Positions 1 to 64,000 are shown, counted from the stretch's first letter. The stretch is DNA of 64,000 nucleotides from Segetibacter sp. 3557_3 (GCF_004354985.1 NZ_SMSK01000004.1:1-64000), one strand, 5' to 3'. Notes: generated from the sequence alone by a model not told the origin. Numbers and translations are program-made.

Positions 1-70
1 TATACATTCGAGAATTACTTAACTCCAGTTCATAACCGCTCTTTGCTTACTGATCATCCACTTTTACAAA

Positions 71-119
71 GGGGGTCAACATCACCGGAATAGGGGGGTC
101 AATATCAGCGGAATTTACA
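71..119. mobile_element. IS21-like terminal repeats (end of an insertion sequence)
   Basis: Two near-identical tandem units lie at 71-90 (GGGGGTCAACATCACCGGAA) and 93-113 (GGGGGGTCAATATCAGCGGAA). Spaced multiple repeats starting with GGGGTCAA are typical of IS21-family ends, and the sequence stops matching near a TTTACA at 114-119. The kinase frame becomes open exactly where these repeats end, so this is read as an IS end that cut the kinase. The transposase genes would lie to the left, outside the window. Confidence 0.5.
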
Positions 120-453
120 CGTAATTCCTGATATGACCATCAACGGTGAAAAAAGAAGGCAAATTTACCTTGCAGTAAAAGAAGCTCTCCATAACACAAT
201 AAAACATGCAGACTGTACTACTGTCATTGTCTCTTTTGCTATAGCGAAACTTGAATTACTTATTAGTATTCAGGATGATGGAAAAGGGTTGTGTTATACA
301 GGTGAGAGATCCGGAGATGGGATCGGCAATATGAAAATGAGGATGAAAAAGATCGGTGGATCCTTCGACGCTGCTTGCCGGGAAGGAACAGTCATTAGAT
401 TAATAATTCCTTTACATGAAAAACATGAAAACAGTAGCAATAGTAGAAGATAG
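118..453 (+). pseudogene. Sensor histidine kinase, C-terminal ATPase fragment
   Basis: Only the HATPase_c part of a NarL-type (HisKA_3) sensor kinase remains. The N box (EALHNTIKHA), the G1 box (DDGKG) and the G2 stretch (GDGIGNMKMRMKKIGG) that bind ATP are visible, but the dimerisation helix with the phosphorylated histidine and any sensor domain are missing. The reading frame stays open upstream of the ATG at 133 to about position 118 (VIPDMTINGEKRR), so the ATG is not the original start and the gene is cut at the IS-like end. It overlaps the response regulator by 38 nt, the usual arrangement of a kinase-regulator pair. An ATPase domain alone could not signal, so the pair is probably uncoupled unless another kinase drives the regulator. 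Confidence 0.75.
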
Positions 454-1039
454 CCGGGAGTATCAAAACGCTCTACTGTCACTGATAGAAAATGCAGAAG
501 GGTTTGTTGTTGCTGATGTATACGATAATGCTGAAGATGCTATGAATATGCTGAATAATCCGGCTGATATTGCAATTGTTGATATTCAACTTCCGGGAAT
601 TAGCGGGATTGAATTAATCAAACGCTTAACGGAAAAAAGTGTCAGTACGAGCTTCTTAGTGTGCAGCATAAACGATGATGACGAAAGTGTTTTCGACGCC
701 CTTAAAAACGGCGCCTCTGGTTATATCTTAAAAGAGAGTAGCAGCGATCAGATCGTTAATGCTTTGAATGATGTCTTTCACGGAGGTGCGCCGATGAGCC
801 CTTATATAGCAAAACGTGTTATTAAATCATTTCAAAACAAACAAGAACGGCAAAGAGATGTACTAACTGATAGAGAAACCGAAGTGTTGAAGCTATTATC
901 AACAGGATTGCAGTATAAAGAAATTGGCAATGAGCTTAATGTCAGCTACGAGACGGTTAAAAAGCATCTCAAACATATCTACGAAAAACTGCATGTACAA
1001 AATAAAGTTGAAGCGATCAATAAGTTTCGTGCCCGATAA
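416..1039 (+). CDS. LuxR/NarL-family response regulator
   Basis: A full-length 207-residue two-component response regulator. The receiver domain spans about residues 5-122: acidic pair E11/D12, phospho-acceptor D56 in ADIAIVDIQLPG, and the conserved lysine in SGYILKES. The C-terminal LuxR helix-turn-helix (about 143-205) begins LTDRETEVLKLL and contains NVSYETVKKHLKHIY, the DNA-recognition region. An alternative ATG two codons inside (422) gives MKTVAIVEDS and is equally plausible. It overlaps the truncated kinase and is followed by a hairpin terminator. The partner kinase has lost its phosphotransfer part, so phosphorylation must come from another kinase or a small phosphodonor. Target genes are unknown. 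Confidence 0.9.
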   Translation: MKNMKTVAIVEDSREYQNALLSLIENAEGFVVADVYDNAEDAMNMLNNPADIAIVDIQLPGISGIELIKRLTEKSVSTSFLVCSINDDDESVFDALKNGASGYILKESSSDQIVNALNDVFHGGAPMSPYIAKRVIKSFQNKQERQRDVLTDRETEVLKLLSTGLQYKEIGNELNVSYETVKKHLKHIYEKLHVQNKVEAINKFRAR

Positions 1040-1081
1040 GTGGCTGATTGATCGCAATTCACCTTCATTGTTGAAATCACA

Positions 1082-1110
1082 AATCCCCCGAATGGGGGAT
1101 TGTTTGTTTT
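1082..1110 (+). terminator. Rho-independent terminator after the response regulator
   Basis: Perfect 8-bp stem AATCCCCC (1082-1089) / GGGGGATT (1094-1101) with a four-base loop, followed by the T-rich TGTTTGTTTT. It lies about 40 bp after the stop codon. Confidence 0.75.
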
Positions 1111-1173
1111 ATTTCCTTCGATCATATTTGTATATTATCCAACTTTAAAACTACTGTTCTGGAAACCAGGGGA

Positions 1174-1925
1174 TTAGAAAAGCCTACTCATTTGCTGACT
1201 GAACGTGAACAAGAGGTACTAAAAAGTGGTAGCAAAGGCCAATGTGATTAGCCGACTCTCAAGAAGTCGGGTTTAGATTTGAGCAAATAAAATCCCAATA
1301 AGCACCTATGATGTAGTATGTCAACTCCACTCCTGGTTCGCCGATGCGTTGCCTAAACGCTATAAGCTCTGTTGGCACCCAAGAGATATTTGGCTGAAAA
1401 TGCTGCTCTCCACTGAAGTATTGAAAATAGATGTTTTCAGCCCATTGTTCAACAAGGTTTCCATCGCTTAGATTCTGCAGGTACTTCAAGGTCAACAAAG
1501 AAACCAACAAGCGGATTGGCTTGGAAGGTTTGCCCCATTTTATCGCTGTAATGCCTCCTGAGACTGGTGTCAAACAATCTCCAGTTTATCTTATTTGCCA
1601 GGAAGTATAATGGCTGTTTCTGATCTACCTGGTCAACCAGGCCGTGAAACAACCGAGTTGCGGAGTTCGCTTTTGCGTAGAAAGCATACAGTAAAATGCA
1701 GGCCCTTTTGAGGGTTTTTCAATTCTCCGTGTAACTTTTAAGGAATAGAACTCTGAAAATGCCCGTCATTATTAGTTTACGGACTTCCGAGGGTCGACTA
1801 AATAGAGACATAGCACCGCGTTTGAAATCAGCTACGAAGCCGTGAAAAAGGATTTAAAAAATATTTACGCGAAACTGAAAGTCCACAACAAAATTGAAGC
1901 ATTGAATAAGATCAAAATAATTTAG
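1174..1925 (+). pseudogene. Second LuxR-type regulator, interrupted by IS debris
   Basis: Two pieces of the DNA-binding domain of a LuxR-family regulator flank an inserted segment. The left piece (about 1174-1233) reads HLLTEREQEVLKSGS. The right piece (about 1812-1925) reads FEISYEAVKKDLKNIYAKL and ends IKII before TAG. Both match the intact neighbour (LTDRETEVLKLL and NVSYETVKKHLKHIYEKL), so this was probably a tandem paralogue. An IS5-like transposase fragment lies between the halves. No receiver domain is visible, so only the last part of the gene survives. Confidence 0.6.
1257..1655 (-). mobile_element. IS5-family transposase, N-terminal fragment with frameshift
   Basis: On the minus strand two overlapping frames together give the N-terminal domain of an IS5-type transposase (DUF772 family). 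The first reads YFLANKINWRLFDTSLRRHY, then after a frameshift KPIRLLVSLLTLKYLQNLSD, EQWAENIYFQYFSG and AFRQRIGEPGVE. These are the conserved N-terminal blocks. The DDE catalytic core is absent, because the frame ends soon after FICSNLNPTS. It is a dead remnant sitting in a former LuxR gene. Terminal inverted repeats were not identified. Confidence 0.7.
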
Positions 1926-2284
1926 TAATACCCCGAAATGGGTATTGATAGGTAAGATGGATAGTTAAATATTTGAAGTCATATGTAGCAATATCCTTTC
2001 TCTTTCAACCCCTAAAATCCCTCTTGCGCAAATTATCGTTGGCCTTCAACCAACACCCTTAACTCTTCAAAACAATTTGTATGAAAAATGCTTCAATTGC
2101 TTGTCTGAGTTCGGCTAAGTGCTCCTCTAACGGGAATGCCCGCATAAAGGAAGAGCTGTTAAGGGTTCATTTTTATTTAACTCCCAATGTACGTCCTTAT
2201 CGACGTAGACAAACTTCAAGCGTAGAAGGTCAACTTAAATATTTCTTTCAACCGTTTGATATTTAACCATTTAAATCCTAAATC
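1926..2284. other. Gene-free stretch with a weak hairpin
   Basis: AATACCC (1927-1933) and GGGTATT (1940-1946) pair directly after the broken regulator, resembling the terminator of the intact paralogue but without a T-run. The rest, up to the start of the large secreted protein, shows no credible gene. The short frame 2081-2266 is not convincing. Confidence 0.4.
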
Positions 2285-5167
2285 ATGAATCATCAGCACT
2301 CGCTAAACTCTTCGTTTGAAGGTAGTTCAAATGAAGCAATTGGCTTATTTCCCAGAGTATTCATTTCTAGACTTCTTTTATTTGCTTCTCACTTCCGCTC
2401 TGGAAGTATTTCATGGACAAACACGGGTGGCAATTATACAGGAAAAAGGAAAGTACACTTCTCGCGCTATGTTACTTTTATTTTATGTACCTTTTTATCA
2501 CTCCTGCAATCAAAATATGTATTTGCTCAAACCCAGGAAGAACTCGTTGCCAGGCAGGCAAATAGCGTTGATAAAGGTGCTACCAGCAGCTCGGCTATTA
2601 GTTCCAACCTTTCACCGTGTCCACTTTCCTTAACTCCTGCCAACGCATCTACCAATTCTTTAAGCCAGATTATTCAATCCTTAGCTGGTGTGGGAGTCAC
2701 CATATCCAATATACAGACTACCCTACCTGCTAGCTCAGACATATATGGTTCCTTTTCATGTGGTTCCACCGTATTGGGAATAGATAGAGGATTGGTACTA
2801 ACTACAGGGGGTCTATCAAATGCAAAAGGGCCAAACACTACAACAAACGCTGGCAGGAATAATGGCCGGCCCGGCGATGCTGATTTGAATGCTCTCATCA
2901 CAACATCGGGCCATGATGCAAGTTGGGTATCGTTCGATATAGTACCCAATACCAATACGCTAACGTTTAGATATGTATTTTCATCAGAAGAGTATAACGA
3001 TTATGTCAATTCATCTTTTAATGATGTTTTTGGCTTTTTTATCAGCGGCCCTGGTATTGTTGGTAAGAAGAATTTAGCTGTGTTGCCTTCAAGCACTATT
3101 CCGGTTGCCATAAATAATGTAAATAAGGGAAGAGCGCCTAGTACACCCGCATCCAATCCGCAATATTTCATAAATAACGATAATAGAACTTTGCCACTTA
3201 TAGTACAACCTCCGAACCCTGTAATTTATCAAAATCTGGAGTATGATGGTTTGACTGTTGTATTAACAGCTACTGTAACGGTTACTCCTGGTGCTACTTA
3301 CTCTCTAAAATTCGCCATACAGGATGCTGGGGATCCCGTATATGACTCGGGTGTTTTCATTGAAGGAGGTAGCATACAAAGCTGTACGTTAGACATAAGT
3401 GCCATACCAATGCCTGCAAGCTGCGCAGGTAATGATGGTGCTATTGATTTAACGATCAGCGGCGGAACAGCACCCTATAAAGTTGAGTGGTCAAATGGAG
3501 AAACAACAGATGATATCAAGGGGTTATCAGCAGGTTTTTACACAGTAAAAGTAACGGATGATCTAGGTTGCGTCAAAAGTTTAGAAAATGTGGAAGTAAA
3601 AGGTAGTGTAGATAATGCTCCACCGACTATTACAGCACCGGCAGACATTACTGTAGGCAACGATGCAGGCGTTTGTAGCGCAACCATAGCAAGTTTAGGC
3701 ACACCTAAAGCTGCTGATGACTGCGGATTGCAATCAGTAACCAATGACTACCCATCCACTTCTTTCCCGGTAGGTACTACAACGGTAACATGGACAGCAA
3801 CGGATAAAACGGGTAAAACAGCAAGTGCTATACAGTTGGTAATAGTGAAGGATATTGAGGACCCGGTAATCACATGTCCATTTAAAGGAAATATTAATAG
3901 GGATAACGACGGCGGCGTATGCACATGGACTTCTTTGAACAATGACTTGGATGCAAAAGCAAAAGACAATTGCTCCTATAAACCAATGACCTATTCACTT
4001 GCCGGAGCTACAAGCGGAGCGGGTAATACCCTGAATGGTGTTACATTTAATCAAGGAACAACTACTGTAACATGGAAAGCACAAGATCTGGCTGGACATA
4101 GTGTGAGTTGCAGCTTTGATGTTACAGTTATAAATACTGCACCTGTCTTTAATTCCATTACTGGGCCTACTTCTCCTGTTGCTGTTGGTACACCTATTAC
4201 TATAAACGTTGATTATACCGACAACAATGTAACTAGTGCCGTAGTCAAATGGGAGATTGGTACTGACTATATTGCAACGAACCCACCCAAACAATTTAGT
4301 GCTACCAATACGTACAATACACCTGGCGTTTATACGGTGACAGTATACTTGACAGATTGCGGTGGAACAGTAAGTAAACCATACGAACAATACGTGGTAG
4401 TCTATGATCCTAATGGAGGCTTTGTAACAGGTGGTGGATGCTTCATTTCACCAGCAGGAGCCTATAAAGACAAACCAACATCGACAGGCAAAGCAACCTT
4501 CGGCTTTGTATCAAAGTACCAGAAGGGCGCATCAGTACCCTCAGGTCATACAGAGTTCCAGTACCATGTTGAAGGTATGAATTTTAATAGCACTAGTTAT
4601 GACTGGTTAGTCATCTCCGGTCCAAAAGCACAATATAAAGGCAAAGGAAAAATCAATGGCGTTCCAGGTTATGGCTTCTTGCTAACGGCAAATGATGGTC
4701 AGGTTAATGGTGGCGGCGGTATAGATAAGATTCGCATTAAAATTTGGGACTTAGCTAGTAGTAATATTGTATATGACAATCAAGATGGTGCAGATACCGA
4801 TCCGGCAACAACAGCCTTAACATGTGGATCCATCGTAATTCATGCCAACGACAACAAAAACTCAAGTATTTCGCAAAGTGTAAGAGAGCCGGCTCAACTA
4901 CAAGCAGAATATACTGGTAAGCTGAAAGTAGCGGTCATGCCAAATCCAAGCAGCACCTCCTTCAGGTTGGTGATGCAGAGTGGAGATAGTAAGCCACTGA
5001 ATATAAGAGTGCTGGATATTATGGGCAGAGTTGTGGAAATGAAACGGAACATAGCTCCTAATGGCACTTTAACAATTGGTGAGGGTTTCGGACCAGGAAC
5101 ATACCTTGTTGAGCTACAGCAAGGAGTAAATAAAGTAACAATGAACCTGCTGAAAGCATCTAAATAA
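2285..5167 (+). CDS. T9SS-exported protein: anchor-L, SprB-like, HYR, PKD domains
   Basis: A 960-residue modular surface or secreted protein. A hydrophobic signal segment (VTFILCTFLSLLQS, ending FAQ) lies unusually far in, around residues 62-83, after a 60-residue N-terminal extension; no better in-frame ATG is evident. Domains in order: choice-of-anchor L about 130-365 (FRYVFSSEEYNDYV, NDVFGFFISGPG); a SprB-like module about 370-435 (CAGNDGAIDLTISGGTAPY); two HYR modules about 440-620 (TITAPADITV, FPVGTTTVTWTATD); a PKD-like module about 625-712; a beta-rich module about 715-855 starting FVTGGGCFISPAGAY, often seen after PKD domains; and a T9SS type A sorting domain about 880-960 (VMPNPSSTSF, GPGTYLVEL). 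Such proteins are cleaved at the C-terminal domain and attached to or released from the outer membrane. An adhesive role is likely, the ligand unknown. Confidence 0.85.
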   Translation: MNHQHSLNSSFEGSSNEAIGLFPRVFISRLLLFASHFRSGSISWTNTGGNYTGKRKVHFSRYVTFILCTFLSLLQSKYVFAQTQEELVARQANSVDKGATSSSAISSNLSPCPLSLTPANASTNSLSQIIQSLAGVGVTISNIQTTLPASSDIYGSFSCGSTVLGIDRGLVLTTGGLSNAKGPNTTTNAGRNNGRPGDADLNALITTSGHDASWVSFDIVPNTNTLTFRYVFSSEEYNDYVNSSFNDVFGFFISGPGIVGKKNLAVLPSSTIPVAINNVNKGRAPSTPASNPQYFINNDNRTLPLIVQPPNPVIYQNLEYDGLTVVLTATVTVTPGATYSLKFAIQDAGDPVYDSGVFIEGGSIQSCTLDISAIPMPASCAGNDGAIDLTISGGTAPYKVEWSNGETTDDIKGLSAGFYTVKVTDDLGCVKSLENVEVKGSVDNAPPTITAPADITVGNDAGVCSATIASLGTPKAADDCGLQSVTNDYPSTSFPVGTTTVTWTATDKTGKTASAIQLVIVKDIEDPVITCPFKGNINRDNDGGVCTWTSLNNDLDAKAKDNCSYKPMTYSLAGATSGAGNTLNGVTFNQGTTTVTWKAQDLAGHSVSCSFDVTVINTAPVFNSITGPTSPVAVGTPITINVDYTDNNVTSAVVKWEIGTDYIATNPPKQFSATNTYNTPGVYTVTVYLTDCGGTVSKPYEQYVVVYDPNGGFVTGGGCFISPAGAYKDKPTSTGKATFGFVSKYQKGASVPSGHTEFQYHVEGMNFNSTSYDWLVISGPKAQYKGKGKINGVPGYGFLLTANDGQVNGGGGIDKIRIKIWDLASSNIVYDNQDGADTDPATTALTCGSIVIHANDNKNSSISQSVREPAQLQAEYTGKLKVAVMPNPSSTSFRLVMQSGDSKPLNIRVLDIMGRVVEMKRNIAPNGTLTIGEGFGPGTYLVELQQGVNKVTMNLLKASK

Positions 5168-5188
5168 GCTTCACTAATTATTTAAGTC

Positions 5189-5219
5189 TAAGGGTGGCAC
5201 TCAGTAGTGCCACCTTTTC
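5189..5219 (+). terminator. Rho-independent terminator
   Basis: Perfect 9-bp stem GGTGGCACT (5193-5201) / AGTGCCACC (5206-5214), loop CAGT, flanked by AAG and CTTTTCT, directly downstream of the large secreted protein. Confidence 0.85.
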
Positions 5220-5438
5220 TACTTTCATGTCTTTTTATTCATTATACAATTACATATATGTGCAAGCTAACAAACAACTTTTGTCCCCTCTTTTAAGCTA
5301 AAGGTTAAATGGTTCAATCGCGGGTTTCAGAATAAATGATTTATAGAAAATAATTAATGTAAGTTTTTCCAATGCGCTGCACTAATCTGCAGAGCTATAA
5401 CGGGAATGATCCCAAGCTATGGAAACCGTCGATAAAAA

Positions 5439-5645
5439 CTCAGGTTTAAACTATTTGAGTTAATTGATGAAGCTGTGAAGTGTTATAAGCTTAATTCAAA
5501 GATCTATACAAATTCATGGAACACCTATGACAGCCTGAATGAGGATTATAGATTGGCTGCACCTTTTAATTCGCCCGAAATACAACTATTGCAAAAAGTT
5601 GACTACCTGACTTACAATTCAGACAACCTCAGTATAGTAATTTAA
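5439..5645 (+). pseudogene. Possible gene remnant without a start codon
   Basis: An open frame of 68 codons reads with normal-looking protein composition (FELIDEAVKCYKLNSK, SWNTYDSLNEDYRLAAPF) and ends at TAA 5643-5645. It has no ATG and follows an in-frame stop at 5433-5435. The family is not recognised. It may be the tail of a lost gene in the 517-base gap between the terminator and the next lipoprotein. Confidence 0.3.
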
Positions 5646-5684
5646 TTAGTCAATCGTAAATAGTTATAATACTTTGATACAAAT

Positions 5685-6146
5685 ATGAAACATTGCTTTA
5701 GACTATTTAGATCATGGATATTTCTTTTTTTGCTGCTCTTAATAGGGTGCTCTAATTATAAAAACTTAACATTAAGAAATATTAATGTACCATCATTATC
5801 AGGTGAGTGGAGGGTAGCTGCTCAGTTAGTTTTACCGCTTACCATAAAACCTAAATGTAAACCTATCGAGAAGGGAACAACCTTTAAATTCATCCAAGAT
5901 AGATTTGAAGTTTATCTTGATACCGCATGGATCCCTTGTGATGTTTTCCATTTTAAATCTACAAAAAACACAATAAGCTTTATTAAAGAGGATATGGTCT
6001 GGTTATGTTTCTATGAATTAACTGGAAGCATCTTAAAATTAAAATCTACTGATTTTTTTATTGTTAATAATCCAGATACATCTGCAACAATGCAGGAAGT
6101 TGTGGTAACACTAATGAAAAAACAATCAAAAAACTCATTTAAATGA
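5685..6146 (+). CDS. Small lipoprotein, translationally coupled to the metzincin
   Basis: A 153-residue protein with a lipoprotein signal: positively charged start, hydrophobic run FLFLLLLIG and lipobox LIGC with the lipidated cysteine near residue 22. The mature part (GEWRVAAQLVLPLT, KFIQDRFEVYLDTAW) looks like a small beta-rich domain, and no family is recognised. Its TGA overlaps the ATG of the downstream protease (ATGA at 6143-6146), so the two are almost certainly co-translated. It could be a membrane-anchored partner or inhibitor of the exported protease; that is inference from gene order only. Confidence 0.8.
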   Translation: MKHCFRLFRSWIFLFLLLLIGCSNYKNLTLRNINVPSLSGEWRVAAQLVLPLTIKPKCKPIEKGTTFKFIQDRFEVYLDTAWIPCDVFHFKSTKNTISFIKEDMVWLCFYELTGSILKLKSTDFFIVNNPDTSATMQEVVVTLMKKQSKNSFK

Positions 6147-9100
6147 AAAAAGCTTATCATCTGTTGTTACATATGGTATTGTTTGGAGGGCTTATTGCAC
6201 CTTCCTACGCTCAGGGCCCTATCTACATTGGAAAGATAGATGATGTTGCTGCAACTTATAAAAAGAAGGCCCAAGCCGCAGCAAACAATACGGCGGATAT
6301 AGAGGCACAGTTAAGTCATTCATTACCAGGAATACTCTTGAAACTTAAGCTAAACTCAAGTAAACAGGAAGGGAATGGCAATCTTTTTTTTGGTGAGGTA
6401 TACAATAGTCCATACAGTAGCTTTTACCTAAAGATAGTGGGGCAGCAAGCTTCGGGTTCAATTTTTATGAGGGAACGGAAAAAGTTTTATCGATATTCTT
6501 CGAGTCCTGACAGTTTGGTATACTTGACTGAAGAAGATATTGATAAAGTGTTATGTGTAGGCTTTCAAGAGCAGAACACAATTTCAAGCTTTACAAGCCA
6601 AACGAATACTACAGCTACAACTATTCCTGTCCTGGAGAGTTTGCCAGGTGCTTCTGCTGTGGTTTACCTCGACTTTGATGGTCAGACAGTAACAGGTACC
6701 CAGTGGAATTCAACCTTCAACAGCGGAAATCCCATTGTAGCTGATCCAGCTAACATTTCTGGAAGTAATATGGTTGAGATATGGAAGTTAATAAGTGAAG
6801 ACTACAAGCCCTTTGCTCTAAATGTTACGACCAGCGAAGCCGTTTTTAACAGTGCTCCAATAGATCGTCGGATGAGAGTCATTTTTACCCCAACCAACTA
6901 TTGGTATCCTAATGCCGGTGGTGTAGCTTACATTGGCTCCTTTGCTTGGGGGAGCACCTCAAACGGTGAGCATCCTTGTTGGGTCTTTGACACTGATATT
7001 AAAGGTGCAGGTGATGGCGGTTCACATGAGGTGGGACATACGTTACATTTGGTACACGATGGACGAACCTCTCCCTATGAAGAATATTTTCAAGGCCAAG
7101 GCTCCTGGGCGCCGATCATGGGCATAGGTTATTACAAGCCCGTTGTGCAATGGAGCAAAGGCGAATACCAATACGCAAATAACTTAGAGGATGATTTGTT
7201 TAAAATCACAAACATGAATGGTTTCGGCTACCGCCCCGATGACCATGGAGATGAAATTGCCACAGCAACCCCGCTAGTTGTAGATGCTAATGGCAATGTG
7301 TCGGCCGATATCAATAAAGGTATTATTTCAACTCAAACTGATATAGATATTTTCTACTTTACCACTAATGGCGGCACAATAGCTCTTGCCGTTAATCCGA
7401 ATTCAGATTATCCTAATCTGGATATTGGGCTTACTCTTCGTAATGAGTCTAATGCCATAGTCGCAATATCTGATCAGTCTAATCAAGCAGCGTCTTTAAA
7501 CGCAAAACTCGCAGCTGGGACTTATTACTTGGCTGTTAATGGAGTTAAAGGAGATTTAGGAGCAGATTCTGATTTTGCTTCTCTTGGTGCTTATTCTATA
7601 TCTACTATACCTTACTGTGTGCCTGTGTATACCACGGGTTGCTCTGCTGATGATTTCATCAATAGTTTCACCTTTAATGCTCTTGTTAACGATAACTCAG
7701 GCTGCAACAATGGTACTGCAAAGGGATACACGAATTATGCACCTGCCGGCACATTTACTACTTCTGTTAACAGAGGCGAAAGCTATAGTATTAGTATGCA
7801 ATCCGGCTCAAGTTATCCACAAGGTTTTGGTGTATGGATAGACTATAATGGTGACAAGGATTTTGACGATGCTGGTGAATTTGTGTATGCATCACCTTCC
7901 GTTGCAAAGAGTATTTTTACAACTACTATCACCATTCCTCCTACAGCAACCCTCGGTGCAACACGATTGCGTGTTAGATGTAAATACAATAGCACAATTA
8001 CCAGCGCTGAACCCTGCACTTTGATGAGTTGGGGAGAAGCAGAAGATTACACCATTACAATAGGTGCTAATCAACCACCAACCGTGAGCATCACCTCACC
8101 CGCTAGTGGAGCTACGTTCACTGCTCCGACTACCATCAGCATTACTGTCACGGCTGTTGATCAAGGTGGTTCAATAGCAAAAGTGGAGTTCTTCCAAGGC
8201 ACGACTAAGCTGGGTGAAGACCTCACGGCTCCTTATGAGTACAGCTGGATTGGAGCGGCTGCCGGAAGCTATACTCTTACAGCAAAGGCTACGGATAATC
8301 TTGGCAGCGCCACTACTTCAGCTCCGGTCTCAGTTATGGTCAGCAACAATAGCGCTCCAACCGTTTCTATCACCTCACCGCCTAATGGAACTACGTTCAC
8401 TGCTCCGACTACCATCAGCATTACTGCCGCCGCTGCTGATCAAGATGGTTCCATAGCTAAAGTCGAGTTCTTCCAGGGCACCACTAAGCTGGGTGAAGAC
8501 TTGACGGCTCCTTATGAATATAGCTGGAGTGGAGTGGCTGCTGGAAACTATTCTATTACGGCCAAGGCTTCGGACAATGCAGGTCTTAGCACTACCTCGG
8601 CTGCTGTTTTAATTATGGTCAATTACTGTGTGCCTGCATATACCAGCGGTTGCTCTGCTGATGATTTCATCAATACTTTCAGCTTTAACACTCTCGCTAA
8701 TAACTCAGGTTGCAGCAATGGTACTGCAAAGGGATACACCAATTATGCACCTGCGGGCACATTTACTACTTCCGTTAACAGAGGCCAAAGCTATAGCATG
8801 AGTATGCAGTCAGGGAAAAAACGTTCACAAGGTTTTGGTGTATGGATAGACTATAATGGTGACAAGGATTTTGACGATGCTGGTGAATTTGTGTATGCAT
8901 CACCTATTGTTGCAAAAAGTCTTTTTACAACTACTATCACTATTCCTGCTACGGCAACCCTAGGTGCAACACGATTGCGCGTAAGATGTAAGTACAATAG
9001 CACAATTACCAGCGCTGAACCTTGCACTTCCATGAGTTGGGGAGAAGCAGAAGATTATACCATTGCAATAAGTAGCACAAGCGCTTCTGCTCCAACCGTG

Positions 9101-9409
9101 AACAATACCTCACCCGCTATCATAAATATGGCTCCCAAAACCGATGATGCAGTTGGGCCAGTACTTAGAATAAAAGCTCTGCCGAATCCCACTATAGCCT
9201 GCTTTACTCTTATTCTTCAAAGCGATAAAGTGGAATCCATGGACGTGAAAGTAATCGATGCAGTAGGAAGATTAATAGAAATGAGGTCGAAGGTAGCATC
9301 TAATAGCTCTTTAACAATAGGTGACAAATATCGTCCTGGTATTTACTATGTAGAAATCGTTCAAGGCAGTGAACGAGTGATACTGAAGCTGATCAAAGGC
9401 GCAGATTAG
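6143..9409 (+). CDS. T9SS-exported metzincin-like metalloprotease, GEVED-Ig-Ig-GEVED
   Basis: A 1088-residue exported enzyme. The signal peptide ends near SYAQ (residue 24). After a propeptide-like region the zinc site HEVGHTLHLVHD lies at residues 295-306, with H295, H299 and H305 as ligands, E296 as the general base, and a downstream Met-turn (APIMG). The glycine of the consensus HExxHxxGxxH is replaced by H302. Then come a pre-peptidase C-terminal-like module (about 370-485), GEVED 1 (about 490-645, SWGEAEDYTI), Ig-like 1 and 2 (about 648-828, each with IAKVEFFQGTTKLGEDLTAP), GEVED 2 (about 830-980), and a T9SS sorting domain (ALPNPTIACF, PGIYYVEIV). The repeated modules are nearly identical at DNA level, so the duplication is recent or homogenised. 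The substrate is unknown. It shares an operon with the lipoprotein upstream. Confidence 0.88.
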   Translation: MKKAYHLLLHMVLFGGLIAPSYAQGPIYIGKIDDVAATYKKKAQAAANNTADIEAQLSHSLPGILLKLKLNSSKQEGNGNLFFGEVYNSPYSSFYLKIVGQQASGSIFMRERKKFYRYSSSPDSLVYLTEEDIDKVLCVGFQEQNTISSFTSQTNTTATTIPVLESLPGASAVVYLDFDGQTVTGTQWNSTFNSGNPIVADPANISGSNMVEIWKLISEDYKPFALNVTTSEAVFNSAPIDRRMRVIFTPTNYWYPNAGGVAYIGSFAWGSTSNGEHPCWVFDTDIKGAGDGGSHEVGHTLHLVHDGRTSPYEEYFQGQGSWAPIMGIGYYKPVVQWSKGEYQYANNLEDDLFKITNMNGFGYRPDDHGDEIATATPLVVDANGNVSADINKGIISTQTDIDIFYFTTNGGTIALAVNPNSDYPNLDIGLTLRNESNAIVAISDQSNQAASLNAKLAAGTYYLAVNGVKGDLGADSDFASLGAYSISTIPYCVPVYTTGCSADDFINSFTFNALVNDNSGCNNGTAKGYTNYAPAGTFTTSVNRGESYSISMQSGSSYPQGFGVWIDYNGDKDFDDAGEFVYASPSVAKSIFTTTITIPPTATLGATRLRVRCKYNSTITSAEPCTLMSWGEAEDYTITIGANQPPTVSITSPASGATFTAPTTISITVTAVDQGGSIAKVEFFQGTTKLGEDLTAPYEYSWIGAAAGSYTLTAKATDNLGSATTSAPVSVMVSNNSAPTVSITSPPNGTTFTAPTTISITAAAADQDGSIAKVEFFQGTTKLGEDLTAPYEYSWSGVAAGNYSITAKASDNAGLSTTSAAVLIMVNYCVPAYTSGCSADDFINTFSFNTLANNSGCSNGTAKGYTNYAPAGTFTTSVNRGQSYSMSMQSGKKRSQGFGVWIDYNGDKDFDDAGEFVYASPIVAKSLFTTTITIPATATLGATRLRVRCKYNSTITSAEPCTSMSWGEAEDYTIAISSTSASAPTVNNTSPAIINMAPKTDDAVGPVLRIKALPNPTIACFTLILQSDKVESMDVKVIDAVGRLIEMRSKVASNSSLTIGDKYRPGIYYVEIVQGSERVILKLIKGAD

Positions 9410-9428
9410 ATTTTCATACATGCATATC

Positions 9429-9466
9429 TAATTAAAAGGCAGGCCGGAGTGACTGCCTTTTAATTA
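9429..9466 (+). terminator. Rho-independent terminator (bidirectional-looking)
   Basis: Perfect 14-bp inverted repeat, TAATTAAAAGGCAG at 9429-9442 and its complement at 9453-9466, with a 10-base loop. It closes the protease operon. A- and T-runs on both arms would let it work in either direction. Confidence 0.85.
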
Positions 9467-10173
9467 AAGGTATTATATTTAGTCTGAAATCTTAAATGCA
9501 CGGCAGCCTGTGGAAATTTATATTTGAATCTGAAGTAGCACTAGCGGCAAATACAACACATAGTGCAGGATCCGAATTTCTTTTAAGAAAGTACAAGGCT
9601 CTTATTAGAAGGGAATACGGCAGTAAGAAGGCTCGGCTTAGCTTTCATAGCTTTAATTTAATATTCAAGATCAGGTGCTGATCTTTTCTATTCATCATTA
9701 ACCTCTTCCAAGCTTATGAGAACAATGAGGTCATTCTTTACTTTCTTATTCTAACTTACATTTATTAACATCGCAACAAGTAAAAAATGGATAATCCATC
9801 TACTGCAAAAAGGTTAAAAGCTTAGCGCACAGTACTCAGGGGATGAAATTCCTACACCGGCAGCACTGGGTTGTTAGTAGCTAAAACAGCCATTGATGAA
9901 GGCCAAAACAGTGACACTCTTCCTGGCTGTTTATGCAGTTAAATTATTACAAGATTCTGTACTAAACACTTGGCCGGCATAGAAACGGAAATCTCCGTGA
10001 GCGCCATCAGGCGATTGGAAAAGGTAATGGTCGCTTCTAACTCTCCCGCAACTCAAGCAAAGCAAGGGGGGAAACCGGTAGCGACATAAAAGGTAGCCCG
10101 TCGAATTTTGCCTTGCTTAATGTACTGGTTTGTTTATCGGTTGAAAGTGACCGGATGGTTACTTATTAAACTA

Positions 10174-10424
10174 CGTCGGTTGTCCGGGGTGTTCCGAAGT
10201 GCACCCCGAACCGGGATAAGGTAGGTTCTTACAACCGGGAAGTGATCGGGAGTTACACGCTCGAACGCTCAGTACTTGATTGCTACTGAACTGCAACACC
10301 CACCTGACATCGCAGGCTGGTCCCGTCGTTGTTCGGGTGTTCCGGAGGGCACCCTGAACCGGGATGAAGCAGGTTTTAGAACCGGAGAGGGTTTGGGAGT
10401 GCACGCTGGAGCTCCAGTACTTGA
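10174..10424. repeat. Degenerate about 100-bp direct repeat
   Basis: Units 10174-10280 and 10324-10424 share GTCGTTGTYCGGG, TGTTCCGRAGNGCACCC, GAACCGGGATRA, GCAGGTT and CAGTACTTGA at matching offsets. Each unit starts with a palindrome-like block in which GTTCGGG faces CACCCNGAAC. A related block appears inverted near 61310-61345. The function is unknown. Confidence 0.5.
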
Positions 10425-10494
10425 CCGCGCGTTTTGCACTCCAATGCCCAATTTGCCTGATCCTAACATGAACTGGAGTTCCAGTCATATCTAG

Positions 10495-10745
10495 TGCACT
10501 AAAGATATTCTCTCTTCCTTTTTGCCCGCCCGGCTGCGCCAGTCGGACGGGCTTGTCCCCCTCCAGACCCTCTACCCTTTGCTGGGGGAACGCAAAAAGA
10601 TCTCCATCATCGTTGGGGAAGAACAAAAACAGCCTCCGCCCGCTGCGCAGTCGGACGGGCTCATCCGGGCGAATGTTCCCGGCGGGGTTCTTCGATCGGG
10701 CTTTTGTACTACTGTGGTCAAGTGCAGCGGTTCCATGAGGTAATC
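10495..10745 (+). repeat. Structured dispersed repeat, copy A
   Basis: Starts with CTTCCTTTTTG, carries a nested CGGACGGG palindrome, a hairpin ending GTTGGGG, the loop motif AACAAAAACAGCC between GAACA (10621-10625) and TGTTC, and the conserved tail GGGGTTCTTCGAT...CTTTTGTACTACTGTGG. The 3' half matches copies C and E closely. A partial further copy follows at about 10790-10905. Confidence 0.7.
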
Positions 10746-11154
10746 TTGCTTCCAGCATGAATACCGCTCCGGACTACATTCTTCCACTAAGATATTCTCT
10801 GCATCTTTTTGCCCGTCCGTCCGGCAATTAGTCATGAGTCACTTTGATAAACCAGCCGGGCGGGCATCAAGCGTGTCCCACTGAAATCGGGAGCAAAAAG
10901 AAAAGCAAAACAGAATCAATTCTGAAATATGTGTACACTTCTACGAGGTGGTAATTTGATGAACAGCACAAGTCCGTGCATCCGCTTGGGTTCGTCCCCC
11001 TGCAGAACACTTAATTCTTAGCGAAACGCTGCATTCAACTTTAAACAGCTAACTTAACGGAATGAACACATCAACTTCAACTCACAGCTTCAATCAACTA
11101 ACCCTCACTGTCATTTAGTTAAGCCATGTGTAATTTAATTTGCCGAAAAATGCT

Positions 11155-11215
11155 ATTCAGTACAAGAGTGCGACGCAACGATGTAAAATCAGAAGTCCTT
11201 CTGCCGGGTCCGCAA
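11155..11215. repeat. GTACAAGAGTGCGACGCAACG family repeat, copy 1
   Basis: Contains AGTACAAGAGTGCGACGCAA followed by CGATG and, after a spacer, GCCGGGTCCGCAAAAACTTC. The same order of blocks recurs around 58180-58255 and, inverted, around 30004-30060 and 44490-44560. Confidence 0.5.
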
Positions 11216-11315
11216 AAACTTCTAAACTCAATTGCTTTCGCACAAGCAACTCTTATAACGGGACCAAACTCATAACCCATAATTCTAAACTCATAACTAA
11301 CTTCCGCCCTTTGCT

Positions 11316-11714
11316 ATGAAAATCTATACTCTTTGGACCACCCTCATTTTCTCCTTGTTCTTTTTGGCATCCCAAACCGGTTGCTCAAGTAGTACCGCTA
11401 CCGCTAAGTCCGTGTCAAATGCTTCGGCCTATCCCCGGATACTAAAACGTGCAGATGGCGATAAGCGCTACCTGATCATGTACTCAGGTGTCGACACTTA
11501 CCACGTGAAGTCGGTCCAGGTGGAAAAATCGAAACAACAGTTCACGGTGCACCTTACGAAAGTTGACTCGCTGCATGCCACAAGTTTGCGGAACCCGGGA
11601 AATACGACAGCGAAACTGTTGCAGATGTATATGCGCGACTCTACGAGCTATACCCTAGATGAGCCCCATACCATACCAATGAACCGGGTGGCGAAAATCG
11701 ACTTAGGCCACTAA
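11316..11714 (+). CDS. Small lipoprotein of unknown function
   Basis: A 132-residue protein with a lipoprotein signal: hydrophobic stretch LIFSLFFLAS and lipobox-like QTGC with the lipidated cysteine near residue 23. The mature part begins with a Ser/Thr/Ala linker (SSSTATAKSVSNAS) and then a compact domain containing YLIMYSGVDTYHVKSVQVE and MNRVAKIDLGH. The last segment resembles small Bacteroidota lipoproteins whose end repeats 'I..I.R..' patterns, but no family can be named. It lies 100 bp before the molybdenum hydroxylase genes on the same strand; a functional link is uncertain. Confidence 0.75.
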   Translation: MKIYTLWTTLIFSLFFLASQTGCSSSTATAKSVSNASAYPRILKRADGDKRYLIMYSGVDTYHVKSVQVEKSKQQFTVHLTKVDSLHATSLRNPGNTTAKLLQMYMRDSTSYTLDEPHTIPMNRVAKIDLGH

Positions 11715-11814
11715 TCGGTCGACCGTCTTAAAAGATCGATAGAAGAATTGACGGAACAGGTGACAGAGCCGGAAAACTGTCTTATTTTTATTGCTTACAC
11801 GTAATCTTAATGAT

Positions 11815-12273
11815 ATGCCCAAATACAATATTCAGGTAAATGGAAAAAACCAGGAAGTGGATGTTGCGGAGGATACCCCCCTGTTATGGGTGCTTAGGGA
11901 TAGCCTGCACCTGGTAGGCACGAAATACGGCTGCGGCATCGCCCAATGCGGCGCGTGCACGGTCCACCTTGATGGCGCTGCCGTACGCTCCTGCATGTTC
12001 CCGGTTTCAGCCATCGGCACCGGAAAAATTACCACGATCGAGGGTCTGTCCGAAAAAGGCGACCATCCCTTGCAGGTAGCCTGGAACGAAGTGGACGTAC
12101 CACAATGCGGCTATTGCCAGTCCGGCCAGATCATGACCGCCGCTGCACTACTCGCAGAAAATCCAAAACCGACAATGAACCAGATCGTTGATACCATGCA
12201 TGGTAATATCTGCCGCTGCGGTGCCTACCATCGCATACGTGAGGCGGTAAAATTAGCAAGCACAAAAATCTAA
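11815..12273 (+). CDS. iorA: Isoquinoline 1-oxidoreductase-type small subunit, [2Fe-2S]
   Basis: A 152-residue iron-sulfur subunit of a xanthine-oxidase-family molybdenum hydroxylase. The N-terminal plant-type ferredoxin cluster is ligated by the cysteines in YGCGIAQCGACTVHLDG. The C-terminal helical cluster uses QCGYCQSGQ and NICRCGAYHRIREAV. It passes electrons from the molybdenum subunit to an acceptor. The ATG at 11815 (MPKYNIQVNGK) is chosen because family members start there; the upstream TTG at 11791 is unlikely. The gene is 2 bp from the large-subunit gene, as in iorAB operons. The true substrate (aldehyde or N-heterocycle) cannot be told from sequence, so the symbol denotes the family. 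Confidence 0.9.
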   Translation: MPKYNIQVNGKNQEVDVAEDTPLLWVLRDSLHLVGTKYGCGIAQCGACTVHLDGAAVRSCMFPVSAIGTGKITTIEGLSEKGDHPLQVAWNEVDVPQCGYCQSGQIMTAAALLAENPKPTMNQIVDTMHGNICRCGAYHRIREAVKLASTKI

Positions 12274-12275
12274 TT

Positions 12276-14507
12276 ATGTCAACTGTAAATAAGAGCAGAC
12301 GTGACTTCTTAAAGCTCACCTCTTTAACCGGGGGAGGCTTGTTGCTTGGGTTCAGCTGGTTTAGTGCCGAAGCAAAGGCGCCCATTGTAGCAGCAGCACC
12401 TGAAGCGGCGGCAACCCTGGGATTCAATAGCTATCTGTCGATTGCGCCCGATGGACTGATTACTATTCTTTCGCCAAACCCCGAACTCGGCCAGAACATC
12501 ATGACGTCGTTCCCGATGATTGTAGCAGAGGAGTTAGACGCGGACTGGACAAAAGTTAAGGTGTTGCAGGCGCCATTGGATACCAAAGCTTTCGAGCGGC
12601 AAGTAACCGGGGGAAGCGGGGCTGTTCCGCACTCCTGGAAACTGTTACGGAATGCCGGCGCTACCGCCAGGGCCATGTTAATGGGGGCCGCAGCCGCAAG
12701 GTGGACGGTTCCAGTTGAAGAACTGACCACATCAGATGGTTTTGTTATTCATGCAAAGACCAGTAAAAAAGCAGGTTACGGCGAGCTTGCCGAAGAGGCT
12801 TCCAAACTGCCGGTTCCTAAAGAAGTCAAGTGGAAAGACCGGAAGGACTTTAAGCTGATCGGTAAAGAAATTAAAAATGTCGCCAACCACGATATCGTAA
12901 CCGGAGCACCCCTCTTTGGTTTAGACTTCTACCGTGAAGGCATGTTGCAGGCTATGATACAACGTCCGCCCGCCTTTGGTATGAAGATCAAATCGGTAGA
13001 TGCCGAAGCAGCCAAAGCAATGCCCGGGATCATCAACGTTGTTACGTTCAAAAACAATGTTGCGGTAGTGGGTAAGTCCACATGGGAAATTATAAAGGCC
13101 CGCCGGGTGTTAAAAGTGGAATATGAGAAAGACGGCAACATCGAAAGCACCGACGACCACAACACCTTATTCAAATCCTTACTCGATACCGGCACACCCA
13201 CCGTACGCCGTAAAGATGGCGACGTGGAAACGGCGTTTAAAAACGCCGCTAAAGTAATCCGGAGCGAATACCAATGTCCCTTCTTATCGCATTCACCAAT
13301 GGAGCCCCAGAACTTCTTTGCGCATGTTCGAGAGGACGGTGCCGAATTGATTGGTCCAACCCAGGTGCCTGGTGCGGCACGTTCCGACGCCGCCAAACTG
13401 CTGGGTATTCCTGAAGATAAGATCACCGTGCAGATCACCCGTTTAGGCGGAGGTTTTGGGCGGCGCCTGAAAACCGATTACTCCAACGAAGCGGTTGAAT
13501 TATCCAGCATCCTGAAAGCGCCGGTGAAAGTAAGCTGGACCCGCGAGGATGATATGACCGGCGGTAGCTATCGCCCGGCTGTACGTTACCGCTTTGAGGC
13601 AGCTTTGGATGCCAGTGGAAACATGATTGGCTATAAGTGCAGGGGAGTGGGCATCAACTCCGGCAACCCTACACGCGAAAACAATTTCCCTGCTGCTGCG
13701 GTTGAAAATCTCCTTATCGAAAGCGTTGAACACCGTAGCCCGATTACAACCGGTGCATGGCGTGCACCCATCACGAATTTCCTGGCTTTTGCCGAGCAGT
13801 CCTTCCTCGACGAAGTCGCCGAAGCTTCGGGTAAGGATCCTATTCAGTTCAGGCTCGACCTGTTGCAGAAAGTAAAAACGACCCCGGTAGGCACTGTTGG
13901 TTATAGTCCCGATCGCATGATCGCTGTAACAAACCTTGCCGTCGAAAAATCCAAATGGGGGGTAAAGAAGCCCGGGGTTTCCCAGGGCTTCAGTGTTTAC
14001 TTTTCCCACCGGAGCTATGTCGCCCAGGTTGCAGAAGTGGTGATGAAAAACAACAAGCCTTCGGTTACAAAAGTATGGGCTGCCTGCGATTGCGGGGAGG
14101 TCGTAAATTTAAGTGGCGCCCGTCAACAGGTTATGGGCGGTATTGTAGATGGTATGGGCCATGCGATGTTTAGCAAGCTCACGTTTAAAGAGGGCGAACC
14201 ACAGGAAAAGAATTTCGATACTTACCGGCTCATCCGCATGCGGGAGATACCTGAAGTCGAAACCTATTTCGTCGACAACGGCATCGACCCCACCGGACTG
14301 GGTGAGCCCGCGCTTCCGCCAACCGGCGGCGCAATCGCCAACGCGATTTACAAAGCCACTGGCAAGCGGGTAAAAAGCCAGCCCTTCCTCGACGACCCGG
14401 TCTTTACTGCCAAAGCTGCTCCGTTAAGAGCCGCACCCAAAAAAGTGGTTCCACCAAAAAAGACCAAGTTGCCCCCAAGCAGCCTGAAGAAGTCAAAAGT
14501 TCAATAA
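12276..14507 (+). CDS. iorB: Molybdopterin-binding aldehyde dehydrogenase, IorB-type
   Basis: A 743-residue large subunit of a periplasmic molybdenum hydroxylase. The twin-arginine signal SRRDFLKL followed by GGGLLLGFSWF lies at residues 8-30, so it is exported folded with its cofactor, together with the small subunit. The family's cofactor-binding regions are visible: GGGFGRRLKTDYSNEA, TGAWRAPITNFLAFAEQSFL, and near the end GEPALPPTGGAIANAIYKATG with the catalytic glutamate. An Ala/Lys/Pro-rich tail (PKKVVPPKKTKLPPSS) follows the last domain. IorAB enzymes hydroxylate N-heterocycles or aldehydes and usually need a c-type cytochrome and an XdhC-like maturation factor. Neither is next to it here. 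Confidence 0.9.
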   Translation: MSTVNKSRRDFLKLTSLTGGGLLLGFSWFSAEAKAPIVAAAPEAAATLGFNSYLSIAPDGLITILSPNPELGQNIMTSFPMIVAEELDADWTKVKVLQAPLDTKAFERQVTGGSGAVPHSWKLLRNAGATARAMLMGAAAARWTVPVEELTTSDGFVIHAKTSKKAGYGELAEEASKLPVPKEVKWKDRKDFKLIGKEIKNVANHDIVTGAPLFGLDFYREGMLQAMIQRPPAFGMKIKSVDAEAAKAMPGIINVVTFKNNVAVVGKSTWEIIKARRVLKVEYEKDGNIESTDDHNTLFKSLLDTGTPTVRRKDGDVETAFKNAAKVIRSEYQCPFLSHSPMEPQNFFAHVREDGAELIGPTQVPGAARSDAAKLLGIPEDKITVQITRLGGGFGRRLKTDYSNEAVELSSILKAPVKVSWTREDDMTGGSYRPAVRYRFEAALDASGNMIGYKCRGVGINSGNPTRENNFPAAAVENLLIESVEHRSPITTGAWRAPITNFLAFAEQSFLDEVAEASGKDPIQFRLDLLQKVKTTPVGTVGYSPDRMIAVTNLAVEKSKWGVKKPGVSQGFSVYFSHRSYVAQVAEVVMKNNKPSVTKVWAACDCGEVVNLSGARQQVMGGIVDGMGHAMFSKLTFKEGEPQEKNFDTYRLIRMREIPEVETYFVDNGIDPTGLGEPALPPTGGAIANAIYKATGKRVKSQPFLDDPVFTAKAAPLRAAPKKVVPPKKTKLPPSSLKKSKVQ

Positions 14508-14528
14508 GGTTGATACGAGTTTATATTG

Positions 14529-14556
14529 AAGTGCAGGTGAAGAGCCTGCACTTTTT
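14529..14556 (+). terminator. Rho-independent terminator after iorB
   Basis: Stem AAGTGCAGG (14529-14537) / CCTGCACTT (14545-14553), seven-base loop, then the T-run. Confidence 0.85.
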
Positions 14557-14680
14557 GTGTTCGGTAGGTAATCGATGTAGTTTTCCAAAAAGGTTTTTTA
14601 TGAGACCGGCAGAGGGATTGCTATGGAACTCCGGTTGTGTCACTCCCTTGTACTGTATCTTTTCAAGCGGCAAAAAACGT

Positions 14681-15385
14681 CAGAAGCAGGATTTAAGGAT
14701 TGAAAGATTTACAGGATTGTTGATGCGCATTGGGAGATGAAAAAGTTTTCAGAATTTTCAAACGTCGTTCTGGAACTTTTAAATACTTACATCAATTCTA
14801 CCCAACCAGTCTCGCATAATGAAAAAGTTTGGATCATAAAACCTCTATCCTGTAAATTCTAAGACCCTGCAAATCCTGCTTCAAACACGGTATTTAGGAT
14901 TAAACACCTTTTTATACTGCAAACTAACCGCACCAAAGTTGATCAGCAAGCCAACAGGAAAGTCGTAAGCTACAACGTAGTTCTTTGCTTGTGCAAGATG
15001 CACGTCTTCAAGATTAATCAGCGCTTTCAACTCAACGATTATTTTTTGTTCAACAACAAAGTCTGCTCTTCTTGTGCCTACATTCTTTTGATCATAATAA
15101 ATAGTTTGTTCAACCTCGCGCTTAAATGCCACTTTAGCTTTCTCCAATTCAATAGCAAGGCACCGTTGATAAATCACTTCCTGAAATCCGTTACCCAAGG
15201 TATTGTGCACCTTCATCGCACATCCAATTACCTTGTATGTTAACTCATCATGCATCTAATTGAGGCAAGTATGGGATTGGAAAAATTTACAGTATTAAGG
15301 ACATAAAATAGACAAATTGTTGCTTATTGCAGCAATCTTTTCTATCCTGTTCATCTACAAATCCTGTAAATCCTCATTCAGACAT
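14681..15385. mobile_element. GxxExxY unit with inverted AGGATTTACAGGAT-type flanks
   Basis: The GxxExxY gene is bracketed by the left block AGCAGGATTTAAGGATT...GATTTACAGGATT (14684-14718) and the right block TATCCTGTTCATC...AATCCTGTAAATCCTCATTC (15342-15380), which are rough inverted complements. The same arrangement accompanies the two broken copies at about 19610-19785 and 23515-24140. Repetition of gene plus flanks at three places suggests a unit that moves or is copied as a whole. The mechanism is unknown. Confidence 0.5.
14881..15255 (-). CDS. GxxExxY protein (PD-(D/E)XK nuclease-like)
   Basis: A 124-residue member of the GxxExxY family, which is grouped with the PD-(D/E)XK nuclease superfamily. 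The name-giving motif is GNGFQEVIY near residues 22-30. The nuclease-like core follows as RRADFVVEQKIIVELKAL, with D and ExK in the expected order, and the C-terminal signature is AKNYVVAYDFPVGLLINFGA. Its biological role is not established. These genes typically occur in many near-identical copies per genome, and here two damaged relatives lie within 9 kb. The start ATG gives MHDELTYKVIG, matching the family. The enclosing repeats hint at a mobile or homing-like unit. Confidence 0.9.
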   Translation of the reverse strand: MHDELTYKVIGCAMKVHNTLGNGFQEVIYQRCLAIELEKAKVAFKREVEQTIYYDQKNVGTRRADFVVEQKIIVELKALINLEDVHLAQAKNYVVAYDFPVGLLINFGAVSLQYKKVFNPKYRV

Positions 15386-15710
15386 TCCTTCCTGATTAGC
15401 TTTTTGTACTACGGTGGTGAAGAGCAGTTGAGCCTCGATGAATTAACGACCAACACGAAATTTCTCCACCTCAACTATGTCTTTGAAAATTCGAAAGGCT
15501 ATTTCGGAGAGGCATGGCCTTATAGAAAAGGCCCGTCCGGATGCCGGCTCGGACGGGCATTAAGAACTTTACTGCAGAGATGCGTTAAGCAGCGAAATTG
15601 ACGGTATAAGCTGCATTATGAGTCTGAACCAATACTTGAGGCAGTAAAGGGTTTGACATGCCAAGGTTGTACATTATTTTTAGTATCAATTTTATACTTT
15701 AATCAGCATA
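15256..15710. other. Intergenic region with repeat fragments
   Basis: Holds the right flank of the GxxExxY unit, an isolated tail of the structured repeat (15398-15455: GATTAGCTTTTTGTACTAC then GGTGGTGAAGAGCAG), a CCCGTCCGGATGC palindrome (15531-15558) and a GCGTTAAGCAGCGAAA block also present at about 32041. A promoter candidate for the xylanase follows. Confidence 0.5.
15652..15682 (+). promoter_or_regulatory. Candidate Bacteroidota promoter for the xylanase gene
   Basis: TTTG at 15652-15655 and TATTTTTA at 15675-15682 are separated by 19 bp, close to the Bacteroidota -33 (TTTG) and -7 (TAnnTTTG) pattern. The predicted start of transcription is about 20 bp before the ATG at 15711. Confidence 0.35.
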
Positions 15711-16907
15711 ATGAAACAGCAAAAAAATAGTATACAGACTTATTTATTGAAGAAATGGGCATATTACTCAATTGGTTTCATAAGCTTTATTCCGTTAAGT
15801 ATTTCTGCACAAACAGGAACGGGTAATAAGAAATTAAAAGACGTTTATAAAGATGCCTTTTTAATAGGCGCGGCAGTTAATCCCTCGATTACCTCGGGAA
15901 GAGACAAGGCATCAAACGATATTGTTCTCCAACATTTTAATGCTATTACCGCCGAGAATGTGCTGAAGGCGTCCTCGGTCAATCCACAACCCGGGGTTTT
16001 CAATTTCGGTCCTGCGGATGATTATGTTGCCTTTGGTGAAAGAAATAAAATGTTTATTGTCGGCCATACCCTGGTCTGGCATAACCAGGTTCCCGCCTGG
16101 TTTTTTACGAATGCCTCCGGAAAGCCTAATACAAAAGAAGAGCAGATTGAACGATTAAGAAGCCATATCGAAGCTGTGGCAGGCAGGTATGCCGGCCGTA
16201 TACATGGCTGGGATGTGGTCAATGAAGTTTTTGAAAACGACGGCAGTTATCGTACTTCAAATTGGGTGAATGCCTTTGGCAGTGGGGATACCCTGGTAAA
16301 ATATGCATTTATGTTTGCTGCAAAGTATGCTCCCAACACCGAGTTATACTATAACGAGTTTAATGCATGGCGGCCCAGCAAACGGGATGCGATTGTTCGG
16401 ATGGTAAAAATGCTGCAACGGGAAAATATACGCATTGATGGTGTAGGTTTGCAGGGCCACTGGGGCTTAAATTATCCTAAGAACAAATACATTGAAGATG
16501 CCATAGACGCTTACGCTGCCTGCGGGGTGAAGGTAATGATAACAGAGCTGGATGTAGATGTACTTCCTTTAAGCAAGGAAGGTCAGATCGCTGGCTGGGC
16601 TGCAAATGCAGACAAACAGTTGCAGTCGGAAGAGTTCGAAATTTTTTTAGATCCCTATAAAGATCGCTTTCCCGACAGCGTGCAACGGCAGCTGGCTAGC
16701 CGATATGCAGAACTATTTTCCATTTTTTATAAAAGGAGGGAAAAAATCACAAGGGTAACACTTTGGGGTATACACGATGGAGCAAGTTGGAAGAATGGCT
16801 CACCGATTCCTAACCGTACAAATTATCCACTACTATGGGACAGGCAATATAAACCTAAGCCTGCTTTAAACGCGGTATTGGCTGTGCCAAATAGGGTAAA
16901 AAACTAA
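15711..16907 (+). CDS. Endo-1,4-beta-xylanase, glycoside hydrolase family 10
   Basis: A 398-residue GH10 enzyme that cleaves internal beta-1,4 bonds of xylan. A signal peptide ends near SISAQ (residue 34), so it is exported. The single GH10 barrel fills the protein: GHTLVWHNQVPAWF (substrate-binding His/Trp), acid/base E172 in WDVVNE, and nucleophile E279 in ITELDVD. The C-terminal TLWGIHDGASWKN supplies the conserved tryptophan. There is no carbohydrate-binding module and no T9SS domain, so it probably stays in the periplasm and acts on imported oligosaccharides. It stands alone, 8 kb from the SusCD pair, with no other xylan genes nearby. Confidence 0.92.
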   Translation: MKQQKNSIQTYLLKKWAYYSIGFISFIPLSISAQTGTGNKKLKDVYKDAFLIGAAVNPSITSGRDKASNDIVLQHFNAITAENVLKASSVNPQPGVFNFGPADDYVAFGERNKMFIVGHTLVWHNQVPAWFFTNASGKPNTKEEQIERLRSHIEAVAGRYAGRIHGWDVVNEVFENDGSYRTSNWVNAFGSGDTLVKYAFMFAAKYAPNTELYYNEFNAWRPSKRDAIVRMVKMLQRENIRIDGVGLQGHWGLNYPKNKYIEDAIDAYAACGVKVMITELDVDVLPLSKEGQIAGWAANADKQLQSEEFEIFLDPYKDRFPDSVQRQLASRYAELFSIFYKRREKITRVTLWGIHDGASWKNGSPIPNRTNYPLLWDRQYKPKPALNAVLAVPNRVKN

Positions 16908-16990
16908 GGTGCTTGTACGACTCAAACGGGCAATACCTGTTTGAAAAAGGGACCGAAAAATTTGAACTGATGAAACAGGCATGAGGGCTG

Positions 16991-17170
16991 TCAATTGAAC
17001 ATGCCGGTGGGTGAACGAAGGATGGTATGAACACCTGTTGTTTCCATCAGCTTCTTTCGAACGGTCTCATCTGCCGCGGTTTCAAATAATACATGGTCTG
17101 GAACAACATGTTGCCCTGCCGCTCCACTTTAGCATCGCGCGATGTGCTTAACAAAGTTCAGTTGCTTCAT
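16991..17170 (-). pseudogene. hsdM-type DNA methyltransferase fragment
   Basis: Read on the minus strand this gives MKQLNFVKHIAR, one stop, then QHVVPDHVLFETAADETVRK and TTGVHTILRSPTGMFN. These match the stretch after the catalytic motif in type I N6-adenine methylases (KQLNFVQH...VVVPDNVLFEGGAGETVR...LRLPTGIF). The same stretch occurs as a repeated piece at 23180-23514. It is a small remnant and cannot function. The rest of the 16908-17401 gap shows no gene. Confidence 0.6.
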
Positions 17171-17401
17171 GCTTGTGGTTGCCCGGAAAAGCCTGGCGGT
17201 TGTAGGTGAGGTCTTCCTTTCCTGTTCACCTTTTTATCAAAAAAACCTGCGTGAATCTGTTACATCAACCAGAACTACCTTTATAGCTTCATCAATCAAT
17301 TTCGATTCGGTGCACAGCTTCTGATTCTTTTCCCCAAGGACCAATTTCCCAATAGGTAATCATCCATTTTAGGAAACTGATATTTATCAAGCCTGTTACA
17401 A

Positions 17402-17839
17402 CTAATATTTGGAATAATCGGGAATAGCTATTTGATGGGGTTTACTCATAAATGTAGAGTGCAAAATGAAGTCGGCAGTAGTTTTGTTTGGGGCTAATAA
17501 TATATTCCAGGCTACAGCAAGTCTTTGCAATGCTTTTACATCACTGTCATGCGGTTGCGCTTCTAACGGGTCCCAAAAGAAAACCAGGAAGTCAAGCTTA
17601 CTTTCCGCAACCATTGAACCAATCTGTTGATCACCACCCAAAGGTCCGCTTAAAAATTTCGTTACCGGCAGTCCCAGTTTTTCTTTTATTAATTTTCCGG
17701 TAGTACCGGTGGCGATCAGGTTATGCGCTTTAAGAATTTCCTTATTTTCAAGTGCCCACTCCAGGAGCTCATCCTTTTTTTTATCGTGCGCTACTAGTGC
17801 AATACTTTTTTGTACAGGTAAATTTCTTGTTTCAGACAT
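17402..17839 (-). CDS. mgsA: Methylglyoxal synthase
   Basis: A 145-residue cytosolic enzyme that converts dihydroxyacetone phosphate to methylglyoxal and phosphate, a bypass of lower glycolysis when phosphate is short. Family signatures are all present: ALVAHDKKK (His and Lys binding phosphate), ATGTTGKLI (phosphate loop), SGPLGGDQQIG with the catalytic aspartate, and DPLEAQPHDSDVKALQRLA with the second His/Asp pair. The length is typical of the family. It is monocistronic on the minus strand between repeat-rich spacers. Confidence 0.95.
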   Translation of the reverse strand: MSETRNLPVQKSIALVAHDKKKDELLEWALENKEILKAHNLIATGTTGKLIKEKLGLPVTKFLSGPLGGDQQIGSMVAESKLDFLVFFWDPLEAQPHDSDVKALQRLAVAWNILLAPNKTTADFILHSTFMSKPHQIAIPDYSKY

Positions 17840-18179
17840 CTTCTAAAATATAAGTTGTAATGGTGATTACAAATAAATGGCCATGCCTTTGTGGGAGTGA
17901 AACTGGGCTTACCCAGGAGAATTGGACAAAAAAATGAACAAACAAGATTTTTACATTTCAAGGGTATCTTTTTTTGAAAGGTGTGTTGCCCGGGTTGCAG
18001 CAGTAATCATGAAGAACAACGTAGTCCTGAATTCAGTTTAGGGCTTCCTGACATTACATCTATATAGAAGTTCGGACATGCTTATTCGATTTGCGCATAA
18101 TGCTGCAAATGGTTAGCACTCCCTACCGAGGATATTGGCCAGGTGCTTTGAAAAGGTGTTCGACGCTGCATCGCACTAT

Positions 18180-18335
18180 GTGCTCGGATAATGATCTTTC
18201 TTCCTTTTTGCTTGTCCAAAAAGGAAGGCAAAAAAGACAGCCGAGAACAAAAACAGCCTGTTCTCGGCGGGGTTCCCTGATTTAGCATTAGTTCTACTGT
18301 GGTGAAGGGCAGCGGTTCCTTGATAGGTTTTTGCT
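18180..18335 (+). repeat. Structured dispersed repeat, copy B (minimal form)
   Basis: First hairpin: TTCCTTTTTG pairs with CAAAAAGGAA (loop CTTGTC). Second hairpin: GCCGAGAACA (18240-18249) pairs perfectly with TGTTCTCGGC (18259-18268) around the loop AAAACAGCC. Tail: GGGGTTCCCTGATTTAGC, then TACTGTGGTGAAGGGCAGCG and GTTCCTTGAT. This and copy D are the shortest and cleanest members. Confidence 0.8.
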
Positions 18336-18484
18336 TGCAACAGGAACCATACTCTGGATCAAATTTCTTGCATAAACCGGATAGCGTTCAGGAAATAAAC
18401 GCTGGAAAGCACAGAACTTAACTGCGCGTATGCTCTGCAAAACCTAACTCGAGTGCGGGTATCATCAACTGGGCCCGAAGTCAC

Positions 18485-18755
18485 ATTGAGTGCACCAATG
18501 ATATTTTCTCTTCCTTTTTGCTTGCCCCTGCCAGCTAACCCGCACCCTTGAGGCGGGGCAGGCAACAAGTACCAAAAAAGGTCCCCAACAACGTTGGGGA
18601 AGAACAAAAACAGCCTCCGCCCGCTGCGCAGTCGGACGGGCCCGTCCGAATGGAGTCATCCGGGCGGATGTTCTCGGCGGGGTTCGCTGATTTGGCTTTT
18701 GCGGTACTGTGGTGAACGAAAGCGGTTCCCTGATGTGATTTCGATAAAGTTGACA
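18485..18755 (+). repeat. Structured dispersed repeat, copy C (long form)
   Basis: Same order of blocks as copy B, with GC-rich insertions in the loops. The first stem contains TTGCCCCTGCC...GGGGCAGGCAA. An extra hairpin CCCCAAC/GTTGGGG has loop AAC. The second stem GAACA/TGTTC encloses AAAACAGCC plus nested CGGACGGG palindromes. The tail is conserved. Confidence 0.75.
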
Positions 18756-18844
18756 TTAGCGTACCCATTGGCTGAACAGTTCAGTAGTCCTTTCAGGTGT
18801 TCCGATGGGAGACGAGCGCGCAGATTTCTCAGTAATTCGCTTCA

Positions 18845-18985
18845 ATGCTTTGCTTCATCTCGGAAGCGATGTTTTGGGCCGGCATTAGGGAAGTGGCGTT
18901 AAGAAAATGGATCAGTGCAGGCGTAAAGAGGAATAGTTGTTACAACAGCCGGGATTGCTTCACAAACTGTAAGTCGCACAATGCC
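18845..18985 (+). repeat. 130-bp direct repeat, first copy
   Basis: Shares GCTTCATSTCGGAAGCG, GGCGTTAAGAAAATGGATCA, GTGCAGGCGTAAA, CAGCCGGGATT and TGTAAGTCGCACA at matching spacing with 31108-31262. No protein-coding signal is visible. Confidence 0.6.
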
Positions 18986-18991
18986 GTCATA

Positions 18992-19543
18992 CTACTTAAA
19001 CAGACCTTTTATTTTGTCAACTACACCTCCGCCACCGGTAAAGAAGGCTTTGAAATCTTGCAGATCCACATCGCCATCGCCATCCTTGTCCATCTTTCCT
19101 TTAAACTTATTGAGCATTTCTTTTACGTTAAGTCCATTTGTTTTTCCCTCACTTACCTCATTAAAGATTTTTTGAAGATCAAAACTCTGATCGTTTGGAT
19201 CCGCTGTTTTTTGAACCAGCCGCTTCAACACTGTAGGAATTAGGTTGTTGGCTATGTTAGCAGACTGCTGCACATTTAAACCAAAACGGCTTTGAAGTCT
19301 ATCAATGAAATTACCAGTGGCTTTTTGTGTAACCGGACTTGTTGCAACGGTTTCGCTGGTACCATTAAAAAGGCCCGCAACTTCCTTTACGTCTCCACCA
19401 GCCAACGATGTCTTTAATGAATTCTCTATGGCTGTACTGGCTTCCTGCACCGCTTCGTCGTTGCGCTCATTTGGTATGGCTGCATTGTTGATAATGACAT
19501 CATCTGCATTTTGCTTTACGAGGCTGTTCAAATTTTCTATCAT
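18992..19543 (-). CDS. EF-hand-containing DUF937/YidB-like protein
   Basis: A 183-residue soluble protein without signal peptide. The central part (GGDVKEVAGLFNG to NLIPTVLKRLVQ, residues about 55-125) resembles the helical bundle of DUF937/YidB-like proteins of unknown function. Near the C-terminus DKDGDGDVDLQDF (about residues 151-163) is a textbook EF-hand calcium-binding loop, followed by a Gly-rich tail and KIKGLFK. A role in calcium-dependent assembly is possible but not established. Monocistronic, flanked by repeats. Confidence 0.75.
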   Translation of the reverse strand: MIENLNSLVKQNADDVIINNAAIPNERNDEAVQEASTAIENSLKTSLAGGDVKEVAGLFNGTSETVATSPVTQKATGNFIDRLQSRFGLNVQQSANIANNLIPTVLKRLVQKTADPNDQSFDLQKIFNEVSEGKTNGLNVKEMLNKFKGKMDKDGDGDVDLQDFKAFFTGGGGVVDKIKGLFK

Positions 19544-19696
19544 ACGAGTTGCTTTTGGTGATGATTTATAGTGTAGTAAATTACTACTTTAAAGTTGAGT
19601 TTCGTAGTCTGGATCAGGATTTCAGGATAACAGGATGTTCAGAATGGTCCTCTACGGTGCCTGATGTTGTAAAGCCAAGAATTATTTCATCGTGCT

Positions 19697-19784
19697 TCAG
19701 ACGGGTTTTTGGATTGCAGACTTTCTTATACTCCAAACTAGTTGCGCCGAAGTTTATCAATAAGCCAACAGGAAAGTCGTAAGC
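19697..19784 (-). pseudogene. GxxExxY protein, C-terminal fragment
   Basis: On the minus strand the sequence reads YDFPVGLLINFGATSLEYKK then VCNPK, matching the last about 28 residues of the intact GxxExxY protein (YDFPVGLLINFGAVSLQYKK). Everything upstream is replaced by unrelated sequence. Confidence 0.7.
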
Positions 19785-19869
19785 TCAACCTAACTTCCGT
19801 TGCGAATGCAGACAGGCGGCGAAAAGTTATTAGCTACAATATTGTTTTTACGGGTGCTAATGAATGCTA

Positions 19870-20105
19870 TTTCGAGAAAGGAACGATGATGGCCCCGTCC
19901 GTACCGGCACCGGCGGGCGTTCCTTCCTTTGTTTCCTGGCTAAGCGTGAGTACTACTGTGGCTTTAGTGTACAAGGGGGGTAATATTGCGCATTACTCCA
20001 TAAAGAAAAAGCCGTACAAGCCCGCCCGGTTGAAGCCGTTCGGACGGGAGTGCGACGCCCGTCCGACCAGGCCATCCGGGGTGGGCAACGATAATTAATA
20101 GTAGC
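19870..20105 (-). repeat. GC-rich REP-like palindrome cluster
   Basis: Includes CCCGCCCGGTTGAAGCCGTT and CGGACGGGAGTGCGACGCCC, and ends GGGTGGGCAACGATAATTAA. In inverted orientation the same order (ATTAATCATCGTTGCCCGCC ...) begins the cluster at 22787. Also contains AGTACTACTGTGGC from the structured-repeat tail. Confidence 0.5.
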
Positions 20106-20389
20106 AATACTGGCTGGCCCAAAAAAACATTGCACATATTCATGCTGCGTAAGGTGTAGCATTCTTTTTCCACTTTTGCGTGGTTTATCCGTACTCACAA
20201 TAGCTAAAGGATCGAAGCTCCGCTGTCCTTCACTATCCCATAGTCCTGTTGAATGTCTCTAAAACAAGTTCAGCGTGACAACTTCATTGTCGCTGGGTTT
20301 GTGCAGGCATAGTTTTAGTCTTCTGAACTGTAAAAGCACGAGATAAGGTTGGTAGTTCACCAATTCTCCCGCTGCTTTAACTCAATAAA

Positions 20390-21727
20390 ATGCATACAGA
20401 CGAGGGTCTAAAACGCGAAATCGGAACGCTCGGCTTAACCTCCAACATCATTAATACCGTTATTGGCGCAGGCATATTTGTGTTGCCGGCTTTGGTTAGT
20501 GAAGGGCTTGGAGCATCCGGCATCCTTGCCTACCTGTTTTGTGGTTTTTTAATAGCAATGGTAATGTTATGTTTTGCAGAAGCCGGTAGTAAAATAACGA
20601 TTACGGGGGGTGCTTATGCGTATATAGAAGCCGCATTTGGAAAGTATTTTGGCTTTATCACCACTAACCTTTTTATTTTTGGCGCTGCGCTGATGGCAAC
20701 GGCCGCCGTGGCTAACGCGGTTGCAGATACACTCTCTTACCTGTTCCCCATATTTGCAAACTGGATTTTCAGGGCTAGCTTTTTTCTTGTTTTGTTTACG
20801 GGTTTAACCATCATCAACGTCAGGGGTGTAAAGGAGGGTATTACGCTTGTGAAGTTAACAACAGTACTTAAACTCGCGCCCCTATTGCTGTTGATATTTT
20901 GGGGAATTGGCAAAGTAAACACCGACAATCTCACCTGGAGCACTACACCTCCACTGGCCGACTTTGGAAAGATATCGCTGATACTGTTCTTCGCATTCCA
21001 GGGAGCGGAAAATAGTTTGAGTGTGAGTGGTGAGGTAAAGACCCCTGAGAAAACAATTCCGAAAAGTATACTGCTAAGTATCGTTGTAATTCTGCTGATT
21101 TACCTGGGTGTGCAGATGGTGGCGCAGGGCGTTATGGGGGATGCACTTTCGGGCTTTAAAAAAGCGCCGTTAGCTGAAACAGCTAAAAACATCATGGGTC
21201 CTTTTGGCGTAACGATAATGATTTTAGGTGCAGCGATATCAATGTTCGGTTACCTGAGCAGCGATATTTTGAACATGCCCAGGGTGATATTCCGTTCAGC
21301 AATAGATGGGGTTATACCAATAAAACCACTAGCTAAGACCCATCCTCGTTTTGCGACCCCCTACATTTCGATCATTGCATTTACCCTATTGGGCTGTGTG
21401 CTCTCTATAGCCGGTGGGTTCAGGCAACTGGCCGTACTTTCTACTGCTTCAGTATTACTCATTTATTTAGGCGTAGCGCTCGCGGTAATTAAATTAAGAG
21501 CAAACAATGACCCCGGAAGAGCAACATTCAAAATATGGGGCGGTCTTATTGTGCCTGTATTGTCGGTGCTGATTATCATCTGGTTTTTGACCAACCTGAC
21601 CGGCAAAGAAGTCGTAGGCATGTCTGTTTTTTTGGTCGTATTAAGTGCTGTGTATTACGTGCGGACGCTCTTAAAACCCAAACACAATTCCGCAAAAGCG
21701 GATGCACCCTTTTCGGTTTTGAAGTAA
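20390..21727 (+). CDS. Amino acid permease, APC superfamily
   Basis: A 445-residue inner-membrane transporter with about 12 hydrophobic segments and no signal peptide. The first membrane segment holds the APC signature around the unwound helix (NIINTVIGAGIFVLPALVSE). Later hallmarks are CFAEAGSKITITGGAYAYIE and FFAFQGAENSLSVSGEVKTP, the latter typical of the sixth helix. Such permeases take up amino acids with protons or exchange them. Substrate specificity cannot be read from the sequence. Single gene on the plus strand; the next gene, 145 bp away, is unrelated. Confidence 0.9.
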   Translation: MHTDEGLKREIGTLGLTSNIINTVIGAGIFVLPALVSEGLGASGILAYLFCGFLIAMVMLCFAEAGSKITITGGAYAYIEAAFGKYFGFITTNLFIFGAALMATAAVANAVADTLSYLFPIFANWIFRASFFLVLFTGLTIINVRGVKEGITLVKLTTVLKLAPLLLLIFWGIGKVNTDNLTWSTTPPLADFGKISLILFFAFQGAENSLSVSGEVKTPEKTIPKSILLSIVVILLIYLGVQMVAQGVMGDALSGFKKAPLAETAKNIMGPFGVTIMILGAAISMFGYLSSDILNMPRVIFRSAIDGVIPIKPLAKTHPRFATPYISIIAFTLLGCVLSIAGGFRQLAVLSTASVLLIYLGVALAVIKLRANNDPGRATFKIWGGLIVPVLSVLIIIWFLTNLTGKEVVGMSVFLVVLSAVYYVRTLLKPKHNSAKADAPFSVLK

Positions 21728-21871
21728 ACCCAGGTAAGTAATTGATAAGTGATTTTATGCTAGCGGTCTTTCAATTCCTGGTGACATCAAAAGGAAAGTG
21801 GTAAAGAGCAGCATGCATATTTGATCTGGAAACTAAAATAATTTTATTCTTAACTCAAGCGGGAGAAACAA

Positions 21872-22705
21872 ATGAATGCGCTTTTAGATAACTCAACACC
21901 TTCGGGGAAAGCCTTATCGGAATTTTTAAAAAAGTATGTTACGTCTATTCCAGACTTTTCAAACGTTCCATTACCCGAAACGGGGCTATTGGATGGAATG
22001 GAAGAACATCCATTTAATATGACCCATTTTGATGACATGTACGATACCCTCCTGTACTCTCGTCTGATTTCCCGGGCTATTGAACTTTTTCCACAGTTGC
22101 AGACTATTATAGACCTGGGTGCCGGTAGTAGTATTCCCACTTTAATAGCACTAAATAATTTAAAAGATCAGCGGCCCCGGGTCATCGCAGTTGATATCGA
22201 TCCCAAAGCTTTAGCAATAAGCAAACAGAATGCTGAAGCGGTTGGGTTAGCTGATCATTATAGCTTTAAGCTTGGGTCAATGCAGACCCTTCTGGATTCA
22301 GAGATTTTCAAAAGCCCCGGTAACTTAATCGTTTCAAATCCTCCCTACATTCCCACTCCTCAAGGGGTCGAAGATTACCACCTCATACCTGTTGACGGGG
22401 GCGAGGATGGAACGAGATATGTTCAGGATATACTTCAATGTGAATATCCCAGGGATACTATGCTCGCTTTATTCTGGGGTTCGCTGTGTAATCCATCCCT
22501 GGTCATTCCCATAATGGAGGAGAGGTTCGAAATTCTCCACGTGCATGCCGTGAAGGTCCATTTTGGAAACTACACCACCTTGCCAGTCATTAACACCCAT
22601 CTTCATGAATTGCGCGCGAAAGGCTTAATCGTTTTCGAAGATGCTCCCGGGCGAGAGAACCAAATTGTGATTGGAACAATTCTTAAACCACGTCGCACAT
22701 CATAG
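21872..22705 (+). CDS. SAM-dependent methyltransferase, HemK/PrmC-like
   Basis: A 277-residue class I methyltransferase. Motif I is IIDLGAGSSIPTLIAL (about residues 88-103), followed by the acidic motif II VIAVDIDPKALAIS and the catalytic NPPYIPTP (about residues 155-162). NPPY occurs in enzymes that methylate amide or exocyclic nitrogens: release-factor Gln methylases, RNA and DNA N6-adenine methylases. The N-terminal part is shorter than in true PrmC and lacks its helical domain clearly, so the substrate is open. The start is supported by GGGAGAAACAA just upstream of the ATG. Standing alone, it could be a stray secondary-metabolism or protein methylase. Confidence 0.75.
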   Translation: MNALLDNSTPSGKALSEFLKKYVTSIPDFSNVPLPETGLLDGMEEHPFNMTHFDDMYDTLLYSRLISRAIELFPQLQTIIDLGAGSSIPTLIALNNLKDQRPRVIAVDIDPKALAISKQNAEAVGLADHYSFKLGSMQTLLDSEIFKSPGNLIVSNPPYIPTPQGVEDYHLIPVDGGEDGTRYVQDILQCEYPRDTMLALFWGSLCNPSLVIPIMEERFEILHVHAVKVHFGNYTTLPVINTHLHELRAKGLIVFEDAPGRENQIVIGTILKPRRTS

Positions 22706-22786
22706 TGAAAGGGCTCCGGGCTTGCAGTTTCTTCATGTGAATGTGGGTGTTGCACAGACAATGTTTGGTACAAGCTGAAGTAACCC

Positions 22787-22926
22787 GATTAATCATCGTT
22801 GCCCGCCCGGAGGCCCAGTCGGACGTCCGCCCGGCTGAAGCCATTCGGACGTCCGCCCGGATGAAGCCATTCGGACGGGGGGGCGTCGCATTCCGTTCAT
22901 CGGCAACGCAGTTATTGGGCTTTTCT
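22787..22926 (+). repeat. GC-rich REP-like array
   Basis: Three near-copies of CCGCCCGG(C/A)TGAAGCCATT + CGGACG in tandem, about 29 bp apart, enclosed by CGTTGCC (22796) and its complement GGCAACG (near 22910). Each unit is a short palindrome (CGTCCG...CGGACG). Related single units occur at 15531, 20019, 57850 and inside the loops of the structured repeat. The rest of the 22706-23603 gap is this array plus the 220-bp tandem repeat. Confidence 0.65.
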
Positions 22927-23073
22927 TCCAGCTTTGTATTCATGCAATAAGGACATGGTCAAAGCGAAGTCTTCATATCATGGATTTGTACAATGGATGA
23001 GCCTCTGCGCTCCATACCGGGGTCCCTTGCTATCGCACAAGGCTCTTAAAAGGAGACCCCCAGCAGGACAAAG

Positions 23074-23640
23074 AGTTGTCTGAACAAGATTTGCAGGATG
23101 GAAAGTTTTTCAGGATTTTTGCATAACAGCACTATAGGAAATCCTGTTCATCCTAAAATCCTTTAATCCTGCTTCAGACATTGTCTCACCTGCACCGCCT
23201 TCAAAGAATACATTGTCCGGAACAACTACTGCTGCCATGCCGCTTAACTCTAGTATTGAGCGATTGTGCTGAACGAAGTTCAGTTGCTTGTAAAGTTGTC
23301 TGAATCTGGATTTGCAGGATGGAAAGTTTTTCAGGTTTCTTGCATAACAGCACTATAGGAAATCCTGTTCATCCTAAAATCCTTTAATCCTGCTTCAGAC
23401 ATTGTCTCACCTGCACCGCCTTCAAAGAATACATTGTCCGGAACAACTACTGCTGCCATGCCGCTTAACTCTAGTATTGAGCGATTGTGCTGAACGAAGT
23501 TCAGTTGCTTGTAAAGTTGTCTGAATCTGGATTTGCAGGATGAAAAATTTTCAGGATTTTTGAATAACAGCCCTTTAGGAAATCCTGTTCATCCTAAAAT
23601 CCTTTAATCCTGATTCAGACGATATTTTGGATTGAATACT
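23074..23640. repeat. 220-bp tandem repeat with an hsdM scrap, 2.5 copies
   Basis: Units start at 23074, 23294 and 23515 (the third partial). Each begins AGTTGTCTGAATCTGGATTT, runs through AATCCTGTTCATCCTAAAAT to TCAGAC, and ends with about 110 bp that, on the minus strand, read KQLNFVQHNRSILEL and VVVPDNVFFEGGAGET, a piece of a type I DNA methylase. Copies 1 and 2 are almost identical, so the duplication is recent. The third copy leads into the broken GxxExxY gene. Confidence 0.85.
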
Positions 23641-24037
23641 TTCTTATACTGCAAACTTATAGCTCCAAAATTGATAAGTAATCCAACAGGAAAATTATAA
23701 GCTACGACGTAGTTCTTCGCTTGTGCAAGATGCACATCTTCCAAATTAATCAAGGCTTTTAATTCCACCATTATTTTTTCTTCCACAACAAAATCCGCTC
23801 TTCTTGTACCCACATCAATTCCATGATAGAAAATTCTCTGTTCAACTTCCCGCATAAATGCCACGGGAGCCCTTTTCAACTCAATAACAAGACATCGCTG
23901 ATAGATTACCTCCTGAAATGCGAAGCATTCACGAACTCAAATAAAAAACTAAAAATCCCGTGAGTAAAACCATTATCTAAAGTATTGTGCACCTTCATCG
24001 CACAACCAATCACCTTATAAGTCAAATCATCATTCAT
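23604..24037 (-). pseudogene. GxxExxY protein disrupted by a 50-bp insertion
   Basis: The N-terminus MNDDLTYKVIGCAMKVHNTL and the C-terminal two thirds (RRADFVVEEKIMVELKAL, NFPVGLLINFGA) match the intact copy at 14881. Between DNGF and QEVIY, right at the GxxExxY motif, 50 bp are inserted (about 23928-23978). The insert has CTCACGGG and CCCGTGAG-type complementarity to its surroundings and a small AATGCGAAGCATT palindrome. Fifty is not a multiple of three, so the frame is lost and a TAA follows. Flanking AGGATTTACAGGAT-type blocks are at 23515-23628 and 24050-24180. Confidence 0.85.
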
Positions 24038-24675
24038 CGGGACCAGAGTTTACAGGATGGAAGAATTTGCAATTCAAGAACCGGTAATATAAAAATCCCT
24101 TTCGACTGAGGCCAGTTTTCAACCCACCTTTTATACTGTCAATTCACAAATCCTGCGGATCCTGATTCAGACATTCTTTCCGTGGTTTTTTTGACTTACC
24201 AACAACAACAATTGCAGCATTTCTTTCTATTGCCGTGTCCTTTCATTATAATTCAATGTCGTTTACTTAAGTTTTTTTTCAGAAATTGGGTAATATAGTA
24301 ATGCGGTACAAGGGAGTGACACAACGATGGCCAATAGCATTCCTTCGGCAGGTCACCAAAAAATGCTATTAAGTAGCAGGATGGAAGGATTTACAGGATT
24401 ATACATTGTAATATAAAAAACTACTCTTACTTCTACCAATTTCAAGTCGCGTTCCTATCCTGTTAATTCCCAAATCCTGTAATCTGGATCGAATGCTTTG
24501 CCCTGTTGGCTCAACTACCCTTCATCGCCGGATCAACTTTCTCCGGAAGCTGCCAACTCTTGTGAGGTGGAATTACGGTATCCAGGCTAGTTCAACCGTC
24601 TAAATATCTGTACTGGTAAAATAATTCTTAAAGCGTAATTTTCAATAACACTTTCAAATATCTAAACTACCTATT
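24038..24675. repeat. AATCCTG-type flanking repeats, no gene
   Basis: Blocks TTTACAGGATGGAAGAATTT (24050) with CAAATCCTGCGGATCCTGAT (24146), and again GCAGGATGGAAGGATTTACA (24376) with TATCCTGTTAATTCCCAAAT (24456), form inverted pairs around AT-rich spacers without a gene inside. These look like empty versions of the GxxExxY unit. A GTACAAGGGAGTGACACAAC block (24308) relates to the family at 11155. No clear promoter was seen for the SusC gene. Confidence 0.5.
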
Positions 24676-27600
24676 ATGAAAAAATTGCTACAGCTACTGA
24701 CCACCTTATTGCTGCTGATAGTTTTGCTGCCATGCGGAGTGATGGCCCAGCAGAGAAGCATCAGCGGCACAGTAAGTGCGGAGAACCAAAATCCTTTGGA
24801 AGGAGTCACGATTACTGTTAAAAACACTAACCGGGTTACACAAACCGATGCTAGCGGTCATTTCAGCATCCAGGCTGCTACAGGCGAAATTTTAGTGCTC
24901 ACCTATACTGGCTACGAACCACAAGAATTGACAGTAAACAACAGTTCTGTTGTTTCCGCTACCTTAAGGAGCTCAGGCAACGCTTTGGGTGAAGTGGTAG
25001 TAACTGCCTTAGGTATCAAGAGGGAGCGAAAGGCGCTGGGCTATTCAGTTTCTGAATTGAGTGCCCAGGAATTGATGAAAAATAAAAATACCAATGTCGT
25101 TAACTCTTTAGCCGGTAAAGTTCCCGGTGTAAACGTTACGCAATTTAGCGGTGCACCAGGGGCCGGAGCATCTATAACTATTCGTGGCGGTAATTCTACC
25201 TCCGATGGCAGGCAGAACCAGCCCTTATTTGTCGTTGATGGGATAATATATGATAACTCAACTTCAGTTACCGGGAACTCCGGTACCGATGGACTAACCC
25301 GCAGTAATACAACCTACTCCAACCGGGTTATGGACATCAACCCGGAAGATATAGAAAGTTTGTCGGTTTTGAAAGGTGCTGCGGCAGCCGCACTGTATGG
25401 ATCAAGAGCAGCAGACGGTGTTGTCATTATTACTACCAAGCGAGGTGTAGAAGGTCAAGTAACTGTTAGTGTTAATAGTAAGATAAGCAATTCCTGGGCG
25501 AACAAGTTGCCCGAGGTTCAAACCAGTTTCGGACCCGGTCTCTATGCAAGTAATGGGGTTTTCAATAATATCACTCCTACTCAAAATGCTTTGAATGTAC
25601 CTCAATTCAATTCCTGGGGACAAAAACTTACACCAGCAGATACGCTGTACGACAATATTGGCAATTTCTTTCAGCACGGCATTGTGTATGATAATAACGT
25701 AAACGTTTCCGGTGGTTCAAAAAACGGCTCTTTTTATTTATCCGGATCTAACTTTAAGCAAACCGGTATCGTTCCAAACACAGGTTTCGACAAAACCACC
25801 TTTCGATTTAATGCCGAACAGAAATACGGGCGGCTGACACTGAATGCAAACGCCGCCTATTCGATTGCCAATACGGAAAGAACGTTAACCACAGCCGGCT
25901 TATACAGTGGTGGTGGCAACGGAGCAATGGGGGCTGTTTATAGTTGGCCGCAAACGTTGAATATCCAGAATTATAAAAATCCGAATGGGACACAATACCG
26001 CAGATTTGCCGGCTCCATTCCCCTGGAAAACGATATAGACAATCCTTACTGGATCATCAATGAAGATAAATTAACGTCGAAAACCAGCCGTTTCACGGGA
26101 GCTATAAATGGCAATTTTAAAATCACCAGTTGGTGGGACATTACTTCACGCCTGGGTTATGACCAGTACTCCACCAACGACTATACTTATATTGCCCCGG
26201 GGTCTGCAGTCAGCCCCTTATACCAGAACGGGCGTTTAAGTAAAGATTTGCTTAGCTACACCTTCATCAACACCACGGTGATGAGTAACTTTCATAAGAG
26301 CTTTGGCGATTTCGATACGCGGGTCATGATAGGAACAACTTCTGAAAATACGGAGATCATCAGTCAAAATCATTGGGGGTACAACTTTACTACTCCGGGT
26401 ACAATCAGCCTGAGTAATATGGCGTCAACAAACCAATTCTTTAAGGATGGCACAACGAGGAAGCGCCTGGTAGGAGCCTATGGAGAAGTGGGTGTATCTT
26501 ACAAAGACCTCATTTACCTTACTGCAACAGGGCGAAACGACTGGTCATCTACATTGCCAATCGAGAACAGATCCTATTTCTATCCTTCTATCAGTGGTTC
26601 TTTTATTTTTTCTCAATTGCTGCCAAGGAACAGTATCCTTTCCTTTGGAAAAGTACGGGCTAGCTGGGCCCAGGTTGGTAAAGATGCAAATGCTTACGCC
26701 ACGCTTACCTATGTTAATAGTCCGTATACCATAGGGAACATGACGGCAATCGGTAACCAGTATACGAGCGGTAATGCTGCTTTAAAACCGGAGATCCAGA
26801 GATCCTGGGAAGTTGGAGGAGAGTTCAGGTTTCTGAAGGGTCGTATTGGTTTGGATTATACTTACTACCATACTGAAACAGCAAACCAGATTGCGCAGCC
26901 CCGTTTATCTAACGCAAGCGGATATATCCTGACGTCTATCAACTCGGGCTCGGTAATCAACAAGGGTATGGAAATCGCGCTTAGCGGTAAACCGGTCGTC
27001 GGAAAGGATTTTGGATGGGATGCAACGTTGAATTTCTCCTATAACAAGGGCAGATTAGGCGCCTTTCTACCTGGAGTAAGCTATTTCTATCCTACCGATG
27101 CCCAATTCGGATTAATAAGGGCAGCATCGATTCCTAATGGTGGTTATTTTCTTGGCCTGATCACGGCCCCTAACGGCGTGTTCTTACGTGAAAAAGATGC
27201 AAAAGGGAACGAAATTCCTGACGGGCGCTACCAGGTAGATCCAACAACCGGGTTATATAAGGTTAATCCTAACCCTGTGATTGTCGGTAACCGCGAACCT
27301 GATTTCATCGCCGGTTTTAATAATACTTTTCGTTATAAAAGGGCTACGTTGTCATTCCTTCTCGACATTCGAAAAGGAGGAGACATCTTTAACGGTACTG
27401 AATATGCTTTGGTCACAAACGGGTTAAGCAAAAAAACGCTGCTCAACGACCGCCAATCAGTAACCGTTACCGGGGTCAACAGCCAGACAGGAGCCGAATT
27501 TACGCAAACCTACAATGCAAATCAGTCGTACCCCATCGGAACAACAACGCAAACCGGTACTTATCTCATTCAACAGTACTGGCAAAACTATGCTGCTAAT

Positions 27601-27873
27601 TCTTCTAATTTCATTACCTCGGTGAACTGGCTGAAACTGCGTTCTGTAACGTTAACGTATGATTTCAGTAGTATTTTAGGAAATCAAAAAGTGTTTAAAG
27701 GAATATCAGCAACAGCAATGGGCACCAACTTGTTTACATGGACAAATTACAAGGGGATGGATCCTGAAGTAAGTGCAGCAGGTGGAACAGGCGGCTCTGG
27801 CTCTACAGGCATTGACTACCTGGGAGTGCCTGCTGTAGCAAGTTTAACGTTCGGATTAAACCTCACCTTTTAA
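24676..27873 (+). CDS. SusC/RagA-family TonB-linked outer membrane protein
   Basis: A 1065-residue outer-membrane nutrient channel. The signal peptide ends after GVMAQ (residue 25). It is followed by a carboxypeptidase-regulatory-like domain (GTVSAENQNPLEGVTITV, about 30-110), the plug domain with the SusC signature (GEVVVTALGIKRERKALGYS to DGRQNQPLFVVDGI, about 115-225) and a large beta-barrel ending SLTFGLNLTF. With the SusD-like lipoprotein 17 bp downstream it forms a lid-and-barrel complex that imports oligomers using TonB energy. No glycoside hydrolase, sulfatase, peptidase or anti-sigma regulator is attached, so the cargo (glycan or peptide) is unknown. Confidence 0.95.
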   Translation: MKKLLQLLTTLLLLIVLLPCGVMAQQRSISGTVSAENQNPLEGVTITVKNTNRVTQTDASGHFSIQAATGEILVLTYTGYEPQELTVNNSSVVSATLRSSGNALGEVVVTALGIKRERKALGYSVSELSAQELMKNKNTNVVNSLAGKVPGVNVTQFSGAPGAGASITIRGGNSTSDGRQNQPLFVVDGIIYDNSTSVTGNSGTDGLTRSNTTYSNRVMDINPEDIESLSVLKGAAAAALYGSRAADGVVIITTKRGVEGQVTVSVNSKISNSWANKLPEVQTSFGPGLYASNGVFNNITPTQNALNVPQFNSWGQKLTPADTLYDNIGNFFQHGIVYDNNVNVSGGSKNGSFYLSGSNFKQTGIVPNTGFDKTTFRFNAEQKYGRLTLNANAAYSIANTERTLTTAGLYSGGGNGAMGAVYSWPQTLNIQNYKNPNGTQYRRFAGSIPLENDIDNPYWIINEDKLTSKTSRFTGAINGNFKITSWWDITSRLGYDQYSTNDYTYIAPGSAVSPLYQNGRLSKDLLSYTFINTTVMSNFHKSFGDFDTRVMIGTTSENTEIISQNHWGYNFTTPGTISLSNMASTNQFFKDGTTRKRLVGAYGEVGVSYKDLIYLTATGRNDWSSTLPIENRSYFYPSISGSFIFSQLLPRNSILSFGKVRASWAQVGKDANAYATLTYVNSPYTIGNMTAIGNQYTSGNAALKPEIQRSWEVGGEFRFLKGRIGLDYTYYHTETANQIAQPRLSNASGYILTSINSGSVINKGMEIALSGKPVVGKDFGWDATLNFSYNKGRLGAFLPGVSYFYPTDAQFGLIRAASIPNGGYFLGLITAPNGVFLREKDAKGNEIPDGRYQVDPTTGLYKVNPNPVIVGNREPDFIAGFNNTFRYKRATLSFLLDIRKGGDIFNGTEYALVTNGLSKKTLLNDRQSVTVTGVNSQTGAEFTQTYNANQSYPIGTTTQTGTYLIQQYWQNYAANSSNFITSVNWLKLRSVTLTYDFSSILGNQKVFKGISATAMGTNLFTWTNYKGMDPEVSAAGGTGGSGSTGIDYLGVPAVASLTFGLNLTF

Positions 27874-27890
27874 TTAGTGAAAATTACATT

Positions 27891-29876
27891 ATGAAAAAGT
27901 TACAATACATTATACTGGGCTCGGTACTCCTGCTAAGTTTGGCCTCATGCAAAAAATTTCTCGATGTCAATACCGATCCGGATAATCCAAACAATGCAAC
28001 GATAGCGGTTCAAAACAGGTTGCCCTGGATCGAGCATTTTTACCAGTACACATCCGGCGTGGCTAATTTTCGAACTGCTGCCGCAGCCGGCGTATATTAT
28101 AGCAACAGTGCCACCGGCAACGCATTGAGCACAACATGGATCGCACACACAGGTAATACTACCCCGTACCAGACGTGGTTTGTGGAGGTAGCGTCTAACC
28201 TGAACGATATGTATAATACTGCGCAGAAAAATGGTGCATACCACTATATGGCTGCGGCCGACGTGTTTCATGCATTGGGCTTTATGCAAATGCTGGATAT
28301 ATATGGAGAAATGCCTTACACACAGGCATTAGCCGGGAACCCCAGCCCTAGTTATGATGATGGCAAAACAATCTATTACGGCTGCATGGCCAAATTGAAT
28401 GAAGCCATCAGCTTATTTGGCAGAACCCAGGAGGCTTCAGCTCCGTCGCTCGGAACCGGGGATTTGTGGAATGGGGGTGACGTAAACAAGTGGATAAAAC
28501 TATGCTGGGGATTGAAAGCCCGCTACATGCTGAAACTATCCAAAAAAACGGACCTGTATAATGCTGATTCTATTTTGTATTGTTTGTCTAGAGCCCCGCA
28601 ATCTAATGCCGAGAACACCGTAGGACCGGGCTTCAACAACAGTACGGTGACCGACTATTTACTCGGTGACCCTGTTGTAACCAATGGCAACTTCGACTAT
28701 GCGGCTTATGGCAGTAACCAACGCATTTCCCAGTACTATTACAACTTGCTCACCAACATGCGTGGCTCCGGAGTGGTTGATCCCCGTATGAGCAAAATTG
28801 TGCCTGCTTCTATGGCGAATGTGCGACTTGATGCCAGCGGTAAGGTTATATCATACACCTGGAACCGTTCAATAGGGGTTGATACTTATGGTCCGTCAGT
28901 CCGCCTGGTCAAAGGTGGCGCCACTTCTATTGTAACCCCAGCTTATGCTGCTGCCAATACCAATGTAACTTATGCTATCGCTGATGCAACAGAACGTGCA
29001 AACTTCATTGCGGCCCAGGTTGCTTCAGGTCGTACGTACACGACCAGCGGCAACAACGTAACGGTAACCTATAGGGCTGGTTCCATCTTTATAAATAGTA
29101 CCAACTATCTCTATGCCGGAGACACTGTTTATGTAAACCTGCGTAGCAGTGCTTTGGCTACATCAGGCATAGCAGCACAACCTGCCACAGACGTTAACTG
29201 GTACCCTTCAGCTGCAGCCTATGCTGCTGGCGTCGTTGGTTCTACCGGCTCCTTCCAGGTTCGTCCTGTCTCCGACCAGGAAATATTAACCTATCATGAG
29301 ATGCTGTTTATCAAGGCTGAAGTGTCGCTGAGAAAAGGCGACAACGCAACTGCGCTTATCGCATACAAGGGGGCTATCCAGGCGCACATGGATATGATGC
29401 AGGCCAAGCTCAACCAGTGGAAAGGTAGCGGTTATGCGGCTACAAATCCCGATATGGCACCCATGGACCAGGCCGACATTAATGCCTATCTTCAAAGTAA
29501 TGCTGTTGCCCAGGGAGGTTTAACCATGTCAGACATCATGTTGCAAAAATGGGTGGCCATGGGTTGCAGTATCGAAAACTGGAACGATATGCGCCGGTTC
29601 AATTTTAGTGCTGGTAATGTTGGCGGCTTTGGAGTCGTTTATCCCGGGTATGATCGGGGACCCCTGTTTGCTGGTACGTCCCTGTATATTGGTGGTTCCA
29701 AAACGGATGTCAGGTACTGGCAACGCCGTTGGGCACTACCGACAACGCTTGAACAAAATTACAATGGAGCAAATGCGCTTGCCATGAATCCCCACGCTGG
29801 TGAACCTGGTATCTGGAGTATGCCTGTCTGGTGGGACTGCGCAACAGATGAGGAATACTATGGATACCTCAAATAA
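27891..29876 (+). CDS. SusD/RagB-family outer membrane lipoprotein
   Basis: A 661-residue surface lipoprotein that captures substrate for the SusC channel. The lipobox is LASC (lipidated Cys about residue 20), followed by KKFLDVNTDPDNPNNAT, typical of the SusD-like family with the long N-terminal segment. Helical TPR-like regions contain DVFHALGFMQMLDIYGEMPY and, near the end, SDQEILTYHEMLFIKAEVSL and IENWNDMRRFNF. The protein is longer than usual (around 500-550) because of a Thr/Ala/Val-rich stretch at about residues 340-460. It is co-transcribed with susC and ends before a strong terminator. Confidence 0.93.
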   Translation: MKKLQYIILGSVLLLSLASCKKFLDVNTDPDNPNNATIAVQNRLPWIEHFYQYTSGVANFRTAAAAGVYYSNSATGNALSTTWIAHTGNTTPYQTWFVEVASNLNDMYNTAQKNGAYHYMAAADVFHALGFMQMLDIYGEMPYTQALAGNPSPSYDDGKTIYYGCMAKLNEAISLFGRTQEASAPSLGTGDLWNGGDVNKWIKLCWGLKARYMLKLSKKTDLYNADSILYCLSRAPQSNAENTVGPGFNNSTVTDYLLGDPVVTNGNFDYAAYGSNQRISQYYYNLLTNMRGSGVVDPRMSKIVPASMANVRLDASGKVISYTWNRSIGVDTYGPSVRLVKGGATSIVTPAYAAANTNVTYAIADATERANFIAAQVASGRTYTTSGNNVTVTYRAGSIFINSTNYLYAGDTVYVNLRSSALATSGIAAQPATDVNWYPSAAAYAAGVVGSTGSFQVRPVSDQEILTYHEMLFIKAEVSLRKGDNATALIAYKGAIQAHMDMMQAKLNQWKGSGYAATNPDMAPMDQADINAYLQSNAVAQGGLTMSDIMLQKWVAMGCSIENWNDMRRFNFSAGNVGGFGVVYPGYDRGPLFAGTSLYIGGSKTDVRYWQRRWALPTTLEQNYNGANALAMNPHAGEPGIWSMPVWWDCATDEEYYGYLK

Positions 29877-29906
29877 TAGTGCGCCGTATTAGACCGGCGT
29901 TATTGC

Positions 29907-29939
29907 AAAGGCTGCTCGAAATTGTTTAAGCAGCCTTTT
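29907..29939 (+). terminator. Rho-independent terminator after the SusCD operon
   Basis: AAAGGCTGCT (29907-29916) pairs with AGCAGCCTTT (29929-29938), 12-base spacer, then TTATTT. Confidence 0.85.
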
Positions 29940-30239
29940 ATTTACCCGTTAGAAAGGCAAATGCGACTTTTATACTGCACATCGTGCTGCATAAGATATT
30001 TTCTTTTTTGGGCCGGGCGGAATTACTGCTATCGACATCGTTGCGTCGCACACTTGTACAGCATAATATCTATTCCCCGCAGTTCAGGCCATAGCAGCGC
30101 AAAACATCCTAACAATGGTTTGCGAGCGACAACAATGTCGTGCGTCATCCTGAATTCAGTTCAGGATCCCCTGGCATAACATTCCCATCCAGGTTCGTGA
30201 ATATGAGTTATTGCAACTTTTTTTATTTGAACTCGGGAT

Positions 30240-30400
30240 TACAATTCTGCACTAATGATATTTTCTCTTCCTTTTTGCTTGTCCAAAAAGGAAGGCAAAA
30301 AAGACAGCCGGCGATAAAAACGGCCTATCGCCGGCGGGGTTCCCTGATTTGGCTTTAGTACTACTGTGGTGAAGGGCAGTTGAGCCTTGATGGGTTCACG
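30240..30400 (+). repeat. Structured dispersed repeat, copy D (minimal form)
   Basis: First hairpin TTCCTTTTTG / CAAAAAGGAA as in copy B. Second hairpin GCCGGCGATA (30307-30316) / TATCGCCGGC (30326-30335), perfect, loop AAAACGGCC. Compared with copy B the stem differs at four base pairs and every change is compensated on the other arm. The tail GGGGTTCCCTGATTTGGC... is conserved. Confidence 0.8.
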
Positions 30401-30544
30401 ACTGTAATGACATCGTGCATGGAAATTTCGTCTTACGTCATATTGAACTCGATTAAGTATCCCCTGGCAAAACATTCAACTAAAGGTTCGTGCATGTGAA
30501 CCCTTGCGACCCTTTCCGATCCTGTGTGGGATTACGGCTGTTCG

Positions 30545-30822
30545 CCAAAAGCAATTCTCTCTTACTTTTTGCTTGCCCAGCTGCGCCAGTCCGACGCCCG
30601 CCCGGATGTACCCGGGTTCGGACGGGGGCTTGACCCCCGCCAGCTGACCCGTAAGCCTCATTGCGGGGCATGCAATTGGAAGGCAAGAAAGATCCCCAAC
30701 AACGTTGGGGAGGAACAACAACAGCCCCCGTCCGACTGGAGTCATCCGGGCGGGTGTTCCCGGCAGGGGTTCTTCGATTTAGCTTTTGTACTACTGTGGT
30801 TAAGAGCAGTTGTTCCTTGATG
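30545..30822 (+). repeat. Structured dispersed repeat, copy E (long form)
   Basis: CTTACTTTTTGCTTGCCC start, nested CGGACGGG inserts, CCCCAAC/GTTGGGG hairpin, GGAACA (30712-30717) / TGTTCC (30755-30760) stem around AACAACAGCC plus a nested palindrome, then the conserved tail to GTTCCTTGATGG. Directly abuts copy F. Confidence 0.75.
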
Positions 30823-30824
30823 GA

Positions 30825-31020
30825 ATTTCTTCGTTCCTTTTTGCTTGCCCCCCGCCAGCTAACACGCAAGCCTTGTAGCGGGGCAGGCAACAGGAATCAA
30901 AAAGGGCCGCCACAACGATAACAGCCTCCGCCCGGCTGTGCTAGTCGGACGGGCGTTGTGGCGAGTTCCCTGATTTAGCTTTTGTACTACTGTGGTTAAG
31001 AGCAGTTGTTCCTTGATGAG
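30825..31020 (+). repeat. Structured dispersed repeat, copy F
   Basis: Perfect 10-bp stem CGCCACAACG (30908-30917) / CGTTGTGGCG (30954-30963). Its loop contains ATAACAGCC followed by a nested 27-bp TCCGCCC...GGACGGG palindrome. First stem GCCCCCCGCCAG...GCGGGGCAGGC. Tail conserved. Confidence 0.8.
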
Positions 31021-31107
31021 TTCCCGACTAACATACAATTCATGCACGTTAACTATCTCCTGCATCAATCGAAATTAGGTCAGGATGCCTGGCATGACAT
31101 CCAGTAC

Positions 31108-31262
31108 TCGCTACGATGTTTTTGCTTCATGTCGGAAGCGTGATGCGGTGGACCGGCCTTAGGGAAGCGGCGTTAAGAAAATGGATCAGTGCAGGCGTAA
31201 AAATGAATAGTTGATACATCAGCCGGGATTTATTCACCGCCTGTAAGTCGCACAGTGCTCGG
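31108..31262 (+). repeat. 130-bp direct repeat, second copy
   Basis: Counterpart of 18845-18985, same orientation, sharing GGCGTTAAGAAAATGGATCA and CTGTAAGTCGCACAGTGC-type blocks. Confidence 0.6.
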
Positions 31263-31332
31263 AAGTATTCTTCCGTTGTAGCTTATTCATTTTAGCCGGG
31301 GCAGATCCATTTTTAGCCAGGCTTCCCTACAG

Positions 31333-31375
31333 CCTTGATCTTTTTGTTTCTTTTTGCATCAAGGCAAAAAGAAAA
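31333..31375. repeat. CCTTGATCTTTTTG hairpin repeat
   Basis: CCTTGATCTTTTTGTTTCTT followed by TTTTTGCATCAAGGCAAAAAG: CCTTGAT and CTTTTTG pair with ATCAAGG and CAAAAAG. A second member is at 32168-32215. This CATCAAGGC hairpin is, from memory, common between genes in Bacteroidota. Confidence 0.55.
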
Positions 31376-31574
31376 GCAAAACATCAATGGCTATTGTATC
31401 GGACGTCATCCTGAACTCGGTTCAGGATCCCTTGGCACAACATCCCAATTTGCAAGTGTACACATCTTAAGCAATTCGTAAGTCATCCTGAATTCAGTTC
31501 AGGATTCCGTGGCAAGACATCCTTATGAAGGTTCGTGCACCTTAACTTATCTGAGCATTTTCATATTCGATACA

Positions 31575-31800
31575 GGATTACGGCTGTGCCCGCCAGGCAA
31601 TTCTTCATCCTTTTTTGCTTGCCCCCCGCCAGCCAACCTCGACCCTTATAGCGGGGCAGGCAACAGGAACAAAAAGGGCAGCCACAACGATAACAGCCTC
31701 CGCCCGGCTGCGCCAGTCGGACGGGCGTTGTGGCAAGATCCCTGATTTAGCTTTTGCACTACTGTGGTGAAGGGCAGCGGTTCCTTGATGGGTTCACGAC
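31575..31800 (+). repeat. Structured dispersed repeat, copy G
   Basis: Perfect 9-bp stem GCCACAACG (31681-31689) / CGTTGTGGC (31726-31734) around ATAACAGCC plus a nested CGGACGGG palindrome. First stem contains CCCCCCGCCAGCC and GCGGGGCAGGC. Tail CCCTGATTTAGCTTTTGCAC, then GTGGTGAAGGGCAGCGGTTC. Confidence 0.8.
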
Positions 31801-32167
31801 AAGTATAACGTTTGTTGGACCAATATGCCTTCTCTTGCTTTTTGCTTATCTCTTTCAAGTGTGCGTCGGTTTATCGCTGCATGGCTGCTCTGGTTGACTT
31901 TTGCAGTTATGTAGTGGAGGGGCATTGCGGCTCCCTTATTCCTTAAGTAAAATAATCTTGACACCTTACGTCGGAGATTACGCTTCGATCTTCGCTCAAA
32001 AGGCCTTATAAAAATGGCGTTAAGAAAATTGTTCAATGTTTCGTTAAGCAGCGAAAATGATCAATAACTATTCTCTGATATTCACAAGTCTTCATCGAAG
32101 GATAACAAGGAGCTTGGCTTTAGCTTTTTCGCTGTAGAGACATGGAACAATTTTTAGCGCATTTTTA

Positions 32168-32215
32168 TACAGCCTTGATTTTTCTTTGGTTACTTTCTTT
32201 GCATCAAGGCAAAGA
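32168..32215. repeat. CCTTGATTTTTCTTTGG hairpin repeat
   Basis: CCTTGATTTTTCTTTGGTTA then CTTTCTTTGCATCAAGGCAA: the outer arms CCTTGAT and ATCAAGG pair, as do CTTTCTTTG and CAAAGAAAG, giving two overlapping hairpins. Sister of 31333-31375. Confidence 0.55.
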
Positions 32216-32403
32216 AAGTGACACGACCAGATTTGTTGAAAGCTGAAACTATCAACGATGTCTCTGCTACACGTTTTTCTCAGTTTGTCCGCTGCATCGC
32301 GACAGGGTTTACTTAGTTCATAATACTACTGTGCTGAAGCAGTCGTTCCTTGCGGATGTTCGTGTTGATCAAGAGGACACGAAAAACACTTTGCGATGCA
32401 AGG

Positions 32404-32586
32404 TCAGTTTCTTGGCCTTCGCACCACCTCATACACCATCCGTCCAATCGCCGCAATAAACAAAGCTGACCCTATACCAACAAGAACGTTTGATGCCGTC
32501 TGCCAATGCACTAATTTCAATAGTGAGCCGACAATGGTTAAGGCAATGGATATAAATAATAATTTCATCCCTATGTTACTTTGCAT
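32404..32586 (-). CDS. Small two-helix membrane protein, GldL-N-terminus-like
   Basis: A 60-residue protein with two hydrophobic helices (LLFISIALTIVGSLLKL and VLVGIGSALFIAAIGRMVY) separated by a short HWQ turn, and a positively charged tail (VRRPRN). LLKLVHW is reminiscent of the first helices of GldL-like motility proteins and many small Bacteroidota membrane proteins, but the cytoplasmic part is absent. ATG at 32586; a second ATG six codons in is possible. Function unknown. Confidence 0.55.
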   Translation of the reverse strand: MQSNIGMKLLFISIALTIVGSLLKLVHWQTASNVLVGIGSALFIAAIGRMVYEVVRRPRN

Positions 32587-32609
32587 AATGAATACTTTCT
32601 TTTTAAAAT

Positions 32610-32640
32610 GTAAACTCCGGAACCCGAGCCCGGAGTTTAC
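32610..32640 (-). terminator. Perfect 11-bp inverted repeat, probable terminator
   Basis: GTAAACTCCGG (32610-32620) / CCGGAGTTTAC (32630-32640) with a 9-base loop. On the minus strand it is followed by ATTTTAAAAAG. It lies 140 bp downstream of the Cys-rich lipoprotein gene and just upstream of the small membrane protein, so it could end transcription of the former. Confidence 0.6.
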
Positions 32641-32781
32641 TGACTTAAAATTTGACGAGTTTTATTTTAAACAATTGACAAACGCGATGATGCGACAACA
32701 CTTACGCATAACTCTCAATTCATAACTCATAACTGTTGTCGCTCATAACTCTTAACTTCTCCAGCCACTCAACATAATTCT

Positions 32782-33444
32782 TCAGTCCGCTGCGCGACAA
32801 CTACACGCAATAGAAATCAAAACAGGAATGTGTGGATTAGTAGCAATCGCGATACAGGAAACAAAGGAGTCGCAGAATTCGTCGCTTTCCGCATTGTAGC
32901 ACTGGGCGAAGGTTTCTCCGGCTTCCCGTTGGCAAAACCCCGAGCCGCCGTGGTATTCCTTAGCAAAATATATCTTGTACTCAGGTCCGGTCATTGCCCG
33001 GATGGTGCGTTTGCCATCTTCATAATCGATGATGATCGCTTCATTATCTTTCCATAGCCCAATCGAACCATTCTGGTTGTCTTTCATCTTTCTGCTGAAC
33101 AGCACTTCGGTGGTGGCGATGCCACCGTGGAGCTTTACACCGTAGTATTGATCCCGGTCTTTTAGTTTAACGACATACACCTGTACGTCTTCAGTGCGCG
33201 AACGAAATACCTGCACCTGGCTATGATCAAGCGACGATGCAAGCCTGGCATACATGGGGCTGTTTTTCGCCCCGGATTGCATCAGGTTTAGGTTAGCCAC
33301 ACCGGCTAACATGCCATACGGTAAAGCAGGTTTAACTATGGGTACATCCTTTTGCCGGTTGCAGGCAATGGCAACTATAAAGGCAATAATAAAAGGCAAC
33401 CAGCCAAATGATAATATGCGGGAAAGGGATTGTGGTTTGTACAT
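32782..33444 (-). CDS. Lipoprotein with a cysteine-rich C-terminus
   Basis: A 220-residue protein with an N-terminal hydrophobic segment (WLPFIIAFIVAIAC) whose last residue is a plausible lipidated cysteine (about residue 28). The middle (MYARLASSLDHSQVQVFRSR, VYVVKLKDRDQYYGVKLHGG) looks like a beta-rich domain. The last about 55 residues carry six cysteines (GFCQREAGETFAQCY, EFCDSFVSC, ACSC), which could form disulfides outside the cytoplasm. No family is recognised. A probable terminator follows on the same strand. Confidence 0.7.
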   Translation of the reverse strand: MYKPQSLSRILSFGWLPFIIAFIVAIACNRQKDVPIVKPALPYGMLAGVANLNLMQSGAKNSPMYARLASSLDHSQVQVFRSRTEDVQVYVVKLKDRDQYYGVKLHGGIATTEVLFSRKMKDNQNGSIGLWKDNEAIIIDYEDGKRTIRAMTGPEYKIYFAKEYHGGSGFCQREAGETFAQCYNAESDEFCDSFVSCIAIATNPHIPVLISIACSCRAAD

Positions 33445-33890
33445 GTTGTTATTTGTTTGTAGTGAATGTTATGATTAAGCAGAACAATAGGTAACTATGG
33501 AACACGGATGACACGGGTTGGAGGGATGGTTGTGGATATTGTCTGTGAAGTAGGGGCAGGCGCGCTACCATTTATCACAATGTTTTTGGTATACCATGGC
33601 GAGGTCCAAACTTTGAGAATGAGCTCACTAAAAAATCCTCTGTGATCCATTCCATCCGCGTTATCCGTGTTCCAACTATCCGTTCTACCCGTGTTATCCG
33701 TGTGCCATTACCTTATGGCGGAATGCTGGAATGAAAGAAGGGTAGATGCATGTGCAATTATTTGCAACGAAATAACCGCCGCCACCCTGCATATTATATT
33801 TCTACGAGAACTAAAAAATGCAAACGGAGACCATATTTTACCACGTCAGAACACGGGTAAAAGGCAGTATAAAAACACCCTCAAACTATC
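33445..33890. repeat. Intergenic region with ATCCGTGTTC inverted repeats
   Basis: GGAACACGGATGACACGGGT (33498-33517) faces GTTATCCGTGTTCC (33660-33673) and CCCGTGTTATCCGTGTGCC (33690-33708). Inverted ATCCGTGTTATCCGTGTTCC-type blocks around about 150 bp of unique sequence resemble the design of the AATCCTG units. No gene seen. Confidence 0.5.
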
Positions 33891-33898
33891 TATATTTG
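33891..33898 (+). promoter_or_regulatory. -7 element TATATTTG directly before an XRE gene
   Basis: TATATTTG fits the Bacteroidota -7 consensus TAnnTTTG exactly and ends only 4 bp before the ATG at 33903. A TTTG -33 box at the right distance is not evident. If used, the transcript would have almost no leader. Confidence 0.35.
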
Positions 33899-33902
33899 TT
33901 GC

Positions 33903-34328
33903 ATGACAACCACTCCAACCCCCGGCAAAGTTCACCATGGCCGCAACATCAAAAGGTTGCGCGAAATGCTCGGCATCAAGCAGGAAGCGCTTGCATACAC
34001 GTTAGGAGAAGATTGGTCGCAGCACAAAGTCTCCCGCCTCGAAGACAAAGAAGTGATTGAAGACGAAATACTGCAGGAAGTAGGGAAGGCCTTGCACGTA
34101 AGCCCGGAAGCGATAAAGAATTTCGATGAAGAAAAGGTTGTTAATGTTATCTCGAGCACATTCAACGATTACGCATCAGTATTCAATTCGCATTGTACAT
34201 TCAATATCAATCCAATTGAAAAATGGATGGAAGCCCTGGAAGAAAACAAAAAGCTTTACGAACGATTGTTGCAATCTGAAAAGGAGAAGAGGGAGATGTT
34301 GGAGCGGATACTTGCTGACAGAAAATGA
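33903..34328 (+). CDS. XRE-family helix-turn-helix transcriptional regulator
   Basis: A 141-residue cytosolic DNA-binding protein. The HTH_XRE fold occupies about residues 12-75: GRNIKRLREMLGIKQEALAY forms the first two helices, and TLGEDWSQHKVSRLEDKEVI the turn and recognition helix, continuing through ILQEVGKALHVSPEAIKNFD. A linker (VNVISSTFNDYASVF) and a coiled-coil-like C-terminus (NKKLYERLLQSEKEKREMLE, about 108-138) suggest a dimer. Closely similar proteins with the same MTTTPT...KVHHGRNIKR start are common in Bacteroidota, usually as single genes; the target is unknown. Confidence 0.88.
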   Translation: MTTTPTPGKVHHGRNIKRLREMLGIKQEALAYTLGEDWSQHKVSRLEDKEVIEDEILQEVGKALHVSPEAIKNFDEEKVVNVISSTFNDYASVFNSHCTFNINPIEKWMEALEENKKLYERLLQSEKEKREMLERILADRK

Positions 34329-34444
34329 GCAGTAGTGTAATCAACAGAATACAAGAAAGAATATTTTTAGGACCGGCTGGAGGAACTTGATTTTACCTGC
34401 CAACATTGTGGTTAAATGAAAAGTAAATGGGACGATCGACGGCA

Positions 34445-34771
34445 TCAACCAAACAGAGACTCCAATCTTTTAATGTCGTTCTTTGTCTTAAAATTAAAAC
34501 TGCTTGTCATTATTGTTTCCCCATTATCATCTATAAGCAAACACTCGGTGCGCTCGTAGGCGTAACTGTGATTTTCTGTAAAACTTGCGTCAGGGTCATC
34601 ATCGATCGTCAAGCTGAACGTAACTACTATCTGAAAAAACATATCAGTGTTCCCAATAGAAACGTCCTTTCTATACCATACCCAGCGCTCACTATTTGAG
34701 GTTGCCTCTTCTTCCTTTTCGAAGCCCATGTTCATCAAGAGATCTGGGTTCCTTCGGATCCGTTCTTCCAT
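34445..34771 (-). CDS. Hypothetical protein, 108 residues
   Basis: A small acidic protein with no signal or membrane segment. It begins MEERIRRNPDLLMNMGFEKE and contains VWYRKDVSIGNTDMFFQIVV, which together look like a compact alpha/beta fold of the kind annotated as hypothetical in many Bacteroidota (immunity-like or phage-like size). No family recognised. Composition and length support a real gene. It faces the XRE gene tail to tail. Confidence 0.6.
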   Translation of the reverse strand: MEERIRRNPDLLMNMGFEKEEEATSNSERWVWYRKDVSIGNTDMFFQIVVTFSLTIDDDPDASFTENHSYAYERTECLLIDDNGETIMTSSFNFKTKNDIKRLESLFG

Positions 34772-35129
34772 TGCGGATGTCTTTTATGGTTGACTACTTT
34801 TGTTGAAGTGCAATCTGCATAATAGTACTGACATAACAATAAGCACACTTCGTATATACACTATGCCATCCTATTCGTCCCTACGTTCTTTCGGCTCGAA
34901 AGCTCGGGTCTTCACTTCCGAATTCTATAGCAAAGTATAGAATTCATGGCCACAAACATCCTTAATCCCGTTCCTAGTTTCGAGAATCAGGACCGCTAAA
35001 CTCTGGCGTAGCAAAATTCCCCAATAAAAGGTTCACTGCGCATTCTTTAGTTGTGATAAATACTCTTTAACCAAATATCAGGACAAACAAGGTTCCTGGT
35101 AAACTTACGTTTGAAAGACTAAAAACTCC
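34772..35129. other. 358-bp intergenic region, nothing recognisable
   Basis: Between two minus-strand genes. A GAATTCTATAG/CTATAGAATTC-type inverted repeat (GAATTCTATAG at 34920, TATAGAATTC at 34936) is the only visible structure. Confidence 0.5.
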
Positions 35130-37604
35130 TCAATCGTCTATTCCTTCCGCAACTACTTGTTTATCAAGCAGCATTCCGAAATTACGCTCCGACTCAATGT
35201 CCCACATAATGAGGCGATCTCGCCTAAGGTATTTAAGTACCGGAAAGTGAACGTCTTTGGCTTCGGGAGTGCTCGCAATAACAAGCAGGCAGTTTGTCCT
35301 TGTCATGATGGTATAGGCAAATTCCATTACTTCGTCTTCGTATTCTATATCGGCTTGCAACGACCATACGATGAACTCCTTCTCGAGGCCTTTTAATCGT
35401 AAAATGGTTGTTGTTTCGCCTATGATACCCAGACCTCTGATTTCTTTGCACAGGTTATCGTCCTTTTCCATGATGGTTATCCTGTTCAAATCAAATACGC
35501 TGTATTGAGCCCGAATCTGGCTGAGCTTTTTAGCCAGTTGAATATTGTCGCCTGCGTAAACAAAAAGAGGCCGCGCTCCGGGTGGAGCACCCTTATACGG
35601 TGTAATTTCCGCGGTTGCTTCTTTGTGTATAGAGGCTTTATTTATTTGACTGGATAATGGATAGATAGCTTCGCAAATTCGGAACGGTAAACGATAAGAT
35701 CCTCTGAGTTGGTGTCTCTTCCAGTTGCCCCGTTCTGCATCTTTAGGGATAAAACCAGATTTACCAATATGAACTGATTGGGCCAAATCACCAGCTAAGA
35801 CTATGTTCTTGGCTTCTGACAGTAGCATGTTCATTATTTCGAAGTCAGTACGTGTGCAGTCTTGAAATTCATCTACAAACAGGTAATCATGTTTTTTAAC
35901 GATTTCACCCTTTTCAAGGAAATTGTATAGCAACTGCCTTCTAGCCGAATAGGATTGCCCCGCTTTTGGATCTCTGGCCATCCATACGGCGTACTTCTTT
36001 AAAGCTTGCCAAACTGCAGGCCTTTGAGTAGAACCTCTTAAACCTTTGCCACGGCCTTCCCGACTTACTGCCAGGTAAGCACCTTCACCTAAATTGATTC
36101 TGCATTGCAATCCATAAATTACTCTGTGGTACTCTTCTAAAAGAAACTCAGGCGTAAGAATATTTTTCATCTTGCTCTCAGGAATGCTCATTTCAATCCT
36201 CACTTCTTTAATAATCTCTTCCAACTTTCGAACGTGAGTAGCCTCCTCAAATGGCAGATATTTAATATTGCCGATATGCTTAGCAAGCATTTCGAAATGG
36301 AGGAACTCAATAAAAAAGTCCTGCTGGTTATTAATAATAATTTTTCCCGTTCCGTCATCCATGTTATTGCTTACCGAGTAGTAAACCTGTTTATAGTTCT
36401 TGTCCTTTTGGTTTAAGAGATCTGAGATCCATGCTCTTAGTTGGCGCAATAGTGATTTGTTGAAGGTCGTAACCAATATCGCGATAGGTCCCGTCCACTT
36501 TCTTTCTTCCAGAAGATTGATGATTTTCTCAGTGATGACCACACTTTTACCACAACCTGCAGGCCCTGTAATCATTGACGGTCGTACTTCAAATAAGGAG
36601 GCTTTTCTCTGATCTTCGTTCAAAGCCACTTGTCTTCTTATCTTCAGCGGAGGGTTGAAGAGGTTGAAATGATCAGGGTATCGCTGAAGATTGAAGCTGA
36701 GTCCTGTTTGAAATTTTTCAAGGCCAATAGTCGTAAAACTTCTATCCTGCCAACTGACCGGGTATAAACTTGCTTTTAACCCATATTTGTTAACGAGCGT
36801 ATTCCTAAAGTCAGAAACAGATTGTAAGTTGCCCTGAAAGAGAAGAGAGGAGGAAGGTCTTGCTAAAATACGATAGCCTACCCCTTTCATATTTGTACTT
36901 AGCTTTTGCATTAATTGCTCCTTGTGCAACTGTGACGATGTGAGTAAAAGAACTTTTGACGGATTAAAGGCAGTAATGAGTTCGCTAAAGTTTGTCTGTA
37001 AATAATCCTCGTTATCTGAAGAGTCAAACAGGTAACTGGCGCAAACCCAAGGATTGATAATGCTCAACTCAGCCTTATTCGACCAGGAGTAAACATGATA
37101 TTCAACTGCCACACCTTTGACCTCGGGGTATTTTTTTATCACTTCGGGCCACAAGTACTTCTGCAAGTAGTTAAGCATAAATGGGCTGAGATCCACATTT
37201 ACGATTCGGAACATTGGTAATATGTAGCCCATCCTCTCGCATGCTGCGGCAGCAATTGCAAAACAAAACTGTATACATCCGGTGCCCGCCCCAAGGTCAA
37301 ATATCGTAATGGGAACATTCGACTGACAAGCCTCGACAACTTTATCAATAAAGTTCGAGAGGAAAATGTTGATCCTTCTTGCCTGGTACCATAACGTGTA
37401 GGCGAATGGTGTTGTGTATCGGTCATAACACAAGTCTTCATTTTTCACTAGGTTGTAAGCTTCCTCTTGTGCACACCTTAAATCGTAAAAAAAATTGGGG
37501 AGACTTTCGTGATCAGCAAGGAATTTCTTTGCTGCTTCAAGGATGATCACTTCAAGGGTTAACTGCTCTTTGCAGAAGAAATCCGTTAGCTGCTGTTTAT
37601 TCAT
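35130..37604 (-). CDS. Methyltransferase-like domain fused to UvrD-type helicase
   Basis: An 824-residue two-domain protein. Residues about 60-230 look like a class I SAM methyltransferase: motif I is FDLGAGTG (102-109), followed by the acidic VNVDLSPFML. There is no NPPY/DPPY, so it is not an obvious DNA N-methylase; it recalls Rsm22-like rRNA-type enzymes. Residues about 325-824 are an SF1 helicase core: Walker A GPAGCGKS (347-354), AILVTTFNKSLLRQL, Walker B VDEFQD (577-582), motif III GDLAQS (605-610), RGSYRLP (motif IV-like), RLKGLEKEFIV and the C-terminal YTIMTRTNCLLVI. The ATG overlaps the TGA of the radical SAM gene by four bases. I know no named system with this fusion; DNA repair or phage defence is inferred from context. 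Confidence 0.75.
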   Translation of the reverse strand: MNKQQLTDFFCKEQLTLEVIILEAAKKFLADHESLPNFFYDLRCAQEEAYNLVKNEDLCYDRYTTPFAYTLWYQARRINIFLSNFIDKVVEACQSNVPITIFDLGAGTGCIQFCFAIAAAACERMGYILPMFRIVNVDLSPFMLNYLQKYLWPEVIKKYPEVKGVAVEYHVYSWSNKAELSIINPWVCASYLFDSSDNEDYLQTNFSELITAFNPSKVLLLTSSQLHKEQLMQKLSTNMKGVGYRILARPSSSLLFQGNLQSVSDFRNTLVNKYGLKASLYPVSWQDRSFTTIGLEKFQTGLSFNLQRYPDHFNLFNPPLKIRRQVALNEDQRKASLFEVRPSMITGPAGCGKSVVITEKIINLLEERKWTGPIAILVTTFNKSLLRQLRAWISDLLNQKDKNYKQVYYSVSNNMDDGTGKIIINNQQDFFIEFLHFEMLAKHIGNIKYLPFEEATHVRKLEEIIKEVRIEMSIPESKMKNILTPEFLLEEYHRVIYGLQCRINLGEGAYLAVSREGRGKGLRGSTQRPAVWQALKKYAVWMARDPKAGQSYSARRQLLYNFLEKGEIVKKHDYLFVDEFQDCTRTDFEIMNMLLSEAKNIVLAGDLAQSVHIGKSGFIPKDAERGNWKRHQLRGSYRLPFRICEAIYPLSSQINKASIHKEATAEITPYKGAPPGARPLFVYAGDNIQLAKKLSQIRAQYSVFDLNRITIMEKDDNLCKEIRGLGIIGETTTILRLKGLEKEFIVWSLQADIEYEDEVMEFAYTIMTRTNCLLVIASTPEAKDVHFPVLKYLRRDRLIMWDIESERNFGMLLDKQVVAEGIDD

Positions 37605-38455
37605 ATTGGCTTAAATCCTTCTTTACCTATTCCAATATCTGGAATATACTGTCGGATAATATTTTCAACCTCCATATACCGTTCTTTGGTCCAATTGAAC
37701 TCATTGAACAACTTCTTTGCTTCATTCCTTGTGCCTGCAGTAAACTTTCCCCTTTCGGCATGGAATGGCTGAATAATGAATTTTGAGATTCCCGTCTCCA
37801 ATAATGATTTAGCAAATACATGAGCATCCTCGATAGGTAATAAAGGCGTCATCGTAATACAGGAGTCAATTCCCGCCCCGTTAACTTCTTTAATTGCATC
37901 CAATCGAGATCTGTTACCCGGACACATTGGCTCAAAAACCTTCCTTACCTTTTCACTATCCGTGGTAATAGTCATGTTGATTTGGACAGCGTTGAATCTT
38001 CTGAACAAATCTATGTCCCGTGTAACTAGCGGACTTCTTGTTTGAACAACAAGTCTTGGCTGATGGTAATTCAACAGTTCTTTTACGATATCTCTTGTTA
38101 GTTCGATCTTTCTTTCAATAGGTTGATAGGGATCGGTAACACTGCTCATATAAACAGTTTTACCTGTGATTGGCTTCGAGCGAAACTTTTTTAACAGCAG
38201 GAGTGCATTTTCTTTCACGTTTACCCAGTAACCCCAGGTATCCTTTTGCTCGTTATCTCTGGCAAAGAAAGCTGCATAACAATAGGTACACCCAAAAGCA
38301 CATCCTGAATACGGATTTAGTGAGTAATCATAATCCGCCATAAACCCCGAGGTAATATTAAGTATGGTCCCGACAGTTTTATACGCAATATTCGCATGTC
38401 CCAGTTTGCTGGGCCGCGAATCCTGCTCACTGCTAAATAAATCTATTTGGCTCAC
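37601..38455 (-). CDS. Radical SAM protein, SplB/Rv2578c-like
   Basis: A 284-residue radical SAM enzyme. The [4Fe-4S]-SAM motif CxxxCxxC is CAFGCTYC (C52, C56, C59), preceded by YDYSLNPYSG and followed by YAAFFARD. The barrel continues with VYMSSVTDPYQPIERK, LVVQTRSPLVTRDIDLF and NMTITTDSEKVRKVFEP. This order is that of the spore photoproduct lyase-like/Rv2578c group, often annotated as DNA repair photolyase, though repair activity is proven for SplB only. It starts with GTG. It is translationally coupled to the methyltransferase-helicase fusion, so a shared nucleic-acid substrate is likely (inference). Confidence 0.85.
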   Translation of the reverse strand: MSQIDLFSSEQDSRPSKLGHANIAYKTVGTILNITSGFMADYDYSLNPYSGCAFGCTYCYAAFFARDNEQKDTWGYWVNVKENALLLLKKFRSKPITGKTVYMSSVTDPYQPIERKIELTRDIVKELLNYHQPRLVVQTRSPLVTRDIDLFRRFNAVQINMTITTDSEKVRKVFEPMCPGNRSRLDAIKEVNGAGIDSCITMTPLLPIEDAHVFAKSLLETGISKFIIQPFHAERGKFTAGTRNEAKKLFNEFNWTKERYMEVENIIRQYIPDIGIGKEGFKPI

Positions 38456-38660
38456 AATAATATTCTTTGAGTAAATCTATGTATCGTAAGGATAGTTCTA
38501 GCAGTAAAAATCAAATTCTGGCACTGCTTGTTATCGAACGACGGGAAAGTTGCTGCACGGTTCATCGTCGTTTAATGCAACACTTGTTTTGGATTTTCAG
38601 TAACAATCTAATCAAATTAAATAGAACATCTGTCAAATCGTACTTTTTCCAGAGATGCAG
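38456..38660. other. Short gap separating two leftward operons
   Basis: About 205 bp without gene or clear hairpin between the thermonuclease stop and the radical SAM start. The two gene groups could still be read from one transcript. Confidence 0.4.
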
Positions 38661-39134
38661 TTACCTCCAGTCCCACGGCGCCACAGCATTCACCTCTGAC
38701 CAAACACCTAATTGTCGTTGTTTAGCTTCTTGTTCCAGTACCGAATAACCTGGATTGTTCGAATACTTTTTATAATGCCAGGCTAAACCGGCCTGCAACA
38801 GGCTGATGTTGATGTTTTCCCCTGAGGTTGCAAGCACGGTTCCCACAAGTCGGTGCCACCTGTCGTATTTATTCAGATGTTTAATCGTCACAACCTGGCC
38901 GAAACATTTTGCCGAAACAAACTGTCTTGCTGCTTTTCCAAACGGCTGGCTTTTTTCAGGACAATCAATATCTGCAAATCGTATAGTCAAGGGCTTATTT
39001 TCAAACAAAATGTCTATTGTATCCCCGTCTTTCACTTTGATCACCTTACCTGTGATCGTAGTGGCAAGCTCATGGTTCTTTGCTTCTTTGCAGCTAAGAA
39101 AGGCAAAAAACCAAATAAGAATTATGTAGCGCAT
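38661..39134 (-). CDS. Lipid-anchored thermonuclease (SNase family)
   Basis: A 157-residue staphylococcal-nuclease-like lipoprotein. The ATG at 39134 (MRYIILIWFFAFLSC) gives a compact lipoprotein signal with the lipidated cysteine at residue 15; an upstream start at 39155 would add seven residues. The SNase fold follows: VIKVKDGDTIDI, the catalytic region IRFADIDCPE (Arg, Asp, Glu of the active site), GKAARQFV, then DRWHRLVGTV with the second catalytic Arg, and YKKYSNNPGYSVLEQEAKQRQLGVWS at the end (two pieces of the usual C-terminal signature). It would cut DNA or RNA outside the cytoplasm in a Ca2+-dependent way. Last gene of a four-gene run of envelope proteins. Confidence 0.88.
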   Translation of the reverse strand: MRYIILIWFFAFLSCKEAKNHELATTITGKVIKVKDGDTIDILFENKPLTIRFADIDCPEKSQPFGKAARQFVSAKCFGQVVTIKHLNKYDRWHRLVGTVLATSGENINISLLQAGLAWHYKKYSNNPGYSVLEQEAKQRQLGVWSEVNAVAPWDWR

Positions 39135-39182
39135 AAAGCAATTTAAACAGAGCATTAAAGGCCGAGTGAATATGGAAGCTTT

Positions 39183-39965
39183 TTACATGAAATTCACTGA
39201 AATTTTATACTCATTAAAGAGCTTTTCCCAATAGTAGGTTAAGTTTGGATCATACTTCGTAGAATTAGCTTCATATGGCAGTACAAAGTGAATGAAAGAG
39301 TCCCTAAGAACTTCAGGCTTAATAGCTAGCTCTCTGTTAATCTTTTGCACATGCTGTATTGCCAACCTTTCCGCTTCCTGCTTGTTTTTTGGGTTCACAA
39401 TGAATTCTTTTGACGATTGCTTCCCGTCTGTGAATAGATAAATTTCTTTTTGCACGTCTTTTCTTTCCATCCTGGATATTACCTCTAACACACCAACTAT
39501 ATCAGTACCTCGCTTGTTTTCGTTATCTAATGGTTTGCTCAAGAATTCGGTACATTCTGAAAAAAACATGAGCTTCTGTTTTCCAATCTCTTTTTTGTAA
39601 GCGTTTCTGGCTGCTTTAATCGCCAAAGGAGGGAGGTTCGGTTTGCAACTAAATTGCGGGACTTCGTAATTAGCGACCGGACTCGCAGCTCTGGTTTTAT
39701 CATGAATGACCAAAAGTTTAAGTGCATCATCGGCACTACTAATTTGATCAATTCCATGTTTAAGAATTGATTGAGACTTCTGTTGAACACCGGGCTGCTG
39801 AAAACTTACGCTCGCGCTTTTATCTACGAATATCAAAATGCTCTGGGGTATGTTTCCGGTGGCTTCCGGATCCTCGTCGGGGATGGTTTTACAGCTTTGA
39901 AAGATCAAATTCAAGGTAAGTAGGCTTAACCAAAGCGTGTAACCAAATCTATTTGTCAAAATCAT
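39183..39965 (-). CDS. von Willebrand factor A-like lipoprotein
   Basis: A 260-residue lipoprotein. Lipobox LIFQSC gives a lipidated cysteine near residue 25. The mature domain begins ILIFVDKSASVSF, in which DKSAS is a MIDAS-type metal site (DxSxS). Later ERKDVQKEIYLFTDGKQSS carries the second vWA landmark (TDG). A conserved threonine cannot be assigned with certainty. The domain probably binds a partner through a metal ion at the membrane surface. ATG at 39965 is used; the frame could start at a TTG nine bases earlier. It overlaps the upstream gene by 17 bp and is 48 bp from the thermonuclease start. Confidence 0.75.
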   Translation of the reverse strand: MILTNRFGYTLWLSLLTLNLIFQSCKTIPDEDPEATGNIPQSILIFVDKSASVSFQQPGVQQKSQSILKHGIDQISSADDALKLLVIHDKTRAASPVANYEVPQFSCKPNLPPLAIKAARNAYKKEIGKQKLMFFSECTEFLSKPLDNENKRGTDIVGVLEVISRMERKDVQKEIYLFTDGKQSSKEFIVNPKNKQEAERLAIQHVQKINRELAIKPEVLRDSFIHFVLPYEANSTKYDPNLTYYWEKLFNEYKISVNFM

Positions 39966-41424
39966 AGTATTCAAAGTTTACATTTCCGTCCTTATTTGCC
40001 TTATTCCTGAAGTTTTGTGATATCATTCTCCGTAGTGCCACAAAGGGTCTCGTTCTTGAATGAATATTGCTCGTGGAGGCCGGTAATGCCGAGGAAGACA
40101 CGGCGTTGCTATACTGAGTGCTAGACATCACACTATCATTCAACCATTCGTCCGTAACTTTCCCGGAAAGCTTCGCTCCCCGATAGTATCCATCCTGATA
40201 AATCGCTTTGCTCTTTTCAATTAGCTTATGCATTTTGCTTCCAACAAACACCTGCAACAGCTCCTTTTTATCTTTAATGAGCTCTTTATGCCCCAATTCT
40301 TCCTGAAGGTCTGAAAGCTCCTCTTCAACCAATTTAATCGCCTGCTCCGCCCTCAGTCGTTTTGACTCAATCGCTACTTTTCTTCGAGCCAAATTGAATA
40401 TTTTGTTATTCCATAGTTTTTGACGAAGGTTATTCCAGGTAATGCGGTAACTTTTATAAATCACCGGAATAGAAATGCCGAGTGAAACCGCTCCGGCAAT
40501 AGCAAAGAGAAATGTAGATGAAATGATGGCGAAAGCCGCCGCTGGTGATGATGATGAGCTGCTTTCAGCATTTGGTTGCGTTGAATTGGAGTTAGCATCA
40601 ATAGATGTGCTTGCATCATTTAAGCCCAGATCCTTGCTTATCATTTCTTCTCTAAAAATGCCAAAGGCAACGAGCATTGCCAGGACAAGTATCGATGACG
40701 TAATGATGAAAATGGCAAATCTTTTCTTTGCTTTACTATTATGATACGGCTTCTCGATCAGTCGGTCGTAAGCAGGCTTGAGCACTACCGAAAGACCTGC
40801 AATCGCAATGGCGAACATGTAAGCGATGTAAGTTATATGAACAGTGCCTTGGCCATCTGTGCTGGTACCGATCTGCAAATTTGTTGCAACTATATTAAGG
40901 GCGATGCCATAATCTGCCCCGATAAATAATATTGCGAAGACAAAAAAGATAATTGCAGCCAAAAGCGAATAATCAGTTTTTACGTTTTCCTTCAATTCGT
41001 TGATCGTTTCTTTCGCCCGGCTGAGCTTATCCTGCCAGAACTTAATCTTATTCTCAATATCGTTCGACTCAAGAATCAATATCCCATGTTCTGCTCTTTG
41101 CTCTAATTCTTTCGAAACAAGGTCAAGCCGTTTTGCTCGTGCTTTAGTGTATGTATCTGATAAGCTTGCTATTTCGTCCTTTGTTTCATTAATTCTGTGG
41201 TCCTTGTTTATCTCCTCATAATAATAGGATATAAACCTTTCGAACATCTCAGGAGGAATTGACATAAGACCATTCGTTATCCCATGTTCGTATAATTTAA
41301 ATGTTTGAAGGCTTTTGTCTTGCTCAACGGGTTCGTCTGCTGTGGATTTTACTTCTGTAATGATCGATGGTATATTGGCTGCATCGGCCTCAGTAGGTTC
41401 AGGTCTGCTTTTTTGTTCTTCCAC
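39949..41424 (-). CDS. Coiled-coil membrane protein, four-helix
   Basis: A 491-residue protein starting at GTG, 5 bp after the preceding gene. An acidic N-terminus is followed by a long coiled coil (about 75-150, EEINKDHRINETKDEIASL, LSRAKETINELKENV), four hydrophobic segments (LLAAIIFFVFAILFIGADYG; YIAYMFAIAIAGLSVVL; FAIFIITSSILVLAMLVAFG; AFAIISSTFLFAIAGAVSLG), a Ser/Asn-rich loop between the third and fourth, and a second coiled coil (about 345-400, RLRAEQAIKLVEEELSDLQE). The last 90 residues are polar. No family recognised. Like the next gene it pairs coiled coils with a central membrane block, so the two may form a complex. Confidence 0.75.
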   Translation of the reverse strand: MEEQKSRPEPTEADAANIPSIITEVKSTADEPVEQDKSLQTFKLYEHGITNGLMSIPPEMFERFISYYYEEINKDHRINETKDEIASLSDTYTKARAKRLDLVSKELEQRAEHGILILESNDIENKIKFWQDKLSRAKETINELKENVKTDYSLLAAIIFFVFAILFIGADYGIALNIVATNLQIGTSTDGQGTVHITYIAYMFAIAIAGLSVVLKPAYDRLIEKPYHNSKAKKRFAIFIITSSILVLAMLVAFGIFREEMISKDLGLNDASTSIDANSNSTQPNAESSSSSSPAAAFAIISSTFLFAIAGAVSLGISIPVIYKSYRITWNNLRQKLWNNKIFNLARRKVAIESKRLRAEQAIKLVEEELSDLQEELGHKELIKDKKELLQVFVGSKMHKLIEKSKAIYQDGYYRGAKLSGKVTDEWLNDSVMSSTQYSNAVSSSALPASTSNIHSRTRPFVALRRMISQNFRNKANKDGNVNFEYYDFDK

Positions 41425-41429
41425 CAGAG

Positions 41430-42476
41430 TTATATATTTGGGTTAGCGTAATAATTCTTTGCAAGATTGTACTCACTCAAAAAGAGGTTTATTTTCAGTT
41501 CGCACTGTTGGTCATAACTTGTGCACTGAGCTTGAAGCTCCAATACTTCAGTTTGCAGCTTTTCGATATTTTGTAGGGTTTGAAGGAGATTTTCCTGTGT
41601 GTCTTTAGCATCCTTCTCGATGTCTGCCTTCTGTTTGCGTACTTGCCTGGCCGCTTTTAAATTAGTAGTTATCAGCCCAAAATCTTTTACAATCTTGTGA
41701 AACACCCCTAATAACAGCTTGCCGCAAAAAAAGAATACGAAAAGAAGAAAGAGCCCAAAAGCTATTGTAAAACCAATCTTAAGTGTTTCCTCAAACACTA
41801 TGTATGATACAAGGATGGTTGTCGCTAAAGGTGAACCTATTTCTAAAAGGGCGATCTTCAACTTGCCAAAGAAAGTGTTGGTTTTCTGCTCCTCCGGATC
41901 TAGCCATGATGATAAAGGAGCAATTAGAGAAAATAACCCAAAAAGGAAAATACCGATCGATGCTGCAATTCCAAACCGAGGTGAGATAAAGTAGTGGATC
42001 AGATAGAAATTGCCAACAGCGGCTGCTGAGATAAAAATCAAACCTAAAAGGTTTCGAAGAAATTGTGTATCTGGTCTAAGGACTTCCGCTTCATTTTTTA
42101 AGTTAGTCAAGTTTTCCAGAAACCGGCTTTTTGTGTCGAGCTGTTTTCTTTCTTCTAAAAGGTTTTCTAACGAGCTGCTGGCAGCTAATCTTTTCGCATC
42201 AGCGCTTGCTTTTAGGTCAGCATAAAAGTTCTTTATTGCCAGCAGTTTTTCTTCTGTTGAGGCACCGCTTAATCCAAAAAGTACTCCTTCATCCCTAAGC
42301 AACCCATCGTTGGTAATCCAAATATTTTTTGCGTCGAGGTAAATCGTATTTGGGTTATCCGCTTTCGACTTAGACTCTTGCAATTTATTGCTGGCGTCGG
42401 CAAGGGGTTCAATGAACTTTTTGCCTCCAAAAAGTCGTGCAAGTGGTCTTGTCTGCTTTAATTCTTGTAAAGTCAT
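41430..42476 (-). CDS. Coiled-coil membrane protein, first gene of the operon
   Basis: A 348-residue protein with a coiled coil (about 100-135, SLENLLEERKQLDTKSRFLE), a membrane block of about four helices (about 140-265: LLGLIFISAAAVGNFYLIHY; IAASIGIFLFGLFSLIAPLS; PLATTILVSYIVFEET; IGFTIAFGLFLLFVFFFCGK) and a long C-terminal coiled coil (about 275-335, ADIEKDAKDTQENLLQTLQN). The N-terminus (TRPLARLFGGKKFIEPLADA; NIWITNDGLLRDEGVLFGLS) is distinctive but unmatched to any family I know. The architecture mirrors the next gene. It diverges from hsdM across a 423-bp spacer that would hold both promoters. Confidence 0.75.
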   Translation of the reverse strand: MTLQELKQTRPLARLFGGKKFIEPLADASNKLQESKSKADNPNTIYLDAKNIWITNDGLLRDEGVLFGLSGASTEEKLLAIKNFYADLKASADAKRLAASSSLENLLEERKQLDTKSRFLENLTNLKNEAEVLRPDTQFLRNLLGLIFISAAAVGNFYLIHYFISPRFGIAASIGIFLFGLFSLIAPLSSWLDPEEQKTNTFFGKLKIALLEIGSPLATTILVSYIVFEETLKIGFTIAFGLFLLFVFFFCGKLLLGVFHKIVKDFGLITTNLKAARQVRKQKADIEKDAKDTQENLLQTLQNIEKLQTEVLELQAQCTSYDQQCELKINLFLSEYNLAKNYYANPNI

Positions 42477-42899
42477 GTCTTTTTGGTTAGCAAAATATTA
42501 AATCTCCTGATACTTTGATGTTAGCGGTAAGCTTGGCAGGAATTGACCCGTAGCAATTTTACTTAATTTATATAACAAAACCTTTGTCTGTTGAAATTTT
42601 TAGTATCATACCATAAAGTCGGCATTTTACATGCCCGCAATTCTCTTCTAAGCATAGTCTAAAGCACTAAGTTGTACTATTCCCTTGTCAATTTTTCCGA
42701 TGTTCACATCGAACAATTGGGAAAGAGAAGCAATTATCTCTGAAAACGCGTAAATAATCGGTAAACCGCCAATGTAGATATGCTTCAAAACATTGCTTAG
42801 ACCCTTCTTCAACTGATAAATTCTTTTTTGGCAGCCATTTTTGACCATCTCCAACTTTTCCCTACATTGCTTTTTCTAATCTAATTGCTACAAAACACT
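42477..42899. other. Divergent promoter region between leftward operon and type I locus
   Basis: 423 bp that must hold promoters for both directions. AT-rich stretches such as TTATATAACAAAACC (about 42570) are present, but no clear -7/-33 pair was found. A 68-codon leftward frame (42648-42854) is of doubtful reality. Confidence 0.4.
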
Positions 42900-44480
42900 A
42901 TGAGTGATTTCAAGAACCTGGAGAAAACCCTCTGGGCTGCGGCTGACAAATTGCGCAGTAATATGGACGCAGCCGAATACAAACACGTCGTCCTGGGGCT
43001 GATTTTTCTAAAATACATTTCCGATGCTTTCAACGGTCGTTACGACCAGCTGAAGCTCGAACTAGAAGACCCCAACAGCGATTGGTACGTCGAAGAAGAC
43101 CAGGAACGTTACCAAACCCTCAACGACAAAGACGAATACACCAGCAACAACATTTTTTATGTTCCGGAAAAGGCCCGTTGGGCATACCTGCAATCGAGGG
43201 CCAAACTGCCGGAGATCGGCAAGTTGGTCGACGATGCCATGGACGAAATTGAAAAGGTAAACGCACCGCTCAAAGGTGTCTTACCTAAGATCTATGCCGA
43301 TCCTGATCTGAACAAACAGCGGCTTGGCGAGCTGATCGACCTGATTGGTACCATCGGCTTCAATCAACCTGGCCACAAGTCAAAGGATCTGCTGGGCCGG
43401 GTGTATGAGTATTTCCTCGGACAGTTTGCCGATGCTGAAGGCAAAAGCGGCGGGCAGTTCTATACGCCTGGTTCTATTGTAAAGCTGCTGGTAGAGATGC
43501 TGGAACCTTACAAGGGGCGCGTATACGATGGCTGCTGCGGCAGCGGTGGTATGTTTGTACAAAGCGAAAAGTTCATCGAAGAACATGGTGGCCGCCTCGG
43601 CGATATCTCTGTATTCGGACAGGAGAGCAATCCTACGACATTGCGCCTCGCCAAAATGAACCTTGCTATTCGCGGTATTGACACCAAAATCGAGCTTGGC
43701 GACACCTTTTTGCACGACCGTCACAAAGACCTGAAGGCCGACTTTATCATGGCTAATCCCCCTTTTAATATCAGCGACTGGAGCGGTGAACAACTACGGG
43801 AAGATATCCGGTGGAAATACGGGGTACCACCGGTAGGCAATGCCAACTATGCCTGGCTGCAGCATTTTATACACAAGCTTAGCCCCAACGGTACCGCCGG
43901 CATTGTACTCGCCAATGGCAGTATGAACAGCAACACCGGTGGCGAAGGTGACATACGAAAGGCCATGATTGAGGCCGGCCTTATTGATTGTATGGTGGCC
44001 TTGCCTGCTCAGTTGTTCTATAATACCATGATACCTGCCTGCCTGTGGTTTTTGGCACGCAACAAAACCAATGGTAAGTTCCGAAACCGCAGTAGCGAAG
44101 TTTTGTTCATCGATGCGCGTAAGCTTGGTTTTATGACCAACCGCCGGAACAAAGAACTGGCAGATGCCGATATAAAACAGATAACCGAAGCTTACCACTC
44201 CTGGCGCAACAAACCTCTCAGCCCGACGAAGGAGGGATCTCAAACCTACCACGACATCCCCGGCTTTTGCAAGGCAGCTACCCTCGACGAAGTACGAAAC
44301 AATAATTACGTGCTCATGCCCGGGCGTTATGTGGGCACAGAAGCTGAAGAAGATGATGGCATTTTGTTTAGTGACAAAATAGCTGCACTAACAAGTAAAC
44401 TGGCCGAACAACTGAGTAAAGGCCGTTCGTTGGAAACAGAAATACGAGAGAACCTGAAATCAATTGGCTACGAGTTTTAG
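42900..44480 (+). CDS. hsdM: Type I restriction-modification methyltransferase subunit
   Basis: A 526-residue N6-adenine DNA methylase. The HsdM N-terminal helical domain ([35 protein letters not shown]) leads into the catalytic domain: [20 protein letters not shown] motif [15 protein letters not shown], and catalytic NPPF in [14 protein letters not shown]-terminal parts ([40 protein letters not shown]) are complete. It methylates adenines in the target set by HsdS, protecting self DNA. The ATG at 42900 (MSDFKNLEK) fits the family better than the TTG 15 bp upstream. Base composition is richer in G+C than hsdS, sir2 and herA downstream. Confidence 0.97.
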
Positions 44481-44625
44481 ATGTCATCAGTTTTTTTATG
44501 CGCCCGGCGGAAATATGGCTATTTAGCAGCCGTTGCGTCGCACTCTTGTACGGTATATAATAGGGCAGCATTAGCAAACAGCATATGCCGGCATTTATGT
44601 ATTTCGAGTGTAAAAAGTTTAATTA
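44481..44625 (-). repeat. GTGCGACGCAACG-family repeat between hsdM and hsdS
   Basis: Contains TTGCGTCGCACTCTTGTACG (44537-44556), the inverse of the block at 11160-11185, preceded by a TGCGCCCGGCGGAA stretch as at 30005-30020. Type I M and S genes usually overlap or touch, so this insertion separates them and may be one edge of the replaced segment. Confidence 0.6.
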
Positions 44626-44631
44626 TTGCTT

Positions 44632-45810
44632 ATGATTTTTTCAGGATGGAGACAGGTGAAATTAGGGGAAATTTCCTCTAAAATCACTAAAGGTACAACT
44701 CCGACTACATTAGGAGAAAGGTTTGTTGATGAAGGAGTTAACTTTATAAAAGCTGAATCTGTAACGTTTGACGGAACGATTGACAAATCAAAATTCGTTT
44801 ATATAACACCTGACACTCATGAAAAACTTAAGAGATCCCAGCTTGAGGAAGGTGATATATTATTTTCAATGGCCGGAATGGTACTTGGCAAAACTGCCGT
44901 GGTTACGAGTGATTTACTGCCAGCAAATACAAATCAGGCTTTGGCGCTAATTAGGTTAAAAAAAGCCGAGGCATTTCCAAGGTTTATTGATTATTTCATG
45001 AGGCAAAGCTCTTTTTTTCATTACGTGAACAGCAGCACGGGCCAGTCAGCACAACCAAATATAAATTTGCAGGAAATTGGAGACTTAACGATTTCACTTC
45101 CTTCCTTGGCAGTGCAGAAGCGAATTGCCTCCATTCTTTCTTCCTTAGATAATAAAATAGAATTGAACCGGCAAACCAACCAAACATTGGAAGCCATTGC
45201 ACAAGCACTTTTCAAAGAATGGTTTGTCGACTTTAATTTTCCCGGCGCCCCAGGTGAGTTCCAGGATAGTGAATTGGGGAGGATACCGAAGGAGTGGAAG
45301 GTAGGCAAATTGGGGGACTTATTAAATTTTAGAAATGGTAAACCGTCGCCTGAAAGATCTGACAACTATCAGTTCCCGGTCTATGGCGCGAATGGTATAA
45401 TAGGTTTTGCTGAAACCTCTAATGCAGAAGAAAAGAGTATAATAATCGGAAGAGTTGGAAGCTTTTGTGGGGCAGTGTACTTTAATCTTGAAAATTCATA
45501 CGTGACGGATAATGCCATCATCGGAGAACCAAACAGGGTCAAAACCTCAATGTTTTGTTTTCTTTTAGCTAAAAGTTTGAATTTGAACAATTATAGAGTT
45601 GGATCAGGTCAACCTTTATTAAATCAAGCAATATTGTCAGGCATAAAGATTGTCATTCCTTCAGAGAGCATTTTGAAAGTGTTTGAAAAAGTTACACTTT
45701 CTATATTTCAATTTAGCTTCCAGAAGCAGAAGGAAATCAATGTGCTGATTGAACTTCGGGATACTTTGTTACCTAAGTTGATGAAGGGGGAAATGAACAT
45801 TCAAAAATAG
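44632..45810 (+). CDS. hsdS: Type I restriction-modification specificity subunit
   Basis: A 392-residue specificity subunit with two target-recognition domains. Half 1 starts MIFSGWRQVKLGEISSKITKGTTP and closes with the conserved helix SLPSLAVQKRIASILSSLDNKIE followed by FKEWFVDFNFPG (a central hinge motif). Half 2 starts LGRIPKEWKVGKLGDLL and ends FQKQKEINVLIELRDTLLPK LMKGE. The layout is that of a complete HsdS which, with two HsdM, sets the two-part DNA target. Sequence is visibly AT-richer than hsdM. ATG at 44632 chosen; the TTG at 44626 is an alternative. The next gene starts 5 bp after its stop. Confidence 0.93.
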   Translation: MIFSGWRQVKLGEISSKITKGTTPTTLGERFVDEGVNFIKAESVTFDGTIDKSKFVYITPDTHEKLKRSQLEEGDILFSMAGMVLGKTAVVTSDLLPANTNQALALIRLKKAEAFPRFIDYFMRQSSFFHYVNSSTGQSAQPNINLQEIGDLTISLPSLAVQKRIASILSSLDNKIELNRQTNQTLEAIAQALFKEWFVDFNFPGAPGEFQDSELGRIPKEWKVGKLGDLLNFRNGKPSPERSDNYQFPVYGANGIIGFAETSNAEEKSIIIGRVGSFCGAVYFNLENSYVTDNAIIGEPNRVKTSMFCFLLAKSLNLNNYRVGSGQPLLNQAILSGIKIVIPSESILKVFEKVTLSIFQFSFQKQKEINVLIELRDTLLPKLMKGEMNIQK

Positions 45811-45815
45811 ATAGA

Positions 45816-47129
45816 ATGGACGTAGAATTTTGGCAAAGAGTGCATAAGGTAAAAACAAATACTGAATGCGAATCTTTTAATGATGCACCGCAACCATCTG
45901 ATTGGCGGCCGAAGATTGAACCCTGGCTTAGTGCAATTTTCCAAAGTGAGCATTTTTCAGTATTGATTGGATCTGGAATGACAACAGGATTATGCTACAT
46001 GGCAGGTGTTGAAGCACAAGCAATGGGAAGACTTGAACTAGATGGAGTCTATTCCCAAATAATTGCAGAGGCTGCAAACGAGTCAGCATCAGCGATGGAA
46101 AGAGGGGAAGCAAACTTGGAGGACGATATCCGAGTTGCTTTAGAGCTGCTGCGAGGTTATCAAATACAAAAACACCACGACAGGGAACAGTTGAATGCCG
46201 AATTGGATCATAAATTAAATTCTTTCATCAAGAATATTCTTGCTACAGAACGTTCCTTTAAGGAGAAGCTTGGGTTAGCTACCGGAGAAGAACAGGCGAA
46301 AGCTTTAGTTGCATTTAAATACTTAAACTCATTTCTACTAAGTTTTTCAAGTAGAGCAGCCTCCCGGGAAAGATTGAACATCTTTACAACCAATTATGAC
46401 AGATTTTTAGAATTTGGATGTGATGAAGCTGGAATAATTTTAATGGATCGTTTTAAGGGAAAACTGCAACCAATATTTAGAAACACCAAATTGGAGCTGG
46501 ATTACCATTATAACCCGCCTGGAATTCGAGGCGAACCCAGGTATGTTGAAGGTGTAGCAAGGATTACAAAGCTACACGGATCCGTTGATTGGAAATTCGA
46601 AGATTATGGAAAGATTATACGGATGCTTTTACCATTCGGCGCGGCTGATACTCATCCTGAAATACCCCGAGAGGCGACTAAGCAAGCTGTTATTTATCCC
46701 AATTCAGCAAAAGATATAGAAACTGCATATTATCCCTATTCTGAACTTTTTAGAGATTTTTCTTCTTCTATTTGCCGACCGAATTCTGCCATTGTTACCT
46801 ACGGCTATGGTTTCGGAGACTCTCACATTAATAGGATTATTGCTGATATGTTCACAATCCCTTCAACACATCTTGTGATTATAGCTTATGGTGATCCTGG
46901 GGATAAAATACAAAGGTTTTTAGCAGACAAGAATGAAGCACAATACACTTTGTTAATGGGACCACATTTTGGAGAACTAAAATCCCTCGTTGATTTCTAT
47001 TTACCTAAATCTGCCATTGATAGGTTAACAATAAAAATGCGTGACCTCGTGAGCCGACGTGATAAACCTGGGGCAGTAAATTCCAGTTCGAACAACGAAA
47101 CAACAAACAGTGATGAACCAGCTTCATGA
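45816..47129 (+). CDS. SIR2-family NADase of a SIR2-HerA defence module
   Basis: A 437-residue SIR2-like protein without signal peptide. NAD-binding landmarks are VLIGSGMTTG (about 49-58), IFTTNYDRFLE (TTNYD 191-195) and ITKLHGSVDW (LHGSVDW 253-259), followed by YGYGFGDSHINRII. In defence systems this group hydrolyses NAD+ on phage infection and stops the infected cell. It overlaps the herA gene by 17 bases, as expected of a two-gene SIR2-HerA (Nezha-type) module in which HerA hexamers bind and gate SIR2. It is AT-rich, begins 5 bp after hsdS, and so looks like a cassette inserted inside a type I locus. Confidence 0.88.
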   Translation: MDVEFWQRVHKVKTNTECESFNDAPQPSDWRPKIEPWLSAIFQSEHFSVLIGSGMTTGLCYMAGVEAQAMGRLELDGVYSQIIAEAANESASAMERGEANLEDDIRVALELLRGYQIQKHHDREQLNAELDHKLNSFIKNILATERSFKEKLGLATGEEQAKALVAFKYLNSFLLSFSSRAASRERLNIFTTNYDRFLEFGCDEAGIILMDRFKGKLQPIFRNTKLELDYHYNPPGIRGEPRYVEGVARITKLHGSVDWKFEDYGKIIRMLLPFGAADTHPEIPREATKQAVIYPNSAKDIETAYYPYSELFRDFSSSICRPNSAIVTYGYGFGDSHINRIIADMFTIPSTHLVIIAYGDPGDKIQRFLADKNEAQYTLLMGPHFGELKSLVDFYLPKSAIDRLTIKMRDLVSRRDKPGAVNSSSNNETTNSDEPAS

Positions 47130-49260
47130 TTTTGACCAGCTTAGAAACCTAACTATTGGAATGGTGGACTATGTATCACCAGTAGAAATTAGAGTATTAT
47201 TAGAGCCAGATGCACCACAAAATACCGCATTGAATAATGGAGTGCCTTCTCTTTTCCCTCGAATCAATGGTTATGTCCTAATACCAAATGAAATCGGAGC
47301 GGTAGTCGGAGTGATAAGTTGGATTGGAACAGAACACTCTAGTTATCCTAAAAGAAAGGGGTTTAAGGATTACGACTTAATAGATTTACCGTTTCCAACT
47401 AGGAAAATGATGATTAATCCAGTTGGCACACTCAAGACTATAGTGTCTGACAGCGAAAGTTTTCATCGACTTGAAAGAGGGGTCTATTCATTTCCATCGG
47501 TTGGAGATACCGTTATACTTCCAAAGCATGAACAACTTAGAGCAATAGTAGAAAATAGTGACAAAGGAGCTTTCGTAAGAATCGGAACAGCACCAATCGC
47601 TGGAGATGCAACTGTGACCATAAATCCTGATAGACTATTCGGTAGACACGTAGCCGTGCTAGGCAATACGGGCAGTGGTAAATCTTGTTCGGCTGCTGGC
47701 CTAATCAGATGGTCATTAGAAGAGGCAGAAAAACATAAAGCAGGAATAGGAAACCTAAATGGTCGATTTGTAATACTTGATCCTAATGGTGAATACTGTG
47801 ATTGTTTCAGCGATTTAAACATTACAGTTAAGCGATTTAAGATTGAAATTTCTGAAAGGGAAGCTGGAATTTTTAAAAGCTTAAAAGTCCCGGGGTGGTT
47901 ATGGAATAGCTTTGAATGGAGTTCCTTTTCCCAAGCATCTGCTAAGACACAAAAGCCAATTTTAAGACGAGCATTGAGGGAACTTAGAAATGGCTCAAAG
48001 ACAGATACAGATACTACAGCCCTACAGTACAATCGATATGTAAAAAGTTGTGTGATTTCTTTAAAAAGTGATTTAAGAACAGGGTCTCGGGCCTTTTCTG
48101 AATGGCCCGGTAAAAACGATTTTGGAAAAAAGCTTCGGGCATATAAAGATAGTTTATTAGCATTCATCGGTAGAGTAGATGAACAACTTAGAAATCAAAT
48201 AGAACAAGCAGCTTCGAATTTAGATGCAATCGCTCAATCAAGATATGCACCCTTCAACAATGGTCAAATTAATTATGAACCTTTTACTGTTGCACAAGTT
48301 TATTCAACAATTGAAACGGTCGAAACTTTACTTAGCGATACTACTCCTAATATAGAAGCGACTGATATTGACGAAGATTCTCCGGTTCCATTTGACCCTG
48401 AATTACTTCCGCAACATGTTGAAACATTGTCTGAGGAACAAGGAGTGCTTCAACATCTCGATTTTTTGATACTTCGAATCAAGACCCTTTTAGCTGATAA
48501 AAGGATGAAGAAAGTTGTAGGTAGGGATGATGATGTCACCCTTGAAAATTGGTTAAATGATTATCTGACGGGTATCACGATTATTGATTTATCACTTATT
48601 CCATCAGATGTAGTTCATTTGATTGTTTCAGTTATTTCTCGCATAATATTCGAAGCTGTACAGAGATATAGGCGACGAAACGAGAAGGTTCTTCCAACTG
48701 TACTTATGCTAGAGGAAGCTCATAACTTTATCAAGAAGACATTTTCAGCTCCTGAAGAACTGTCAACATCGGAAGTGTGCAGTCAAACGTTCGAAAAGAT
48801 AGCAAAGGAAGGAAGGAAGTTTGGCTTAAGTCTACTTATCTCCTCTCAGCGACCCTCTGAATTATCTGATACAGTTCTCTCTCAGTGTAACACCTTTTTA
48901 CTTCACAGGATAGTTAATGATCGAGACCAAGATTTGGTGAAGCGACTAGTGCCGGACAATATAGGGGGATTATTGAAAGAGTTACCTGTACTACCAACAC
49001 AAAAAGCAATACTGTTAGGGTGGGCGTCACCTCTTCCTATGTTAGTTCAACTTCGCTCACTCACTAAAAGTCAAAGGCCGAAGTCTCAAGATCCTGATTT
49101 TTGGGATGTATGGACTGGTAAAGAAGAAAGGACAGCAAACTGGACAGAAATCGTTACCGATTGGACAGGAGAAGCGCAAAGTGCAGATAATGTTCAGACA
49201 GAAACAGCTACATCAAGTGAAACAAGTTCTTCTACTGATGAAGATAATCTACCCTTTTAA
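47113..49260 (+). CDS. HerA-type ATPase/helicase
   Basis: A 715-residue HerA/FtsK-superfamily ATPase. The N-terminal HAS-barrel-like region (GMVDYVSPVEIRVLLEPDAP, YVLIPNEIGAVVGVISWI) precedes Walker A GNTGSGKS (184-191). A long helical insert follows (about 250-480), then Walker B with tandem glutamates LMLEEAHN (about 531-538), ASGFSL-equivalent GLSLLISSQRPSELSD, and NTFLLHRIVNDRDQD with the arginine finger region. HerA hexamers normally translocate DNA; in SIR2-HerA modules they assemble with SIR2 into a large complex. An acidic Ser/Thr-rich tail ends the protein. ATG at 47113 is preferred over GTG at 47110. Confidence 0.9.
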   Translation: MNQLHDFDQLRNLTIGMVDYVSPVEIRVLLEPDAPQNTALNNGVPSLFPRINGYVLIPNEIGAVVGVISWIGTEHSSYPKRKGFKDYDLIDLPFPTRKMMINPVGTLKTIVSDSESFHRLERGVYSFPSVGDTVILPKHEQLRAIVENSDKGAFVRIGTAPIAGDATVTINPDRLFGRHVAVLGNTGSGKSCSAAGLIRWSLEEAEKHKAGIGNLNGRFVILDPNGEYCDCFSDLNITVKRFKIEISEREAGIFKSLKVPGWLWNSFEWSSFSQASAKTQKPILRRALRELRNGSKTDTDTTALQYNRYVKSCVISLKSDLRTGSRAFSEWPGKNDFGKKLRAYKDSLLAFIGRVDEQLRNQIEQAASNLDAIAQSRYAPFNNGQINYEPFTVAQVYSTIETVETLLSDTTPNIEATDIDEDSPVPFDPELLPQHVETLSEEQGVLQHLDFLILRIKTLLADKRMKKVVGRDDDVTLENWLNDYLTGITIIDLSLIPSDVVHLIVSVISRIIFEAVQRYRRRNEKVLPTVLMLEEAHNFIKKTFSAPEELSTSEVCSQTFEKIAKEGRKFGLSLLISSQRPSELSDTVLSQCNTFLLHRIVNDRDQDLVKRLVPDNIGGLLKELPVLPTQKAILLGWASPLPMLVQLRSLTKSQRPKSQDPDFWDVWTGKEERTANWTEIVTDWTGEAQSADNVQTETATSSETSSSTDEDNLPF

Positions 49261-49277
49261 TTCCTATTTCTACAACA

Positions 49278-49440
49278 ATGAGCCTCCTTACCGAGGATGA
49301 ACTTGAACAAATCGCGTAAGGGATTGCAGCGGATACCCCACAGCCGACGAAGGAGGCGAGGAGTAGCAGCGAAAAGCCCGACCCCTTTCCCGGCATTAAG
49401 CCGGGATGGGGACACGCCCTAAAAAGTTCCTTACTGCCTT
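49278..49440 (+). pseudogene. Vestigial hsdR start plus intergenic repeat
   Basis: The 13-codon frame 49278-49319 reads MSLLTEDELEQIA and stops. The true HsdR, 207 bp further, starts MSNFLTEDEIEQIA. Eleven of thirteen residues match while the DNA is clearly diverged, so this is the beginning of a different hsdR allele. It is followed by a GC-rich block (GGATTGCAGCGGATACCCCA ... AGCCCGACCCC) that resembles a widely scattered Bacteroidota intergenic repeat (from memory) and contains the hairpin TCCCGGC/GCCGGGA. Confidence 0.75.
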
Positions 49441-49484
49441 GACATAAAACTAGCAATAAAAAACACCTATCGAAACTTGCTGCT

Positions 49485-52400
49485 ATGAGTAATTTTCTTA
49501 CCGAAGATGAAATAGAACAAATCGCCCTCGACCTTTTAAAAGATGATCTGGGATACGACACCGTCTTCGGTCCTGACCTGGTGGACTCGGATACTCCTGA
49601 ACGCACACACGCCGAGGTGGTACTATCTTCCCGTCTGCAAGCCGCGATTGACCGCATCAACCCACATATACCTGCTGAGGCCAGGGAAGAGGCATTTAAA
49701 AAAGTACAGCGTGCCGCATCTATCGACGCACTTGCAAGCAATGAGGCGTTTCATGTAATGCTTACCGATGGCATTGATGTAAAATTTCGTGTCGCTACCG
49801 GTACCAGGAGCGATAAGGTTTGGCTGATTGATTACAACAATCCACACCAAAATAACTTTTTGGCAGTTAACCAGTTTACAGTTATCGAAAACCACGTTAA
49901 TAAAAGAGCGGACCTTGTTTTGTTTATCAATGGTTTGCCCCTGATAGTAATAGAGCTCAAAAACGCTACCGACGAAAATGCTGACGTATACGCTGCGTAC
50001 CAGCAGCTCCAAACGTATAAAAGCACCATTCCATTACTTTTTCAATACAATTGTTTTATGATCGCCAGCGATGGCTGGTTTGCAAAAGCAGGTACCATCA
50101 GCAGCGACTTTAGCCGCTTTATGGAGTGGAAGACCTCAGACGGAGAAAACATTGTAGACACCAATACGGAGGCGGAGATGGAACCGATGCTGAAAGGCAT
50201 GTTGCGAAAAGAAAGCCTTTTAGACATCATCCGTTACTTCATTGGTTTTGAAAAGAGTAAGGAAAAGACGATAAAGAAGATTGCAGCCTACCACCAGTAT
50301 TACGCGGTTAATAAAGCGATTGCTACAACAGTCAGAGCTTCAGGCAACCTGGGCGATAAAAGAGCAGGTGTTATCTGGCACACCCAGGGTTCGGGTAAGA
50401 GTTTAAGCATGGTGTTCTACACCGGTAAAATGGTCGTGGAGCCTGCAATGAATAATCCTACGATTGTCGTACTAACCGACCGCAACGACCTCGACGATCA
50501 GCTCTTCGGCACCTTTTGCGACTGCCAGCAGTTATTAAGACAGGAGCCAAAGCAGGCAACCAATCGCAAAAGCCTTCGCGACTTGTTAGCTGTTGCTTCC
50601 GGCGGTATTGTGTTTACCACCATTCAGAAGTTTCTGCCCGAGGAAAAGGGCGACAACTTTCCCATGCTCACCGACCGCAGAAACGTGGTTGTGGTAGCAG
50701 ATGAAGCACACCGCAGCCAGTACGACTTTATTGATGGCTTTGCACGTAATATGCGCGATGCTTTGCCGAATGCATCTTTCATTGGCTTTACTGGTACCCC
50801 AATTGAAAAGCAGGATGCCAGCACCCAGGCCGTATTTGGCGATTACATAGACGTGTATGATATAGAGCAGGCGGTAAAAGACGGAGCCACCGTGCGCATT
50901 TACTACGAAAGCCGCCTCGCGAAGGTAAAGTTGAGCGAAGAAGAGAAGAAGATCATGGATCAGAAGGTGGAGGAGATAACCGAAGACGAAGAACTGACCG
51001 ACAAACAAAAACGATTTGCCAAATGGGCCAGCAAGGAAGCGGTGGTAGGTAGTACTACCCGTTTGCAGCAGGTAGCCAAAGACATGGTTCAGCACTTCGA
51101 CCAGCGGCTCAACGCAAGTAAAGGAAAAGCCATGTTTGTGGCGATGAGTCGCAGGATAGCAGTGGAACTGCACGATGAGATCGTTCATCTCAGACCAGAC
51201 TGGTACAGCAAAGACGATGATAAAGGCGCAATTAAGGTGATCATGACCGGCAGCAGCAGTGACGGCCCAGAATGGGCTGAACACATCCGAAACAAAAAGA
51301 AACGAACCGACATTGGCAACCGGCTAAAAGATCCGGAAGATGAACTGAAGATTGTGATTGTACGTGATATGTGGTTGACAGGCTTCGATGCGCCTGTGCT
51401 GCACACGTTATACGTAGACAAGCCCATGAGCGGGCATAACCTGATGCAGGCTATTGCAAGGATCAACCGGGTATTTGGTGACAAGCAGGGTGGGCTGGTG
51501 GTTGATTACATCGGCATTGCACAAGACCTGAAGAAGGCATTGGCTACCTATACCGAAAGTAAAGGAAAAGGAAAGCTTACGCATGATATTGATGAAGCTG
51601 CAGCGAAGATGTTGGAAATATACGAGTTGGTCGCCGACTTGTTTGCCGGGTTCGACTACAAAGCATACTTCAACCAGACACCCAGGCAAAAAATGCAGTT
51701 TATTCTCGAGGCTGCGAACTTCATCTTAGGTCTCACCGAAGTGGATGAGTCGGGCAATGTTATCAGAAATGGAAAACAAAAATACAAAGATGCAGTTACA
51801 CGTCTGTCGCAAGCTTTCGCACTGTCGGTCACCCATCCTGATGCGCTGCTAATAAGAGATGACCTTGCGTTCTTCCAGGCCATCAAAGCACGTATAGCAA
51901 AGTTCGACGAAAGCAAACGGAAGCGGAGTAACCAGGAGATAGAAACTGCATTACGGCAGATTGTGAATGACGCGATTATTTCGGAAGATGTGGTGGATGT
52001 ATATGATGCTGCCGGCATCAAAAAGCCCGATATTTCTATTCTCGATGACAAGTTTCTAGCAAGCGTGAGAAACCTGCCCCAAAAGAACCTGGCCTTAGAA
52101 TTACTCAAGCGTTTGCTCAACGATGAAGTAAAGAACAATTCGAAAAGCAATGTTTCTCAAGGTAAAAAGTTCTCTAAGTTACTTGAAGAAGCAGTTAAGC
52201 GTTACCAAAGCGGTCTTATTGAAGCTGCCCAAGTAATCGACGAGATGATAAGACTTGCTAAGGAAATGCGGGAGGCCGCAGAGCGTGGCGAAAAGCTAGA
52301 CTTAAGGCAGGATGAACTAGCGTTCTATGATGCGCTTGCTGAGAATCCTACAGCTGAAACAATATTAGGGGATAAGACGTTACGCGCAATCGCACATGAA

Positions 52401-52610
52401 TTGGTCGAGAGCGTCAGGCGAAATACCTCCATCGACTGGCAGCTAAAAGAAAGTGTTCAGGCAAAAATCCGCTCACTCATAAAACGTATACTCCGTAAAT
52501 ACAAATATCCACCAGACAATCCCGCTACAGGCGAGTACACTGTTTCAGTAAACAAGGTACTGACCCAGGCAGAGATGTTTGCGGATTATTGGAGTGGAGA
52601 GGCGGCGTGA
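49485..52610 (+). CDS. hsdR: Type I restriction endonuclease subunit R
   Basis: A 1041-residue motor and nuclease subunit. The N-terminal PD-(D/E)XK nuclease has RADLVLFINGLPLIVIELKN with the Asp and ExK residues. The SF2 motor follows: Walker A TQGSGKSLSMVFY, ADEAHRSQYDF (DEAH), GFTGTPIE, VAMSRRIAV, MTGSSSDGPEW and MQAIARINRVFGDK. The C-terminal helical region that contacts HsdM is complete. It translocates DNA and cuts far from unmethylated targets. With hsdM it shares higher G+C than the hsdS-sir2-herA block between them. The ATG (MSNFLTEDEIE) is directly after the vestigial copy of the same start. Confidence 0.96.
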   Translation: MSNFLTEDEIEQIALDLLKDDLGYDTVFGPDLVDSDTPERTHAEVVLSSRLQAAIDRINPHIPAEAREEAFKKVQRAASIDALASNEAFHVMLTDGIDVKFRVATGTRSDKVWLIDYNNPHQNNFLAVNQFTVIENHVNKRADLVLFINGLPLIVIELKNATDENADVYAAYQQLQTYKSTIPLLFQYNCFMIASDGWFAKAGTISSDFSRFMEWKTSDGENIVDTNTEAEMEPMLKGMLRKESLLDIIRYFIGFEKSKEKTIKKIAAYHQYYAVNKAIATTVRASGNLGDKRAGVIWHTQGSGKSLSMVFYTGKMVVEPAMNNPTIVVLTDRNDLDDQLFGTFCDCQQLLRQEPKQATNRKSLRDLLAVASGGIVFTTIQKFLPEEKGDNFPMLTDRRNVVVVADEAHRSQYDFIDGFARNMRDALPNASFIGFTGTPIEKQDASTQAVFGDYIDVYDIEQAVKDGATVRIYYESRLAKVKLSEEEKKIMDQKVEEITEDEELTDKQKRFAKWASKEAVVGSTTRLQQVAKDMVQHFDQRLNASKGKAMFVAMSRRIAVELHDEIVHLRPDWYSKDDDKGAIKVIMTGSSSDGPEWAEHIRNKKKRTDIGNRLKDPEDELKIVIVRDMWLTGFDAPVLHTLYVDKPMSGHNLMQAIARINRVFGDKQGGLVVDYIGIAQDLKKALATYTESKGKGKLTHDIDEAAAKMLEIYELVADLFAGFDYKAYFNQTPRQKMQFILEAANFILGLTEVDESGNVIRNGKQKYKDAVTRLSQAFALSVTHPDALLIRDDLAFFQAIKARIAKFDESKRKRSNQEIETALRQIVNDAIISEDVVDVYDAAGIKKPDISILDDKFLASVRNLPQKNLALELLKRLLNDEVKNNSKSNVSQGKKFSKLLEEAVKRYQSGLIEAAQVIDEMIRLAKEMREAAERGEKLDLRQDELAFYDALAENPTAETILGDKTLRAIAHELVESVRRNTSIDWQLKESVQAKIRSLIKRILRKYKYPPDNPATGEYTVSVNKVLTQAEMFADYWSGEAA

Positions 52611-52677
52611 GTTGGCTCCAAAACGTTTTTCTTTCACCAAACAACAATTCAACACATTATTCTCCAAAGAACACCAG

Positions 52678-55023
52678 ATGAATAGAATTTTTATAGGTAA
52701 AATAAGTAAAACTTACCCCCAACAGTTCGAACAGAACTTTTACGCTGGAGGGAAAAGAAACAATTCGTGGTACGGAGGAATAGAAGTTGGTGATTACGTT
52801 TTTCCGGTTTACAATTCTTCTATCCAGAAGTTATGGAGAGTTAGGTATTTCTCAGAAGAACCAAACTCAATTGATCCGGAAGGTTCTGTTCAATTTGAAC
52901 TGATAAAAGAATTCAAGGACCCGATACCCCTTACATCGATATTCGCCCGGTATAAGTACTTCGTCCTGGATTTAATTACAGTAAATAAGATTGCTAAATC
53001 TACGGCATCGGAGCGAACCGGATTTTACGAAATCCACTGTGATGAAAACTGCCCGGCTCCCCAACAAATAGATTTTGCCGACACTCGTAATATCTATATT
53101 GCCTTAGGCGATACTTACGGTGATTTAACTTATCGGGAACTTGATGTTCGAGTGCTAATCAGAGATAGGGAAAATTTGAAAATTCAAGAGATTGAGATAT
53201 TTAAAGGTGCCGCCTTTGTTCCTTATGAAAGCCTGTTAAACTTATACAAACAGAAAAACAAAACAGATGAGTTTTACAGTTTAAAGGAACTTCTGGAATT
53301 TGCAATCTTTGACGGTGCATCAAAAAAGGAAAAGTTTCTAACTGCGGTAATTGAGGAAATTGAAAAGAACGGGTTCTTCTCCGTTAAAAGTCCAATTGGT
53401 TTGTACGACAATGTTCTCGTGGGTAGAAAAAGGACATTTCGACCTAAACCGGGCGTTCCAGACGGTCCAGGTGATCCGGACGATGATGGTGGTGACGATA
53501 ATGGCTCAGGAACTTTCGACGATCCGGAGTTAACAAAAGACGAACTTGATGAATATAGCGACCTAGTAGCGTTATTAAAGTTTTCGCCGAACCTTATTCT
53601 GTACGGACCTCCAGGTACCGGTAAAACACATTCTGCACAGAAAACCATTGAGGCTTTTGAGTTCGACAGAACGAAAGTTATTAGGTCATTCAGACAGATC
53701 CAAGCCAATGGAAGGGCGACATTCGTCACTTTTCACCAGTCGTTTTCGTATGAGGAATTCGTAGAGGGCCTTCGACCCATGATAGATAGCGAAAATGACA
53801 AGGCGGAAAATGGCGAAGGAAGTAATCTGAAATATAAAGTCCAGTCTGGTATTTTGCTCGATGTGGCCAATCAGGCGGCAAGAAGTCAGTTAAAAACCGA
53901 ACTAAAGGTTAGAGAGTTCGAAAAAATGAAGGATGACAATCGGATTTGGAAAATATCACTGGGTGAAAGAGGAAAAGACGAATCGGTTTACCAGTCCTGC
54001 ATTCAAACAAATACTATTGCGATTGGTTGGCTTGATGATAGGAGCATAGCTGGATGGGATTACGAATCGATTTACAATGAATTGATTTCAACAAGAAAGA
54101 AGGAAAATCAAAACTCAACAAATAATGCCAATAGCGTTAACAACTTTCTAAATGAAATGAGTGAGGGTGATCTTGTGCTTGTCTTAGCAAACCAAACCTC
54201 TATTCGCGCGATCGGCATGGTTGACGGACCATATGAATGGAAAAACAACTTGATTGGAAAATCCGCTCATCGCCGCAAGGTAAAGTGGTTGAAGGTTTTT
54301 GGTACCCCGGTAAATATTGTAAAGTACAACGGCGGAAAAAAGCTGAGCCAGGTTACCCTCTATGAGCTAGCGAACATGAAGTTTCTCGACATCAAGGAAC
54401 TGCTGGGAGCGGAGAATCCCGTGGCAAGCCCGGATAAGAACTCCGCGGAGCCTTATTTTTTAATTATTGATGAGATTAATAGGGGGAACATATCTAAGAT
54501 TTTCGGTGAGCTTATTACTCTTGTGGAGAAAGACAAGAGGGATAAAATAAAAGTTCGTCTACCGTATTCTCAAAAAGAGTTCACGTTACCCGCCAACTTG
54601 TACCTGATTGGAACTATGAACACGTCAGATAGGAGTATTGCTGTTCTTGATACCGCCTTGCGTCGAAGATTCATCTTCAAAGAAATAGAACCAAATCCGG
54701 CCATAATCAAAAATGAAAGCCAGCTGGTCGCAGGTGATCTCGACTTGTCAACTCTGCTTGACGCAATTAACACTAAAATCAGCGTGAAACTTGATCGGGA
54801 TCACCGTATAGGACAGTCATATTTTTTGGAAGTACTAACGCTCACCGAATTTAAAATCGTTTGGTACTACCAAATCATCCCATTGCTGATGGAGTACTTC
54901 TATAATGATGCAGAAAGTATAGCGGGAATTATAACAGAGTCTTTCATTGACAAGAGTACAGGCCGGGTAAAGATGATTGAATCCGACAACGAGTTTCAGG
55001 CAGCCCTATTAAAAATCAAGTAG
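52678..55023 (+). CDS. mcrB: McrB-like AAA+ GTPase with an inserted domain
   Basis: A 781-residue McrB. The N-terminal about 210 residues (MNRIFIGKISKTYPQQFEQN, WYGGIEVGDYVFPVYNSS) form a DNA-binding-type domain unlike that of E. coli McrB. An acidic Gly/Asp linker leads to the AAA+ core: Walker A GPPGTGKT (310-317), FHQSFSYEEFVEGLRP, Walker B LIIDEINRGN (D598, E599), NTSDRSIAVLDTALRRRF (sensor and arginine finger). Walker A and B are 280 residues apart instead of about 75, because about 160 residues (about 415-575; AIGWLDDRSIAGWDYES, GDLVLVLANQTSIRAIGMVD) are inserted; these look like a PUA/EVE-type fold. The ATG at 52678 is used; a TTG at 52579 inside hsdR is unlikely. Pairs with McrC. Confidence 0.88.
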   Translation: MNRIFIGKISKTYPQQFEQNFYAGGKRNNSWYGGIEVGDYVFPVYNSSIQKLWRVRYFSEEPNSIDPEGSVQFELIKEFKDPIPLTSIFARYKYFVLDLITVNKIAKSTASERTGFYEIHCDENCPAPQQIDFADTRNIYIALGDTYGDLTYRELDVRVLIRDRENLKIQEIEIFKGAAFVPYESLLNLYKQKNKTDEFYSLKELLEFAIFDGASKKEKFLTAVIEEIEKNGFFSVKSPIGLYDNVLVGRKRTFRPKPGVPDGPGDPDDDGGDDNGSGTFDDPELTKDELDEYSDLVALLKFSPNLILYGPPGTGKTHSAQKTIEAFEFDRTKVIRSFRQIQANGRATFVTFHQSFSYEEFVEGLRPMIDSENDKAENGEGSNLKYKVQSGILLDVANQAARSQLKTELKVREFEKMKDDNRIWKISLGERGKDESVYQSCIQTNTIAIGWLDDRSIAGWDYESIYNELISTRKKENQNSTNNANSVNNFLNEMSEGDLVLVLANQTSIRAIGMVDGPYEWKNNLIGKSAHRRKVKWLKVFGTPVNIVKYNGGKKLSQVTLYELANMKFLDIKELLGAENPVASPDKNSAEPYFLIIDEINRGNISKIFGELITLVEKDKRDKIKVRLPYSQKEFTLPANLYLIGTMNTSDRSIAVLDTALRRRFIFKEIEPNPAIIKNESQLVAGDLDLSTLLDAINTKISVKLDRDHRIGQSYFLEVLTLTEFKIVWYYQIIPLLMEYFYNDAESIAGIITESFIDKSTGRVKMIESDNEFQAALLKIK

Positions 55024-56310
55024 TTGAACTCAGATATCATTACTGTATTTCAGGATTACAACAATGAAGTGCCGGGATTTAATGAGCACTTAGATAATCT
55101 CTATGCGTTAAGTGACATTATTGGTAAAGAGAATTTTTCGCTGCAAGCAAACGGCACGTTGCAGATAATGGACTATATCGGGTTTTTCCAAAGAGGGCAC
55201 ACGCGCATACAAATATTGCCAAAAATTTACGCGAAAAGTGTTGGGGTTGAATTGTCAGGAGCCGAACTAAATGACTCTTTAAATTTTGTTTATCGACTTT
55301 TATCCTGGAGTGGTTATTTGAGCCACAAAAAACTTCCTCCGCAGCTTCAAAGTTCCTCTGCATCGGACTTACTTGAAATATTTGTTGGCATTTTCATTAC
55401 AGAGTTCCTCGATTTATTTAGTAAAAAAATTAATCGAAACTACATCCAGCAGGAGCATAATCAACAGTTCATCAAAGGCAGGATATTGTTCTCAGAAACG
55501 GCCAGGAAAAATCCCATCCTTAAACATCTTCATGTTGTACGATACGATGAGTACACGATTAATAATCCATTAAACCGGCTATTCAAAGCTCTTATCGTGA
55601 TGTTGCTGACACGAACAACCGATAGTTATAACAAGCGGATGCTGGTAAGGGGTATCAACTATCTCGAAGAAGTTGATTTAAAGCCGCTAAGTACACTGAT
55701 GTATAAAGCGATTAGGTTCGACCGCCTTAATGCCGACTTTGAACCGCTCTTCAATATGGCAAAGCTGTTTTTCCACAACTCACAGCCAGGCCTAAAGGAT
55801 GGCAAAGAGAAAACGTTCAGCTTCCTTGTCCCTATTCACTTGCTATTCGAAACGTTTGTTGGGAAAGTCTTAGGTGAATTCTTCAACAATCGATGTGTAG
55901 TTTCTCACGGTGGTCCTCAGCTACATCTGGCTACCTGTAATAACGAAGGTGCCTTTCTTCTGAAGCCGGATTTTACCATACAAACACACGAGGGCATCAC
56001 CATCATTCTCGACACCAAATTCAAATATCCATTTGATAAAAAGGGAGGAGTTGCAATAAGCAAGAGCGATCTATATCAGGTAACAGCATATGCATTACGA
56101 TACAATTGCAAGCAACTGTATCTACTTTACCCGAAATTCATTGGGGTGGAAAATGAAGCGTCTCTGTTGGCCGAATACTTCATTGAGTCTGCGGCAGGAC
56201 GGATAACTCTTAGCGTTATACAGATTGATGTAATGGAGAAAGATATCGAAAAGATTGGGGCAACTATAAAAACTCATTTTAATTTTCTTGATAAGGCTGC
56301 CATGATCTAG
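55024..56310 (+). CDS. mcrC: McrC-like endonuclease subunit
   Basis: A 428-residue McrC protein. The N-terminal part (DYIGFFQRGHTRIQILPKIY, LLSWSGYLSH) is the McrBC-5-methylcytosine-type region that binds the McrB ring. The C-terminal PD-(D/E)XK nuclease site is LLKPDFTIQTHEGITIILDT ending KFKYP, with Asp and DxK catalytic residues, followed by KSDLYQVTAYALRY (QxxxY) as expected. It starts with TTG immediately after the mcrB stop (55021-55023), so the two are coupled. With McrB it would cut modified, foreign DNA. It is the last gene of the rightward defence block. Confidence 0.93.
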   Translation: MNSDIITVFQDYNNEVPGFNEHLDNLYALSDIIGKENFSLQANGTLQIMDYIGFFQRGHTRIQILPKIYAKSVGVELSGAELNDSLNFVYRLLSWSGYLSHKKLPPQLQSSSASDLLEIFVGIFITEFLDLFSKKINRNYIQQEHNQQFIKGRILFSETARKNPILKHLHVVRYDEYTINNPLNRLFKALIVMLLTRTTDSYNKRMLVRGINYLEEVDLKPLSTLMYKAIRFDRLNADFEPLFNMAKLFFHNSQPGLKDGKEKTFSFLVPIHLLFETFVGKVLGEFFNNRCVVSHGGPQLHLATCNNEGAFLLKPDFTIQTHEGITIILDTKFKYPFDKKGGVAISKSDLYQVTAYALRYNCKQLYLLYPKFIGVENEASLLAEYFIESAAGRITLSVIQIDVMEKDIEKIGATIKTHFNFLDKAAMI

Positions 56311-56438
56311 GAAAGCAGATTTAAATTAAATTGTAAGTTTCCGGAAGAAGAGTAGGGGCCAATTAGTAATGAACTCTCGTATTCTATTTAGTTTATTGAA
56401 CAGACAAGTTGCGACTACCAGAGCTTTCAGTTTATTAT

Positions 56439-56918
56439 TTAAGGTAGAAGGTTAGCTGGAATTTCATCAAATAAACAAAGGAGATTACTATTAATTGATA
56501 TTAGGTCTCCTTTATTCACCTTACACTTGGTTGCTTTTGGGACTTTAGGTGGCCTATTGTATGCACTAATCCGGTTTTCATTTTTAAGCATGTGGTAATT
56601 TACGTTGATCCCACCATTTAAATTTACCAAGTGTCCTATTACTACATGACCATTATTTGACCTTAACAATGATTTGTGTACATCCCATACGGCTGCCTTT
56701 CCACTAAAGGCTTTGAGTTGAATGAATAGAATTTTGCTTTCGATCCCTATTATGACATCAAATCCAAAAGCATCAAAGTCCGATCTAGAAACAATTAGAT
56801 CTTTTCCCTTTGCAGCTGCTTGCATATGAATATCTTTCAGAAAAGAATATTCAGCCATTTTCTCTTGATATCTACTTTTGCCTTCACTTTTGAAATAATC
56901 ATAGGCGGCATTCATCAT
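56439..56918 (-). CDS. PD-(D/E)XK nuclease-like hypothetical protein
   Basis: A 159-residue cytosolic protein. The segment DFDAFGFDVIIGI followed by KILFIQLKAFSG has the order D...QxK of a PD-(D/E)XK-type nuclease core, preceded by a helix with EYSFLKDIHMQAAAKG. Similar small proteins are annotated hypothetical; catalytic function is unproven. It faces mcrC tail to tail at the end of the island and may be a stand-alone restriction-like gene. A second ATG, one codon inside (56915), is equally possible. Confidence 0.6.
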   Translation of the reverse strand: MMNAAYDYFKSEGKSRYQEKMAEYSFLKDIHMQAAAKGKDLIVSRSDFDAFGFDVIIGIESKILFIQLKAFSGKAAVWDVHKSLLRSNNGHVVIGHLVNLNGGINVNYHMLKNENRISAYNRPPKVPKATKCKVNKGDLISINSNLLCLFDEIPANLLP

Positions 56919-57291
56919 TAGTTCCCTTGTTTTGTTTGTAATTAAAGTAATTGCTGTGAAAATGTGTCAATTCCATCTTGCATCTCATCGATGCGGTCGC
57001 GGGCAAGCTGTTCGGGGTTTTGGTTGGGGGTGGTCATTAAGCTTTACAACTGGAATTCGTCTGGTGGTAATGTCCTTGATCCTTTACCTTCCAAACCTAA
57101 AGAAATTTCACATACCATCACCGGTAAAAACACGGGAAAAGCCGGGAAATTGCCAGTGCGCTACTTATGAATGTAGATTTTTCGTTGCTGTTTTCTTTTC
57201 AACAAATCCTCCCGGGTAGAAAGGACAGCAGGGAAGCCCGCCAGCAATCGTACACACACCGTGATTACGCGTTGTATCCCTTTTCCGTGTT
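56919..57291. other. Intergenic region with a possible hsdR scrap
   Basis: On the minus strand about 56945-57035 read MTTPNQNPEQLARDRIDEMQ, resembling the first residues of another type of HsdR (NPEQxARDxID). It is unsupported beyond that. The remainder shows no gene. Confidence 0.3.
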
Positions 57292-57591
57292 CTATAAGAT
57301 GCCGGAGGCGTTACCCTGCTTTAGCCGGTACTTTTGTGGCTTATGCGTGGTCCTTTCGATGATTGCTTTTGCCTCCAGGTCGAGCTTTATGGTTTCGGAA
57401 TACCAGCCAATATTGTCTGTAAACTTACCGGTAAGTGACTCTGTCATTTCGTCCATGAGTTCGGTATGGGTGAGTTCCCGTTGGTGTAACACCTGCAGCA
57501 TGGCCTGCTTTACCACGTCATATTTTTCGAGAGAAATGTTTTTCCCGCTTTTGCCTTGTGGATGTAGGGTAAGAATTTTCTCCGCTTTCAT
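57292..57591 (-). CDS. DUF6958-like small protein
   Basis: A 99-residue protein starting at ATG 57591 (MKAEKILTLHPQGKSGKNIS); the frame is open further upstream, but that part looks non-coding. The sequence (LEKYDVVKQAMLQVLHQREL, WYSETIKLDLEAKAIIERT, KPQKYRL) fits my recollection of the DUF6958 family, which looks like a winged-helix fold. Its function is unknown. Monocistronic. Confidence 0.75.
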   Translation of the reverse strand: MKAEKILTLHPQGKSGKNISLEKYDVVKQAMLQVLHQRELTHTELMDEMTESLTGKFTDNIGWYSETIKLDLEAKAIIERTTHKPQKYRLKQGNASGIL

Positions 57592-58421
57592 GGGTGATGT
57601 TTTTGTACGTAAAAAGTAAATGTAAAGAACTGGACTGCTTCCTGAACTACGAAGACCCAAAGGGATAAAGGGGCACGAGGAATAAGGGCAACCATGGCGC
57701 AAAGGTGCCTGAAGAACGATAGCCACGAAAAGGGGAAGGCACAAGAGAAATATAACCTTTATGCGTGAAATCAGTTGAACATTGAGCATTGAACATTCAA
57801 TATCGTTCCGTTGAACCGTTTATTCAATTAATCTGCCCGCTAATACTTTGGGGTACAAGCCGGCCCGGATGAACCGGTTCGGATGTCCGCCCGGATGAAC
57901 CCGGTTCGGACGGGGGAGCGCGACCCTCCAACGAATTGGGAGTACTGCGCAACCACTTACAGTTTCTAATCTCCTATTGTCTTAAGAACACATACCAGCC
58001 CTTCTTCGGGGTGCCCTTTGGGAAACCGAAAATATCTTCATTTGCGAGGAAATCCTGAACCCGGTTCAGGATGGTCGAGGCGTCACTAAATTATTGAGCA
58101 TTTCTCCGGGTCTTATACGTGAGTACATCCTTGCTTAGTGTTGCTGTTGTGGCTCCTCTCCCGGCGTACTTATTCAGCCGCGTAAAGGGTTGCCGTACAA
58201 GTGTGCGACGCAAGAATTTTGACCAAAGTTCCATTGCCGGGTCTATAAAAAACTTCACCCTCCAACGAGCTGAACTTATAGGAGCAGCGCAAAAAAGATT
58301 TTACCGAAATTGGAGTTCATGCTACCTGCCGGGGTTGGTAGCGTAACTGCAATCTGCTCTTAGAAGTACGACTTACAATGGCTAAGATCTGAATAGTTAA
58401 TGCTGTAGAGATGGAATGATC
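57592..58421. other. Gene-free region with REP-like palindromes
   Basis: Contains a REP-like pair (CCCGGATGAACCGGTTCGGA and GTCCGCCCGGATGAACCCGG, 57856-57912) next to GCGACCCTCCAACGAATTGG; a CCTGAACCCGGTTCAGG palindrome (58049-58065); and a GTACAAGTGTGCGACGCAAG-family copy (about 58195-58290) with CCTCCAACGAGCTGAAC. No gene seen. Confidence 0.55.
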
Positions 58422-60248
58422 TTATTGCCTCACGAACGTTGTCGTTTGCGTCTCTCTACCAGACGACACTTTTATGGAGTACACCCCACTACTGAAAGCC
58501 TCGATGTCGATGGGCAGAAATGTTGTTCTTCCATTAGCAGAGAGTTTTATTTGTTTCACCAATCGTCCGGCCTGGTCACGCAGCTCGACCTGCAGGGAAC
58601 CCTGAAGACCGGTTTGAACTTGTAAGGTGCTGGTTGCGGGGTTTGGAAAAACTTTCAACTGGACTGTTCCCCAGTTTTTCCGCACGCTGATCGTTTTACT
58701 GTAAACAGGTTTACCGCTCTTGTCTACCGCTTTAACCCGGTAATAGGTGACACTTGCATTTTGCTCTCCCGTAGTATAATTGTACACGGGGTTACTACTT
58801 GGGTTGGCATGAGCCGGCACTTTCCCGATTGTAGTATAGTTCCTGTTATCAGTGCTTTGCTCCACTTCATAATGGCTGTAGTTTTCGTCGTGCGCTGTCC
58901 TCCACTGCAACTGCACCCCGGTGGTCACTTCAGCAGCAGTAAATTGAAGAAAGGAAAGGGACAAAACACTTGCATCATTTTGATAAGCAACAAGCGCGAA
59001 ATTGTTGTTGGTGCCGACAGCCGAGTATCCGCCCAGGTAGATCGTGTTCCCGCTGAGTGCCATGGTAAAACTTTCCTCGTGTCCCGTACCGATAGGGGTA
59101 GTGGCTTTGCCGTCTCCGTCAAATGTGCTGTCGAGGCTGCCATCCGGTTTATAACGGAACAGCGCGAAATCCAGGTTTCCCCCGGTACTGATAAAACCAC
59201 CTACGAGTAGCTTTCCATCTTGCTGAACAGCTACCGAGGACGCTTTATCTGAAAAATTCAGGTGATTGGTCACCACTTTGCCATCACCATCAAAGGTGCT
59301 GTCGGGGGAACCATCGACATTGTAGCGTGCAATGGCAAAATCCTGGAAAGTAACGTTCGGGTAAATGGTGTATCCTACCGCTACAACCTTTCCGTCTGGC
59401 TGAATAGCAACAGCCTCTGCTATGTCTTCGCGATTATTAAAAGTAGTTTTAACGATCCCGGTTCCATTCCAGGAACTGTCAAGCGTGCCGTCTGGCTTGT
59501 AACGAACCAGGGCGAACCCTTCCATAAAAGGATCTGCGCTTCTTCCAGCAAGCATAAACTTGCCGTCAGCCTGGACGGCCATCGCAAATGCCATATCGGT
59601 TGAGCCAATATGGGTGGTTACTATTCCGTCTTCGCTGAAAGATGAGTCAAGTGAACCATTTGGGTTGTATCGCACAACGGCAAAGTCCCAAACGGTGCCG
59701 GGCATGGTAGAGTATCCTCCGACAAGAATTTTCCCGCCATTGAGAATATGCACCCCCCATCCTAAAGCAACCTGTAGTCCTGAAGGAGCGATGCTGGTCA
59801 GCACCTTGCCGTCGCCGTCAAACGTATTATCAAGCGAGCCATCCGGATTATAGCGAACCATCGAAATATCAGTTCGACCCTGACCGATACTGGATCGACC
59901 AACGACAACGATTTTGCCATCAGGCTGAACGGTTATATCGTGCGGTATATCCGAACCCGGCCCAATTGCCGTATATACCTTTCCATCTCCATCAAAGCTG
60001 CTGTCGAGGGTTCCATCGGGGTTGTAGCGGGCTACTGCAAAGTCTTCCGTTGTTCCGGCAAGTACATTGCCGGCCAAGAGGATCTTTCCATCCTTTTGAA
60101 TAACCATTGCGTTATCTAAGACATTGCCACTTTGCCCCATATTGGTGACGACTTTCCCGCCATTTCCAAATGATGTTAGTAAGCTGCCGGGCTGACTAAA
60201 AGAAAGCAAGGTCAAAAAGCACAAGATGAAGGTTGAAATGAGTTTCAT
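58422..60248 (-). CDS. Delta-60 repeat protein with T9SS sorting domain
   Basis: A 608-residue secreted protein; the ATG at 60248 (MKLISTFILCFLTLLSFSQ) gives a clean signal peptide, better than a start 36 bp upstream. About seven to eight repeats of roughly 55 residues follow (about 25-405), each with a core like FAVARYNPDGTLDSSFDGDG and a preceding QxDGKILLAG block; these are delta-60 repeats forming beta-propeller-like modules. A fibronectin-like segment (LSFLQFTAAEVTTGVQLQWR, about 425-525) and the T9SS type A sorting domain (LKVFPNPATSTLQ, FSSGVYSIKV) complete it. Role probably adhesive or structural; ligand unknown. Confidence 0.9.
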   Translation of the reverse strand: MKLISTFILCFLTLLSFSQPGSLLTSFGNGGKVVTNMGQSGNVLDNAMVIQKDGKILLAGNVLAGTTEDFAVARYNPDGTLDSSFDGDGKVYTAIGPGSDIPHDITVQPDGKIVVVGRSSIGQGRTDISMVRYNPDGSLDNTFDGDGKVLTSIAPSGLQVALGWGVHILNGGKILVGGYSTMPGTVWDFAVVRYNPNGSLDSSFSEDGIVTTHIGSTDMAFAMAVQADGKFMLAGRSADPFMEGFALVRYKPDGTLDSSWNGTGIVKTTFNNREDIAEAVAIQPDGKVVAVGYTIYPNVTFQDFAIARYNVDGSPDSTFDGDGKVVTNHLNFSDKASSVAVQQDGKLLVGGFISTGGNLDFALFRYKPDGSLDSTFDGDGKATTPIGTGHEESFTMALSGNTIYLGGYSAVGTNNNFALVAYQNDASVLSLSFLQFTAAEVTTGVQLQWRTAHDENYSHYEVEQSTDNRNYTTIGKVPAHANPSSNPVYNYTTGEQNASVTYYRVKAVDKSGKPVYSKTISVRKNWGTVQLKVFPNPATSTLQVQTGLQGSLQVELRDQAGRLVKQIKLSANGRTTFLPIDIEAFSSGVYSIKVSSGRETQTTTFVRQ

Positions 60249-61491
60249 AAAGGTTGGATTATGGTGGTTTAGGAGAAATGACAAGGCTTAATGTAACAGG
60301 AGAGACGCTGGATAAAAACTTACTCAATCGGGGAGATTGCTTTGTTAAGATAGCTGGTCTGATTGAAGATTAAAAGCAAATGCCGGACTTTTTATTGCTT
60401 CCAATTTGCGTCTCATTCAAGGCATTGCTGCTGAATATTTTGACACGACATAACCTTTGAGTGCTCCAACGTTGCAGGAGAATGCCTGGTTGAAATAAGG
60501 ATGATCACGAAGGAAATTTGCAAACCTCGATGTTGTTGTTGTGGGGAAGGGAGTCTTTACCTAAACACCTTCGAGCCGGATAACGCACGAGATGCAAAAC
60601 GTTCTCATATAGTCGTAGGGGTCAGGGCGATTCATCAACACGATACGCCATTGGATACTTACTAAAAAGACTTTTTAGACACGATGATAAGCGAGTAAAT
60701 CAACATGTAATAGTCGTCATTCGTTAGTTAGCTTCATGCGTATGCGAACATGAAGCCGGTCGCAAACCCTTCAAGGAACAACTGCCATTCACCACAGTAC
60801 TACAAAAGCTTAATCGAAGAACTCCGCCGAGAACATCCGCCCGGATGACTCCGTTCGGACGGGCCTGTCCGACTGCGCAGCAGGCGGAGGCTGTTATTGT
60901 TCTTCCCCAACGCTTTGGGGATCTTTTTTGCCCTCCTGATTGCCTGCCCCGCCAGAAGGGTAGAGGTTAGCTGGCGGGGGACAAGCCCGTCCGACTGGCG
61001 CAGCCGGGCGGGCAAAAAGGAAGAGAGAATATCATGAGATCGGAAACGTAATGGAACAACGAATTTATTTGCGAGCAAAGGTTGCCTGCCCGCCATGAGG
61101 TGGAGGTTAGATGGCGGAGGGACAGGACCCTCCGACTGGCGCAGCCGGGCGCGCAAAAAGGAAGAGAAAATATGATTTGTTCAGAGACGTGATACAAGAA
61201 CGATGCTATTTGCGAGCAAAACGGGTTCAGGAAACAACGTTTGTTTACCACAGTTTAGTGTTAACCCAAAACAATGCTTTATGCCTAATTAATTCTATCG
61301 ATTCCATTCCCGTTCGGGTACCCTTCAAACACCCCGAACAACCTTGGTTCTTAGCACTCGGATACCGTTTCATAATATTACGAAATAGGTTGCGGCGCGC
61401 ACCCCAGTACACGAGTGCGACCCGCCAACTCTGTTGGGGGCACGGCGCAACGGCTGCCTCATAGTACCACTTCCGCTGGTCCCCAAAAATG
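60249..61491. other. 1.2-kb gene-free region with inverted structured repeats
   Basis: 60249-60760 shows nothing recognisable. Then come structured repeat copy H (60765-61045), a 5'-half copy I (about 61085-61165), a block related to 10174-10424 (about 61305-61345), and a GAGTGCGACCCGCCAACTCT ... GGCGCAACGG element (61407-61450). Confidence 0.6.
60765..61045 (-). repeat. Structured dispersed repeat, copy H (inverted)
   Basis: Complement of copies A/C/E: tail CCACAGTACTACAAAAGC, GAACA (60831-60835) / TGTTC (60898-60902) stem, GGCTGTT loop complement, CCCCAACG/TTGGGG hairpin, then CGGGCGGGCAAAAAGGAAG. The whole element is reversed relative to the other copies, showing that orientation is not fixed. 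Confidence 0.75.
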
Positions 61492-62649
61492 CTAAACTAA
61501 TTTCTGCTCCAAAGCCGCTTTCCATTGCACAAAGCCTTTTTTCGGATCGTTATAGTCGTGGATAACCCGGCTCAGGTTGAGCTGTTCTTTGCGGAGGTAG
61601 TCCTGTTTGCCCGTTCTTTTTATTTCCTGCAGTATTGCCTCAATTTCGGTTAAGCCGTTTCGTAAAGCGCCGATGCTTTTTTCGAAATGCCAGATGTAGG
61701 TAGCTTCTGCTGTGTTCAGCGTTTCCCAAACCATATGGTATTGGGTATCGCCCTGCAGCAGGAATAAAAACGAAAATGGCTCAAGTATAAAGCGGACTTT
61801 AAGGATGGAGGACAGGTGTTGAGACGAGAGGTATTGTAGGTGATCGTAGTGCTTTGAGCCTTTGATACTGAGTAAGTCATTGATCAACGCCTGGTCGGAA
61901 GGATAGAGGCCGGCGGCGTCAACGGCGTGCCTGCCAATGATGTTCCCGGCAGTATATAAAAGAGGTAAATCCTGGCGCACTTTGGGCGAAAATACCTCGC
62001 GTTTAACAAACTCGAAGCGTACACTTTCGATTAAGCTTTGATCTATTTTGTCGATATCGTCGGAAGAGGCTCGGGTGGATATGATTTCCGTTTCATGGTA
62101 GCGTATGTTTATCGTAACGGTAACAAGTTTCTTTTTAAAGACATTGGCAAAATATTGTTTGATCGCTTCGAACTCCTCGCGCACGTTTGGATTCGCTATG
62201 GTAAACTTTACCTCCTTTTGCAATTCTTCGATAAAGATCGCGAACGATACCTGGGCACTTTGAAAGGAAAGCGCATCAAACGGTACTTTCATTGTTTTTA
62301 TCAGCACCCGTTCAACCTTCGGTAGTGTTGTTATCACTTCAGGAGGTGCTAACTCCGCTTTACGGTTAATTGCCGGACTGTACCGGGCAGGTTGTTCCCG
62401 AACGGTATACGCGGGTTGTTTCTTCAGTTCGATACCTTTCAACAATTGGATGGTATCAAGGGTTCTGAACCGTATGGATTTGATATCCATAAATTGAAGT
62501 AAGGCTTGTTCTGTTGAAGCCGTTTGCGGCTGTACATGATAATTCAGCACTTCACAAACAACGATTCCATTGTCTTCGGCGTAGTCCAGTACCCGAACTC
62601 TCCAGGCAACATCTTCTTTAAATCGTTCCGCTTCAATTGGCAGGTCAAT
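61492..62649 (-). pseudogene. C-terminal extension in frame with the helicase, after a TGA
   Basis: The frame reads on from the helicase stop (TGA 62650-62652): IDLPIEAERFKEDVAWRVRV, then LDYAEDNGIVVCEVLNYHV and 350 more residues to TAA-type stop at 61492. It has no ATG for about the first 55 codons (first at MDIKSIRF). The predicted content is mixed alpha/beta (RVLIKTMKVPFDALSFQSAQ; VTVTINIRYHETEI), no family recognised. It is annotated as one gene broken by a nonsense codon, but independent translation from an unusual start (such as GTG at VLNYHV) cannot be excluded. Confidence 0.5.
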
Positions 62650-63936
62650 TCAAGCTATCGGCAGGGGATAAGACCCGGAGTTGATGTATACTTTGTCGTC
62701 GTTGAAAGTTAAGGTTAACTCATCGAAGCGTTTCAGTTGTCCGGTCCCGAGCAACGTTTGGTAATGCCGGTTCCGTTGCTTAAATAAGTCTTCCAAATAG
62801 TCGATATATATATCACGATAGTCATAAAGAACCGGGCAGGTCGCACCGCGTTGTACCCGGCCAAGGTATTGGATCAGCTTGTCTTCAAAAGCAAAAGGGT
62901 AGGCCAGCACGAGGCAGTCCAGATCTGCGATGTCGGCGCCTTCGCCAATGAATTGCCCGGTGGTGATGATGACCTGAAAATTGCCACTGGTTACCTGTTG
63001 CAACAAGAGCTTTCTTGAAGCTTCGTTATCCTCCCCTGAAATGCAAATGACTTCGAAGCTGGTTTTTAAGTATTGATAAAGTACCCCGATATGTGCCTTA
63101 CGTTCTGTCAACACCAGCACTTTCCTGCCTGCGCGAACTTCGGTTTTGATATCGTCAACAATCAACCCGTTTCGTGCGCTGTCGTGCACAAGAACCTGTG
63201 AAAGCAGCTCTGGTTGGTCGGTTTTGTAATCGAATGGAACAAACAGGTTGGTTTCCCTGATTACCACAACGAGTTGCTGCGCATTGTGTGTGCCCGGCAA
63301 TGTTGGCCTCACCTGGTGTAAAACTTCGCCAATAAACGTAAAGATCAATCGTTCATCGTTGTTTTTACGTATCGGCGTAGCGGTTAAACCGTAAAAGTAA
63401 TAGCAATGAAAACGGTTGATCACCTGCCGGAAAGTTTTCGCGGGCACATGATGGCATTCATCCACGATGATGGTGCCGAAGGACTTGTAAAGTGCGTCCG
63501 AACTCGAGGCTGCGAGCGTTTGGATCATTGCCACCGTAACCTGTGTTCCGATCTTTTGTTCGCAGCCGGCTATTTTTCCAATGTGGGCCTCCGCTATACC
63601 CAGAAACGATTGAATACGTTCAATCCATTGCTCAAACAACTGTTTACGATGTACAATAATCAATGCCGGTTGTTGCCGCTGCGCCACTATGGCGAGGGCT
63701 ATGATGGTCTTACCTGAGCCTGGGGGTGCTACAATAACACCCATGTCTTTTTTAGCCGTTACTTCCACCGCATGCTGCTGGTAATCGTATAGGGTGCCCT
63801 TAAAAGAAAACCGGATTTCGGATGATTTAATACGTTGGTCATTTAACCGGTAGCTTATGTTATGGTCTCTACAGTAACTGAGCAACCTGCCAATAAAACC
63901 TCTTGGCAGCATGATCCAATCGCGTTGTTCATTCAA
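62650..63936 (-). CDS. SF2 DEAD/DEAH helicase, TOTE-like
   Basis: A 428-residue SF2 helicase. Before the core lies WIMLPRGFIGRLLSYCRDHN, a linker seen in TOTE primase-helicases. Then VIVAPPGSGKTIIAL (Walker A), LIIVHRKQLFEQWIERI (Ia), VAMIQTLAAS, IIVDECHHVPAKTF (DECH), YFYGLTATPIRKND-type (III), VLVLTERKAHIGVLYQYL (IV), VIITTGQFIGEGADIADLD and LIQYLGRVQRG (VI). The first codon is a TTG; an in-frame TAG lies just upstream, whereas another frame there (STWGIAPYHKNIE) stays open to the window edge, so a frameshifted or lost primase part upstream is possible. In the same frame a TGA is followed by 386 further open codons. Confidence 0.75.
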   Translation of the reverse strand: MNEQRDWIMLPRGFIGRLLSYCRDHNISYRLNDQRIKSSEIRFSFKGTLYDYQQHAVEVTAKKDMGVIVAPPGSGKTIIALAIVAQRQQPALIIVHRKQLFEQWIERIQSFLGIAEAHIGKIAGCEQKIGTQVTVAMIQTLAASSSDALYKSFGTIIVDECHHVPAKTFRQVINRFHCYYFYGLTATPIRKNNDERLIFTFIGEVLHQVRPTLPGTHNAQQLVVVIRETNLFVPFDYKTDQPELLSQVLVHDSARNGLIVDDIKTEVRAGRKVLVLTERKAHIGVLYQYLKTSFEVICISGEDNEASRKLLLQQVTSGNFQVIITTGQFIGEGADIADLDCLVLAYPFAFEDKLIQYLGRVQRGATCPVLYDYRDIYIDYLEDLFKQRNRHYQTLLGTGQLKRFDELTLTFNDDKVYINSGSYPLPIA

Positions 63937-64000
63937 TATTTTTATGGTAAGGTGCTATGCCCCACGTGCTTTTGCCAAGCCGCTTCTTAATGACATATTC

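Follow-up and report, generated by a model that had tools for sequence, protein, structure and literature searches.

We identified an old, previously undescribed family of bacterial envelope machines that combines coiled-coil membrane proteins with a periplasmic vWA protein. The conserved unit is a membrane protein (TM2) together with a periplasmic vWA protein that has an intact MIDAS, usually accompanied by a second membrane protein (TM1). The four-gene set of the locus studied here, which adds a thermonuclease (SNase) lipoprotein, is not the conserved unit, because most relatives lack the vWA gene, TM1 or the SNase. The module is new as a set of families, not as a proven function: three families, none of them covered by a curated model, make up a conserved envelope module that on more than one occasion has entered type III CRISPR loci and on more than one has been joined to a secreted nuclease. 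Our leading but tentative reading is a trans-envelope scaffold with interchangeable outputs, the output here being a periplasmic SNase directed against incoming DNA; the defence step is its weakest part, and virus defence is no more than a plausible role. If the module is immune in function, it would let bacteria attack DNA while it is in the periplasm or relay a CRISPR alarm from the cytoplasm to the outside, and we know of no established mechanism of either kind; if it is not, what remains is a widely inherited envelope machine, so far uncharacterised, for which catalytic residues and partners can be named.

The window, a 64-kb stretch of DNA with positions counted from its first nucleotide, lies within a 436-kb contig of a 6.75-Mb genome that shares its genus with Segetibacter aerophilus (G216). 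Leftward on the minus strand, the genes encoding TM1 (41430–42476; 348 amino acids), TM2 (39949–41424; 491 amino acids), the vWA lipoprotein (39183–39974, with a start at TTG 39974 or ATG 39965) and the SNase lipoprotein (38661–39155, with a start at ATG 39155 or 39134) follow one another in that order. The stop codon of TM1 is 5 bp from the GTG start of TM2, the TM2 and vWA genes overlap, and the vWA stop lies 27 bp (39155) or 48 bp (39134) from the ATG of the SNase. An earlier note had described four leftward genes that overlap or are spaced by at most 48 bp and that start opposite hsdM; all four open reading frames are present on the minus strand as described, and a gap of 408 bp separates the start of TM1 from hsdM, which runs the other way. 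The range that it assigned to the cluster (37601–42476) covers these genes but also takes in a radical-SAM gene (37601–38455; related to PA0069/mobile-pair families) that belongs to a separate two-gene unit (35130–38455, minus strand) outside the module, in which it overlaps by 4 bp with a gene for a UvrD-like helicase that has a methyltransferase-like N-terminal region (35130–37604). Neighbourhood comparison showed that the helicase and radical-SAM unit does not accompany the module in the loci of relatives, and it is possibly an island gene pair of its own. Scans for Rfam families, tRNAs, promoters and terminators added nothing to the picture of the cluster. The adjoining defence island is real (42885–56310, plus strand, outside the module), and consists of hsdM (42885–44480), hsdS (44626–45810), SIR2 (45816–47129; PADLOC match, 8.6e-172), HerA (47110–49260; 1.1e-273), hsdR (49485–52610), a McrB-like gene (52579–55023) and a gene named McrC-like from position and length only, without a PADLOC match (55024–56310). 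The SIR2 and HerA pair (45816–49260, plus strand) sits between hsdS and hsdR.

Both membrane proteins have the same predicted architecture of coiled coil, four transmembrane helices and coiled coil, as the earlier note had observed, and their profiles align with each other (hhalign probability 95.8, E = 8e-9, a score that the coiled coils may inflate). Because the profiles match, TM1 is probably a remote paralogue of TM2, with layouts that are alike through common descent. TM1 keeps the N-terminal motif WITNDGLLRDEGVLFGL in relatives; TM2 has a conserved N-terminal HGxxxG, the loop motif LKPAYDRLIExPY and the C-terminal motifs YxxGYxxG and RPFxxLR. Loop charges of TM2 (positive-inside rule) predict an N-in/C-in topology in 12 of 12 aligned sequences, with the LKPAYDRLIExPY loop and the coiled coils in the cytoplasm. 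TM1, TM2 and the vWA protein matched no family in Pfam, NCBIfam, PADLOC or the PDB, and Foldseek comparison of TM1 and TM2 with the PDB, based on structure models of only moderate confidence, returned generic long coiled coils alone. Neither membrane protein fits a housekeeping secretion or transport family in the Pfam, NCBIfam and PDB comparisons, as the earlier proposal required. A P0001 match in G019 (L007/L010) proved to lie on a BatABD-like operon gene, and we discarded it as a coincidental resemblance between coiled coils.

The vWA lipoprotein has the lipobox (Cys28) and the complete MIDAS (D51-x-S53-x-S55, T157 and D183) expected from its first description; the MIDAS is conserved or T/S-substituted in most relatives, which also share a C-terminal YYW motif. 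The match to Pfam VWA_2 is below the cut-off (E = 0.079), and the vWA profile found nothing significant in the PDB. The SNase is the only one of the four proteins recognised by Pfam and NCBIfam; it is a genuine, lipobox-bearing member of PF00565 (E = 3e-23; 82.8 bits against a cut-off of 21), confirming the lipid-anchored thermonuclease, and also matches C3a212 (SNc+LTD) of PADLOC. It aligns over 121 residues with the Staphylococcus aureus thermonuclease, with which it has family and catalytic residues in common: D45, R59, D64, E67 and R102 match D21, R35, D40, E43 and R87, so that the catalytic set is intact. Unlike the staphylococcal enzyme, it is lipid-anchored and encoded in a membrane operon. 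Surface-exported lipoproteins of Bacteroidota are known to carry an acidic signal after the lipobox Cys. At this position the SNase reads CKEAKNHE, which lacks such a signal, and for this reason it more likely faces the periplasm than the surface, contrary to the surface nuclease first envisaged.

In the scaffold reading, TM2 and its paralogue TM1 would form an inner-membrane assembly with long coiled coils in the cytoplasm, coupled to the periplasmic vWA lipoprotein, which would bind a partner through its MIDAS metal site. The module would then be a general trans-envelope sensing or scaffold unit of Bacteroidota, to which interchangeable outputs have been added. Since the output in this genus would be the periplasm-facing SNase, the local version would most likely cut DNA that crosses the envelope (phage injection or plasmid transfer), and it would fall to the vWA and TM proteins to position or license the SNase. 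The relatives in Rhodothermus, in G541 and in a distant branch found in Runella would serve type III CRISPR immunity instead. We infer that the proteins form a complex in the host and that DNA is cleaved in the periplasm; service to CRISPR immunity and any phage phenotype would be predictions of the same kind.

Several known systems resemble parts of this design. Zorya (ZorA/ZorB/ZorD) forms an inner-membrane assembly of MotA/MotB-type proteins with long cytoplasmic helices and has a nuclease output. The module resembles it in having a predicted membrane assembly with long cytoplasmic helices and a putative nuclease output, and a distant branch (below) adds OmpA-like lipoproteins; in contrast to Zorya, the cluster has neither MotA/MotB homology nor ZorC or ZorD, and no Zorya model matched TM1, TM2, the vWA protein or the SNase in the PADLOC scan. 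We know of no Zorya system that includes a vWA protein or an SNase. SNIPE, a single protein with TM, DUF4041 and GIY-YIG regions, is a membrane-held nuclease that cuts phage DNA during injection on the cytoplasmic side (PMC13190303). The likeness would be a functional parallel between membrane-held nucleases that have no family in common and are not homologous: here, a separate SNase lipoprotein, predicted to be periplasmic, stands beside two coiled-coil TM proteins and a vWA protein, and Pfam and NCBIfam detected no DUF4041 or GIY-YIG in the cluster. The vWA-MoxR-VMAP ternary system and other vWA systems occur near CRISPR or conflict loci (PMC7159879; PMC10910872), and the latter paper notes that some of those near CRISPR loci have transmembrane partners. 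As far as the portions of these papers available to us describe them, they share with the module the vWA domain and the association with conflict or CRISPR genes, whereas the module has an exported vWA protein and no adjacent MoxR AAA+ ATPase or VMAP (none among the window neighbours listed and profiled). The type III CRISPR membrane effectors Cam1, Cam2, Csx23 and CorA are TM proteins with cytoplasmic nucleotide-sensing domains (PMC11229360), and resemble the module in being TM proteins of type III loci, as in the Rhodothermus, G541 and Runella relatives; the module differs in having no match to a nucleotide-sensing domain and in placing a periplasmic vWA protein on its output side. The earlier note knew of no system with this set. 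TM1, TM2 and the vWA protein correspond to no curated family, to no system in PADLOC and to no solved structure, and we found no description of the gene set in the literature; the supplementary tables of PMC10910872, a source available to us in part, may list relatives, and the CRISPR-linked vWA clusters of that paper include UAS-7, 87, 91, 100, 129, 139, 149 and 155.

Single-sequence searches recovered few relatives, and profiles were needed to reach them. TM2 profiles matched 9 of 395 genomes in a sample of the phylum, 7 of 245 in the Rhodothermus class, 35 of 213 in a Cytophagales-like order and 5 of 249 in the order of the window's own genome; a few of the matches in these two orders were weak and were left uncounted, and the weak matches L111–L113 were not counted. 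TM1-TM2-vWA arrangements occur in this genus, Haliscomenobacteraceae metagenome-assembled genomes, Rhodothermus, G338, G541 and G786; TM2 and vWA genes without a recognised TM1 occur in families f97, f82 and part of f56, and TM1-TM2 without a vWA gene in family f30. The adjacency of TM2 and vWA genes thus recurs in many families of Bacteroidota; the SNase is absent from most modules. The TM2 tree tracks host families and therefore indicates mostly vertical descent; no relative was found in viral contigs and phage records, and a plasmid search found relatives only in Rhodothermus and Runella. In Haliscomenobacteraceae (L009 3070–12210, L014 and L015), a 608-amino-acid membrane protein precedes the triad and a very large repetitive protein (1300–1464 amino acids) follows it, both without a Pfam match in L009. 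In many f30 genomes, including those of genus g369 (L087, L089, L091 and L092), TM1 is preceded by a gene family of about 190–330 amino acids that has no Pfam match and often follows molybdopterin oxidoreductase and haem-protein-like genes.

Vertical inheritance is also what would be expected of a general envelope housekeeping module for cell-wall, stress or mechanical sensing, whose proximity to restriction–modification (RM) and CRISPR genes would reflect gene-rich mobile islands. Indeed, TM1-TM2 without a vWA gene often lies in conserved chromosomal synteny in f30 genomes, TM2-vWA lies among housekeeping genes in f97 and f82, and in the distant branch the companions include OmpA-like lipoproteins, joined in G054 by a K+-channel-like protein. 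Three type III CRISPR placements, two type I RM placements and recurrent independent acquisition of an SNase are hard to explain by hitchhiking alone, and we consider a housekeeping role somewhat unlikely.

The distant branch (branch B, as opposed to branch A, which contains the window's module) was first reached through an SNase locus in G054 (L163 3152–8702), which encodes a two-pore K+-channel-like protein, a coiled-coil TM protein, a vWA-like protein, an OmpA-like lipoprotein and, at its end, an SNase lipoprotein. Branch B relatives in G102 and G774 have no adjacent SNase, and OmpA-like lipoproteins accompany the relatives of this branch. On plasmid pSP2_2 of Runella sp. SP2 (L170 6603–8717), the TM and vWA parts form a single 704-amino-acid fusion protein, in support of their pairing; its gene lies in a type III-B locus, with csx2/WYL on one side and primase-polymerase-cas2-cas1 on the other. 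The homology of branches A and B rests on hhalign probabilities of 74 for the vWA proteins (E = 2.8e-5, 237 columns) and 82 for the TM proteins (E = 9.8e-6), together with a shared C-terminal W motif in the vWA protein and a shared N-terminal glycine motif in the TM protein.

Defence settings recur in the wider family. The S. aerophilus operon has mobilization genes on one side and, on the other, a type I hsdM that falls in a different PADLOC subfamily, so type I RM genes adjoin the module in two species of the genus and are unrelated to each other. Type III CRISPR-Cas genes lie around or beside it in three lineages: in Rhodothermus marinus, on plasmid pRMAR01 and in a chromosomal copy in G251, the triad is inside a type III-A locus with csx2 after the vWA gene; in G541, cas10 and csm3-like genes come after the triad; and the Runella fusion lies in the III-B locus above. 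Defence contexts comprise only these four lineages. Among 122 neighbours at about 25 representative remaining loci, a handful matched PADLOC at 1e-15, mainly generic helicases, and most relatives accordingly lie outside defence settings. Placement beside defence genes thus recurs without being the rule, and homologues that are mostly outside defence islands and track host phylogeny speak largely against the dedicated defence system of the earlier note. From its interpretation we retain the TM-vWA pairing, the link to the SNase and the recurring defence contexts, and abandon the four-gene unit and the surface nuclease.

A stronger version of the defence idea would make the whole module immune: the cytoplasmic coiled coils of TM1 and TM2 would take up a signal of infection, which in some hosts would come from type III CRISPR, and relay it to the periplasmic MIDAS vWA protein, which would release or position an effector such as the SNase against DNA crossing the envelope. 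We regard this as unlikely. Quite improbable is a type III CRISPR ancillary module that passes an intracellular alarm across the envelope (for example, a cyclic nucleotide by way of Csx2 or another CARF protein) and that is here detached from CRISPR, with another trigger. The position of csx2 directly after the vWA gene in Rhodothermus and close to the fused gene in Runella, the triad upstream of cas10 in G541 and cytoplasmic coiled coils that could receive a cytoplasmic input would fit such a role. Yet the window holds no type III locus, unlike those three relatives, and most relatives are not near one; cas10 had no match in the window's genome or in G216, G102, G054 and G338; and TM1, TM2 and the vWA protein had no Pfam or NCBIfam match to CARF, SAVED or another nucleotide-sensing domain, beyond a weak PADLOC match of TM1 to CARF_TM (E = 0.0018) that covers the TM region only.

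The scaffold reading draws its local output from the SNase, whose linkage to the module is real and far above chance, yet optional. SNase genes are scarce: 11 were found in the 43 TM2-bearing genomes, and 7 of the 11 adjoin the module: those of G000, G216 and five g369 species, each the sole SNase found in its genome. By our own estimate, if a genome of about 6.5 Mb has a lone SNase, the chance that it falls no more than 5 kb from the module is about 0.15%. The gene is downstream of the vWA gene in G000, upstream of TM1 in G216 and upstream of TM1 with one gene between in g369. A single clade of all linked copies (g1 and g369) was rejected in the SNase tree (p-AU = 0.003), and with it a single origin, whereas one clade of the two Segetibacter copies was not rejected (p-AU = 0.226); there were therefore at least two independent acquisitions of an SNase beside the module. 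Secreted SNases also occur at many module-free loci of the order (41 of 150 genomes), as would suit a scavenging or biofilm enzyme that breaks down DNA from the surroundings as a nutrient source or to turn over the matrix, and that has no more than a promoter in common with the membrane module; that the sole SNase of both Segetibacter and all five g369 genomes is at the module makes this very doubtful. That the genes serve a mobilizable element in entry exclusion or transfer, as the MobC-like and relaxase-like genes just before the S. aerophilus operon suggest, is the least credible explanation, as no mobilization genes were seen beside the module in the window or in most relatives. Another possible envelope-nuclease operon was observed in G142 (L151 184–8612), in which an SNase lipoprotein ends a co-directional run that includes a trypsin-like protease as well as membrane proteins and secreted proteins that match no family.
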